The notes under the pieces are model-generated. The model saw nothing but the letters and a program-made list of their open reading frames with translations, did no database searches and had not been told where the DNA came from. A program made the position numbers and the translations under genes. Below, in pieces: positions 1 through 64,000 of a stretch of DNA of 64,000 nt. Within the stretch, counting starts at the first letter, position 1. Each line of letters opens with the position of its first letter. This stretch comes from Terebella lapidaria (taxonomy: Eukaryota; Annelida; Polychaeta; Terebellida; Terebellidae): positions 37,620,157 through 37,684,156 of the forward strand of contig OX424562.1 in NCBI GenBank assembly GCA_949152475.1, given 5' to 3'.

Positions 1-208
1 AACATTTTTTTATAAAAACATATTCGTGATTCATTTTATGTGATGATTCATTAACTAAAATCCCTCCAACTGAATTCATTATGACTTCCACACACTTCGT
101 TGAATCCCATTGCGAAGGACCACGCGTGGTCATTAGCGAGTCAGAATACCACACCCACTCAGTTGACGCCACGACGTTTAACCATGTACGTGTCTCCCCC
201 GTGCCCAG

Positions 209-1259
209 GTGAACAATGAACGGCGCCAGTTCCGCAAGCGGACGATGATGAAGAGTGTGATGGCGGACAAGAAGAAGCGAGAGCGGCCCCACCCCCCGCC
301 CCGCACCCAGCGTCAGCCCAGCGAGGACGAGGAACAACAGGACTACGTCAACGTCGCCGCCGAGATCGGGTGTGTACGCGTAGCTCAGTCAAGTAGTGTC
401 GTAGGCTGACGTACACTACTTAGAGATAAATATATAGGTTTCTGCCATGTCAATGGTTCTACTATAACCACATACATTAGAGTACAATAGAATTGAATAC
501 ATTTCCTTCATGTCAATGATTGTACTATTTCCACATACATTACAGTACAATTGAATTGAATAAAATTCCTTCATGTCAAGGGTTGTACTATTACTACATA
601 CATTACAGTACAATTGAATGGAATAGATTTCCTACATGTCAATGATTGTACTATTTCCACATACATTACAGTACAATTGAATGGAATAGATTTCCTACAT
701 GTCAAGGGTTGTACTATTTTCCACATACATTACAGTACAATTAAATTGAATAGATTTTCTTCTCGTCAATGATTGTACTATTTTCCACACACATTACAGT
801 ACGATTGAATAGAATAGATTTCCTCATGTAAAAGGTTGTACTATTACTACATACATTACAGTACAATTGAATGGAATAGATTTCCTACATGTCAATGATT
901 GTACTATTTCCACATACATTACAGTACAATTGAATGGAATAGATTTCCTCATGTAAAAGGTTCTACTATTATTACGGAATACGCTACAGTGCACGTAGTC
1001 GTTCTTATTTTATTTATAAAACATGTTTTAATGTTCCTCAGCAGTAACAGTAATTATATTTATAATAGATTGGAACAATAAGGTCTTTGTTTCAATTATC
1101 AAACTAAATCAAATCAGGCCTTGTGTTTTGGTGGTATTCATGTGCACAATTGTGGTATAATGTTCACAACTTATAAGGAAATAAATCTGTTTATTTCACA
1201 GTGCCAAGGCGGGGGCGGGACACACTAACGCCTCCTACAGTGTTGAGGAACAGGCGTAG
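209..1259 (+). CDS. C-terminal two exons of an unidentified protein (partial gene)
   Basis: Two exons splice in frame: 209-369 after a CCCAG acceptor, and 1202-1259 after a TTTCACAG acceptor, ending in TAG at 1257-1259. The donor at 370 reads GTGTGTACG and the junction is phase 2. They encode about 72 residues. First comes a very basic stretch (RRQFRKRTMM, ADKKKRERP), then a Pro-rich HPPPRTQ, an acidic SEDEEQQ, and two tyrosine sites, DYVNV and SYSVEEQA. YVN fits the YxN core bound by Grb2-type SH2 domains, and a basic start followed by tyrosine motifs would suit the cytoplasmic tail of a membrane receptor. Both points are inference. The rest of the gene lies left of the window. Strong G/C at third codon positions supports coding. 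I do not recognise the family. Confidence 0.55.
427..975. repeat. 63-bp minisatellite, about 8.5 copies
   Basis: A unit of about 63 bp recurs from about 427 to 975 inside the last intron of the left-edge gene. It runs roughly TGTCAATGATTGTACTATT, then CCACATACATTACAGTACAAT, then TGAATGGAATAGATTTCC. Unit starts fall near 447, 510, 573, 636, 699, 763, 827, 890 and 952. Copies differ by scattered substitutions and 1-2 bp indels. There is no coding sense in either strand. Confidence 0.85.
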
Positions 1260-1890
1260 GGCAGCCAATGTCGTCATAACGTCCTCCCAACTCACATCAT
1301 AACGTCTTCCTGACATACATCCCACGGAAAACTTTTGGATGATGTCGATCTGATCCTAACCTCTCCGCTTTTACCATAATATTGCTTATTGTGTGAGAGT
1401 ATTTGAGAAAGTTCATGTGTGTGTAAGATTTCGTTCCTATATCTTCCCATGAATGTGCCATTCAGACGGCTCAATGCCATTGATCATCAAGATGTTAAAA
1501 GTTCATTATATTCTGTTTGTTTCTGTTTGTTTTCTGTTGCAAATATGTTCGTTGACAGAACTTCTGTCCGCAGCACACAACACTTGACACTTGACAATGA
1601 TTGGATGTTTATTGTTTGTATTTTGTGTGATTGTATTTTGTTCACTTAGTGTACCATTGTCCTGTGTTTGTCCTATTTTTATGCTGTTTTCCGACGCATT
1701 TAGAAGTATCCCCTATTGTGTATGCATGTTCACGTGTATTCGAAGACAATCATCGTTCAGTGGAATTATGCTCATAAATCTTTAGAATCATAGGCGAAGG
1801 CATGTCCCTCTCTAGTAGCATGCTTATTATTGTACCGAACATGTTTCATTGGACTCTCATCAGATACATAGAAGTATCAAATTGAAACAC
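1260..1890. other. 3' flank of the left gene, no gene seen
   Basis: Follows the TAG at 1259 and presumably holds the 3' UTR. No convincing AATAAA was found close to the stop; the nearest candidates lie much farther right. The short open frames here lack codon bias and homology. Confidence 0.4.
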
Positions 1891-1893
1891 ATA

Positions 1894-3204
1894 GGCCTGT
1901 ATTCTCAAAGCTCACTCATACTCATCCTCCACTCACACTCAAGTGAGGTATACTCAAGTAGGGCTCAAGGAGCACTTGAGTGTGAGTTTAAGGTCAACCT
2001 CGCTTTTCTGAGGTATTGCTCACACTCAGTTGGATTTAGCCCTTTTGGTATTCACAGAGGTCACTCAAGTGTTACTCACTGGAGGGAAGCTTTAGTGCAG
2101 CAGATATGTTGAATTATTGTGGGTTTGGTGGTAAAAGTGTTAAAATTGGTAGAATTCAGACCGAGTAGATGTATATTGATTTTAGCTATAATACAAAGCC
2201 AGATTGACCGATTCCAAAAACATTACGAAAAATCTAAGATGACCACCGTCGCTCGTGACTAAATATTGAAATGGTCATTATAATTCTAATGTTAAACATT
2301 TAGAGACAAAAGATTCCATTTCTAGGTTTTCTCACCCGAGGAAGCCAACTAGACACCCAGACATCATATACAGTGGTATAGAAGGTGTCGATTTCCAAAA
2401 TGACCCACCAAATTGTTAATTGCAACAGAATATATTCCATGATATTCCCCGAAAATAACATTATATGCAACGATATTAAGCTACATGAATGCAAGATGGC
2501 CGACAAAATAATAGTGTATACCCATTTCCCGGGTCCGAGATGATATGTGTATTGATTTCAAAATTTGTAATCTTTCTTCAAGAATGCTAATTCATTAGGA
2601 ATTACTATCATTAATATCGTGATCATGAACACTAATATTGTAAATTCAAAACTGTGTAAAATACATCATTGTAAATTTTCAAATAAATATGAAGTTGAAA
2701 GGTACCTGTAGCATAAAACGTAGCGCTAACAATAATTTTATGTCTGTATGAATTGGATATGTACACTAAATATGTGGTTCTATAACTGGAGATACTAGTA
2801 TTAATAGCCCCTGGAAGGTGTCCTCTGTCATCTTGTTCCGTATCCGGAACTGCTCGTCGCTGACCTTATCGAAGTCAAAATTAAACTCGTCTCAAGTGAC
2901 CATTATATTATACCATTATACATTTCAATATATGCATATTTTCAAGTCTGGTCGCCTATCGACCATAATTGTACACAAATTACCAAAGTAAGGAAGGCTC
3001 AAGGCAGGTGTACCTTCTCCTCAAGCTTTACTCAAAATCGTGCACTTAATTGAGTATGAGTGACGTCTTTGAATGCTTGGATGGTGAGGTCGACCTGCCA
3101 CTCACTGAGGCCGACCTTACATTCAATGAGGATGGGTGAGACTCAATGAGTGTAAGGTGAGACTCAATGATTGTGAGTGTGAGTGAGCTTTCAGAATACA
3201 GGTC
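1894..3204. mobile_element. Non-autonomous DNA transposon with TGAGTG-rich inverted ends (copy 1)
   Basis: The left end starts GGCCTGTATTCTCAAAGCTC and the right end, reverse-complemented, starts GACCTGTATTCTGAAAGCTC. Both continue into CACTCA/TGAGTG-rich sequence for well over 100 bp. ATA flanks the element on both sides (1891-1893 and 3205-3207), a possible 3-bp target duplication. The centre is AT-rich with no transposase frame. A second member lies at 16455-18501. The superfamily is not certain. Confidence 0.7.
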
Positions 3205-3207
3205 ATA

Positions 3208-4425
3208 GGACCACAACAGATTGCTCAAATATCCATGTTTGTGTGACGTCAGTGTTTTTGTTGGATGTTGTATCCTAATTGGAAAACGAGATATAGAATA
3301 GTGTGAATTGTGTATATTTGAACACACAAATTGTGGTGTAACTATATACTTGAAAATCACTTTGTACTCTTGATAAATATTTAACATGTTAATGTTATTA
3401 CCTGGTAATATAATCTTTATATACATTTATAGTTGCATCATGTTCATAATTAATAGTCGGAGGAAGTGTAAATCATAGTATATACGTGTATGTTTAATCG
3501 ATGAGAATTGCCCTATGATGGAATTCATTTGTATATGGGTTATTTTTATGTCAAATTGTGTATTATATGAATGGGCAAATAATCTTTTTAATACCAATCA
3601 CTACCATATGGATATATAATTATAATAAACAGGTCTCAAAACAGGTAAAATCTCCAAATTAAATACCACTCTAAAGATTCACTCGCATTCTAATATTCTA
3701 GACTAAAATGTTTCAAATAGTCATAATATAAAATGTGAACCATTCGGTGTATATAAATATGTTTGGAAATAAAAATTTCATTACTATAAAATAAAACTTA
3801 CGTCTTGGTTTGGTATTTTTGAGACACAAATATTTATGTTAAAAATATTTTATTAGCATTGAGACTTAACAATAAACAAAACACAAAACAACAACACTGG
3901 CAAGAAGTAAATAGCATGATTTAAAAAACAACTTCAATAAGTAATATATAGCAAATAATCACACAGAACATGATACATTCTGTGTGTGCACGCGTAAACA
4001 AAAATGCATTGTTTCAAAGAAACTGTTTCACAATGTCACTCTCAGAAATGTCCCTTGAAACTACCTTTTGCCGAATCAGAGAAAAAGTGTTCTGTGTATA
4101 GGATAACGAAGGCACAGTACTAGTGATTAACTGATGAAACATATATACATATTGTGTACAAACTTATACTTTCTCATCTTACTTTATATACATAAGTAGT
4201 GTTAGATATATGCACAGAATACAGTCTTCTACACATATACGCATTTCGATTTAATCAGAACAATTGCTGGAAGCTAACACTTCAACTAATTGAGTGTTCG
4301 AAGCTCTGGGGTTCCTACTGGTGGCAAAAGTGATTATTAAACTTTTTGAAACAATAAAATGAGAAAAACAATCTGCAAGGATCAATCTGACTTTTGACAC
4401 ATATCACTCAATGGAATGACTGATT
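3208..4425. other. AT-rich intergenic stretch between convergent genes
   Basis: No gene seen. It lies downstream of the left (+) gene and of the arrestin-domain (-) gene. A TTTATT near 3850 reads AATAAA on the minus strand and an AATAAA lies near 3768 on the plus strand, so either could end a 3' UTR. Both are speculative. Confidence 0.3.
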
Positions 4426-4428
4426 TCC

Positions 4429-4795
4429 CTCAGACTATGCACTCGAAGTTTTCTGGGGGTAGTTTGATAGATGCCTTGACTACAGAGCGGCGCTTGGCCC
4501 CGGGACTAGTCCAGGACGCCCCTCAGACTACGGACTCGAAGTTTCTAGGGGTAATTTGAGAGAAACCTTGGCCACGGAGCGGCGCCTGGCCCCGGGACTA
4601 GTCCAGGACCCCCCTCAGACTACGGACTCGAAGTTTCCAGGGCGTAGTTTGAGAGAAACCTTGACCACGGAGCGGCGCCTGGCCCCGGGACTTGTCCAGG
4701 ACGCCCCTCAGACTACGGACTCGAAGTTTCCAGGGGGTAGTTTTAGAGAAACCTTGGCCACGGAGCGGCGCCTGGCCCCGGGACTACACTCCAGG
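4429..4795. repeat. 93-bp tandem repeat covering the end of the arrestin-domain gene, four copies
   Basis: The landmark GGCCCCGGGAC recurs at 4496, 4588, 4681 and 4774, a spacing of 92-93 bp. The rightmost copy contains the last codons and the TGA of the arrestin-domain gene on the minus strand. The other copies lie downstream of that stop and repeat the same tail sequence (KVSLKL-like codons, then NFESVV and a stop). A 93-bp unit is 31 codons, so copies keep frame. The leftmost copy is the most diverged. Confidence 0.85.
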
Positions 4796-7700
4796 ACGAC
4801 TAGAGTTTTGCGGGGGTTCTCCGTGTTGTAGACCCTGTACTTGGGCAGGAAATGCTCGAGAGACGGCGAGTCTAGCGCCATGCTGTGGCAAGATCGGGTG
4901 TATCCCGCGGACCGGAACCGCCTCAAACTCTTGTGCTTCTTCTTGGAGCGGAACTGTACGCTGTCTGCATGGCGGGGTGACGGATCAATGGTAGGGACAA
5001 AGTGAAGATTACAAATAAAATAAAATAAAATGAACTATATTCAAAGTGACATATTTATTCGAGCTCTCAGATTCGACCTATAATGCAGTGATGTTTACAC
5101 GTGCCTTTGTACTTCCACGACGTCAAGTAACACCCTAGTATCGGCGCCGTTCCTATGACAACGGGCGCCGTGAGGGTCAGGGTCTGTGATTGTGTCAGAT
5201 CCACCGTCACCTACAACAAATGGTATCGTGGTTCTTGTCAACGATACCACACAGCGAACATACTGTTCTTAGTATAATCTGGAATGTTTAGCACTATATG
5301 GAAAACAGCCAATATCTATTTTTACCTAGTAACTTGCAATATATTACTGAATATTGTTATATTCCAGTACATGAGATGAAATATTAATGGGCAGGCAACC
5401 TGTCATAGAACACTGTCACGTTTCATGATTACAACATCGATACTTGCTCCTGATTGACACATTGATTATCGATTACCCTCTGTGGGTGTCATTCACTGCT
5501 TGCGGTTCAACGACACACTAAATCTTAGTGACTCTATATTTACCAGTCAAATAATAATATAAGTTTGTATTATTATTAATTTATCATTATGAATTCAGAA
5601 GCTAGCCAGCTTCAATAGAAATGTTGCAATATGATGAACATTTCGACATTACAATACAATGGCCGGTGCATCCTACCCTACTCCACTGCAGTGCCTATAT
5701 GAGAGTCTGTTATAATTTTTCGCTGCATACACGATACCGACATTTTGTTCTATCACCATAACCTTATGATAGATAGACCCACTGTAATTGAATTTCACTT
5801 AAACTACAATTTTCCGCAAAATGAGAGAATTGCGATTCCAGGCCTAAGTATGCTGAGAGATATTTTAATGTCACATTTCAGATCACATATAGATACACAC
5901 ATGATATATGGTTAGTTGTAATTACGTATTAATGATGAATAATCCTCTTCAATATCATATTATGACAAATCAATCACCGTTCCCACTTTCCACTATATTC
6001 AAATGAATAATCCAGGAAAATGAATCAGTATGGAAATCGACAACAAGTCACACTTGTAACTACATTATGCACCTGTTGACACAACACACGCACCTGTTGA
6101 TGTCACACACGCATCTGCTGACGTCACACACACACACCTGCTGACGTCACACATGCACCTGCTGACATCACGCAAACACCTGCTGACGTCACGCAAACAC
6201 CTGCTGACGTCACACACGCACCTGCTGACGTCACACACGCATCTGCTGACGTCACACACGCACCTGTTGACGTCACACACACACCTGCTGACGTCACACA
6301 CGCACCTGCTGACATCACGCAAACACCTGCTGATGCCACACACGCATCTGCTGACGTCACACGCACACCTGCTGATGTCATACACGCACCTGTTGACGTC
6401 ACGCAAACACCTGCTGACGTCACACACGCATCTGCTGACGTCACACGCACACCTGCTGATGCCACACACGCACCTGCTGACGTCACGCACGCACCTGCTG
6501 ACGTCACACACGCACCTGCTGACGTCACACACGCACCTGCTGACATCACGCAAACACCTGCTGATGCCACACACGCATCTGCTGACGTCACATACGCACC
6601 TGCTGACGTCACGCAAACACCTGTTGACGTCACACACACCTGATGGCACTACACATGCGCCTGCTGATGCCACGCACGCATTTGCTTGCGTCACACACGC
6701 ACCTGTTTATGTCACACACACACACACCTTCTGACGTCACACACACCTGCTGATGTCACACACGTACCCGATGGTGTTATTTGCTTACCTGGAGCTCGTA
6801 CTTGACGTCTATGTACTTGCAGCCCTCGAGCCCGGTGGGGACCAAAGACGGCAACAGAATCCCCCGACTGCACATCCAGCACTGGTGTCGCCCCGGCTTG
6901 ACCTGGTCACCATGGATACGGCAGATGTCCCACGATAGCTTCCGGGTGCGCTGCTCCTCCGAACCGAATATCAAAATCTGGTGGGGAACGCATATAAGGT
7001 CATTTACATGACATAACGATTTCATACCTGCAGGATAACATTATTCAAGCGCCACATTGTCAAATTGTAAACCAATATTTTCAAGTAGCCACGTGTGATA
7101 ACGTACCTGTCTGAGTGTGAGAGTGGTCTGTTTGATCTTACGAGGACACATGTTGTGAATGTCTACACTGGCCTGCATGTACTCCCCGGGGACGTACCCC
7201 GCACGGGGCAGGCGCAGGGAGCAGGAGACCTTACCGGCCTTACACAGCGCCGTGTTCAGGGTCACCTCTTTGTGCTCGTGTACAGGCATCTACGGAAAGG
7301 GTGGAGGTGACCAGCAGGCCGATATACTGTTGTATTACTTTACATAGGGATATTTAGACCAAAGAACTTTCTGATGTAATTTGATGAAATGTAATGCAGT
7401 ATGCGAGTGGAACCGCTTACCAGAAAAAGAATACAATTGTGTTTACGAATATACGCGGGCTCTATTTTACAACCGAGGAGTGCATCTTTTATTGATATAA
7501 ACATTATATTATTTATCTGGATAAGCGTACGTTTTTAATGGTACGGAATTACAGTTATATACAATAAATCCCCAACTTTGAACCCCCACATACATACGTT
7601 CCACGAGTCGTTGGCGTTGAGGTCCATCTGCCGGATGATGGTGAAGAAGACACGGGACGTGAGTGACGTGTGACAGCCGGGCTTGCAGCAGGGGTGGAGC

Positions 7701-10700
7701 AGGGCGCACTGGGCGTAGTAGCGAACCCAACCGAACGGGCCCTCGTACGAACACGGCAGGTCCCCGGGGATCGGCCATTGGAACGGGAAGATGTGCCGGC
7801 CGCGGGGCAGCTCCTCGATGTTAGACCCCACCGAGTTACGCCCTGTTGTATGGATGGGGTAGAAATAAGAATACATCTGGGAGAAGGGAATTGACTTTTA
7901 GCAATGATCCGAGGGATGACTTTCAGTTTCGTTGACAGGATTATTTGTGAATGCACAATATGTAGATCATCCGCGAAGAAATGTGAATGCTATCGGATAT
8001 ATTTCTCACCGAGTACGGAATTTCAGTTATATGCTATCCCATTTAACTGATCCCTTGAGTTCTATTACACTAATGCACCAATTTTCCTAATGTCATTGGT
8101 CTATTCCAACAACGTCATTAAGATGGTTATATTACATTGTATATTAACTGTTGACATTCACGTCTCCCAACTTGTATTAGTTTGTTCCATAGAGTCTAAA
8201 ACATCGACTGCTGGTACTTAACTCACGACTCGGCGTATTACTATGATATAATATAATGAAGTAGGCAATGTCAATATGAGTAGGCAATTGGTCATGTCAT
8301 GTTTGTTTAACCTTACATGATAAACCAGATAGACGTGTCAATCATACTTCCAGGCTCCTCAGTTGTTGGCTGTTATTGTTAATATTAGTATATGTTATAC
8401 ACACAATTGATGGATTATATATGGCATAAAACGTAGGCAGGTGACATTTCGTATATTTCTATAATACTTTGTATCTTTCACTTATATAGTATTTCACTTT
8501 CACTAATAATCCAAGTATATTACACCTCCGTAAGCGATACGTTCTGGAAAATGTCCCCAGGGTGGCTCATATAGACAGGTTTGACTGTGGCTCATATAGA
8601 CAGGTTTGACTGTGGCTGACATAGACAGGTTTGACTGTACATCTATCCACTGAATTTTAGATGCCATAGATACAATTGCACTTACACACAGCTGACTTAC
8701 CATGACCCCAGAGGATAAACGTGTCGTCAAAGTACACCTCCTCGGCATTATGCTGCTCCGGGCTATGGACATGCTTGGCTTTCTTGTCGGTCCAGCTCAC
8801 GAACGAGCCCCCGTACAGCCTCAGCTCCAGGCCTGTAAGTGGGAGTGAGTCCGGGTGAGTGACTTATATATGTAGCCTACGTCGATACACCGGGGTAGGT
8901 AACAGCGTCAAGTTCAGACGCAAAAATAGATGGACGGTCACCAGGGTATTTTTTTTTTTTTTGAAAACGGGACTGGGTTATCTTGGCTAAATATTTGTCG
9001 AAATCGACTTGAAATACCCCATTGGCATAACCTAACGGGATGTTTGTAATGTTTTATAAATAAAATTTCTTAAGACTCATCCCATGGTTATCTCATTCCA
9101 TAAGAACTTCACGTTCATTGATCAATGATGTAACAGTCTGTCAGAAGTACCAGACAGGAAAGGGTCCTGACATTGAACAAGAAATAAATACATGTACACG
9201 TGTAGTGAAATTACGTAATAGGTCTACGGACCCGTTGCGGATCCTCAGAATTTTCAAATTGAAACTTCGGATTAGACCACAACTGGCAGGGTCGTTTGTA
9301 CCGAGGAGTGAACTTTTCCTGCCCCACTTGTGGCAGGCGGCCATGTTGTCTTTCAATGTTTTAACCCCAGTAGCAAACACGGTATATGAGGTTATATTTT
9401 TGACGGGAACATATTTACATGGCTGGAGGGACCATACAAAATTATGTGGGTAATTGATTTGTACGTACCACAGTATTAATTAGTTATGTTTGAAAAGTGG
9501 CGCTCGGATCAAAACATTTCAAACTCTATTTCGACTTCCATATCATCACAGATATTTTATTTCTTGAATTTCTTATTGATTAAGAACCGCTATTATTTTA
9601 CTTACACTTGAATATGAGGGAATACTGCGTATGCTTTTGTACTTACGTGCAAATAGATGCGCAAGTACTCATAAGCATGCTTATCGGTGGCAGATTAGTG
9701 CAAATGGGACGCGAATGCCGATGACAAACAATTTGTAATACTCTCCACTTACAAGTCATCAGTACTAAATAAAATATGAGTTATTATGTCTTACACATCG
9801 CATGCTCATTAACTGCAGTGCCACGAGACAACCGGAAGTATTGATATTACTATGTATGTTTGATAGGAATAACAATATTAATAAGGTGAAGTGAGTACAT
9901 AATTTTACATACCAAGTGACGGTATTTTCTCACGTCATTGAATTGATCTCATTTTAAATATAATTATGTTACATTATTTTATGCTATCTCGTGTAATTTA
10001 ATACTATGTTTTCTGGTATTCTAACTGGGATTTGTTCCTTTGCATTTGTTTAGTTGTTTTGAATTTGTTTACAGTAACACTGTAGTATCATGTCATATGT
10101 GTACTTTTTAATGTAATAAAGCATTCATCCACCTCACGATTTGTTCATTTTTATATGTTGCAGGTCAATCATATTACCATTTAATTGGAATAACGTCGAT
10201 TCCTCATTCCAGAAGTCAACAAATGCTCGCAAACATCAATTTGTACATGTATTGGAATATGTGCATCCCTGCAATATCTTCCCTGCAGTCCGTGCAACTG
10301 TCGCTTGGATGTGTTATCATATTTTATTCAGTATCTAGATGGAAATAGCATTGCGCAGTTTAATATGCAAAATAATTGAAACATTGGTGTCCCAACGTTA
10401 TGCTAACTATAGTAGGGGAGACTGGGGTCAATTGTAACAAATTTTACATTTAAGTTCAGAGGATGGGTGATGTTTCGTAGAACAAGAGCAAACAAAGGTG
10501 AATGAAATGAATGTAAATAACTCATGATAATAAATTTACATTTTTATCTCTAATGTGATTAGTTGGTTTGCGTCTGGTGTTACACAAAAAAGTGTAACGT
10601 GTTACAATTGACCCGGCTGGAAGGGTCAAATGTAACAAGAAGTTGGGTCAAATGTAACAGTCAAAATAAAGGTGTATTTGATGAGAAATAACGCTACTGT

Positions 10701-13656
10701 GATACTGCTTCATAATATTGCATGTTATTATTGTTGTCAGTGTACGTTTTGCCCAATAGGAACACAAGTTCCAACATTAGAGTGACATTGGGAGGAAGTT
10801 TCTTTCGCCATACATTTCTGACAGAACCAAAAACATAAACATTCGTAGATTTATACAATATAGATCTACGCACTCATTTTGCACTTATATGTACTTGCAT
10901 GTACTTTGACCACCAATTAGCTTGTCTAAGCAATGATTTCATTTCATTTACTGGTTCAGACCATTTGAATATGTTAACATTACAGCCATTCTCAGTGCTC
11001 TATACCTTATGAAAGGCAATTCAGCTTTTTCGCATTAATATATCAGGTTAGATGTAACTGAGTGGGCACACCAGACGGATGGAAAACTACCTCCTGTTAA
11101 CTGATTCACCCAACTAATTCAAAATAGTTCGTTCCTTACCACTCCTACCCAGACCACTGGGCATATGTGTGTTGTTGGAATGGAATAAATATCTCCCCGT
11201 GCATCTTTAATATTGAGATCTATGATCATAAATTGTAGTAGGGGTCTATTAATGTTATTATTTTAGATTTCATTCAATGCTGTGATATATCGTCTTTTCA
11301 CAAGATTGTGTAGTCCTATTCATATATGTTTATGTTTGTGTATGTGGGATGTGTGCATATAGGATCCATATATGTGCTTACATGTGTTTTCTGAACATGT
11401 CTTTGGCCTTATTATTTGTAGATATGACGTTTCGTGTACATGTTACAATTGACCCCAAATCAAATTTCTACATATAAGTCATGACAGAAAATATAATGGG
11501 AACTGGTTTCCCTTTTGTTTGCCGTACAATACCCCAGGTGGGACATCACTTTTTGAAAACTTGCATTGATGTACACTACAAGACGCGATGAGCAAATATG
11601 ATATTCTTTGCTGGAAAAAATATTTAGTCACAATGGCGATATTCTCAACAAGAAAATGCAGCTAACTGCGGGAGACGACATTAGAGCTCGAGCACATCAT
11701 CAGCACCACGAGACCTGAATATATCTTACACAGTCCCCCACCCCCCTTTAAAAAAAAAAGGAAATTGAAACATATCATGTCCCACATGATTCCAATTCAT
11801 TCCCGTATATTATGATGAAACACATAGGCCTACTTCAATCATATTCCTAATGAGTAAACTTTTATTTTGAACTCAATGAAACAGATACGCCTGATAAAAT
11901 GATATTGAACCTCAATAAAATATCCTTAAAATATTGGAAACTATGAGGAATATCTGCATCTGATATCATGATATAGATAACACATGCATACTGAGCAAAT
12001 TAAAAGACCAGTTTAAAATAAAAAGGTTTCGCAACCGAGCATGGAACACCTTTTCATGTGATAAAATATGTCCAATTACGGTGAATGTAGTCGTGGTACC
12101 GTAGACGAAACGTTGTGTTTACTTCATTACGCCAAAGAAGGCCGCACGCAAGGTTACATGTACATGCATGCACAAAATGCTGCACAGAAAATTGTACGTT
12201 CCAAAGTACGCGTCATTGCGGTAAAATTTGCTTTGCATTCTGGGAACGTGAATTTCCATCGGCTCCGCCATTTTGACGTTTTCCAGACGAGCTGACCATT
12301 TTGCGTAATTTTCTCAAACCTAACACATCGATTTATGCATTATATATATGTGGAATATTCAAAGCTTGCCATCAAATCGAGAGATTTTATGTCAAGGACG
12401 AAGAAAATACTCATTTGAAGTAGGTGTACAAAGGTTTACATGCGAAAACGGGCGTCGATAGGTTGGCATGAAACCTCCATGAAAAAGTCAGCACATAGAC
12501 ATGTAGAGAGTTGGGGGCTTCGCCCCCAACGCTCTAATGTCAAAAATTAATATTGACATAATGCGTGCTGACCTGGTGGAGAATTGTCTACATCAGGATA
12601 ATGCTATAATAAAACTACGCATACTTATCGATTATGACGTCATGAAAAACCCTGAATTTTACTTAGAAATAATATGTTACAATTGACCTGTGTTACAATT
12701 GACCCCAGTCTCCGCTACCTGTTATTACTGCACGGTGTAAAATCAAACTGTGGCTTATCACGGTTAGAACTTAGTGCCTGAGAAGAAAGTGATTGATAAT
12801 GCATCCGACAAGATCATGCAACCAACGCCGCGCAATTTGCATTTTCAGAAAACATTATAATCAATCCCTCGTGAGCACTGGGCCTGGATATATTATTTGT
12901 TAAATCCCCTAATAAAAATACAATTTGTAAGCCTGTACGAGTGACGCTGGTGCTGTATTCAGACACGTGGACGTACATGTGAGGCTGTATATGACTCGTG
13001 TACTGGTGTCACGTGACAAGAGAAATCAATTCCCCCTGGAAGGGGGGGGGGGCGGTTCTGTGCAAGACGGGACATCACTTGACACTGTGACGTTTTCACC
13101 TGTGTAGAGCCGACATCTACCATCCCACACGGAGCATAGATGGGGGGGGGGAGTAGGAAGGCTTCGTGTTAGCTTACTCAGGCACTTGTTGCGTTACTGG
13201 GTTGTTGCTATGTGTCAGATTGCCATGGAAACAGAGCAGGTATACTGGGCGTGGTCCTGGAGAAAAGTCATCTCTGTCACCTGACTTACATCATTCATTG
13301 TTCTGCTATTTTAATTATCACGATTTCATGCAAAATAAATTGATATCCCCTCATTGTATTTTAGGGCATTCGCAGAATATGAATAGCCTATGTATGGTCA
13401 TTTTGGTGGCTATTGAAAAATGTCATGTCAAAATTATTGAAATTAAGGAAACAGCTAATTGACAGGAAATTCTCAAAATTATTGCCCACTGATCGCCGCT
13501 CCCCTTGTGACATTATAGCTATTGATATGTAGCCTACTGACCTGTTATAGCGAGGGGTTCTTCCAGTTCGATCCTAGCGACGCCGTTTAACTTTTTCCCG
13601 ACGTAATACACGCCGTCCACTCTGTCCAATTCCACTGAGATCTTACAGCGCTCCAT
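4708..13656 (-). CDS. Arrestin domain-containing protein (alpha-arrestin type), seven exons
   Basis: Exons on the minus strand: 13656-13542, 8832-8701, 7842-7598, 7289-7107, 6977-6789, 5210-5099 and 4964-4708. All junctions keep frame and use GT-AG sites, giving about 410 residues, the usual size for this family. The chosen start is MERCKISVEL; an upstream in-frame ATG at 13701 is possible. Arrestin_N spans about residues 1-164 (YYVGKKLNGVARIELEEP, FPFQWPIPGDLPCSYEG). Arrestin_C begins near residue 170 (GKVSCSLRLPRAGYVPGEY, the conserved VPGE turn) and ends at APVVIGTAP. Alpha-arrestins act as adaptors in receptor and transporter trafficking, usually recruiting NEDD4-type ligases through PPxY motifs. 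I see no PPxY here; the tail is basic (RSKKKHKSLRRF). The exon 6 donor is inferred: reading through instead gives a stop at 5067-5069. Confidence 0.82.
6065..6760. repeat. 21-bp minisatellite rich in TGACGTCA (CRE-like) sites
   Basis: The unit is close to CACACGCACCTGCTGACGTCA, 21 bp, about 30 copies, in intron 5 of the arrestin-domain gene. I count about 19 exact TGACGTCA palindromes, the full cAMP-response-element sequence, most of them preceded by CACCTG, an E-box. Because 21 is divisible by three and stops are rare, both strands show long open frames of 7-residue repeats. These are by-products of the repeat, not genes. Confidence 0.9.
8559..8640. repeat. Three tandem copies of a 27-bp unit
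   Basis: The unit TGGCTCATATAGACAGGTTT plus GACTG is repeated almost exactly three times in intron 2 of the arrestin-domain gene, just 3' of exon 2. The third copy reads GCTGACATAGACAGG. Confidence 0.8.
10415..12715. mobile_element. 2.3-kb DNA transposon with TA-flanked inverted repeats, no transposase seen
   Basis: The left end reads GGGGAGACTGGGGTCAATTG and the right end, reverse-complemented, GCGGAGACTGGGGTCAATTG. Both continue TAACA, so the terminal repeats match over about 25 bp. TA flanks both sides (10413-10414 and 12716-12717). Extra copies of the motif GGTCAA(A/T)TGTAACA occur inside at about 10610-10660, 11440 and 12680. I see no transposase frame, so it is probably non-autonomous or a deletion derivative. 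It sits in intron 1 of the arrestin-domain gene. Confidence 0.8.
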
Positions 13657-13659
13657 CTT

Positions 13660-15300
13660 GGAATCCCTACAGCCCGTGACACAGGCGACGGGTCCCCTCA
13701 TGCTGGAGCCTGGAGGCGGCCGGTCGGTCGGACGGACGGAGGGACGGTTGATCACGAGAGGGCAGACACCCACACGGACGTACAGACGTGCACAGGGAGA
13801 CAGATATAGGCCTAGTCTAGTGGGTGGGTCTGTGCCCCGCCTGTCTGTTCCAGGTGCCAATTAATAGCACAAGCTAATCAACAGGGAATCATCTAGGTGT
13901 CTCAATGCAGCCAGTACCTGTATTGGTTGCCGCTGACAACGTCAAATTTCACGGCACAGAGCAGAGAATACGTGGGTCGTTGACGTTGTTGGCCGCTGTT
14001 GCGAGCACGACGCGGGCAGACTTCCGGTTGCCAGGGATACAGCCAGCTGACAGTGATGGCACAAGCCCACGGGCCAGGAGATACAGGATATTCCAGTCTG
14101 CTGCCTGGGAACCTCAGACAGGATATATCAGTTGTCATGAACACAGTTGTCCCACGTTGGTGTAGCCTGTTGAGACGTCTCTATCCTACATAATGTCGAT
14201 AGTCATGGACACCTCGGTATCCCGAGTCCGTTTCCAGGGCACCGCGTGCAGACCGCCACTGTACGTGATGTGCGTTACCTGGAGACGATTGTATTGCTGC
14301 TTGTCACCAATAAATTAACTCTCGTCACCTGTGAGTGTGAGTGAGTGAGAGACGGGCACCTGTTTGTCCCCTGTGCCGGTTTACCCGCTAATGATGATGT
14401 CCCAGGCTCCCACACTGACATGTCACGGTATTTCCCTGTGCCAGCTAACATCACCTCGATCTCACCTTCCGCCAAGCTCCGGTCTCAAATACGACACCAT
14501 CACGCATCTAACACAAGGCAGTATTTCGCATCATATAAGGCCTACACACGCATGTGTACATTATCAGCATCTTGCATTTCCTATAAAGGTGTGAAATGAC
14601 AATTACTACTAGATTGACTTAGGTCCAAGACCAGTCGCGATGTAGCACAGCCAACATACTTATGTAATGTTTCGAAAAACATTATACTTAATTTGTAACA
14701 TGGACCTGTGTTCTTACAAACTTTTTTGGGGTAATAATGAAAAAAAAAAGTTTTAAAATGATTTAATAATGTGTGCCTCGAGTTGGGTTCATGTCTCACG
14801 CATTTTAACAGTCATACAATTTACTTCAAATGATGTAACGAGGCTATTACACTATTACTGTAAGGTTGAAGTTTCGTGAATGTTAATTGAAGAATCAAAG
14901 GTTTGCTCAAGTAGAGGCGCATATTTTGATGTACAATATGTCTCGATTTCTGACAATATTATCATGTTCGTTCTATTTTATATACGAGCTTATTATTACG
15001 AAAGAGGATTACTGCCAATCACGTATTTTTTTTCTATTTGTCGACTCATGGATTTCGAAAAATAGACTTATTCATTTCGATGATTCGACTTAAGATTACA
15101 TGTGTAGGTATTTAAAGTCACAAATGTAATGGATATGATATGTTGAAAAAAAAAATATAAGCGGTTCAGAGGCCTAGCGGGTCATTGGTTACCTCGACAA
15201 CAGCAAAACAAATCAAATAAACTGATTATTCGTGTTGAAAATATGATTATAACAATCATATTGAAAAGCACAAAAATATATGAAAAATATACAACTATAC
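13660..15300. other. Upstream region of the arrestin-domain gene, no further gene supported
   Basis: Contains the 5' UTR and promoter of the minus-strand gene, but I cannot place a TATA box or transcription start. Short overlapping frames at 13.9-14.6 kb on both strands have no recognisable domain and no splice support. Confidence 0.3.
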
Positions 15301-15340
15301 CAGAAATACATAACGAATGATCTCTCGTTATGTATTTCTG
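15301..15340. repeat. Perfect 16-bp inverted repeat with 8-bp loop
   Basis: CAGAAATACATAACGA is followed by ATGATCTC and then TCGTTATGTATTTCTG. The arms match exactly. A related palindrome with the same CAGAAATACAT core is at 35062-35092. Confidence 0.85.
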
Positions 15341-15694
15341 TTATAGGCCTACTAATTGTACTATATATCTAGTACTACTAAGTACGATTTTTTTATCCGT
15401 ACTTGTATTTATCACCGTTAGATTTTCTGCGATAAGTGTGCATTCGAAAATACAGTTATTTTTCATTACAGTTATAAGCCTATATTATAAGCCTATGGTG
15501 ATGGATCGATACTTACATTACTATCCATACTCTAATAATAATGAATATCGAATAGATCTATTCAATTTCAAAATACCGGTATTTGGAAAATAAGTTTTTC
15601 CTTTCTTCTTGAAGGCCGGATGTGAAAGGTCGTGGCTTGATGCGGCACCGACTTTTTGTAGACTGAATGTTGAAAAAAGAAAAGAAATTGGTAA

Positions 15695-15699
15695 CAAAA
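15695..15699 (-). terminator. Pol III terminator of the tRNA gene
   Basis: A run of five T on the minus strand, nine bases after the tRNA 3' end, is the standard RNA polymerase III stop signal. Confidence 0.6.
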
Positions 15700-15707
15700 A
15701 TATGCAT

Positions 15708-15779
15708 TGACCCCGACGTGATTTGAACACGCAACCTTCTGATCTGGAGTCAGACGCGCTACCGTTGCGCCACGGAGTC
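15708..15779 (-). tRNA. tRNA-Trp (anticodon CCA)
   Basis: The 72-nt minus-strand sequence folds into a full cloverleaf. The acceptor stem pairs GACTCCG with CGGGGTC (one T-G wobble) and has discriminator A. The D arm is GCGC-AACGGTA-GCGC. The anticodon arm is TCTGA-CTCCAGA-TCAGA with anticodon CCA. The T arm is GCGTG-TTCAAAT-CACGT. The internal promoter boxes (TGGCGCAACGG and GTTCAAATC) are intact and there is no intron. The body closely matches animal nuclear tRNA-Trp as I remember it. Nothing around it suggests a tRNA-derived SINE, so it is probably a working single gene. Confidence 0.95.
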
Positions 15780-15799
15780 GTGCTGTTGTTTCGCATTGT

Positions 15800-16450
15800 A
15801 TGTGAAACCATCATAGCGCCACCTGCAGCAATATTGATTATTTTCTATGAGATTGCATCAGTGAGATTCAGCAACCTTTTGCTGTATATATAACATGCCA
15901 TGTACACTTTATTGGGTCAAAATGTATTTTTACCCAAAACAATCTGTCTATTTCAATGGTCTACGGACAATATAGGTCCCTATGTGAAAACACTGTTGTT
16001 GAACCTGAGGCATGTGATTATATTCACCTCCATAGACAAGGAAGAAACATAGAATGAATATATGGAATAGAAATATTATGATGTCAGCCAATTTAGGCCT
16101 ACTTGAAGAAAATCAATATAATAATTCGAGAGAAAAACAGGCTTTATGACTATGACAGAGTCAGTCAACCACATGTGGCCAGATTAAGTTAAATTTGTTT
16201 ATAACCTTTAGATATATTGTAAGTGGCGTAAAGGCATGGAACTAAATACTAGGTCTGTGTGTAAAGGTGTCTGCCCTAGTGTAAAGGTTTCCAATCGAAG
16301 GTGGAGGGGGCGGAATATTCTGGGCGGAAACTTAACATGAATGCTGGATTTGAACCACCGTATTTTCAGAAAAAAACTTTGACCTTGACCCAATGTTTCA
16401 ATGTCAGTTATCACCACCAATTTTTGTCATACCCAGTCAAGTTATTGTAC
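15800..16450. other. Intergenic, nothing recognised
   Basis: AT-rich, with no domain-bearing frames and no clear repeat structure. Confidence 0.4.
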
Positions 16451-17032
16451 ATATGCCTGTATACAGAAAGCTCACTCACACTCACATACCAGTCACACTC
16501 ACGTGAGGGGCACTCAAGTGGGGTTCAACTGTGAGTGGAGCATGAGTTGGGTGTGAGTGTGAGTGTGAGTGTGAGTGGAAATGAAGTGGACCTTCGAGAG
16601 TACTTGTTTTGCTTCATAAAGCTCACTCGAGTGCCACTTGTATGAGTAGCACTTGCATGGCGCTAGATTGTATTTTGTGTGTGTGAGTATAGTGTATCTG
16701 TGGTCGTTATAGATGCTATGAATATTCAGAACTTGTAGGAAAACAGAAAAATATTGTGGATATGTTAACATTATTTTCGCTGGTTAAGTCTATTACTGAG
16801 CACAATAAAATAGTTAAGACAAGAAACATTTATAGAGTAAAATTTTTGACCAGCAGAGATTATAGTAATATTAATTGATGATATCCCTAAGCCAACATAT
16901 TGCAACAAAATCAATATAAGATATTATTGACTTATTTTGATATTGTAATCATCAGTAGTGGTGGAAATTCAGCAAGAATTTATATTACAATCTGTTGACA
17001 ATTTTTCATAAAATTATTTACTGATATAAACA

Positions 17033-17340
17033 CCAGTTTCAATGAAAATAACTGAGTTCTGTACATTTATTTATTGCAGACTTTGTCACTTTGATGAAAC
17101 ACACTGACTGGGCAGTGATGTTATTATTTCTACAATATATTTGGGGCGAAAGAGATGGTAGGGCGTCTAGTATTGAACTGTGTTGATAAACACTATTTTC
17201 AATGAAAATAACGGAGTTCTGTAACATTTTTTGCAGACTTTGTCACTTTGACGAAACCCACTGACTGAGCAGTGATGATATTATTTCTACAATATATTTG
17301 GGGCGAAAGGGATGGTAGGGCGTCTAGTATTGAACTGTGA
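17033..17340. repeat. Two tandem copies of a 160-bp unit
   Basis: AATGAAAATAAC recurs at 17041 and 17201, and the whole unit, through GGGATGGTAGGGCGTCTAG and TATTGAACTGTG, is repeated with few changes. It lies inside the element at 16455-18501. Confidence 0.85.
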
Positions 17341-17859
17341 CAGGAATGATGACCGTCTGTTCCGGAATGCAAACTGAAAACTACCAGTCCAGTTGCACAG
17401 AAGCGTCAGCAAAAACTGGATGGATGTCAGCCGGAATTAGATTACCATGTTGGTTGTGTGCCGATATATATTCCAAGTACATGTGTAGCTCATAAAATGC
17501 ATTTTTCGTTAGCCTATATCTGATCCGTCATCATACGTGTCATAGTCAGAGTTGTACGTTTTCCTTTCATTCTCATTATTATGGAGTATATTTTTCAGCA
17601 ACGGGAGTCTATTCAACCATCTAATATTCATGTCGTATGCGTGTGTATTAATTGAGTGGAGCTCAAGGGAGGTGTACCGTACACTCAGCCAACACTCAAA
17701 AAGTCATCCTTACTTGAGTGTGAGTGACGTTTGTGAATGAGTGGAGTGGAAGTCCAGACTCACACTCATTGAGTGTGAGGGACCACTCGCTGAGTGTTGA
17801 GTGATACTGATTGAGTGTGAGGGACCACTCGCTGAGTGTTGAGTGATACTCACTGAGTG

Positions 17860-18475
17860 TGTGTGTGTTGGGGGGGGGCACTCAATGAGTGTGTGTGGGG
17901 GGACACTCAATGAGTGTGTGTGTGGGGGGGCACTAAATGAGTGTGTGTGTGGGGGGGGGGGGGGCACTCAATGAGTGTGTGTGTGTGGGGGGGCACTAAA
18001 TGAGTGTGTGTGTGTGGGGGGAGGGCACTCAATGAGTGTGTGTGGGGGGGGGGGGGCACTCAATGAGTGTGTGTGTGGGGGGGCACTCAATGTGTGTGTG
18101 GGGGGGGGCACTCAATGAGTGTGTGGGGGGGCACTCAATGAGTGTGTGTGTGTGGGGGGGGGGCACTCAATGAGTGTGTGTGTGGAGGGGGCACTCAATG
18201 TGTGTGTGTGGGGGGGGCACTCAATGAGTGTGTGGGGGGGGGCACTCAATGAGTCTCTGTGTGTGTGGGGGGGGGGGGGGGCTCTCAATGAGTGTGTGTG
18301 GGGGGGCACTCAATGAGTGTGTGTGTGGGGGGGGGATTCAATGAGTGTGTGTGGGGAGGGGCACTCAATGAATGTGTGTGTGTGGGGGGGGGGGGGGGGG
18401 CACTCAATGAGTGTAGGTGTGCGGGGGGACTCAATGAGTGTGTGTGTGGGAGGGGGGCTCTCAATGAGTGTGGTT
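17860..18475. repeat. Minisatellite of CACTCAATGAGTG, (GT)n and long G runs
   Basis: About 18 units of 30-45 bp, each made of the near-palindrome CACTCAATGAGTG, a short (TG)n run and 6-15 consecutive G. The plus strand therefore carries many closely spaced G tracts able to form G-quadruplexes. Open frames on both strands here are low-complexity by-products. Confidence 0.9.
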
Positions 18476-18599
18476 GTGAGTGAACTTTCCGAATACACGC
18501 CAATAGAATAGAAACGGATTCACGGCGAGTTCTATGTTTTCAGCATTTCCCGTTATGCATGCCATTTGAGTAGTGTAGATGCCATTTGAGTAGTGTAGA

Positions 18600-21500
18600 T
18601 GAGGATGTTCAAGAAATGAATGAACTTGTTTCATTTTATAAGCAATTTTAAAAATGTTTAAAAATTGCTCACATCAATATAAATAGTGTTAGGCACAAGT
18701 TTGATCCGCTTAGAAATATTTTGCTTAATGGACTGATTGACATACTATTCATCCAAGAAACCAAGGTAGATGATTCTTTTCCTAGTGGACAATTTAATAT
18801 TGATGGTTTCAAAGTTTATCGATGTGATGTCAAATCCAATATGGGTGGAATAATGGCCTGTATCAGAAATGATATTGTACACAAGAGAAGATCCGATCTT
18901 GAATATAATGAATGTGCTCATGGGAGAATAGAGATGATGTGCTTTGAAGTTGGTATCAATCAGGAAAATTGGTTATTCTCAAGTGTATATAGGCAACCGA
19001 AGGCACAACTGGAACATTTTATAAATATTGTTGAAAAACATTTTGCGACTGCAAGCAATGATTTCAAAAATATTGTTCTTGTAGGTGATCTAAATATTAA
19101 TTTTTCTACGAAAGAGCATAGCTTAACAAATTTTTGTGATGTTTTTGGTGTCAAAAATATTGTAAAAATTCCCACATGCTTTAAAAGTGCTAATCCTTCC
19201 ACAATTGATGTTGTTTTGAGCAATAGTTATAAGCGTTTACAGGGTGTTACTGTTTTAGACTCAGGCTTGAGTGAATTCCATCACCTGGTAGCTTTTGCCA
19301 CTAAACTGCATGTTCCCAACCGAAAACCCAAAGTGATTACATATCGTAGTTACAAAAAATTTGATGAACACCAATATTGTAATGATTTGGATGCAGCACC
19401 TTATCATGTTGCTGAAATATTTGATGATGTTGACGATGCTAACTAGTTTTGTAATTCTTTAGTGAGGACTATTATCGATGAACAGGCCCCACTGAAGAAA
19501 AAGACTGTGCGAAATGCACAGGTTCCATATATGAATGACAAATTACGAAAAGCTATCAATTACAAGAATATGCTGAAACGGAAATTTGATAAGTATTGAA
19601 GTACTCAGTATTGGGATTTGTATAGAAAACAGAGGAATTTTGTTGTAAGGCTTCGCAAGAAAAGTATGTCCAACTATTTACTGAAAAATTGCAAAATTGT
19701 ACAGGATGGGAAAACTTTTTGGAAAACAATCAAACCTTTGATTTCAGACAAATATAAAGTTGATCAAACCTCCATAATTTTATCTGAAAACGGAACGATA
19801 CAAAATGATCGTGCTTTTGTTTGTGAACTTCTAAACAATTATTATAACACGGTCGCAAGTGATGACACAATGTCGGACAGAAGCGATAATTATATTGATG
19901 ATGACCCATTTGTCATACAAAATATTGTGAAACAATATGAGTCTCATGATAGAATCAAGCATATTTTGTCGTATAAAAATGACAATGAACAGTTCGGTTT
20001 TAAGAGGATTTCGGTTGGGAGCATGCGTAAACAATTGCACAAATTGAACCCGGCAAAAGCTACCGGGTATGATATGATACCTCCAAAACTTTTGAAGATA
20101 GGTGCTGATGTTCTTTGTTACCCATACATGTTTTTGTTAAATAAGTGTATTGATACTTGTACATTTCCCTCTTATCTGGAGAATGCAGAAATTATGCCAG
20201 TTTTTAAAAAAGGCGATGCATTGTTAAAAGAAAATTATAGGCCAGTCAGCATTCTGAGTAGCATTTCAAAGCTTTTCGAAAAAAATATGTTTGATCAAAT
20301 TTCTGAATATTTTGATAATTATTTCTCTGAACATTTATCTGGATTCCGTAAAGGCTACAGTTGTCAGAGCGTTTTGTTGAGATTTATAGAAGCAGTAAAA
20401 TGTCAGTTGGATAAAAATCAGTATGCTGGTGCTATACTTACTGATCTGTCCAAAGCATTCGATCGATTGCCCCATGAATTACTTATTGCTAAGATGCATG
20501 CATCTGGTGTTGATAACAACTCTTGTAAACTAATGTTAAGCTATTTCCGTAACAGGTTACATAGAGTCAAACTGTATCCTTTCCATAGTACATGGTTACC
20601 ACTTAATATTGGTGCTCCACAGGGTTCTATTTTGGGTCCTTTTTGCTATAATGTTCATTCAAATGATTTGGTTTTGTATATTAGCAATCTATGTGATATT
20701 TTCAATTATGCTGATGATAGTACAGTCTGTTGTTATGGAGAAAATGTTGACATGGTGAAAACAAATCTTTTGAGTGTACTTGAAAGAATGATGGCATGGT
20801 TTTCTTATAATAATAGAAAGGTAAATACCTCAAAATTTCAATATATTATATTTGGTAAAGGATTTGTAAATCCACAGGAACATATAGTTATTGACAATAC
20901 TATTATTGAAATTGTGACAAAAGTGAAACTATTGGGTGTTGTACTTGATGAAAAGTTAACTTTTGAATATCATTTGCATGAAATCTGTCAGAAAGCTGGA
21001 AGAAAACTTAATGTTCTCAGGCGATTATCATGGAGCTTGTGTGAAAAAAGCAAACTTATTCTGTTTCACTCTTTTATAGTCTCGCATTTTCAATATTGTA
21101 CAATTGTATGGCATTGTTGTGGGAAGGGAAATACATTGAAGGTAGAAAGGATCCAAAAACAAGCCCTAAGATATGTTTTTAATGACCATTTTTCTACGTA
21201 TGAATGTTTGAGGGTAAAGGCTGACCAACCATTACTTTATGTCAATCGACTTCGATGTATTTTACTTGAAATATACAAAGCAATCAATAAGTTCTCACCT
21301 ATGTATATCCAGGAACTCTTTACTTTGTATAATAGTAATCATAAAACACGCAATGCTTTGCAACTTAATCTCAGGAAATTCAATAGTGTGAAATATGGGT
21401 ATAACAGTATTGTCTATCAGGGGAGTAAACTTTGGAACTCATTAAGTAATGAATTAAAGCTATCAGGGTCAATCCAGATATTTAAAAGTAAACTCAATGC

Positions 21501-21738
21501 CTGGCAGCCCATAAAATGTACCTGTTCTTATTGCATATTGTGTAAATTGAATGATTTGTAAGCATACATTTGATGATATTGATGGCATGTCCTCATCTCA
21601 TTTGTATATTTTCTCATATCATTGTATATAACCATTCTTGTTATCCCATTGTCGGTGAATAGCCATATGGCTAATGTCACTGTTGAACTTTTTATATCGA
21701 CGTTAAATAAAATTTTATCTTATCTTATCTTATCTTAT
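18600..21738 (+). mobile_element. 5'-truncated LINE (CR1/L2-Jockey-like, endonuclease plus reverse transcriptase)
   Basis: A non-LTR retrotransposon whose single large frame holds an apurinic endonuclease domain and a reverse transcriptase. After the stop at 21561 there is an AT-rich 3' UTR of about 150 bp, then AAATAAAATTT and four copies of the pentamer TTATC at 21718-21738. Such a short microsatellite tail is normal for CR1/L2-like LINEs. The 5' boundary is unclear: the frame can be followed back to about 18574, and a 21-bp duplication (CCATTTGAGTAGTGTAGATG) lies at the edge. No clear target duplication is seen. Confidence 0.88.
18652..21561 (+). pseudogene. LINE ORF2 (endonuclease/reverse transcriptase) with few in-frame stops
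   Basis: One frame runs throughout. The endonuclease part reads LKIAHININSVRHKF, DILFIQETK, GGIMACIRND and LVGDLNINFS. The reverse transcriptase part includes ENYRPVSILSSISKLFEK, SGFRKGYSC, LTDLSKAFDR, GAPQGSILGP and the catalytic FNYADDS. The C-terminus has a CTCSYCILC zinc-knuckle-like motif. The frame is broken by TAG at 19444-19446 (probably a former TGG Trp) and TGA at 19597-19599 (probably a former CGA Arg), with another stop, TAA, at 18649-18651 just upstream. No frameshift was noticed. This pattern of lone transitions suggests a fairly young, inactive copy. Confidence 0.85.
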
Positions 21739-21739
21739 G

Positions 21740-22690
21740 ACAATCATGTCTTATTTCGTCATAGCGGTAGACGTTTCTATGCATACTACCAGAAATACAA
21801 AACACCCATTCAAACAGAAAACAGTGCACGCAGTCACTAACAGGCGATAATTCGGTATGAAACCTCGCATCATCTTTTTGGGGTATTTAAGATGTCGGGA
21901 TGAGGATATATAGGCTAGACTTGCACGGCAAGATATTGATAGAATTATGCTTTATGAACTGGAAATGCGAAATGGGTGTTGAGATAGCGCTATGGTATCG
22001 TAAAATCTTTGGATTTTTACCCCTTGTCTATTCAGGTCAAAATATCAATAACAAATCTCAAGTGTCATGCTCTAGATTAATACTTTATCACGCGATACCT
22101 AAAACAATATCTTATCAAATCTGTGTTTTACAATGGATAAAATTGACTGGGGATGTGCTATGGGTCGCTGTCATATGGCAAATTAACATTTGGACCTTGG
22201 TTTTGGTATATGATTTGCCCTAGCTAATACAAACATGTAGAAAAAGAATCTGCATAAACCCAAATATTCAACCACTCCCCCTATACATCCACTTTCATAG
22301 TAGTGAGATGTTTAAGGGGCAAACTGTAGTAGTTTGTCATGTCTGGGATTGGCTACATACCACAAACTAGACTTTCTTCTCGCGGCTACTTTGGCCCTCG
22401 TTATCAGATAAAACATTCCTTTCATTTCCTATTCCCAACCGTCCAAGAAGTTGATGATTTTATACAATCAGATATATATCGAGATTAGTGACGGATTCAC
22501 ATCGATGACAGATACGTCAGTTCATTGCATGGACTTGATACTGAACATTTTCTAGTATATACAATGGCGCCGGAGTCTAAAATACGACGGACCACGTGGT
22601 TTATAGCCCTGGCATGTAGGTATTTACTAATCCGAACATTGATTTGATACATTTAACCATCATAAGTTTCTGATTTTTAAAATTCGCCTC
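21740..22690. other. Intergenic, nothing recognised
   Basis: No domain-bearing frame. The 107-residue frame at 21900-22223 has no recognisable motif and no codon bias. Confidence 0.35.
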
Positions 22691-23180
22691 CATCTTTTGT
22701 TGGTGATATCTTCGCGATGCTGAATGGTATGGTATCATACGTCACCGGCAATTTAATTGCTACCAAATTTCAGACTTCTATCGCAAAAATCGAAAAAAAA
22801 AGGTTATACCCACAATTATAATTTTCAGTCCGAAACCGCATCTCAGGGGTCTGAGTATATTCCGGTATTTGGTCGTGTTTACATCCACCAGGGATGGGAA
22901 TATTGGTATCATTTTGTATCAGAGGCCACATTGGGCGTATTATATAACATATACTGATTTCAAAAGATTGCAACGCTACAAAAGGAAGCAAATTCAGTCG
23001 TGTGCTGACACAGACTCTGGGCCGATTTTTGACCAGTGGTTCAGACCTGGTTGTTCAAGTAACCATGTCCAAACCTTTGATAAACTGTGGTTTTTGAGAA
23101 GTGGTTTCCAAACAAACCTTGTCCAATGTGTGGTCTAAATATAAACCTGACTAGGGGTAAGTTTCGCTGTGGTTTATCAA
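22690..23180. mobile_element. Diverged copy of the foldback repeat family of 27.0-27.6 kb
   Basis: The stretch from GATATCTTCGCGATGCTGAA through CCAAATTTCAGACTTCTATC, TTTGGTCGTGTTTACATC and TTTCAAAAGATTGCA matches, with many changes, the left arm and centre of the element at 27032-27590. The sequence after 23040 (GACCTGG, CCAAACC and similar) also resembles 27620-27700 in reverse. Confidence 0.55.
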
Positions 23181-23473
23181 TGGTTCTTTCTGGATCTGAT
23201 GATTTTGTGTACAAAATATACGACACAGTGAGACCCGGTACTACATGGAATACATGTATTATGAACATCAAGGATGTTTTATAACATGGCATTATCACGC
23301 TGGAAACATGTCTTTCGGGACGAATGAAGCCATTCGGACATGTGTGATGATGATCAAATTGCTCATACAATAGTCATTGGCAGTGGTACATTTCGTTTTG
23401 TACAACTCTTGATGTACACTAATAATGAACAAATATTACTGATAGACAAAAAATTAGGCCAAGGGCCGAAAAT

Positions 23474-24808
23474 AGGTTACCGGACAATATTTAATATCTT
23501 AGATGTTAGCCAGGTCACTGGTTGAATTCAAGATCAAGAGAATATTCAGCATATATAACATTAAGCATATATCATGTCCACAGTTGATTGCTAAGCTGTA
23601 AATTCAATAATCAGATAGATATTAGCAATTTTGTGCTGTGGCCTTGAGAATGAATGGGCAAAGGTCGAATTCAAGGTCATCAAAATATTCAATGTATATC
23701 ATTTTCTATATCGTGTCCACAATTGATTCCCAAGCCATACAGTCAATAGAGGAGCAAGATATGAGCCAGTTTGTCCTGTGACCTTGACAATGAGGTCAGA
23801 GGTCAAATTCAAGGTCCCGAGAATATTCAGCATATATCATCTCCTATATGTCCACAATTGATTCTAAAGCTGTAAAATCGATAATAAGTGAGCTATTAGC
23901 CATTTTGTCCTGTGACCTTGAAAATGAGGTCAAAGGTCAAATTCAAGGTCATGACAATAATCTGCATATATCATTTCCTATATGTTCATAATTGATTGCT
24001 AAGCTGTAAAGTCGATAACAAGCGAGATATTAGCCATTTTGTCCTGTGACCTTGAAAATGAGGTCGAAGGTCAAATTCAAGGTCATCAGAATATTCAGCA
24101 TATATCATTTCCTATATGTCCACAATTGATTCCTAAGCTGTAGAGTCGATAATAAGCGAGATATAAGCCATTTTGTGCTCTGACCTTGAAACTGAGGTCA
24201 GAGGTCAAATTCAAGGTCACGAGAATATTCAGCATATATTATTTCCTATATGTCCACAATTGATTCCTAAGCTGTAGAGTCGATAATAAGCGAGATATAA
24301 GCCATTTTGTGCTCTGACCTTGAAACTGAGGTCAGAGGTCAAATTCAAGGTCACGAGAATATTCAGCATATATCATTTCCTATATGTCCACAATTGATTC
24401 CTAGTCTCTAATCTCAATATCAAGTGAGATATTAGGCATAATGTGTCCCATTATAAAGCATAGGAGAATTTAACATGGGAAAGTCCCATTTGGGCCGAGT
24501 TTGGGCCAAAATGGCCCACTTCGAGCGATTCAAGCGCAACGAAATTTATAGACATCATAGAAGTACATATGAGGAGTCTTATTTATCAAAAAGAAAAAAA
24601 GTTACTGAACAGATTTTGAGAAAATGGCCGCCAAAGTCCAAAATCAGGCATTTTTCGTCGAAAACGGCCGCCATTTTGAAAAAAATGTGAAAATCAAAAA
24701 ACTAAAAAATACCTCCTTCTTGAATTATTTTTAAGTATTTTTGTGCAAAATTTCAGAAAAATTCGGCTGTAAACAAAAAAGATAAAAATGTGGACGACGA
24801 CGACGACG

Positions 24809-24849
<41 letters not shown>

Positions 24850-24909
24850 ACGACGGACGACGGACGCAACGCCATGCCAATAGGTTATCGGACCATAGGT
24901 CCGGTAACC
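23474..24909 (+). mobile_element. HINE/pearl-like element (Helentron-derived, non-autonomous)
   Basis: It starts GGTTACCGGAC and ends in the hairpin GGTTATCGGACC-ATA-GGTCCGGTAACC, whose last bases are the inverse of the start. Between lie about six tandem core repeats of 134-137 bp (23577-24460), a unique stretch, and a (GAC)n/GGACGAC microsatellite (24790-24868). Terminal inverse, tandem core, microsatellite and 3' hairpin in this order is the layout known for Helentron-associated elements and bivalve pearl repeats. There are no coding frames. Confidence 0.7.
23577..24460 (+). repeat. Core tandem repeat (134-137 bp, about six copies) with nuclear-receptor half-sites
   Basis: TGTCCACAATTGATTCC-like landmarks fall near 23577, 23714, 23851, 23985, 24119, 24253 and 24388. 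Each unit carries TGACCTTGA, AGGTCA(A/G)AGGTCA (a direct repeat with one-base spacing, DR1) and TCAAGGTCA (the extended monomer site for ERR/FTZ-F1-type receptors). The two rightmost full units are almost identical. Confidence 0.88.
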
Positions 24910-25152
24910 TAAAAATAAATCCTCAGTTTTTACTTTATGTAAGGGAATGAATTAGGCAACCAAGCTATGCTAATTATGGATTTTTCCAACCACGGGCGCC
25001 TCTGAAATAATAGTTGTACAATTCCGGTGGGAAAATGTTTTGTCTTACACATTGGTGCAAGTGCTTATCCGGATGAAAATGCGTGCTTCACATAACTTGA
25101 AGGCGAGTCAACATCTTAGTATATCGTACGCACAATAGTCATGACAATCATA

Positions 25153-26805
25153 CAGTGGCTGATAAGTGACACTGCGAAAAAATACTTATTTATTTTTCGG
25201 AGTAATCTTGACCTGTTCATAGTTGACATAATTTCCGCGTAAATAATTTTATTTACGCGTAAATAATGTTCTTTCCGCGTAAATAAAGTTATTTACGCGT
25301 AAATAAAGTTATTTACGCATAAGTAACGTTTTTTCTTCGTAAATAAAGTTTTTTATGCGGAAAAAACGTTATTTACGCAGAAATAACGTTATTTACCCTA
25401 TCACCAAGGGAAAGACAAATGCACGTGCAGGCAGTATAGGGCTGGACAGTGAGATTTGGAATGTTGCGTTATTTTACGTGATTTCGTCATTCTGGAGACA
25501 AACATCTTTCCCGCCAAATTTTCTGCCGAATTTGGAAAATTCTAATTGCTCGATTCTGCATAGCATTATTACAAATTATCGGAAATACACCAGACTTTCA
25601 GATACAATTATTGACAGCTTTCCATCGGTATAGAGTTAATAAATAATAATCGTACATCATTATATCCTGTTTATTTAGGGGTCTGAATACCGTATGTTTA
25701 TGGTCATCGTCACGATTACTAAGACCGCAGAAAAAGGTGTGTTGCTCCAAGTATATATGTCCGGGGAATCTGATTCTGGGGTTTTGGGAAATATAGATGG
25801 TGTTGCACATATACAGTACAAAATAAGTTTTAGCAGCACATGACAACCTGTGTTTTAAATACATTTGTAGTTTAAAATAGCTCCCCAAAACACTTTCTTG
25901 ACAGGCAGCATTTTGAAGGTAATAGTTTGAACATATACGTATTCCAATATTGTCAGCGACTTATTCAGAATATCTTTATTGACCTAAAGAAAGAATCCGA
26001 AAAATATGACGAATTATATTTTCGTAGGGTGCTGGTGAAATCACAGAAAATCAGGAAAAATGACCACGTGGCAATGTTTATCTCCAAAATGAATGTATGA
26101 CGTCATGAAAACGTCATTTAGGACGTATATAGAACGAGACTGTCCAGCCCTATTTGGTTAGTATATCACACACGGCAGAAGTAAATAATGTTTTTTTCCG
26201 CGTAAATAACGTTATTTTCGCGTAAATAACGTTATTTCCACGTAAAAAAAAATTTTTACGCAGAAAAAAACGTTACTTACGCGTAAATAACTTCATTTAC
26301 ACGTAAGTAATTTTATTTACGCGTAAATAACTTTATTTACGCGTAAATAACATTATTTATGCGTAAATAACATTATTTACCCCATCGACCAAGAGAAAGA
26401 TAAAAGCACGTGCAGGCAGTATTTGGTTAGTATCTCACACACGGCAGAAGTAAATATTGTTTTTTCCGCGTAAATAACGTTATTTCCGCGGGAAAAAAAC
26501 GTTACGTTAAAACGTTACGTTAATAACTTTATTCACGCAGAAATAACGTTATTTACCCCCATCGACCAAGGGGAAGATAAATGCACGTGCAGGCAGTATT
26601 TGGTTAGTATCTCACACACGGCAGAAGTAAATAATGTTTTTTCCGCGTAAATAACGTTATTTCCGCGGTAAAAAACGTTACGTTAATAACTTTATTTACG
26701 CGGAAATAACATTATTTACGCGTAGATCAAGTTGATTATGTATCAGTCAGGATTACTTCGAGAAATAAATAATATTTTTTTCACACTGTCACTTATCAGC
26801 CACTG
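25153..26805. mobile_element. TA-flanked inverted-repeat transposon with ACGCGT palindrome arrays
   Basis: The left end CAGTGGCTGATAAGTGACAC and the reverse complement of the right end, CAGTGGCTGATAAGTGACAG, match over about 55 bp. TA flanks both sides (25151-25152 and 26806-26807), as in Tc1/mariner-type insertions. Near each end is a block of repeats built from TTTACGCGTAAA, AACGTTATTT and similar palindromic words (25230-25400 and 26180-26720). A phrase containing GCACGTGCAGGCAGTAT recurs at least three times. The centre has no transposase frame. Confidence 0.8.
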
Positions 26806-27031
26806 TACAATCATGACATCAATGATATTGATGGGTTTCCAAATGTGAAAGATCCTTTTCAGAAGAGATAATCCATTGTAATAGTGTTTGTGCCATAAAA
26901 TAATCTCAGTTTCGACTATAAAACAAGTTTCAGCCACACAAACTTACTGCTCATCATGCTAATAAATGAAACGCAACTGTAGTCTATGTGGATAAACTAT
27001 GGTTCCACTAAACCAGACATATACTCTGATT

Positions 27032-27590
27032 TTTCTAACTTGTTTACACCGGTTTTTGACAATATTTTTGCGATGCTTGAAGTTGTCGTTTTATAACTTG
27101 GCATACTTCACCTGAGAGTCAAACGGCAAGTGTTCACCAAATTTCAGACTTCTATCGCAAGAATTGAAGGAGTTGGCAATCTACCCCAATGTTAAATTTC
27201 AGCCAAAAACGGGATCTCGAGAATAGGAGCATATTCGAGGATTTGGTCCTGATTACATCTATCAGGATCCGAATTATTGTGATTTTGGACCAAAAGACAC
27301 ATTGGGGTGTATTCTACACAAACATGTTGATTTCGAAAGATTGCACCGATAGAAAACCGAGCAAATGCACAAAATTATGTGCGGGCCCAGACACTTAGTG
27401 ACAGGGCTAAATTTAACATTTGGGTAGATTGCCAACTTTCGCAATTTTGGCGATAAAAGTCTGATATTTGGTGCACAATTGCCGTTTGACTCCCAGGTGA
27501 AGTATGCCAAGTCATAGAACGATAGCATCTAGCATCGCGAAAATATCAGCCAAAAACAGTGTAAACAAGTTAGAAAAATCAAGAGTATAG
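27032..27590. mobile_element. Foldback element with arms of about 170 bp
   Basis: The left arm (27032-27205, TTTCTAACTTGTTTACACCG, CTTGGCATACTTCACCTG, CAAATTTCAGACTTCTATCG) matches the reverse complement of the right arm (27410-27590) with scattered differences. The loop of about 200 bp contains GTGTATTCTACACAAACATG. Pieces of the right arm recur at 27770-27860 and the left arm resembles 22690-22830, so this is a dispersed family. Confidence 0.75.
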
Positions 27591-28008
27591 TTCACTGCTC
27601 AAAAACTCGATTGAAAGCACACCAAAACCACGGATCAGACCAGGTTTTCCAAGACCAGATTTCAACATAGTTTCAAAGCGGTTTAAACCAAGGTTTGGAA
27701 CATTGCTTAAAAATCGACTCAGAAATTCAATAATGATACTGCATTGAGAGTTTTTTTTCAGTTTGATAGAAAATTGCCGTTTTACTCCCAAGTGAAGTAG
27801 TGAAGTTATAATACGATATCATTTAGCATAGCAAAAATATTAGCAAGGAACGGTGGCTTAAATCTATCATGCATGTTTTGCACGTATTGGGTTAAGGTAT
27901 TCTTTATGCGCAAACAATGGACCATCTGGAGAAGAATTCATTGCTGATATTGTAGTACGCTGTGAATTGCTTGAGAGTAAAAATTTTTATTATACCTCTA
28001 CATCTCAG

Positions 28009-31000
28009 ATTTAGCTGCCGTTGGGTGTGACCAGAAGACAGTAGATTACATGGGAGAGAATCTGGTCATTCGCTACAATGTCATATCCAATCTCGAGACG
28101 TATGGTGTGACTTATGACGCCGAACTGTTCCTGGAAAACTCCGGGTCACAACCCATCCCTGACGGCTCGACACCATGGCAACTGTACTTTTGCCATGTGC
28201 GGCTGATAGACCCTGAGAATATATTGGATGGGGGCAGTGACTTCGGGAATAGCGGACTGCGGGTGTACCATGTAGCCGGCTGTCTCCACAGGATCGAGCC
28301 CACGCCAGATTTCCCAGGACTCGAGGCTGGCTCCAGCTTGAGGTTGGAGATTCTAGGCCAATACTGGAATATTGTTCGGACTGACAACATGCCCAACTGG
28401 TACGTCACTGACGCCACCAGCCAGCCAAGGGTCCTGCAGAGCACCGCCGGCGAAAATATCGACTTTGTGGGTGAGAATATTTGAAAACAAACACGAATTA
28501 ACGGTATTCTCTACAGAAGGGTGGGGTTCTGGAGGTCCGTACAAATGTATTATTGGCAAAACATTGCTATCACAAAAGATATCCGCAGCATCGTAGAGAC
28601 AATGTACATTGTATGATCCTTGACATCTCTTCTACAAATAAACATTTTTTTGCAGTAGTTTGGAGAAACAAGTAGTTAGGATGGGTATTGGGGCTTCTGC
28701 CGGATGGCGCTATGATGGTCTATATGACTTCCATTTGGCTCCCGTCTTTTCAAGCCAGAATGTAATTTCCCTAACCTCCATTCTATACTCATGCAGCAGT
28801 GTTCAATTCCAATTTCTCAAAAGAAAAAAAAACCGCCAGTACGAAAGTGATTCCATGGAAATCATAATATGTCTCCGTTTAGCATCCAAAGCAATTGCCA
28901 CAGCTTCACGGATGGATGGTCATGTAGGAATATACAATATAATGCGCATAGTGTGACATATGGGGTGTTTTATTGCCGTAGTACCACATGATTCTCGGTC
29001 CCGTAACTGACTTGCCCTTGTACACCGGACACTGTTGTGATTCAGGCTCGTACACAGCTGTTTCAGGCTCGTACACTGTTGTGTTTCAGGATCGTACGAT
29101 CAACCAGAGCAGTACAAGCGAACAGTGGATGACCAATACGAGCCTTACACGGCCGAGCAGAGATACAACATGCGGGACTATGACCTAATGCCCGGGCCAT
29201 TCGACTTCAATGTATAGTACTTCGTCAGCTAATCAGGCGCTACCACCACTATTGATCTTACATAATCAAGGGCTACTATTGATTATACATAATTATAAAG
29301 GCTAATATTGACCCTACATCATCAGGGACTACTATCGATTATACATAATTAGAGAGCTACTTTTGATTATACAATGCATATTCCGGAGCTACTATTGATT
29401 ATACAAAACCAAGACTACAATATTGAGTACACATGATTAAATATTAGTTTGTTATATAGATACATGTTGTTATATAGATTACTAATATACACAATCGGAG
29501 CTACTATTGACTATACACAGTTGAAATATATGATCAAGAGTTACATATGTAATCCACTATTGATTTTACATGATCTGGGACTAATATTGATTAAACATAG
29601 TCGGGGGTTATTATGTTGATTATATACGTAATCCACTGAAAGCATCTCTCTAAATTTCGGGTAGACACTATATGGGACATTTAGATCCAATGCGATGTGA
29701 ACAATTTTTGTTTACCCGTCGTGTGCCTGTGCAGGTAATCCCAACCCCGGTCGAACAAGACTTGGACACCACCCGCACTATGGACGTGAGCAGCGGGGAC
29801 TGGGTCGTGGTAGACGGGACAGGGGGCTCACTCGTCAACGAGTCCCTATATCTGGCCGGCAAGTTTTGTTTTTTTTCCTCAGTCTCCTCATTCACTAGAT
29901 TTTTTTCCATGGGTTCTCTTTCGGTTGATCCCCTGCCATGTTCTTATTATTCCATGAAGAGAATATACAGCCATAATTTCGTTTCCTTTAGACAAGCTCA
30001 GCACGATTGTGGTGGATCCCTCCATAGCCCCGTCAAGTCACTTCATCTCACTCAATCTGGACAGCTCCCTCTCGAACAACTCGGAGTACTATCACCTGAT
30101 GTCAGACACGGAGTCCGAGACAGTCACCATCACAGGCACGGATTCTGCAGGGGTGTTTTACGGGGCCCAGACTCTGTTGTCCCTGCGGGAGCCGTCTGGG
30201 CAGCTGCCTCACGGAGCCGTCACCGACTGGCCGCGCTTCCAGTACCGAGGGATGCACGCCGACGTGGCCAGACACTTTCACACCAAGCAGGACGTTCTCC
30301 AGCTGCTGGAAGTGATGGCAACTTACAAACTCAACAAGCTGCACCTGCACCTGACTGACGACGAGGGCTGGAGACTTCAGATCCCCGGCATAGAGGAACT
30401 CACCGAGGTCTGGTATCCAAAACATCTGCGTGTGACTGCTGCATGGTGTTCAAAAATTCAAAATCATCTTTCATAGCAGTTAATTTTTTTTTTCAAATAG
30501 TGACGCTGCATGACATTCCGCAAGTTTCTCGTGTTTAGGAGCTTGGCCTGCATGTTTTTCATAGGTGGGAGCCACACAGTGTCACGAGCTGAGCCAAGAC
30601 AATTGCATCCTGCCTCAGCTGGGGTCTGGTCCGCTCCCTAACAACGCAGGGACTGGGTTCTACTCCGTGGAAGACTACCGGGAGATCCTGGCGTATGCCG
30701 CGGCTAGACACATAGAAGTGCGACCCGAGTTCGACATGCCAGGCCACGGATACGCGGCCATATACGCCATGCTCGCCCGATACCGCAAGTACATTGACAC
30801 TGATCCCGTCAAGGCCACAGAGTTCCTTCTCTCGGATCCTGATGACCAATCCGAGTACCTTTCGGCCCAGTACTTCACCAACAACGCCATCAACCCTTGT
30901 GTCGACTCTGTCTACGATTTCGTAGCGCATGTGATCGCTGAAGTCAAGGCGATGCACGCAGACATCAAGCCGCTGACGACCTTCAACTTTGGCGGAGACG

Positions 31001-34000
31001 AGGTTCCGGAAGGGGCGTGGCTCAACTCGACCGCATGTCACGAGAAAGGTCTCTTCACCACGGAGCAGATCAAGGACTGGTTCATCAGGTAATATCAACT
31101 AGGTGATACAAATACAGATGTAATATTCTTTTTCATAGCTTTTTAAAAACGATGTGTATTTTGACCCCATCATCCAGGAATATTTCCCGGGTGAGCCACG
31201 AGGCCGGACTATACCTGGCGGCTTGGGAAGACGGTTATAACATGAACGCTACACACATCTTCGACCGAGATACCTTTCCCGCATCCAATGTTTACAGGTA
31301 GCCAGACGGTATAATCACACATCCAATGTGTACACTCCACAAATACTGGAGATCTACTGGTGATGGTTGTAGTCTCCGTGTAATTTATGCTGGGAATACA
31401 CCAACATTTCTTGTAACACACGTTAATGCAATGTTATAGTTCCCTTGCATTTTGCTTTTTCTCCCATATGAGTACTCAAATTGAGTGTTTTCACTCGACA
31501 GTTACTCCTGGGACAATGTCTGGGAGTGGGGAGGCGGGGAGATGGCCTACGTCTTCGCCAACGACAACTACAAGGTTCGTTATAATAGCTGGGGTGTCTG
31601 CTCCACAATCTCCCCTAGTAAATGACTCTCCAACCTAGATATCGATGGCGGGCGGTTGGTAGAGCCACGTGACACTCTGTGGTGAAAATCTGACATTGAC
31701 ACTCAAATCACGTGGCTTTATGTTAGAGTGGTGTGGCTACTCCAGGATGTTTTTTTTGGACAATTTGGGGGTTGTTTGGACACCTGAAACATGTGATATC
31801 AATACATTTATGAACCTTGATGTGATATGTATGCGCTCAAATCCAGCCATATTCACGTAGTTATGAGCGCAAGTTCATAAATGCATATTATGTGCTGTTA
31901 CAACTTTCCAATATGTCCCAAAGGGTGCCACACGCTCCATATATAAGGAAGGGTCATGGTATGACATCCTAGCCAGACCACTCTAAAATGCCGGATTTTC
32001 ACCACAGGGTGTCATGTGGCTGTGCTAACCACCCACCATCAATATCTAGGTTGGAGAGTCATTTGATGGGGTTAACTTCAGTGACAATGCCTCGCTTACC
32101 AATATCTGAGTGAATATTTCGAGTACTTCGTGACAGAAACCTAGCTGTAGACACATTTATACCAAGATTGTTCTCCTCCCTATGTGTTACATGGGATATC
32201 TTACTCCTTGTAAAATCAAACATTACAACATCATTCAGAGAAACATAAGCAACAACCCATGGGGCTGAAGCGGTTACTTGACATGATTTATCAGTATCTC
32301 TGGGGCATTCTGGAACGTTATGTTACCAAATACTATGGTAACCTGAAAGAGCATTTATCATCCCCAAGGTAATCCTATCCCACGCCACGCACCTGTATTA
32401 CGACCACCCACAAGAGCCCGACCCAGAGGAGCGGGGGTACTACTGGGCCACGAGGGTCACCCTCGCCCGCCAGTCCTTCGGCTACATGCCTGATGACGTC
32501 TACAGCAACATCGTGGAGGACAGGATGGGACACCCCCTCGACAAGGGAATCTGTGACGTCACTATCAGCTGCACGCCTCTACATCCGGGCATGGAGGGGA
32601 ACATTGTTGGTAGGTGGAATGTCTCATTCTTTGGGTGGAGTTCCCAAATCATGGGCTACTGTGCGGTACGACACTTAAGTGTTTTGTATCGGTCAAATCT
32701 ATCATAAAGTTTGAACATTAACATAATTGTTTCGTGCTTGTATTTGTTTTTAATGTTTTCGTACTTGTATTTGTTTTTAAATAATCATTAATAGATTCCC
32801 TAGTGATTGTCAAAACGCTTAATTAATCAAGCCACTATAGATATCACAATTCAAAGTTCAGATTTCAGATGTTAGGTTATTTACAATTCGTGCATAAAAT
32901 GGACGTAACTACCGGTATTCCAATATAGTACTTTTTTTGTCAGAGCTTAAACATTTTTATGCACTGAGCGAAAAATTCCATACTTTAGTATCTGTTTTTC
33001 TTGCGGCCATAACTCACACCTTTGTACACTTATTCACTGATGAAAGCTGCACTTATATGTATATCACACAATGTCCCTCCAGCGGCTCGGCACTTGTGTC
33101 AGTTTTGTGATAACGAGAGTTGTTTGTACCGACAACGAACCTATGAAGCGCAATAACCAAACGACGAGCGGCTGCTGTTCCATGAAAACTCATCCATAGA
33201 TCTCAGCATCACTTGTGGTTGATAGCGATAGTCGAAGTATGCATGGTCTCCTATTTCGGCCTTTTTCCCATATTAAAGAGCGTTTAATTTCGCTGGTGAA
33301 TCTCTGGAGGGTCATTGTAATAGACCGGTAACAGTGGTATTATTATGTACACTCATACGCACATACCATATTGGAGATCCCCGGATTGAAGAGTTCAAAT
33401 GAAGCGAAACCTTGTGATTAATGTAATAGATTAAGATACATGAGGTCCAAGGGGGGAGGAGGGGTCAAATTAATAAAAAGTCAACGTCTATCAAGAGTTC
33501 GTTTGAAACCAATGCATATTCATGCTTGTGGTACGATTATTATAAGAATGATAACACCCTCTGAGCTTAATTTGTCACATTAGGAGTAGGCTGTTGTGAC
33601 CATCACCATGGCAACGCTGTGCATAGCAACCCTGTTAGCTAATTTCCTGGAGGATCGCATTTGTTTTTAGCTCTGATACAATGATACAAGTGCATGATGA
33701 GGCATTTGTTCTCTATCTGCTGAGATCTTCCAAATGACGAAGGTGTCGTCTCGGGGCACATAGTTTGAAAAGTTCTCTGGGTGTTCCAATCAATGGTGAG
33801 ACTTAACGTAGTCCGCTACAAACATGGAGGTAACGGAGAGTCAAAATATAAAAGTCATTTTTTGAATATTATCTCTTCAAAATGACATTATTTCATAGAG
33901 TAAATGATCAGCATCCTAATACTGAAAATAAAATAGGGGGTCACCGTGCTCGTTTCTTCTACATATTCGATCAAAATCACACATATTTACCTAAAATGAC

Positions 34001-35890
34001 ATAAATTCTGGCATTTCTGCGCATTTTTTCGTCCATATTCACATCTTGCATCGTGTTTTCCATGAGATACGGTGACCGCCTATTTTCTTTCCAGTTTTAG
34101 GATGCTGAACAGTTACGCTATAACATATATCATTTTGAATCTCTAGATTATGTTGACACGTTTATTTATTTTAAAAAAAACTCTTTGACCCCCTCCACTC
34201 ACTGTTTGTAGCTTACTACGTTAAGACCACAACACACAACAACATCTAGAAAGCTTTTGGCTTCTGATGTACCTGAGAAGGCCCAAACTCCACACCATAT
34301 AGGGCTTCGCTCAATGCCACTTTCCAACATATTCCTAGACTAGATCCACCCATATTGTGTGCATTCTAAATGTTTTTCGCTCATTTACCCAGGTATGCAA
34401 GGCCAAGTGTGGAGCGAGACGATCCGTACGTCCGAGCAACTTCACTACATGGTGTTCCCGAGGCTGCTGACGCTGGCCGAGCGAGCCTGGCACAAGGCCG
34501 ACTGGGAGTCAGTCCAGGATCCAGCACAACGCGACCAACAGCGCACAGAGGACTGGCAGCTCTTCGCTAACGCTCTCGGGCACAAGGAGCTGGCCAGACT
34601 GGACGGGATGGGGATCAAATACGCCCTCTCACCCCCTGGCGCAAGGTTCGTATGTCGTGTCCTCATGCTCAATGTCATACTGTAACGTGGAGATGGTCGC
34701 CAAAATTGGTTCAATACCCGAAGGATTTTTTTCAATTTTTTTCTGCTTTCAATTCACATACCAATTCACATATCTGTAGCCTATTTGTTGGCTTGCGATT
34801 AACGAATGTTGTCTACATTTCGAGCACACTGTGAGATTCCAGACATCATATATAAGTCAATCAATCGGGTTCGTCAGGAATTCATTAAGGACACCATCCA
34901 CGTGCATAGATGCTTTGCTGTGACTATAGGACACCAGCGAATATCAACACCTTTTGAAAAAAATCCAGATAAACTTTTGTCATCATTATAATGATATACC
35001 CTGCATGTATTTTACAGGCAATTAACCAGACTAAAATAGGAGAATATCTATTACGTTAAGCAGAAATACATGAGAGAAATTATGTATTTCTGATTAAGTG
35101 TAGTTTTGCATGGTTTCGCTAATTCGTTTCGGAAAACGAATACCGAGAACACACTGAACGTAGCTCTGTTCTGACTAATGACACTGGCCAGTTACTGTCC
35201 CCGGCAGACTGACGGACGACCACCGTGTGGAGGTCCGGGCTGAGTTCCCAGGACTGAAGGTCCAGTACAGTCAGGACAGCGGGAACACGTGGGCCGACCA
35301 CAGCGATAACATCGTCATGAACCCTGGCAGTCTACAGCTTGCCACCAGGTCAGTCAGTGTCAGCCTGGCACCGACACGCAAACATTCGTGTCAGCCTACT
35401 GGTGTCATGTACCGACTATCCGTCGAGAAATTGTATTGATGTCGATAGAATTGAACCATCATTTGATAGACTGAGATTCAGAGGTTTTGGTGACAAACAA
35501 CTTACTCAATATGTCCTGTTTGATTGTTCGATTGAAGTGTATGTTCATTCGTTTTCATTGCTAATTAAACATGTCGGCCCAAGTAGAATGTGTTGCTCTT
35601 TCTTCTATTACGGTAGAATTAAACAAGTGACAGACGGATTAAAGGGCATTCATTTAGTTGACGAGTTATATTAGAGTGCAGCTTACCCTAGTTGGGCCAA
35701 TAATGTCTGTCGCCAGAACCTTTCTTGGTGTAAATTCTATCCGTGTTGCAGATCCGCGGACGGCGCACGGACGAGCCGACTCAGCTATCTGACCGTGCCC
35801 GAGCCAGTCAGCGCCGGAGAATCCAGTCACATGATACACCGCCTGCCAATCGTAGTCCCCGCCCTCATCCTGGCATCACTGTACAAATGA
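28009..35890 (+). CDS. Beta-hexosaminidase, chitobiase type (GH20), single-unit copy
   Basis: Eleven exons: 28009-28470, 29090-29211, 29735-29858, 29992-30407, 30565-31088, 31178-31297, 31502-31574, 32369-32609, 34393-34645, 35208-35348 and 35752-35890. All are in frame and give 871 residues. The start exon with the signal sequence was not found; the first acceptor is phase 1. Domains: CHB_HEX carbohydrate-binding (about 10-154), GH20b (about 190-290), GH20 catalytic barrel (about 300-770), and an Ig-like CHB_HEX_C domain (about 780-826). Catalytic Asp520-Glu521 lie in FNFGGDEVPEG; RGMHADVARHF, QGQVWSE and YYDHP are also kept. It should release terminal GlcNAc from chitooligosaccharides (EC 3.2.1.52). 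The C-terminus, LPIVVPALILASLYK, is hydrophobic, suggesting a GPI signal or membrane anchor. The intron after 29858 has a GC donor. Confidence 0.9.
29215..29640. repeat. Degenerate tandem repeat of about 33 bp in intron 2
   Basis: The phrase GAGCTACTATTGATTATACA and variants recur ten or more times with uneven spacing. Low complexity, no coding sense. Confidence 0.7.
31620..32064. mobile_element. MITE with inverted repeats of about 70 bp
   Basis: Both ends read AAATGACTCTCCAACCTAGA inward. The arms continue through GGTTGGTAGAGCCACGTGAC and CTGTGGTGAAAATC on the left and their close counterparts on the right. It lies in intron 7 of the single-unit hexosaminidase gene, is 445 bp long and has no coding capacity. 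Confidence 0.8.
33807..34220. mobile_element. TTAA-flanked MITE (copy 1)
   Basis: A 414-bp element with ends CGTAGTCCGCTACAAACA and, reversed, CGTAGTAAGCTACAAACA. TTAA stands on each side (33803-33806 and 34221-34224). It is closely related to 39266-39681. TTAA targets are used by piggyBac-type elements. It lies in intron 8 of the (+) hexosaminidase gene. Confidence 0.85.
35062..35092. repeat. Inverted repeat with CAGAAATACAT arms
   Basis: Exact 11-bp arms CAGAAATACAT and ATGTATTTCTG surround a loop of about 9 bp. The arm sequence is the same as in the palindrome at 15301-15340. Confidence 0.7.
35576..35698. mobile_element. Short hAT-like MITE (copy 1)
   Basis: About 123 bp with ends GGCCCAAGTAG and CTAGTTGGGCC, in the last intron of the (+) hexosaminidase gene. 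The flanks AACATGTC and ATAATGTC could be a decayed 8-bp target duplication. A related copy is at 41447-41574; both contain GACAGACGGATTAAA or a close variant. Confidence 0.65.
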
Positions 35891-36227
35891 TCTGCCACTT
35901 GCATACATGGATGCTCACTTGTGCACTTTTACGTGCGAATATTGATGAGTACACTTGTACCGAGGTCACCAAGTGGATATAAACTCAGATGTGACCATTG
36001 TAAAAACATTTCTTTCTGTACACGTTGAACACCTTGTTTTCGATTCAGCGGTTACTAATATGTGTAAACTATACGATTGCTTATTGATCCAAGCATTACG
36101 TGGGAACGTATTAGTGTGGATGACGTTGACAAAATTGAGTAGGTCTACAAATTTATTTCATAATCTAATAATTTTACGTCGATATGGCGATTATTTCTAT
36201 TTTTTATTGTCAATGGTGGTCTTATCC

Positions 36228-36233
36228 AATAAA
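36228..36233 (+). promoter_or_regulatory. Poly(A) signal AATAAA, (+) hexosaminidase gene
   Basis: AATAAA 338 bp after the stop codon at 35890, the first canonical hexamer noticed in this 3' flank. Assignment is inferred. Confidence 0.5.
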
Positions 36234-36239
36234 GATAAT

Positions 36240-37710
36240 ACATTGTTCTGTACATTTATTTGCAACACATTGAATGGCAAAACTGTTATCTGCTGAATGT
36301 TTTATCAATTTCAACATTGACATGGATATCAAAATGTTGCCTGTCCACACCAATTTTCATGAATAATACACAATGCATTTTTCATAATGAAGACAAATGT
36401 CTTATTCAACAACAAGGCATTCACTTAACATATTTCTTTTAAGTAAAATATGGGAATTTAAAGCACTATATATTGTACTTGTACTGTATTCTTTGCATCA
36501 CTTGACCCTCACTGTGATATGCTGGCTTACACGGGATAACAATCATACGCTCTAGGATATGACTTCTAATTTACTGAGGACTAATAATTTGCGATATATC
36601 CATTATAAGTTGAAATGGATTGGTGACAATAGTACGGGGCCTATAGTTATGGAACGTTTCTGTATGGAAGTACGAATTTCTTATCCACATACCGACACGG
36701 CTTATATCATGATATTTATCACAAGATACCATGTCGTAGGGCCTATGTGTCATGCATTATATTCAAGTCAGTTAAGGAGCAGTGTGATTTACAAAATACA
36801 TAAAAAAAACGTGTTACATTTTTTAATGCATACATTTTAAATTAAGTCAGAACATAATGAAAATTCAAAGAAAAAAATATAATGAAATATTCGTTTGTTA
36901 TTCGACACAAGTAAAGACCAACACATTTATTTATTAGATACATTATTTCTCTGCAAAATTCCTTCGTTTTCCGTCCTGTTTTCGTTAGTTCTCGTGCTGA
37001 TCTAGTCGGAGAAATTAGACTCGATCCACTTCACGACATATATGTGCATTTGGGAATTTTCTATATAGTGGTGAGGCGGATATTCCGTTGAGTCAAAGAT
37101 AAATGGTGCTGTCTTTGCCTCATCCCTCCTATACTAGCATCTAGTTCCTATGATGTACATGTAGTTTCATAAGAAACTGAACATGTCGGAATATGTATGT
37201 AATATCGGTACGACCACGGATGTCAGTCCATGGCACCGTGTGTGACAGAGACAAGACATAAGAATGACATTAGAATCATGAAAATGATAAAAAAAAAGAC
37301 ATACATCAACTCAGTAGCCTTTTGGCTTGTGATTAGGTACTTATGTGCTTGTCATATATCTATTCCATGGGGGTTTGTTTCGGATTTCTAGATTATTTTC
37401 ATAAGTTGTTGGGCAGTTGTATACTAATTCCATCAGGTGTATAGTAGAATCAACTATGTTCACCACACTATCTGCCCCTGATGACGCCAGTGTGTCTTTT
37501 GATAAAGTATTTGGTCGGGCTTTGTTTCTATTGAAAAATGTTGTATTTCACGTTTGTTATTGGAATCATCAAAATTTGGCTGTATCGGTGGTAATAGATT
37601 GATACTTACATAGAGTAAAGACATACATACCGTGACACTACACTAGAAGTAGATGTCAAATACCCCGAGAATTCCAGATCATTGTCATTGAAACTCAATA
37701 AAACTCCATT
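36240..37710. other. Gap between the two convergent hexosaminidase genes
   Basis: AT-rich. No domain-bearing frame and no clear repeat. The frames at 36559-36840 and 37417-37602 show no motif. Confidence 0.4.
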
Positions 37711-37716
37711 GGCCTA

Positions 37717-37722
37717 TTTATT
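37717..37722 (-). promoter_or_regulatory. Poly(A) signal AATAAA, three-unit hexosaminidase gene
   Basis: TTTATT on the plus strand reads AATAAA on the minus strand about 120 bp after the stop at 37844. Assignment is inferred. Confidence 0.5.
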
Positions 37723-37843
37723 TTGAACAAATACATAAGCGTGTACAAAGCTTGAGCATCACCATACCAATTGCAAATGATAAGATGCACCATGGATATC
37801 CCATACTACCGTGTGTTATGGGAGATCTATACGAGATGCACAT

Positions 37844-40800
37844 TCAGAAAAGCAATATTTTTACATGAACATAACCAATGACAACAAACAACCAGAAGTT
37901 CATCGTCAGTGTGGCACTGCCATTGTCAACAGTCGGTAACAACTGGTCGCGATTTGACGTCACAATCGGTCTGGTAGTTTTGACGTCATCCTTCTGTGAC
38001 GTCACAATCATTACAGTTGTTGGAATGATTCGTGCGCGTGTACTGCGTTTTATTGTCGTGCTGGATTTTTCATATGTGAAGGCTTCGTTGGTTGTGATCT
38101 GTTCTTCCACAGTTGAATGGTGCGCATCAGTTGTCGGCTGCTTTTCTGATGCAGTCGTTTTCCTTGGTTTTATTGTTGTAGCCTCTGGACTGGATGTTGT
38201 CTTTCCCCTTGTGGTTGGTTTTGCATAGGTGGTATATTTTTTTGTCGTCATTGATTGCGACGTTGTCGATGTCGCTTTCGTTGTCTGTGTTGTGCTTGGA
38301 ATGGCGGATGTTGTTGCACGTTCGGTTGAGGTTGGCTGCTCGGTGGATGTGGTGTCAGGAAGTGACGTCACAGCAGGTTGTTCTGTAGTGGTTGGTAGCT
38401 CCAGCTCTGTGGTGACGTTGATGACCGCCGCACGGCTCGCTCGTGCTCTGTCTGCTGATCTGTGGAAACAATATTCCAACTTACAGCAGCTGGTGTCTCA
38501 ATGGAACAATCCTCAAATATGTATTGGAAATGTCATTAACAGTAGGACATTGTCGTTATCAGTTAGGTTCATTACTGATTCTTGGCTTAGGGTGTAAGAG
38601 TTATAGTCTGACTAGTAAGAAAAAAACCGACAAAAGAAGCGTAGGCCTACAATGTGACGAGGTGCAGGGAGCCGGCCGGTACTCTAGTACCCTGTGTGTA
38701 GTTACGCCAGGTCTGGCCCGAATCTATGCTGTACTGCACATCCAAACCCGGGTACTCCGTCTTCACCAACAAGAAATTCTGTGGTGTCACTCTGTGAACA
38801 TTCAGCCCAAACACGAGTTCAAATGGAGTCTTTCATACTACATGTTGTTGGTACTACTAATCCGAAACAAACTTTTGATGGAGTCCCCAGGTAAGAAAAA
38901 TGAATGTTGTTTGTAATAGTGTTCACACAATTGGTACTTTTGTGGTGTCAATACAACCTTGCGCCCGGGGGTGAGAGGGCATATTTGACCCCCATCCCGT
39001 CCAATCTTTCCAGCTCTTTGTGTCCGAGAGTGTTAGCAAAGAGTTGCCAGTCCTCTGTGCGCTGTGGGTCTCGCTGTGCTGGGTCCTGGACTGACTCCCA
39101 GTCGGCCTTGTGCCAGGCTCGCTCGGCCAGCGCCAGCAGCCTCGGGTACACCATGTAGTGTAGCTGCTCGGACAGGTGTACAGACTCGCACCACAATTGG
39201 CCCTGGATACCTATAGAGAGTCCATATCACTTGTGGATGATAGTGTATCAAGACTCTTGGTTTAACGTAGTCCGCTACGAACATAGAGGTAATGAAAAGT
39301 CAAAATTTAAAAGTTATATCTTGAATATTATCTCTTCAAAATAACATATTTTATAGAGTAACTGATCAGCATTCTAATACTGAAAAGAAAATAGGGGGTC
39401 ACCGTGCTGGTTTCTTCGACATATTCGATCAAAAATCACTAACTTTTACTAAAATGACTTAATTTATGGTATTTTTTCACATTTGTTTGCCCATATTCAC
39501 ATCTTGCATCTTGTTTTCCAAGAGAACGGATACGGTGACCCCCTATTTTCTTTTCAGTTTTAGGATTCTCAACAGTTTCTCTATAAAATATGTCATTTTG
39601 AAGCTCTAGATTTTGTTAATACAGTCATTTATTTGGAAAAACTCTTTGACGCCCTTCCCTCACTGTTTGGAGCGGACTACCTTAAACTGTTTACTGGAAG
39701 GCAATTGATATCCTCCTTCTATTCTTGGACACTGGGCAATGAGTCATAATAAACCTACCAATGATGTTGTCCACCTTGGTTGGGTCCAGCGGAGTACAGC
39801 CGAAGTCTAAGCAGACACCCATCCGGGTGAGAGGGTTTCCCATCACGGTCTCCTCGATGTTGTTATAGATGTCGTCAGGCATGTAGCCGAAAGACTTTCG
39901 AGCTGGAACCATCCTCGTAGCCCAGTAGAAACCTGCACAAACACGTGATATCTCGTCTTGGAACTTTTGATTGTTCTTACTTTTAAAATAAGACTTCATG
40001 GGCCAGTGCCCCATATACTACTTGGATGGACCTTTGCTGATTGTGAGTTATTTCGATGAGCTGATTTCTCTATCTTCTCGATTCAAGAGCGAGATCAGAT
40101 TTTCAGTTTGTTAATGCTATGACATTCACCTCTTTCCTCGGGGTCAGGCTCGTGAGGGAAGTCGTAGTATAAATGTGTGGCATGAGACAGGATCACCTGA
40201 AACAGCACCGTGTACTGTAAAAAGACTAATTTTGGTGGCTATTGAATTTGGCAGTTGTGATTCCTACGTAATTTGACGAAGATTTAACTTGGCGGTTTCA
40301 AAACTACATATATTTTTAAACATATATCTAGTTAACTTGGCGTTTTGCCCCTACCGCCAAATAAATCGTCCACCAAAATTAGTAGTTTTACAGTATGTGG
40401 TAGAAAATGCAGTGCTGGCCAAATCCTAGCCCGTTAAAGGTTATATGCTGATGGAGCAATCGATGAGTTAATACACTTCCTCAATTCCATTTGATGTTCA
40501 TATCATTAAACTGAAAGTATTGAATCAGATCTCTAACGCCATTCTCTTTACTTTATAGTCCTCGTTAGCGAATACATATGCCATATCGCCGCCTCCCCAC
40601 TCCCACACATTATCCCAGGCGTAGCTGTAGATGTTAGGAGAAGGCAGGACACCCCGAGGGACGATATCAGTGGGTGTCAAGCTGTACCCGTCCTCCCACG
40701 CCGACAGGTCCAGGTCAGCCTCATACGCTATCATCGCCACATTCCGCACAAATGATAACTTGACCTCAGCTGTCGTCATCAAACCTGAAGTAAAACCCAG

Positions 40801-43800
40801 TGGATCTTCTAGTTGTCTTCTACCTCATCAGGGTTACATATGATATAAATTGACGATAAGAACGCAACCACTGAATCATTTGTACAGGACTCGTCACCTT
40901 GACCTAAAATGTCTAGGAGGTATTATGAATTTATGTATGTACAACTATTCCTAACTCAATCATCCATTTATTTATATGTTTTGATATTCATAGGCCTGTC
41001 AATGGTCAATTGCATTGTTGAAGTTAATAAAGGAAACCTTTCTGGCGACAGGCTGGAGAGTTGAGCCACACCCCCTCCGGTACTTCATCCCCGCCAAAAT
41101 TGAAGGTCCTCAGGGGCTGAATGTCCGCGTGCATCAACTAAATCGTGCCATAATCAAATGTATGTAACGGCGGCAGAGCTGGTACAAGATTTTGAAGATA
41201 CCAATAGAAAACCCAATATCTGAAACTGTTTATGCCGTACACCAGATGAAAGAGACAGTGGAAGCTAAGACAAAAAGATAATGATACTAGTAGCTAGGGA
41301 CACTTGAAAAAACGACATTTCTGGCTCGGAACGTATGACAAGGCAGCATTGCCACTTCACATGATAATATATCTAGTTAAGACACTTGAAAAGGATCAAA
41401 TGCTACCCAAGACACTGAAACAATACGTAACTCTCTTTTAATAATCTGCCCATGTAGCGCAGCTTACTATTTCTTCTAAATTCAATTAAGATTAAAAATG
41501 TGTCAGACGGATTAAATATGGTATACATTCAGTGGGTGAGTAGTATTAACAGAGTAAGGTGCGCTACTTGGGCCGAATAATCTTGCTAGTCATGAAATTA
41601 TACTGAGTAGAATGATTAATTCGATACAAACAACTCTGGATATAAGCTGCACTCACTACAACCATTGTGAGTGGATTATTATACCAATGTTAATGATCGG
41701 AAAGTATGAACAATAATCGCGCAACTGCATGTGTTTAGAAAGTGCTGCTGCTGGGTATTCGAGTCGTCTAGCTACTTTACCTGTAAAGCGTTGATGACGT
41801 GTCGGATGAAGTTGTAAGTGCTGTCAACACACGGGTTGATGACGTTGCTGGTGTAGAACTGGGCAGATAGGTACTCGGACGTGTCCAAGGGGTCACTCAG
41901 CAGGTACTCGTAGGCTTTCTGTGGGTCACTGTCTGAGTACCGCCTCATACGAGCCAGCATGGCCTGGATAGCAGCATGAGAGTGTGCAGGCATGTCTACT
42001 TCGGGGATCACCTGAAATCAGAATTTCCCCTTCTCGTTGATTGGTCTGAACTTGCCATAAAATGAACACCCATTGGTGTGGCTTCCATTGACATTCTTGG
42101 ACACTACACAGTTGATTCAGGTTGAAACCACTATGGGATGCCTCACCTGGATGTGTCTGGTTTGGGCAAAGGCCAGAATCTCTCTGTACTCGGCGACTGT
42201 GTAAAAACCTGAGGCAGTGTTGTTGACAGTCGGAGCAGCCCCGAACTGAGGCATGAGGCAGCGGTCATGGGATAGGTCATGACATTGGTGAGCTCCAACC
42301 TGAGTTGAATCATGATATTTACCAATGACATAAGATAAGTAGAACTTTTAAAATAAAATATTCAAAAACTTACAAGTTGAAAAAATAATATCAATGTCAG
42401 AAGTGTTCTTTTCCCTGTGCCACTGAAATCATCTAGGAACAATCACACATCAATGGTCAGACCTCGGTGAGTTCTTCTATGCCGGGGATCTGAAGTCTCC
42501 AGCCCTCGTCGTCAGTCAGGTGCAGGTGCAGCTTGTTGAGTTTGTAAGTTGCCATCACTTCAAGCAGCCGGAGCACGTCCTGCTTGCTGTGGAAGTGTCT
42601 GGCCACGTCGGCGTGCATCCCTCGGTACTGGAAGCGTGGCCAGTCGGTGACGGCTCCGTGAGGCAGCTGTCCAGATGGCTCCCACAGAGACAATAGGGTC
42701 TGCGCTCCGTAAAACCCCCCTGCAGAATTCGTGCCCTTGATGGCGACTGTCTCCGACTCGGTGTCTGACACAAGACTGTAATAGCTAGATTGGGGCTGGT
42801 CAAAGTCCAGGTCCATGGAGATGTATTTGCTGGGAGGCTTCGAGCCTGGATTCACCACTATCGATCCCAGCTTGTCTACAAGGGGAACATGTCTAAGGTG
42901 TTATAACCTGGAAAACTTTAGACATTACTTAGTAAATACTATGTTGGAGATCTTGCTCAAGGAAAGATTGAAGACCAAAGAAGTCGAGTTTCAAATCGCA
43001 AGTGAATAAGCATTTGCTTGGATTCCCCATAATCTGATCTACCTCATTATTCAACTTAAACTATGCAAACAAGAACACAATCTACCAGCCAGATACTGAG
43101 CCTCGTTAGCAAAGAAGCCGATAAGATCAACAACGACCCATTCTGGTCCACCGACGTTCATAGTGCGTTCGAGATCCAGGAGCACCTGCTGAGGTGTGGG
43201 GACCACGTGACCAGAGATAGGACCCAAGTCCTCGTAGTCCCTCGTGTCATAGCGCTGTTCAGCCGTGTAAGGGTTGTACTGGTCGTTCTCATACCGCTTC
43301 CACTTCTCCGGGCTGTCGTACGGACCTGATGCAATCAGACATGTTCGGCATAATAAATCCTAAGGCAGTTTACATTGCTCTGAAGATTGTTCACATTGCT
43401 TTTGATGATTGTGGTTTGACCCCGTTACAGAGGCCAATGATCGAATTAGAGTAGGTTTTTCGAAAGTGACTGAGGGAAATCAATGCGTTTCCCTATTCGA
43501 TATATGCGACTCACCCACAAAGTCAATGTTTTGACTGGCGGTGCTCTGCAGGACCCTTGGCTGGCTGGTGACGTCAGTGACGTACCAGTTGGGCATGTTG
43601 TCACTCCGGGCAATGTTCCAGAATTTACCCAGGATCTCCAGCCTCAGACTGGAGCCAGCCTCGAGTCCCGGGAAAACTGGTGTGGGCTCGATCCTGTGTA
43701 GACAGCCATCCACATGGTACACCCGCAGTCCGCTATCCCCGAGGTCACTGCCTCCATCCAATATGTTCTCAGGGTCTATCAGCCGCACATGGCAAAAATA

Positions 43801-46800
43801 CATTTGCCATGGTGTTAAGCCGTCAGGAATGGGTTCAGACCCTGAATTATCTAAAAAGAGTTCAGAATCATGTGTCTCTCCGTTCGTGCCGAAGTTAGAT
43901 AGCACGTTATATCGAATGACAAGATTTTCTCCCATGTAGTCTATGAGGTCCTGGTCACGTTGCTTCGTTGTCTGTTCCACTGTTACTGGTTGTGGTGATG
44001 TTGTTGTCTGTTTCCTCGTTGTCTGTTTAGTACTCTGAGAAATAGGCTCCTCTGTGCTTGGGATTTCATGCTGTGACGTCACAACAGATTGTTGTGTCGT
44101 GGTTGGCAGCTCAAACTCTGTAGTGACGTTGATCACTGATGCACGACTTTTCCGGAATCCATCTGCCGAGCTGTAGAAACATTAATTCCTCTTAGAAATT
44201 GCAAGTCCTATGTTTTCAAATAATATCAGCAGCTAGGATATTCAAGGGTTCTACTCAAGTTCCACATACAGTGTGACGAGGTGCAGGGGGCCGGCCGGTA
44301 CTCTAGTACCCTGTGTGTAGTTACGCCAGGTCTGGCCCGAATCTATGCTGTACTGCACATCCAAACCCGGGTACTCCGTTTTCACCAACAGGTAGTTTTG
44401 TGGTGTCACTCTGTGAACACTCACCACAATTACAAGTTGTACTGGTGTCTTTCATACTCGAATCAAAGAGTGTAAAATCAATTCTTTGCTCGAATATTGG
44501 TACTCTTGATCCGATACAACCATTTGGTGGTAGTTTATCCTTTATGCAATGACAGCAATCATTATGGAAATTTGTTCAACCTGTCATGTTTATGTTGTCT
44601 GTAATGTTTGTGCCTTTAGTGTGTTTGTTGTGTCAATACTACCTTGCGCCTGGGGGAGAGAGGGCATATTTGATCCCCAACCCGTCCAATCTGGGCAGTT
44701 CTTTGTGTCCGAGAGCATTAGCAAAAAGCTGCCAGTCCTCTTTGCGCTGTGGGTCTCGCTGCTCTGGATCCTGGACTGACTCCCAGTCGGCCTTGTGCCA
44801 GGCTCGCTCGGCCAGCGCCAGCAGCCTCGGGTAAACCATGTAGTGTAGCTGCTCGGACAGGTGTACAGACTCGCACCACAATTGGCCCTGGATACCTATA
44901 GACAGTCAATATCACTTGTGGATACATGGTGTCAAGACTCTTGGTTTAAACTGTTTGCTGAAGGCTCTCCTTCCATTCTAGGACAATGGAAAATAAACCT
45001 ACCAATGATGTTGTCCTCCTTGGTTGGGTCCAGCGGAGTACAGCCGAAGTCTAAGCAGACATCCATCCGGGTGAGAGGGTTTCCCATCACGGTCTCCTCG
45101 ATGTTGTTATAGATGTCGTCGGGCATGTAGCCAAAGGACTTACGAGCTGGAACCATCCTCGTGGCCCAGTAGAAACCTGCACAAACACGTGATATCTTGG
45201 TACTTTCGATTGTTCTTACTTTTACTTGGACAGACTTGCTGCTGTCCAAGTTAACTTGCTGATTTGAAGTTTGTTTTCTCTATATTCTCGATTCAAAAGC
45301 GAGATCAGATTTTTAGCTTGTTAATGCTATGACATTCACCTCTTTCCTCGGGGTCAGGCTCGTGAGGGAAGTCGTAGTATAAATGTGTAGCATGAGACAG
45401 GATCACCTGAAACAGCACCGTGTATGTGGTGGAAATCATGTGTTGTCTAAAGTCAAGCCTGTTAAAAGTTCTAGGCTGATGGAGCAATCGATAAGATAAT
45501 GTACTTCCTCAATTCCATTTGATATGACTACAATTCACATCTATTAAATCATATCTATTACCCCATTCCATTTACCTTATAGTCCTCATTGGCAAATACA
45601 TATGCCATATCGCCGCCTCCCCACTCCCAAACATTATCCCAGGCGTAGCTGTAGATGTTAGGAGAAGGCAGGACACCCCGAGGAACGATATCAGTGGGTG
45701 TCAAGCTGTACCCGTCCTCCCACGCCGACAGGTCCAGGTCAGCCTCATACGCTATCATCGCCACATTCCGCACAAATGATAACTTGACCTCAGCTGTCGT
45801 CATCAGACCTGGAGTAAAACCCAAGGGATCTTCTAGATGCTTTCTACCTCCTTCCGGTTACATACGATATAAACTGACGATAACAAAGCAACCACTGATT
45901 CATTTGTACATCTCCTAACTATGGTTGACTCATTCGTCAATTTATTTAAATATTTTTAGATTCATAGGCCTGTCAATGGCCAATTGCATTGTTGAAGTTA
46001 GAAGGAAACCTTTCTGTTGACAGGCTGGAGACTGGAGCCACACCCCTTCCGGGACTTCATCCCCGCCGAAATTGAAGGTCTTCAGGGGCTGAATGTCCGC
46101 GTGCATCAACTAAATCGTGCCATAATCAAATGTGTGTAACGGCGGCAGAGCTGGTACAAGATTTTGACGGTGAAAATAGAAAATCCTATATCGGCCTCAT
46201 TGAATGCAGACAGTGTGCAAATAAAACTGTACTGCTGTACACCAAATGAAAAGGACAGTGGAAGCTGGGACAAAAAGCAAATGATAGCTAGCACCACTTG
46301 ACAAAATGAATAATCTTACTAGTCATGAAATTCAAATCAAAAGGGTTTATCCGATACAAACAACTCTGGATACGACCTCCATTTAATACATTCATCATAC
46401 CAATGATAATATTCCGATAACACAACAGTATACCACGTAGACACACAGACAGTACTGCTAGGTATTCGGGTCGTTTACTCTACCTGTAAAGCGTTGATGA
46501 CGTGTCGGATGAAGTTGTAAGTGCTGTCAACACATGGGTTGATGACGTTACTGGTGTAGAACTGGGCAGATAGGTACTCGGACGTGTCCAAGGGGTCACT
46601 CAGCAGGTACTCGTAGGCTTTCTGTGGGTCACTGTCTGAGTACCGCCTCATGCGAGCCAGCATGGCCTGGATAGCAGCATGAGAGTGTGCAGGCATGTCT
46701 ATCTCCGGGATCACCTGAAATCAGAATTTCCCCATCTCGTTGATTGGTCTGAACTTTTCATAAAATGAACACCCATTGGTGTGGCTTCCTTTGACATTCA

Positions 46801-49800
46801 TGGACACTACACAGTTGATTTAGGTTGAAACCACTGTGGGGTGCCTCACCTCGATGTGTCTGGTTTGGGCAAAGGCCAGAATCTCTCTGTACTCAGTGAC
46901 TGTGTAGAAACCTGAGGCGGTGTTGTTGACAGTCGGAGCAGCCCCGAACTGAGGCATGAGGCAGAGGTCATGGGATAGGTCATGACATTGGTGAGCTCCA
47001 ACCTGAGTTGAACCACGATATTTACCAATGACATGAGATAAGTAGAACTTTCACAATAAAATATTCAAAAGCTTACAAGTTGAAAATATAATATCAATGT
47101 CAGAATTGTTCTTTTCCCTGTGCCACTGAAATCATCTAGGAACAATCACACATCAATGGTCAGACCTCGGTGAGTTCTTCTATGCCGGGGATCTGAAGTC
47201 TCCAGCCCTCGTCGTCAGTCAGGTGCAGGTGCAGCTTGTTGAGTTTGTAAGTTGCCATCACTTCCAGCAGCTGGAGCACGTCCTGCTTGCTGTGAAAGTG
47301 TCTGGCCACGTCGGCGTGCATCCCTCGGTACTGGAAGCGTGGCCAGTCGGTGACGGCTCCGTGAGGCAGCTGTCCAGACGGCTCCCGCAGAGATAACAGC
47401 GTCTGCGCTCCGTAAAACCCCCCTGCAGAATTCGTGCCCTTGATGGCGACTGTCTCCGACTCGGTGTCTGACACAAGACTGTAATAGCTAGATTGGGGCT
47501 GGTCAAAGTCTAGGTCCATGGAGATGTATTTGCTGGGAGGCATCGAGCCTGGATCAACAACTATGGTTCCAAGCTTGTCTACAAGGGAAACATATCTGAA
47601 GAGTAATATTCTGCGAAACCACTTTAGACATTACTTAGTAAATACTGTATTAGAGGAGATCTTGCTCGAGAAAAGAATGAAAACCAGTCAGGTTTCAAAC
47701 CGCAAGTGAATATGTGTTTGCTTGGATTCTTCCTAATCTGATCCACCTGATTATATTACTTCAACTACGCAAACAAGAACAGAATCTACCAGCCAGATAC
47801 TGAGCCTCGTTAGCAAAGAAGCCGACAAGATCGACGACGACCCATTGTGGTCCACCGACGTTCATAGTGCTTTCGAGATCCAGGAGCACCTGCTGAGGTG
47901 TGGGGACCACGTGACCAGGGATAGGACCCACGTCCTCGTAGTCCCTTGTGTCGTAGCGCTGTTCAGCCGTGTAAGGGTTGTACTGGTCGTTCTCATACCG
48001 CTTCCACTTCTCCGGGCTGTCGTACGGACCTGATGCAATCACACATGTTCAGCATAATAAATCCTAAAGCAGTTCAAATTATTCCTTTTGATGATTGTGG
48101 TTCGACCCCGTTACAGAGGTCAATGACCGAATTAGCGTAGGTAATTTCGAAGGTGACTGAGGTAAATCAATGCGTTTTCATATTCCATATGTGTGACTCA
48201 CCCACAAAGTCAATGTTTTGGCTGGCGGTGCTCTGCAGGACCCTTGGCTGGCTGGTGGCGTCAGTGACGTACCAGTTGGGCATGTTGTCACTCCGGGCAA
48301 TATTCCAGTATTTACCCAGGATCTCCAGCCTCAGACTGGAGCCAGCCTCGAGCCCCGGGAAAACTGGTGTGGGCTCGATCCTGTGTAGACAGCCATCCAC
48401 ATGGTACACCCGCAGTCCGCTATCCCCGAGGTTACTGCCCCCATCCAATATGTTCTCAGGGTCTATCAGCCGCACATGGCAAAAATACAGTTGCCATGGT
48501 GTTAAGCCGTCAGGAATATGCTCAGACCCTGAATTATCTAAAAAGAGTTCAGAATCATGTGTCTCTCCGTTCGTGCCGAAGTTAGATAGCACGTTATATC
48601 GAATGACAAGATTTTCTCCCATGTAGTCTATGAGATCCTGGTCACGTTGTTTCGTTGTCTGTTCCAATGTTACTGGTTGTGATGATGTCGTTTTTTGTTT
48701 TGTCATTCTCTGTTTAGTACTCTGAGAAGTAGGCTCCTCTGTGCTTCGGATTTCATGCTGTGACGTCACAACAGACTGCAGTGTCGTGGTTGGCAGCTCC
48801 AACTCTGTAGTGACGTTGATCACTGATGCACGACTTTTCCGTACTCTGTCTGCCGAGCTGTAGAGACATTGATTTATCTGAGAAATTGCAAGTATTATGT
48901 TTTTGTATAATATCAGCAGCTAGGGTATTCAAGAGTTCTACTCAAGTTCCACATACAGTGTGATGAGGTGCAGGGGGCCGGCCGGTACTCTAGTACCCTG
49001 TGTGTAGTTACGCCAGGTCTGGCCCGAATCTATGCTGTACTGTACATCCAAACCCGGGTACTCCGTCTTCACCAACAGGTAGTTCTGTGGTGTCACTCTG
49101 TGAACACTCACCACAATTACAAGTTGTACTGGTGTCTTTCACACTCGAATCAAAGAGTGTAAAATCAATTTTTTGCTCGAATACTGGTACTCTTGATCTG
49201 AAACAACCTTTTGGTGGTAGTTTTTACTTAATGCAATGATAGCAATCATTATGGAAATTTGTTCAACCTGTTATGTTTATGTTTTCTGTAATGTTTGTGC
49301 CTTTGATATGTTTGTGGTGTCTATACTACCTTGCGCCTGGGGGTGAGAGGGCATATTTGATCCCCAACCCGTCCAATCTGGCCAGTTCGTTGTGTCCGAG
49401 AGCATTAGCAAAACGCTGCCAGTCCTCTGTGCGCTGTGGGTCTCGCTGCTCTGGATCCTGGACTGACTCCCAGTCGGCCTTGTGCCAGGCTCGCTCGGCC
49501 AGCGCCAGCAGCCTCGGGTATACCATGTAGTGTAGCTGCTCGGACAGGTGTACAGACTCGCACCACAATTGGCCCTGGATACCTATAGAGAGTCCATATC
49601 ACTTGTGGATACATGGTGTCAAGACTCTTGGTTTAAACTGTTTGCTGGAAGGCTCTCCTTCCATTCTTGGACAATGGAAAATAAACCTACCAATGATGTT
49701 GTCCTCCTTGGTTGGGTCCAGTGGAGTACAGCCGATGTCTAAGCAGACATCCATCCGGGTGAGAGGGTTTCCCATCACGGTCTCCTCGATGTTGTTATAG

Positions 49801-52800
49801 ATGTCGTCAGGCATAAAGCCAAAGGACTTACGAGCTGGAACCATCCTCGTGGCCCAGTAGAAACCTGCACAAACACGTGATATCTCATCTTGGAACTTTC
49901 GATTGTTCTTGCTTTTACTTGGACAGACTTGCTGCTGTCCAAGTTTACTTGCTGATTTGAAGTTTCTTTTCTCTATATTCTCGATTCAAAAGCGAGATCA
50001 GATTTTTAGCTTGTTAATGCTATGACATTCACCTCTTTCCTCGGGGTCAGGCTCGTGAGGGAAGTCGTAGTATAAATGTGTGGCATGAGACAGGATCACC
50101 TGAAACAATACCGTGTATGTGGTGGAAAATCATGTGTTGTCTAAAGTCAAGCCTGTTAAAAGTTCTAGGCTGATAGAGCAATCGATAAGATAATGTACTT
50201 CCTCAATTCCATTTGATATGAGTACAGTTCACATGTATTGAATCATATCATATCTATTACCTCATTCCATTTACCTTATAGTCCTCATTGGCAAATACAT
50301 ATGCCATATCGCCGCCTCCCCACTCCCACACATTATCCCAGGCGTAGCTGTAGATGTTAGGAGAAGGCAGGACACCCCGAGGGACGATATCAGTGGGTGT
50401 CAAGCTGTACCCGTCCTCCCACGCCGACAGGTCCAGGTCAGCCTCGTATGCTATCATCGCCACATTCCGCACAAACGACAACTTGACCTCAGCTGTCGTC
50501 ATCAGACCTGAAGTAAAACCCAAGGGATCTTCTAGATGCTTTCTACCTCCTTCGGGTTACATACGATATAAACTGACGATAACAAAGCAACCACTGATTC
50601 ATTTGTACATCTCCTAACTATGGTTGACTCATTCATCAATTTATTTAAATATTTTGAGATTCATAGGCCTGTCAATGGCCAATTGCATTGTTGAAGTTAG
50701 AAAGAAACCTTTCTGTTGACAGGCTGGAGACTGGAGCCACACCCCTTCCGGGACTTCATCCCCGCCGAAATTGAAGGTCTTCAGGGGCTGAATGTCCGCG
50801 TGCATCAACTAAATCGTGCCATAATCAAATGTATGTAACGGCGGCAGAGCTGGTACAAGATTTTGACGGTGGAAATAGAAAATCCTATATCGGCGTCATT
50901 AGAGGCAGACAGTGTGCAAATAAAACTGTACTGCTGTACACCAAATGAAGCTAAGACAAAAAAAAAATGATAGATAGCACCACTTGACAAAATGACAAGC
51001 TGTATTCGAATAATCTTACTAGTCATGAAATTTAAATCAAAAGGGTTTATCAGATACAAACAACTCTGGATACGACCTCCATTTAATACATTCATCATAC
51101 CAATGATAATATTCCGATAACACAACACTATACCACGTAGACACACAGACAGTACTGCTAGGTATTCGGGTCGTTTACTCTACCTGTAAAGCGTTGATGA
51201 CGTGTCGGATGAAGTTGTAAGTGCTGTCAACACATGGGTTGATGACGTTACTGGTGTAGAACTGGGCAGATAGGTACTCGGATGTGTCCAAGGGGTCACT
51301 CAGCAGGTACTCGTAGGCTTTCTGTGGGTCACTGTCTGAGTACCGCCTCATACGAGCCAGCATGGCCTGGATAGCAGCATGAGAGTGTGCAGGCATGTCT
51401 ATCTCTGGGATCACCTGAAATCAGAATTTCCCCATCTCGTTGATTGGTCTGAACTTGCCATAAAATGAACACCCAATGGCTTGACTTTCTATGACCTTGA
51501 TGGACACTATACAGTTGATTCAGGTTGAAACCACTGTGGGATGCCTCACCTGGATGTGTCTGGTTTGGGCAAAGGCCAGAATCTCTCTGTACTCGGCGAC
51601 TGTGTAGAAACCTGAGGCAGTGTTGTTGACAGTCGGAGCAGCCCCGAACTGAGGCATGAGGCAGAGGTCATTGGACAGGTCGTGACACTGGTGAGCTCCA
51701 ACCTGAAGCGGAGGTGGTAAACAAGTGTATTATCTTATATCAATGCATGAACAGTATAAAATATTTATAGTAAAACGAAACATAAGAGTTGTAATTATCT
51801 ACAACAAACTAATGCTCAGGTATAGCAGTTGAACTCCATGTCAGCATTGTCTCCAAGTCATTCAGGCAGTACAAACACACGAATGGCCAGACCTCTGTAA
51901 GTTCTTCTATGCCGGGGATCTGGAGTCTCCAGCCCTCGTCGTCAGTCAGGTGCAGGTGCAGCTTGTTGAGTTTGTAGGTTGCCATCACTTCCAGCAGCTG
52001 GAGCACGTCCTGCTTGCTGTGAAAATGTCTGGCCACGTCGGCGTGCATCCCTCGGTACTGAAAGCGCGGCCAGTCGCTGACGACTCCGTGAGGCAGCTGC
52101 CCAGACGGCTCCCGCAGGGACAATAGTGTCTGGGCCCCATAAAAAACCCCTGCAGAATCCGTGCCCTTGATGGCGACTGTCTCTGTCTCTGTGTCTGACA
52201 CCAGACTGTAATAGCTAGATTGGGGTTGGTCAAAGTCTATGTCCATGGAGATGTATTTGCTGGAAGGCATCAAGCCTGGATTCACCACTATCGATCCCAG
52301 CTTGTCTACAGGGGAAACATGTTTAAAGTGTAATAACCTGGAAAACTCCTTTAGGCATTATTTAGTAAATACTATGTTGGAGATCTTGCTCAAGGAAAGA
52401 CTGAAGACCAAAATTCGCTTTCAATTCGCAAGTGAATATACATTTGCTTGGATTCCCCATAATCTGATCTACCTGATTATTCAACTTAAACTTTTCAAAC
52501 AAAAACATAATCTACCAGCCAGATACTGAGCCTCGTTAGCGAAGAGGCCGATGAGATCAACGATGACCCATTGTGGTCCACCGACGTTCATAGTGCTTTC
52601 GAGATCCAGGAGCACCTGCTGAGGTGTGGGGACCACGTGACCAGAGATAGGACCCAAGTCCTCGTAGTCCCTTGTGTCGTAGCGCTGTTCAGCCGTGTAA
52701 GGGTTGTACTGGTCGTTCTCATACCGCTTCCACTTCTCCGGGCTGTCGTACGGACCTGATGCAATCACACATGTTCAGCATAATAAATCCTAAAGCTGTT

Positions 52801-53375
52801 CACATTATTGCTTTTGATGATTGTGGTTTGACCCCGTTACGAATTAGAATAGGTTTACTGACAGCAACTGAGGTAAATTAAATGCGTTTTCATATTCCAT
52901 ATGTGTGACTCACCCACAAAATCAATGTTTTGACTGGCGGTGCTCTGCAGGACCCTTGGCTGGCTGGTGGCGTCAGTGACGTACCAGTTGGGCATGTTGT
53001 CACTCCGGGCAATATTCCAGTATTTACCCAGGATCTCCAGCCTCAGACTGGAGCCAGCCTCGAGCCCCGGGAAAACTGGTGTGGGCTCGATCCTGTGTAG
53101 ACAGCCGTCCACATGGTACGCCCGCAGTCCGCTATCCCCGAGGTCACTGCCCCCATCCAATATATTCTCAGGGTCTATCAGGCGCACGTGACAGAAATAC
53201 AGTTGCCATGGTGTTAAGCCGCCAGGGATGGGTTCAGACCCTGAATTATCTAAAAAGAGTTCAGCGTCATGTGTCTCTCCGTTTGTGCCAAAGTTGGATA
53301 GCACGTTATATCGAATAATGAGGTTCTCTCCCATGTAGTCTATGAGTTCCTGGTCACATCGCGACAAAGTCAAGC
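37844..53375 (-). CDS. Giant hexosaminidase with three tandem chitobiase (GH20) units, Thr-rich linkers and tail
   Basis: Thirty-four exons, from 53375-52914 to the terminal exon 38459-37844, splice in frame into about 2,800 residues. Each of the three units has CHB_HEX, GH20b, GH20 barrel and CHB_HEX_C domains; the exon lists are given under the three unit entries. Every unit keeps FNFGGDEVPEG; the Asp-Glu pairs fall near residues 517/518, 1404/1405 and 2291/2292. Unit 1 runs into unit 2 through exon 48857-48202, and unit 2 into unit 3 through 44170-43515. No stop intervenes and all phases match. The terminal exon adds about 150 Thr/Ser-rich residues (probable O-glycosylation) and the hydrophobic end FWLFVVIGYVHVKILLF, perhaps a GPI or membrane anchor. 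The likely role is cell-surface or extracellular release of GlcNAc from chitin fragments. The alternative, three separate genes, would need start and stop signals that I do not see. Confidence 0.82.
39266..39681. mobile_element. TTAA-flanked MITE (copy 2) with an empty site in sister units
   Basis: A 416-bp element with ends CGTAGTCCGCTACGAACA and GGAGCGGACTACC, flanked by TTAA at 39262-39265 and 39682-39685. The matching introns of units 1 and 2 read CTTGGTTTAAACTGTTTGCT (near 49627 and 44939) with a single TTAA, which is the expected uninserted site. It is related to 33807-34220. Confidence 0.92.
41447..41574. mobile_element. Short hAT-like MITE (copy 2) with 8-bp target duplication
   Basis: About 128 bp with inverted ends GCCCATGTAGCGCAGC and, reversed, GGCCCAAGTAGCGCAC. 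AATAATCT stands immediately left of the element and again just right of it. The matching intron of unit 2 (near 46308) has a single GAATAATCTTACTAGTCATG, supporting an 8-bp duplication, the size made by hAT transposases. Extra unexplained sequence of about 120 bp lies left of it in unit 3. Confidence 0.75.
44270..48857 (-). other. Unit 2 of the three-unit hexosaminidase, with linker exon
   Basis: Exons 48857-48202 (linker plus CHB_HEX, 656 bp), 48029-47790, 47578-47166, 47002-46850, 46714-46484, 46109-46010, 45808-45576, 45406-45340, 45176-45003, 44895-44643 and 44410-44270. All but the first have the same lengths as in unit 1. The linker begins SADRVRKSRASVINVTTE and is rich in Thr, Ser, Gln and Lys before DQDLIDYMGENL. 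Catalytic residues are intact. Confidence 0.85.
48957..53375 (-). other. Unit 1 of the three-unit hexosaminidase
   Basis: Exons 53375-52914, 52755-52516, 52305-51893, 51702-51550, 51414-51184, 50808-50709, 50507-50275, 50099-50033, 49864-49691, 49582-49330 and 49097-48957. Lengths are 462, 240, 413, 153, 231, 100, 233, 67, 174, 253 and 141. It begins after a phase-1 acceptor with LTLSRCDQELIDYMGENL and so lacks the Thr-rich linker of the later units. Catalytic Asp-Glu, RGMHADVARHF, QGQLWCES and YPRLLALAERAWH are present. The last exon ends LHLITL and joins the next linker exon in phase 2. Confidence 0.85.
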
Positions 53376-53573
53376 CTGCAAGTTCCATAAATTGAGCCAA
53401 ATATCAAAACACATTTTGTATCATCATACATGTAGATACATGGATTTTTATTTTACGTGAATTTGAGTTAAAATTGATTGACAGCAAATAAATAATGAAC
53501 ATCAATATAAGCAAGGTTAAGTATTCCTTGTGTAATTATTGTTACGTTCACAGATAAACAACAATTTGTGAAC

Positions 53574-53676
53574 ATATTTTTTCAGTAGGGATGCCGATCT
53601 TATATTGTATGTAGTAAATAATGAACATACATGCCGTGAAAAATACAAGACGCAAAGTGTATCCTCGATGTATCAT
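53574..53676 (-). CDS. Candidate first coding exon (signal anchor) of the three-unit hexosaminidase
   Basis: From ATG at 53676 the frame reads MIHRGYTLRLVFFTACMFII and continues YYIQYKIGIPTEKI. That is a short basic start followed by a hydrophobic segment long enough to span a membrane, as in type II signal anchors. If it ends at 53574 before GTTCAC, the phase-1 junction joins the first GH20-gene exon at 53375 in frame. The donor is weak and the frame otherwise stops eight codons later, so this is a proposal only. Confidence 0.33.
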
Positions 53677-53679
53677 TTT

Positions 53680-55400
53680 CCACTTGTGACTACAAAACTT
53701 TCAGAAATACATTTTATCCAGACAACAGCCAGCTATTTAACTGCAATTTGGCATCCAGCTTTCTAACATATCACATATAAACATGTTACATATATCAGCC
53801 GTCGATATCGCTCTCCATATCAATGACCTGGTATGATGAAGTGTGTACCAGTCCTGATGCTCTGCCTGCATCAGCAGCCGATAACAAAAGGTGGTAGGTA
53901 CGTTGAGCTATCAGAGATAAAATGAGTGCCGCTTGATGGCGGTGAAGCGGGTGACAAGATCACGTTTTGGGAAACTCTTGGATCTCTAAATATTAACAGG
54001 TTACATGAGCGTGACACCTTCTTTCATGTCAATGTATGTTCACACGGGATGCCTTACTGAAATGTTAATTAATGTACTTGTTACAACCATCGATTCCCAC
54101 ACTAGCGTTGAAATATGGGATTTGTTCACAATTCACCTGCAAACTTCTAGACCACAATGCGAGGGGTGCGGCCAGATTTTTCAGAGTGAGAGGGAAGCAA
54201 TTATGTAATTATTTTCGGGCATATCATCAAGTTGTATTTGAGCAGTGATGCAAAAATTCAGTTCCATCCGTGACATTGAGGTTATCATTTCAGAGTATAT
54301 ATCTACATTATCTGTTGATGTTTACATAATCGCACTAGCAAGTCGCAGTTTCGGCCTTGATTCCGAGCGGGAAATATAAACATTATGAGCACTATGTACC
54401 AAAAACATTATGAGCACTATCTACCTAAAATTTGTTATTGACTGTAGATGGACCAGTTTGTTGTACATGTATACAATTGATAACTTCAGTGAAATTAACA
54501 TCACGTATTACATAGATATTAGTATCCACAGATACTAATAAGACTTTCACGAGGGTGTTAAACATTCCACCAGACCAGAAAAGGTAGCCTACTTAGTTCC
54601 ACCACAATAGGTATTTTAGACTAGAGTGTTTGCTTATCGCTGCTGTATATCTCGCCTATGTATGAGTAGATCGGAAATCGAAAATCAGGGAATCATTTTT
54701 TACTTGTAACGAAGTTAACGGGCACTGAGATGCTCTACATGTATTTTGATTGGTGAATTGTCAAATAAAACAATTTTCAAATGACCTGGCGTTCCGTGCA
54801 AAGACTTCATATAGGAAGGCACTTTTTCGGGAAATTTTCTCTACAAATTCCATGCATAACGTCTCAGAATGGTGGGAGATCACAATAATCCGATAGTGGT
54901 CATACATGATCAATCAGCTGTTACGAGGAATCTGGGAACCACATTTTTTGCTGCAGATCCTTTAGCGATACACCTAACTTCATGACCACTTTATTCGAAA
55001 GAACTACAGGTGGAGTCTGAAATCAGCGAAACGAATCGAGGAAGACGAGTCCACCACCAAAGCTCTCCATGGACCATATGGCAAGTGAAATACGTGAAGA
55101 AATAAACTTCATTACACCTCTTGACTAGTTCCTTTACTGTACAAGCGGTCGACCAACACATTCATGTAGCTAGGAAAGTGTTTGGGAAACAGCTGGAAAA
55201 CAACTTCTCTGCATCACAGAAGGAATGAAGGTCACATGGCATCGATATATAGAATCCATTCCTTTTACCGTACATAGGCTTATCCACAATCCGGTATATC
55301 ATGATAATAGAGTTGTTTGCTGGTACGATGGCCACTTGTAGACTACTAGAAGCAGAAAGGTTCAGAGATCACATCGATTCGACAACCTGAGAATGTCCAA
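53680..55400. other. Upstream flank of the three-unit gene, nothing firm
   Basis: Should contain the promoter of the minus-strand hexosaminidase gene, but no core promoter element could be placed. No supported coding sequence. Confidence 0.3.
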
Positions 55401-57460
55401 TTAGCATTTGAACCCAAAGCTGATCTGAGAGCAAAGGCCTTTATTATGGACGTCATCAGACTGACACATGCCGGAATAGACCGGGCAAAAACGTGTGTTT
55501 ATTCAGTCTTCACATGAAGGAGTGAGTAGATCTAGTCCATAATGACACAGTTTGCCAATTTACAACTTTGTTTACCAGTCGAACCCAGTCCTGATGTCAG
55601 TACTACTACCCAAGTCCCAATTACCCAAGTCCCTATAGATGGGGAATACTAGAGGTAAGAAGAAACGGAAAATGCGGGTGGGCGGAAATAAATGATATTA
55701 TGTAGTTTTGGTATCGGAGACACAAACGTGGGGAGCCTGTTGTTCCACCGAGTAGCAAACTGGTCCATGTGAGTCTGGTCGCAGTCATCGTCGCCTGAAC
55801 GTGGCCCCGGTGTGAAGGCATGCCTGCCATGACATTGAGTCACCCCGGAGACAAAGCAGGATCGATCAGGTATTGTCTACTGGAGCAAAACTTACGAATG
55901 ACGGCTGAGATTCAGACGAGTATCGTCCTGTTTGTTCAGATAAGTTCCGACCGTAACAACAAGTATGGAGTACCAATTTGCCGGGACCCAGTACACAACT
56001 TTCACTCAGAATGAGTGCTCCCAACCCCAATTATTAGCATCTTATGGTGGCGGCAGACGAAAGAAGGAAGTCTGAGCGAGATTTGAAGTCGAGTCCAAAA
56101 GTGGACACACTCCCCAAACGCGGAAAACATCATCACCTGAGTAATATCATAGCTGGACATCAACCCAGTCTACGGCATTGCTGCAACTCACCTTCAAGGG
56201 AGCAACCGAGTGGCACCAGATTTATACGCACCCAGGAAAGTCAAATTGGCAGCCAACTGACACTGGTTAGATAGGCAGGAGGCTAGCTATTGGGGACGTA
56301 CATGAAGCTTGTGAATTGGTCCCACCAAAAGGAAAACCATGATTGTTGTGGCGATGAACTGTAGCCCAGGAAAAACTAAATCATGAATCGGCATCAGCAA
56401 GATCTTCTCGAAATTGATCAACATGGCCAAGCCAAAAGACACATGGCCCATGTCTGCGGACCTTGGATGACAACGAGATGCAGACACAGAGCAGACTATT
56501 CATGCACCTGGCGGTCTCTATAATGACTTGATTTGGGGGGGGGGAGGTTGTTCGTAAGGACAAGTTCAGATACCAGAGAGCAAACACTGGTCGCAAAGTG
56601 ACCTCCAACTGGAAGCGATGTGGCATTTTTTCTTGGTCTTGGAGGATCCCTGTGCCACGGCGCTAGGTTGCCACAGCTTGACGCCAAGACTTGTTTGACC
56701 AGGATGCCCCACATCAACTGCTAGTGAGCAGCCTGAATCCCGTCGTCGAACGCCAAGTCCACTTCATGGTAGAGATAGTCGATATTTTCACCCACCAGGG
56801 TTTCCTGGGAGCTGTTCCAGTTCCTGATGTGCAGACGTTGGAGCCTCAAAATCCTAAGATTTTAATTAAGAAGGCGTCTTGGCGCTACTGTTAAACGGCA
56901 AAGGTTCCATAAATGGCATGGTTACGATACACCTAGACTGCAAACATGGCAATGTGCATACCGGTAAATCTTACCGAGCTTAGCTCCTTGTGCAAGACAC
57001 CACAAGAGATGGAACCGGTTGCTCCAGCAGATCACATGCTACTGTCGATGTCTGATCTTGAATGAAGTGGATTGGAATGGAAGAGTAAGATGAGCGCTAG
57101 ACTTCACACAGCTGGCCGATAGACGGGTATAGTCAAGTGGTGACGGGCTTCTCCAGGTATCTGTGGGACGGCTCCCATAGTTCAAACAGGCGTGGCCTCT
57201 TAGCATTGTCATTTGTGTTTCTTAGCGCATGTCGGCAAAACTCATAAAACTGCTGCGGATCCTGAGTATGGAGCAAATGAGCACCACAAGACAGGATTTT
57301 ATCGAGTTAGACAAGCTAACGGCCCAAATTTCGTGGGCAGTACGAGCAATCGAAAAGTGAGGGTACAATGCCTGCTGGCAATTGTGAGGCACTCTTTATA
57401 TATTGTGAGGCTGGCAACTGTGAGGCACTCTTCATTGGGGCCCAGTCCTCGTTAAGGTTT
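55400..57460 (+). mobile_element. Possible heavily decayed Ty3/Gypsy-like retroelement remains
   Basis: Base composition is less AT-rich than the surroundings. Two short motifs in the expected order, THAGIDRAK near 55465 and KYGVP near 55965, recall the zinc-binding and core parts of a retroviral-type integrase. No terminal repeats were identified. If real, it is an old, thoroughly broken fossil with many interruptions. The evidence is weak. Confidence 0.2.
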
Positions 57461-57597
57461 GGGATTCAAACAAGCTGTAGGGCAAGTCCTTGATACAGTG
57501 TTTCAACATCGATTGTGTACGTCGGGAGAATGTGGCAGACGCCACACGAACTGGCATAACTCAAGTATGACAAGTATAAGTCGCGCCCGCGACAATT

Positions 57598-58234
57598 GGG
57601 CGGGTTGCATCGAGGAGGGCTGTTAGTGGAAGGAATTGGCATTGTTCTCATGTATTATCAAGTTCGAAGTCCTGCCACGACTTGAAAAATAGGTCAAGGT
57701 CACCCATCATCGAACTTGTCCGAGATCTGCTCATGATGCACCTCCGGTATGATTTTGGCGGTATTTCGTTAAAAACTTTGTAAGTTATCGCGTTCACAAG
57801 GTACAAAGTCCTGTTTTCATGTATTGTCAAGTTCGAAGTCCTGCCACGACCTGAAAAATAGGTCAAGGTCACCCATCATCGAACTTGTCCGAGATCTGCT
57901 CATGATGCACCTCTGGTATGATTTTGGCGGTATTTCGATAAAAACTTTGTAAGTTATCGCGTTCACAAGGTACAAAGTCCTGTTTTCATGTATTGTCAAG
58001 TTCGAAGTCCTGCCACGACCTGAAAAATAGGTCAAGGTCACCCATCATCGAACTTGTCCGAGATCTGTTCATGATGCACCTCTGGTATGATTTTGGCGGT
58101 ATTTCGTTAAAAACTTTGTAAGTTATCGCGTTCACAAGAAATTGTTGACGGCCGGACGGCCGGACAGACGGACGGACGGACAGACAGACGGACACGCCAA
58201 TCTAATAGGCGGGTTGGTTGCACGCAACCCGCCC
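57598..58234 (+). mobile_element. Second HINE/pearl-like element
   Basis: It starts GGGCGGGTTGC and ends in the hairpin GGCGGGTTG-GTTGCA-CGCAACCCGCC. Between lie three tandem units of 169 bp (landmark TGTATT at 57651, 57820 and 57989) and a GGAC/GGACGGAC microsatellite at 58150-58195. The order of parts is the same as in 23474-24909, but the sequence family differs. Each core unit contains AGGTCAAGGTCA. Frames on the minus strand that repeat across the units are by-products. Confidence 0.72.
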
Positions 58235-58666
58235 AAAAAGGGATTGATGTAGTACGGATTGTACGGTCACCCCTATTGTAAAGTTATCGTTCTTGATGTA
58301 TACATAAATTCAATTCATGGAAAAAACGGCAGAAAACCAAGTTAAAGTAGTGGGCATCAACAGTAGAGTGATAGAATTGGGAATGGGGTCGTGTAGCTGC
58401 CACTTGCTGGCTTCGATTGAGAGAGGTCATTCTTTTGTCTGTCCCATAGAGGTTTTAAGGCTGACGTGTGTAGTATTGTAGAGTTGATGTATACGACAGT
58501 AATTGTTGTACTTGATGTATAACAACTACATGCAGACATTTATATCAATCATTTTATCACCTGGACGTATACAAAGGGCAAATGATCAGGGTTGTAATCT
58601 GGATTGCTTCAAAAACAACAAAACACAATAGAGAACAGACAGAAACAGCGCCCCATCCAAAGAGTA

Positions 58667-58815
58667 CTCGAGCACGTTATGATGAGTCATCTGAACGTCT
58701 TCGAGCACGTTATGATGATTCATCTGATAGTACCGAGCACGTTATGATGGTTTTTTGGAAGTACTCGAATTCATTATGATGGTTAATCCGACAGTATCGA
58801 GCACGTCATGATCAT
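58667..58815. repeat. Minisatellite of about 33 bp, five degenerate copies
   Basis: TCGAGCACGTTATGATGA-like units recur at about 58668, 58700, 58735, 58765 and 58797, drifting toward the right. Confidence 0.7.
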
Positions 58816-58829
58816 TCTCAGTTTTGTTA

Positions 58830-59505
58830 ACATTCAAGAAGTGTCATCCATAGTCAGTACAGCATTATACCGAAGATTGCAGCAGAAACATCAGTGAATC
58901 ACATACAACAGACTCGATGTATATACTCAATAGAATCCTCATGACAGCACAAGACACCAATAATAGCTTAGGTTATTTATTCATTTGATATCAATATATG
59001 CATATTTGACAGATATTGATTCATCAGTTGTATGTACAAAATATGTTTTATTAGACCGATCATCTGAACAGAAATACCATTATTCTATCAGAACTATCGA
59101 ATCATACTAAATTATTTAGAAAATCCCAAATAAACGACTAATCACAATATATTTCAGTGTGATTCATGAACACATTGTTCCCTTTACGTACAGAAATAAT
59201 TTCATCACTACTTCATACTGTATTATCAGTTTGTATCTAATTGTATCTGTGAACACAATTTCATGAGAGGAATATGATTATTAACCTGAGTATATTTGAG
59301 ACCAAGAACATGAATGGATAATTTCAATACAATGGGAGAAAAATGATTGTAAAAACTTACATAAATTTGAAAACGATAGAAAAAACATCAGATACTGTAC
59401 ATGTAAAACCTATAAATCTGGCAAGGCTATCATGAACAAATGATGCTAAACAGTGCAAAATAAATACATGTTGTCCGGTGAAGGCTGCCATACAATATTG
59501 CCCTG
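58830..59505. other. 3' flank of the helicase gene
   Basis: AT-rich. TTTATT at 59047-59052 and 58976-58981 reads AATAAA on the minus strand and could be poly(A) signals 460-530 bp after the stop. No other feature seen. Confidence 0.35.
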
Positions 59506-59510
59506 ACGAA

Positions 59511-62500
59511 TCAGCCAATGAGGCTGTAAGATGCCCCTGAGAATCCTGGTCGCGAGGACTTTGGCATGCCCAGGAGTCCCGGCTTCCTGCCCCCGCCTCC
59601 TGATGATGTAGCCTTGGCTTTGGCGACGCTGCCGCTATAGCTGTACTGGGAGAAACCTCCAGACTTCCCACCTCTGAAAACAAGAACAGTGCCACATACA
59701 TCGAAAAATAATATTATGTCATCTCAGTTGCATGCTCAGTATGTATAAGGAATAAGATAACAAACCAAGAAGAAATTTACGCAAACAATGCTTTTGAAAC
59801 TATCATTATGCGCCTATTATGGCCGATTTTAATTTCAAAATCTACGACATTTCTACAGATAAGAATGATGTGCAGATATGTATTGTGTATTGATTTTTAT
59901 GTTGACTTTATGTCACCGAAAGACCAAAATAATTGAATTTTCGGTAATAGATGCAGATATAGATGTGTTTTTTTATGAACATCTCTATCAGCTAAAGCTA
60001 CACTGACCTTGCTGCAGCCTGACCACGCCCCCTCCCGGCTCCTCTCGCTCCCCCACCTCCCCGACTCTCCTGCTGTGCTGCCTTCTGTCGCTTGGCTCTG
60101 GGACCTCCGCCTCCGGCCCGTTTCCGCTTGCCGCCAAACTTCTTCTTCTGCCATGGTCACAATGAGGACATAAAGAATAAACATTGAAATGGTTATTACA
60201 TCTATATCTTCTTAGTGTTCTATATTTGAATTCAAAGGTTCAGCCTCTAAACTGACAAATAAAATTTCAGCAGAATGTCTTGTGGGTGACAAAACTTATT
60301 TGGTGTCATAAAGCCATGCCGACATGTATGCAAGGATTAGAGCATACCCCAAAGCCCCGCTTTCCGCCTTGGATGCTGGTGTTGGGTTCATGGAAGAATC
60401 GACTCTGCTCTGTATCGAGAGTAGAATCCTCAAAGTCAGCTTCCTCTTCATCAGCTGTGAGGTCTGGGAGAGCAAAATAAACTTATACGCATAGACTTAT
60501 AACAAAGGCAAACAACTATAAAGCACTAGCTATGTATTTTAAGCCAAACTGCATCAGTTGCTAGGAGGGAACACCTGCACCAAAAAACTTCACCATGCCC
60601 TTGAACATCTATCTTTCACAAGTGGTTAAAAACTATTTTTGTGTATCTGACAGTATTACAAAACCCAGGTGTTAAAGACCAAACGCATCGCCTCTACTAC
60701 ATATACTTGACAATGCCCCTAGAGTCCCCCCACAAACATTTATAGGTGTACTTTAGTACTGACCTGCGAGTACAGCCTCGTACTTGAGGGTGACCTCCAG
60801 AAACTGGATGAACTCCGCTCGGTACTTCTCCACCTTGCTGGCTGTGGCGCCGCGGACCATCGTAGGGATCTCATCCAGGGAGATCGGGCGACTCTTGGCC
60901 ATGTCTCGCAGCAGATAGTCCGGGAAGAGCACGTTAAAGTTGGTGTTGTATTTCTTTCCTGGACATGACAGGAAACGAGGAAGTAGTTCAAGGGCAAATG
61001 TACTTTAGACAATACTTCAAGGGAAAAGCTAGGTATTTTCTTCAACACAAGTCCTGCTCCAAACTTATAACTACATAGTTATAAACTTGGAGCAGGACTT
61101 GTGTAGAAGAAAATACCTAGACAAACTGAAGCACTCAACTACTTATTCGCATCATTCAACCGACTGAACTGACAAAACAATGGTCCCCCCCCCCCCCCCC
61201 CCGGTATTCTGACCTGCCTCCCTAGCCAGGTCATGGAGCTCCTGGTAGCAGTCGGCCTCGGCCTTCGACCTCGGACTGTCAACCTCGGCTCCCTGCTCAG
61301 AGGTCTCCACCACCGTGTTCTTGCCACAACGCATTTGGAACTTCACCCGATGTCGACCCTGTCAATCAACATGGCAACAGGAGTCACTGGTCATTCGCAC
61401 AGTGTCAAATGCTATTCAGTTATGGAAGGAAAATGCACGGCTGTATATGTGCTACATAAAAAATACTGTGACTCAAATTTGGTGCACAGCTTTTTGTTGT
61501 AACTTGTACATTCAAATGCGTCTTTAATTCTTACACACACAATTCTTCGCTATCCAAATTCGATTTATGTCAAATATTGTGAAGCAACACTCCCAATAAT
61601 CATGATCTCCTTATTTATATCCCACCTGTAGAACATCGTGTGCTCGCCGGCCCATTTTGACGTAGCACGCGGTGTGATCCTGCGCTGTGACAACAAGGTC
61701 CTCGTCTAGGATACCCTCCACCACCAGGTGGCGAAACAGTCGCTCCACATCGGTCCGTGCCATCGAGTGGCCGCGCTTGTACATCGCACTGCGATTGTGG
61801 CCGCTGTCCATAACGGACTTGTTCTGAGAACCTGGTCAAACAATATGAGGGTATTTAAGATCATCATACTGTAATATACATGATATAGCTCTCAGGAACT
61901 TTACAAGACACTTATTAGTATGAAAGTTAACAACATACCTATCATGGACATTGAGTCAATATCAAGAAACACAAGCACATTTATATTGGCCTTGAAAATA
62001 AGCCATGAAAGTTGAACACAAGTATGAAAGTTGTTCGAAATTAAGCTACATGTACATGTATCGGTTATTCAACATACACATTTACACGATTATATATGAA
62101 CATGTATTGTATTCATACAAGCTACAGACAAATATCTAGTTACGACTGTACATGGATGATAGTATTTCTTTATATTTACAATGTACATTTTTGTATACCA
62201 ATCCAATGTGGGATTACACTGAGTACAAACAAGACACTGCTGTATACCTCTGAAGACCTCAATGAAGTGTATGAGTGTGTATCTCTGACGTTGCCGGACC
62301 TGAAGGATGTCCCTGACGGACTGAACGATGACCTTCACCATGTCTGTCACATCCTGGGTACTGTACTTTTCCTGCAGTATAACAAATAAATCCTTATATG
62401 CTGTTTTTCCATGTCAATATCATTCTGGGAATGCCTTCCATGTATTACCACTAAGGGAGAACTACAATGCAATACTAGCACTCGAGTGTGGTTTACTAAC

Positions 62501-62685
62501 CTTAGAGTTGCATGTGTCACAAACGGCACCACCGTATTGACCACAGCGAGCCCGGTTGAAGCGCTCTCCAAAGTACTCCAGTTGCTGTGTACGCCGACAG
62601 TCCATCTTGTTCTCGCAGTACTGTACCATCCGGAACAAGTTGTCCAGGTGAACCCGCTTGGCATCGTAGTTTGCATTCTGGTCCA
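59511..62685 (-). CDS. BLM: BLM-like RecQ DNA helicase, C-terminal eight exons (partial at right edge)
   Basis: Exons 62685-62501, 62371-62248, 61831-61626, 61358-61214, 60958-60764, 60454-60348, 60147-60008 and 59673-59511 join in frame to 420 residues and a TGA. The first encodes the RecQ zinc-binding module: MVQYCENKMDCRRTQQLEYF followed by Cys in ARCGQYGGAVCDTC. The next two give the RQC winged helix (RTDVERLFRHLVVEGILDED, YVKMGRRAHDVLQ). Residues about 221-285 form the HRDC domain (LRDMAKSRPISLDEIPTMVR). The tail is acidic (DEEEADFED), then Lys/Arg- and Gly-rich (KKKFGGKRKRAGGGG), a likely nuclear localisation signal, then Gly/Ser-rich. The family unwinds branched DNA and helps dissolve double Holliday junctions with topoisomerase III. 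The ATPase core lies beyond 64000. The zinc motif and HRDC favour BLM over other RecQ members. Confidence 0.9.
61029..61120. repeat. Long near-perfect hairpin in a BLM intron
   Basis: Arms of about 45 bp (CTAGGTATTTTCTTC..., then CAAGTCCTGCTCCAA...) are inverted around a loop of 2-3 bases, with only two mismatches. It lies in the intron between the RQC and HRDC exons, near a C17 run at 61184-61202. Confidence 0.9.
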
Positions 62686-62689
62686 CTGC

Positions 62690-64000
62690 AAGGAAAGAAC
62701 ACAAGATAGAAAAGACTTCTTCAGAACTATGAGCTCGGAAGAACATCAAATCAGGCAGAGTCAGAATAAGTCACAGAGCAGGTCAAAACCAGACCTGAGC
62801 CCATAACTTTTTTATCTGCAGCCGAATGACACATGCCATGATTATTTTAAAATTATTAAAAAGTCTGTTTTTATCTTTACCTAGTGAAATATCTTACAGT
62901 GGTCCCCTCGGCAGCATGGAATGAAGCAAAGATTTGATTGTGAAAATGAACACATATGTGAAAAACAGAAAAGTCCATATGTTTGTCTGTTACATAATAA
63001 ACATCAACTGTGCATTAGAACATAGCAGTAAAATGGTCATCTTTGCAATATTCTTTGATCAAATCAAGTGAGGAATATTGAAAGAGGAAATGAGGAATGA
63101 CGAAAGTGAACACGAGGCCAGACTGACCAACCTGATCGTTAGATTTACACAATGCTATGCTTTATGGCGAATTTGTGCAGATTATCATGAAAAATTACAC
63201 CTTAAAATGAATTTGGGTGTTAGGCCAAAAAAGACTTCATTTTTCCACACAAGAATACATGTATGTGTATAGCCATGGGCAGGAATTTTTAAGTTGTTTT
63301 TCAGAAGAAATATATTTGTCAACATGCTGAGTGCCAGACAGTGAAACCTAATGTCATTTACAAAATTCCAATGCATGAAAAAATTTGTGGAACACCACAA
63401 TAGATCAAAGAATCTAGGTATGCCTGACCAGTAACAAAATTTAATGTGATTTTTAGATTTAAAAAATTATGTTGATTATTGTGAAACATGGTTCTACAAA
63501 ATTTTTTTTAATTAAATAAGTATCTGATATATGTGAACATAACACAATGACCACTTTTTATCATGTTTATCACAATATCATCTTCATACGTAATTAAATG
63601 AAATGGACCAGTTATTGACAATCAAAACTCTCCTGCCTGGATAGAATGAATATTAATTCTATGAACAATCGAGATAGGGAAGTGTGATAGACAACTTAGA
63701 CATAATGATGATTGTCAGCGAACATGATGAGGCATTCTACTGTGTTCTGTAATTAGTTTACAATCCATTGAAGTTAACAAAAAAATCATAATTTCATGAT
63801 GATAGTTTACACATATCATCACTCTATTCTTCCAGCTCATATAATGATATAGTCTACCAAAGGTATCAGAAATGAATACTAATATCAAAGCATGAATAAT
63901 GAATGGATATCGAAAATGATTGAATTGAAAAATAATAACCAGTTATAATAATCAATATTATACCATGTAAGAATATTTGAAAATTTGCAACATGTATTCT
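62690..64000. other. Intron of the BLM-like gene
   Basis: AT-rich with no further helicase exon recognised. The exon encoding the end of the helicase core must lie right of the window. Nothing else seen. Confidence 0.5.

Follow-up and report, generated by a model that had tools for sequence, protein, structure and literature searches.

The minus strand of the window (the whole 64,000-nucleotide stretch of Terebella lapidaria DNA analysed here) carries what we take, judging from the sequence and at a probability of about 0.7, to be a single annelid gene whose product is an exo-β-N-acetylhexosaminidase of the bacterial-chitobiase type with three heads, secreted and probably GPI-anchored. The genome itself reads as annelid. 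Contig C438 (15,973 bp) bears mitochondrial genes, and the best match of its COX1 is Pilargis wolfi, at 88% identity; among the 120 of 7,999 matches listed, the named ones are annelid as far as P0190, with one cluster labelled Metazoa, and gastropods first show up at P0192. By our reading of the frames, the gene order ND4L-ND4 ... ND1-ND3-ND2-COX1-COX2, all on a single strand, is the one usual in annelids, and the nuclear contigs are taken to belong to the same animal.

Gene structure and domain content

Rebuilt exon by exon from splice signals and from the repeat itself, the gene runs from 53375 to 37844 in 34 exons with consistent phases (Table 1). The spliced length of 8,403 nt gives 2,800 codons with no stop, so the size of about 2,800 residues and the absence of a stop between units, both predicted by the first-pass annotation, are right; the other two frames of the spliced chain contain 108 and 141 stops. 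All 34 exons have an AG acceptor and 33 of the 34 a GT donor, the last exon ending in the stop codon (37846–37844). Exons B–K are equal in length and phase across units 1, 2, and 3, while the first exon of the unit, 462 bp long in unit 1, includes the linker in the other two units and measures 656 bp there. With each linker exon counted in the unit it opens, the exons span 53375–48957 (unit 1), 48857–44270 (unit 2), and 44170–38651 (unit 3). The model begins inside the gene, at exon A (53375), and not at a start codon.

Table 1. Features of the triple-unit GH20 gene and of its neighbour, in window positions.
Feature	Position	Strand	Content	Basis
Weak candidate first exon	53457..53502	-	MFIIYLLSINFNSNS; phase at its end suits exon A	unproven
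Unit 1	48957..53375	-	11 exons (A–K): CHB_HEX, GH20b, GH20, most of CHB_HEX_C	gene model, Pfam, active site
Linker exon 1	48202..48857	-	656 bp: CHB_HEX_C end of unit 1, Thr-rich linker, CHB_HEX start of unit 2	
Unit 2, remainder	44270..48029	-	exons B–K	gene model, Pfam, active site
Linker exon 2	43515..44170	-	656 bp: CHB_HEX_C end of unit 2, Thr-rich linker, CHB_HEX start of unit 3	
Unit 3, remainder	38651..43325	-	exons B–K	gene model, Pfam, active site
Terminal exon	37844..38459	-	CHB_HEX_C end of unit 3, Ser/Thr-rich stalk, hydrophobic C-terminus NFWLFVVIGYVHVKILLF, stop TGA	
Neighbour GH20 gene	28009..35890	+	single unit, from the first recognised exon	in the tree, closest to the three units

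Each of the three units matches PF03173, PF02838, PF00728, and PF03174, in that order and always above the curated cut-offs, which confirms the three full CHB_HEX/GH20b/GH20/CHB_HEX_C units first read on this strand. The PF00728 scores are 278–285 bits per unit. As for membership of GH20, the catalytic domain with its Asp–Glu pair is present, and CHB_HEX, GH20b, and CHB_HEX_C flank the barrel in order. The catalytic motif FNFGGDEVPEG is found in all three units, at protein residues 511, 1398, and 2285, and the three Asp–Glu pairs reported as intact are indeed all kept.

The closest solved relative of units 2 and 3, the units that were searched, is 9JOQ (E about 1e-177), followed here by the Serratia marcescens chitobiase 1QBA, with E of 1e-141 and 6e-140 for units 2 and 3, respectively. 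Both 1QBA (858 residues) and 9JOQ (833) are single-unit proteins and are related in sequence to units 2 and 3 over almost the entire unit. Nine active-site positions of 1QBA, which we take to be Arg349, Asp539, Glu540, Trp616, Trp639, Tyr669, Asp671, Trp685, and Trp737, are conserved in units 1, 2, and 3 when mapped by the printed alignment. From the sequence of each unit, we infer a β-N-acetylhexosaminidase of the bacterial-chitobiase type, the activity being a predicted one.

The units are joined within exons

In units 1 and 2, exon K breaks off after the second base of a codon (at 48957 and 44270, respectively) and, after introns of 99 bp, the linker exons (from 48857 and 44170) each complete a leucine codon in frame; on this point, the coordinates and phases of the first-pass annotation were correct. 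At the unit 1 joint, the leucine is residue 822 by the coordinates of the model, and the Pfam match to CHB_HEX_C in unit 1 covers residues 756–832 (profile positions 1–76 of 76). Since the match runs to residue 832 and to the end of the profile, the domain finishes about 10 residues inside the linker exon. The fusion itself is exonic: each linker exon passes from the end of CHB_HEX_C through the Thr-rich linker into the next CHB_HEX, intron-free and in the same frame. The linker has about 55 residues, 40% of them Ser + Thr, and its 214-nt part has a single open frame of the three in both copies. A unit ending in the linker exon would need a stop there and, as the linker exon has none, the unit cannot end in it. 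A whole-genome search with the intron plus linker (318 bases), in which the best candidates were scored, returned two places, both of them in this gene, at 100% (linker exon 1) and 90% (linker exon 2).

The two ends of the chain

After unit 3, the chain continues into a stalk (about 160 residues, 40% Ser + Thr), and then into NGSA, a short spacer, and a mostly hydrophobic end that includes a lysine and has a mean hydropathy of 2.23 over its best 14 residues. This C-terminus, NFWLFVVIGYVHVKILLF, looks like a GPI signal. A simple hydropathy cut finds similar hydrophobic tails in 26 of the 42 multi-unit database proteins described below, the 16 without one including some partial models; since 27 of 79 other matches pass the same cut, the trait is suggestive only. 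The single-unit neighbour gene has its own hydrophobic C-terminal tail.

At the other end, the acceptor of exon A leaves two bases of a codon, in the triple-unit gene and the neighbour alike. In a paralogue on contig C1 (L022), a putative signal-peptide exon of matching phase, read by eye, is found about 140 bases upstream of exon A, and the weak candidate first exon of the triple-unit gene (53502–53457) has the same phase and layout as this L022 exon. A blastn comparison of the two upstream regions gave nothing convincing (best E 0.16).

Divergence among the units and origin of the array

The units are 95–96% identical, differing at 32 (units 1–2), 43 (1–3), and 32 (2–3) of 815 residues. In the same order of pairs, dN/dS is 0.124, 0.142, and 0.159, and dS is 0.138, 0.172, and 0.118; on these sequence estimates, all three units are under purifying selection (ω 0.12–0.16). 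At the nucleotide level, the similarity among units is 94% over 5.3 kb, and the introns form a mosaic. Introns E–I are alike in units 1 and 2 (95–98%), intron C is 95% identical between units 2 and 3 with the unit 1 copy at only 50–56% to theirs, and several introns of unit 3 deviate in both length and sequence. Such a pattern would result from unequal crossing-over or gene conversion.

Over its first ≈ 208 nt, the terminal exon is 64–65% identical to the linkers, as expected if the Thr-rich tail of one copy had been joined to exon A of the next. The array probably arose recently in the worm lineage, when a single-unit gene with a Thr-rich stalk and anchor already at its end was duplicated in tandem; fusion would then have linked the Thr-rich last exon of one copy to exon A of the following copy, and unequal crossing-over or gene conversion would have held the copies alike afterwards. 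An insertion in intron I–J, common to unit 3 and the plus-strand neighbour, was considered as a marker of descent and dropped, since its relative orientation is opposite in the two copies, which are for this reason taken for a dispersed element.

A chosen set of 72 unit sequences makes up the tree: 43 of the 127 listed database proteins are represented, together with the three units, the neighbour, and five paralogues from the worm's own genome, the rows for the neighbour and paralogues being pieced together from matches. Units 1–3 form one clade (100/100), which the neighbour joins at 100/99. The next branches outward are two paralogues on contig C1 (100/94 and 99/84), Capitella (96/84), and the brittle star Amphiura (99/99); with Amphiura inside the clade of the worm's genes, the clade is not purely annelid. 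Three further paralogues, on C12, cluster elsewhere, with Lamellibrachia and Paralvinella. The deep forks are weak, 38 of the 69 inner branches being well supported. The sampled molluscan units fall in other clades than the three units of the worm, a placement that points to the triple as a separate, recent event. The units of the array group with the neighbour, two paralogues of the worm itself, Capitella, and Amphiura, and for this reason an origin from the two-unit molluscan proteins described below was rejected.

Multi-unit GH20 chains in other animals

Searching 5.8 billion proteins with the full chain, with candidates of 0.55–1.75 times the query length, gave 43 proteins, which local alignment of the catalytic core divides into 36 with two units, one with three, five with one, and one with no match. 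The multi-unit database chains are gene predictions but, at that level, the view that GH20 enzymes of animals are normally single-unit does not hold for these matches. The 36 two-unit proteins consist of 34 molluscan ones, one coral model (P0017), and one without a name (P0022). With a query of 1,500 residues, at least six more two-unit proteins are found among the best 120 of 2,577 matches, Lingula (P0036) among them.

The sole three-unit match is Mya arenaria LOC128206309 (P0001; 2,448 aa) which, as in the worm, has three GH20 cores in one predicted chain. The first-pass annotation knew of no three-unit animal form; a model of one therefore exists, but its first unit lacks the catalytic aspartate, which is replaced by serine. 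Unlike the worm's, this first unit also has no CHB_HEX start (by eye, the model begins inside CHB_HEX). In the tree, the three units of the Mya chain are placed among second-, first-, and second-type units, respectively, which would fit a joining of two adjacent genes. Including the Mya chain, 11 of the 42 multi-unit database proteins have a unit without the Asp or the Glu, in some cases owing to partial models, and 10 of the 42 keep all nine residues in both units. Between the two three-unit chains, the worm's alone keeps the nine residues in all units. The check suggested at the outset, a search for PF00728 domains repeated in one chain, has found such chains among predicted proteins, mostly molluscan and of two units; of the chains compared, only the worm's has three intact units. 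The literature searched, which was open-access, yielded no description of an animal GH20 chain of two or three units. The worm triple appears to be an uncommon variant and not a new kind of enzyme, with two-unit relatives among the predicted proteins of molluscs.

Haliotis rufescens LOC124131226 and Pecten maximus LOC117315681 (1,757 and 1,732 aa, both predictions) have CHB_HEX, GH20b, GH20, and CHB_HEX_C like the worm. In the molluscan two-unit proteins, two catalytic cores follow head to tail, compared with three in the worm; most of those shown have a hydrophobic start (by eye), and many have a hydrophobic C-terminal tail. Their linkers are roughly 10–20 residues long in most of the proteins shown, in contrast to the approximately 55 Thr-rich residues of the worm. 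In addition, most of the proteins treed have their first unit in one clade and their second in another, whereas the worm's units form a single clade.

Among bacteria, Streptococcus pneumoniae StrH, which is cell-wall anchored, also has tandem catalytic GH20 domains in one protein, two where the worm has three. Its arrangement in the available part of the source is GH20-GH20-G5-G5, without GH20b (PMC4449183). The worm differs from StrH in that GH20b is present and no unit has a match to the G5 domain at E 0.001.

Other families, too, have secreted or anchored chains in which a glycosidase domain is repeated: lactase-phlorizin hydrolase has four GH1 domains and shipworm MDGH1 six (excerpts of PMC5840672), and insect Cht10 has five GH18 domains in D. 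citri (excerpts of PMC9933517). According to the same excerpts, only some repeats of these GH1 and GH18 proteins are retained or expected to be active, while the worm has the checked residues in all three units. GH20 genes named “Clade B,” with poor gene models, are listed for Nematostella, Trichoplax, Lottia, and Capitella in the available text of PMC2492878, and are taken to be of the bacterial-chitobiase type. GH20 or chitobiase fragments also appear in bivalve shell proteomes, as given in parts of PMC5105077 and PMC11464482.

Discussion

In the three-headed reading, each head would use substrate-assisted catalysis to take off a terminal GlcNAc (or GalNAc). With three equal heads sharing one anchor and spaced by O-glycosylated linkers, an epithelial surface, for instance that of the gut, would gain in catalytic density and in binding avidity, and chitin fragments or glycans could be finished to the monosaccharide there. 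The first-pass annotation had proposed that the heads might work in series or at high local concentration. The serial idea is weakened by the small number of residues (32–43 of 815) at which the units differ and by the nine equal active-site residues, from which the heads should all perform the same reaction, and we reject serial processing by different heads since the active-site residues are the same in all three. With heads this similar, the gain would be one of valency and dosage, not of a series of different steps, and multivalency or dosage fits the data better.

The main alternative to the three-headed chain is a polyprotein, one translated chain that cleavage within the linkers turns into three single enzymes; the fusion would then supply more enzyme and not a three-headed machine. 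Near-identical units are what dosage predicts, and the basic residues close to the linker ends (RKSR and TKQR) make post-translational cutting into single heads possible. Nevertheless, we consider it unlikely, if worth keeping in mind: the linkers are rich in threonine and probably O-glycosylated, linkers of this kind tend to resist proteolysis, and the tail anchor would be left on the last head only. As for precedents, mammalian lactase-phlorizin hydrolase sheds domains in maturation, whereas the six-domain GH1 protein of the shipworm keeps all six, as far as the available part of PMC5840672 describes them.

Two further explanations dispute that there is one gene of three units at all, and we give very little credence to either. 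If three separate tandem genes had been misread as one, the unit bodies would be just 99 bp apart, and the end of CHB_HEX_C and the start of the next CHB_HEX would have to share an exon that keeps one open frame of three across each linker. Moreover, neither 99-bp intron contains AATAAA or ATTAAA on the coding strand, the first such hexamer after the stop being at 37722, 122 bases downstream. Tandem duplicates are common, however, and the separate-gene reading can also point to poly(A)-like hexamers in some introns within units and to the one in-frame methionine within linker exon 1. An assembly artefact, whether from the collapse or expansion of a repeat or from wrongly joined haplotypes, is made most improbable by the synonymous divergence between units (dS 0.12–0.17), by the differing introns (intron C of unit 1 and several in unit 3), and by the in-frame exonic fusion, with the same frame kept through both joints, even though 94% similarity over 5.3 kb could confuse an assembly and the copy number could be off by one. 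The array also lies within a contig of 43 Mb, and its linker is found nowhere else among the best candidates scored.

Should the three-headed, anchored chain be right, a stronger statement can be made tentatively, with chances that we put at slightly less than even: that this is the first animal chain with three fully equipped GH20 sites, surface-anchored, mucin-linked, and multivalent, encoded by an array that unequal crossing-over still makes longer and shorter and that arose independently of the molluscan two-unit proteins. If so, the number of heads may vary among individuals, and multi-heading would be a repeated evolutionary answer in marine animals. A further outcome of the analysis is a large set of molluscan chitobiases with two units, which seem to be uncharacterised and several of which have one inactive-looking unit. 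Lactase and the six-domain shipworm enzyme indicate that animals gain by linking glycosidases, but the onset of fusion is hard to see in such old repeats. As the worm repeats are young and their linker exons intact, one could here test directly how a multi-enzyme chain is born, how gene conversion maintains it, and what multivalency is worth.

The neighbouring single-unit GH20 gene

The single-unit GH20 gene next to the three-unit array lies on the opposite strand, and its likeness to the array is uneven: DNA identity is 84-95% in exons A, C and J, while the protein encoded from exon D to early exon G is just 64% identical, and this part is a single exon not interrupted by introns D, E and F, which are present in the array. 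This patchwork suggests gene conversion.

Intron I-J of array unit 3 and the matching intron of the neighbour gene each carry a copy of a dispersed repeat; the two copies, which are palindromic in part, are 85% identical and in opposite relative orientation. Long tandem arrays are also found at four places in the window.

Features of the window (positions in nucleotides)
Feature	Position	Strand	Description
Single-unit GH20 gene	28009-35890	+	array on opposite strand
Dispersed repeat	39262-39685		intron I-J of array unit 3
Dispersed repeat	33803-34224		matching intron of neighbour gene
Tandem array	6069-6768		21-bp unit x33
Tandem array	17762-18480		G-rich units, strong GC skew
Tandem array	23525-24439		134-bp unit x6.7
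Tandem array	57643-58138		169-bp unit x2.9

Other sequences elsewhere

Elsewhere in the worm's assembly, contig C13 has two groups of partial GH20 matches, remote from the array in sequence, on the same strand and 8.4 kb apart (L018, 5785269-5786171; L019, 5793696-5794530). Two 30-kb contigs, C386 and C365, contain divergent GH20 sequences (L001, L003), in which most of the family is matched in one stretch, with 26-28% identity to array unit 1 over the aligned part; these possibly derive from associated microbes. A second COX1-like gene, interrupted and with TGA codons in frame, is located on the 61-kb contig C417 (44633-46450; L010, L011), which is perhaps a mitochondrial genome of another organism present in the sample.

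Beyond the worm, a database GH20 prediction from Lingula anatina (P0036, 1,371 aa) has two units, the first truncated, that are near-identical to each other within the region compared, reflecting either a further recent duplication or an artefact of assembly or annotation.
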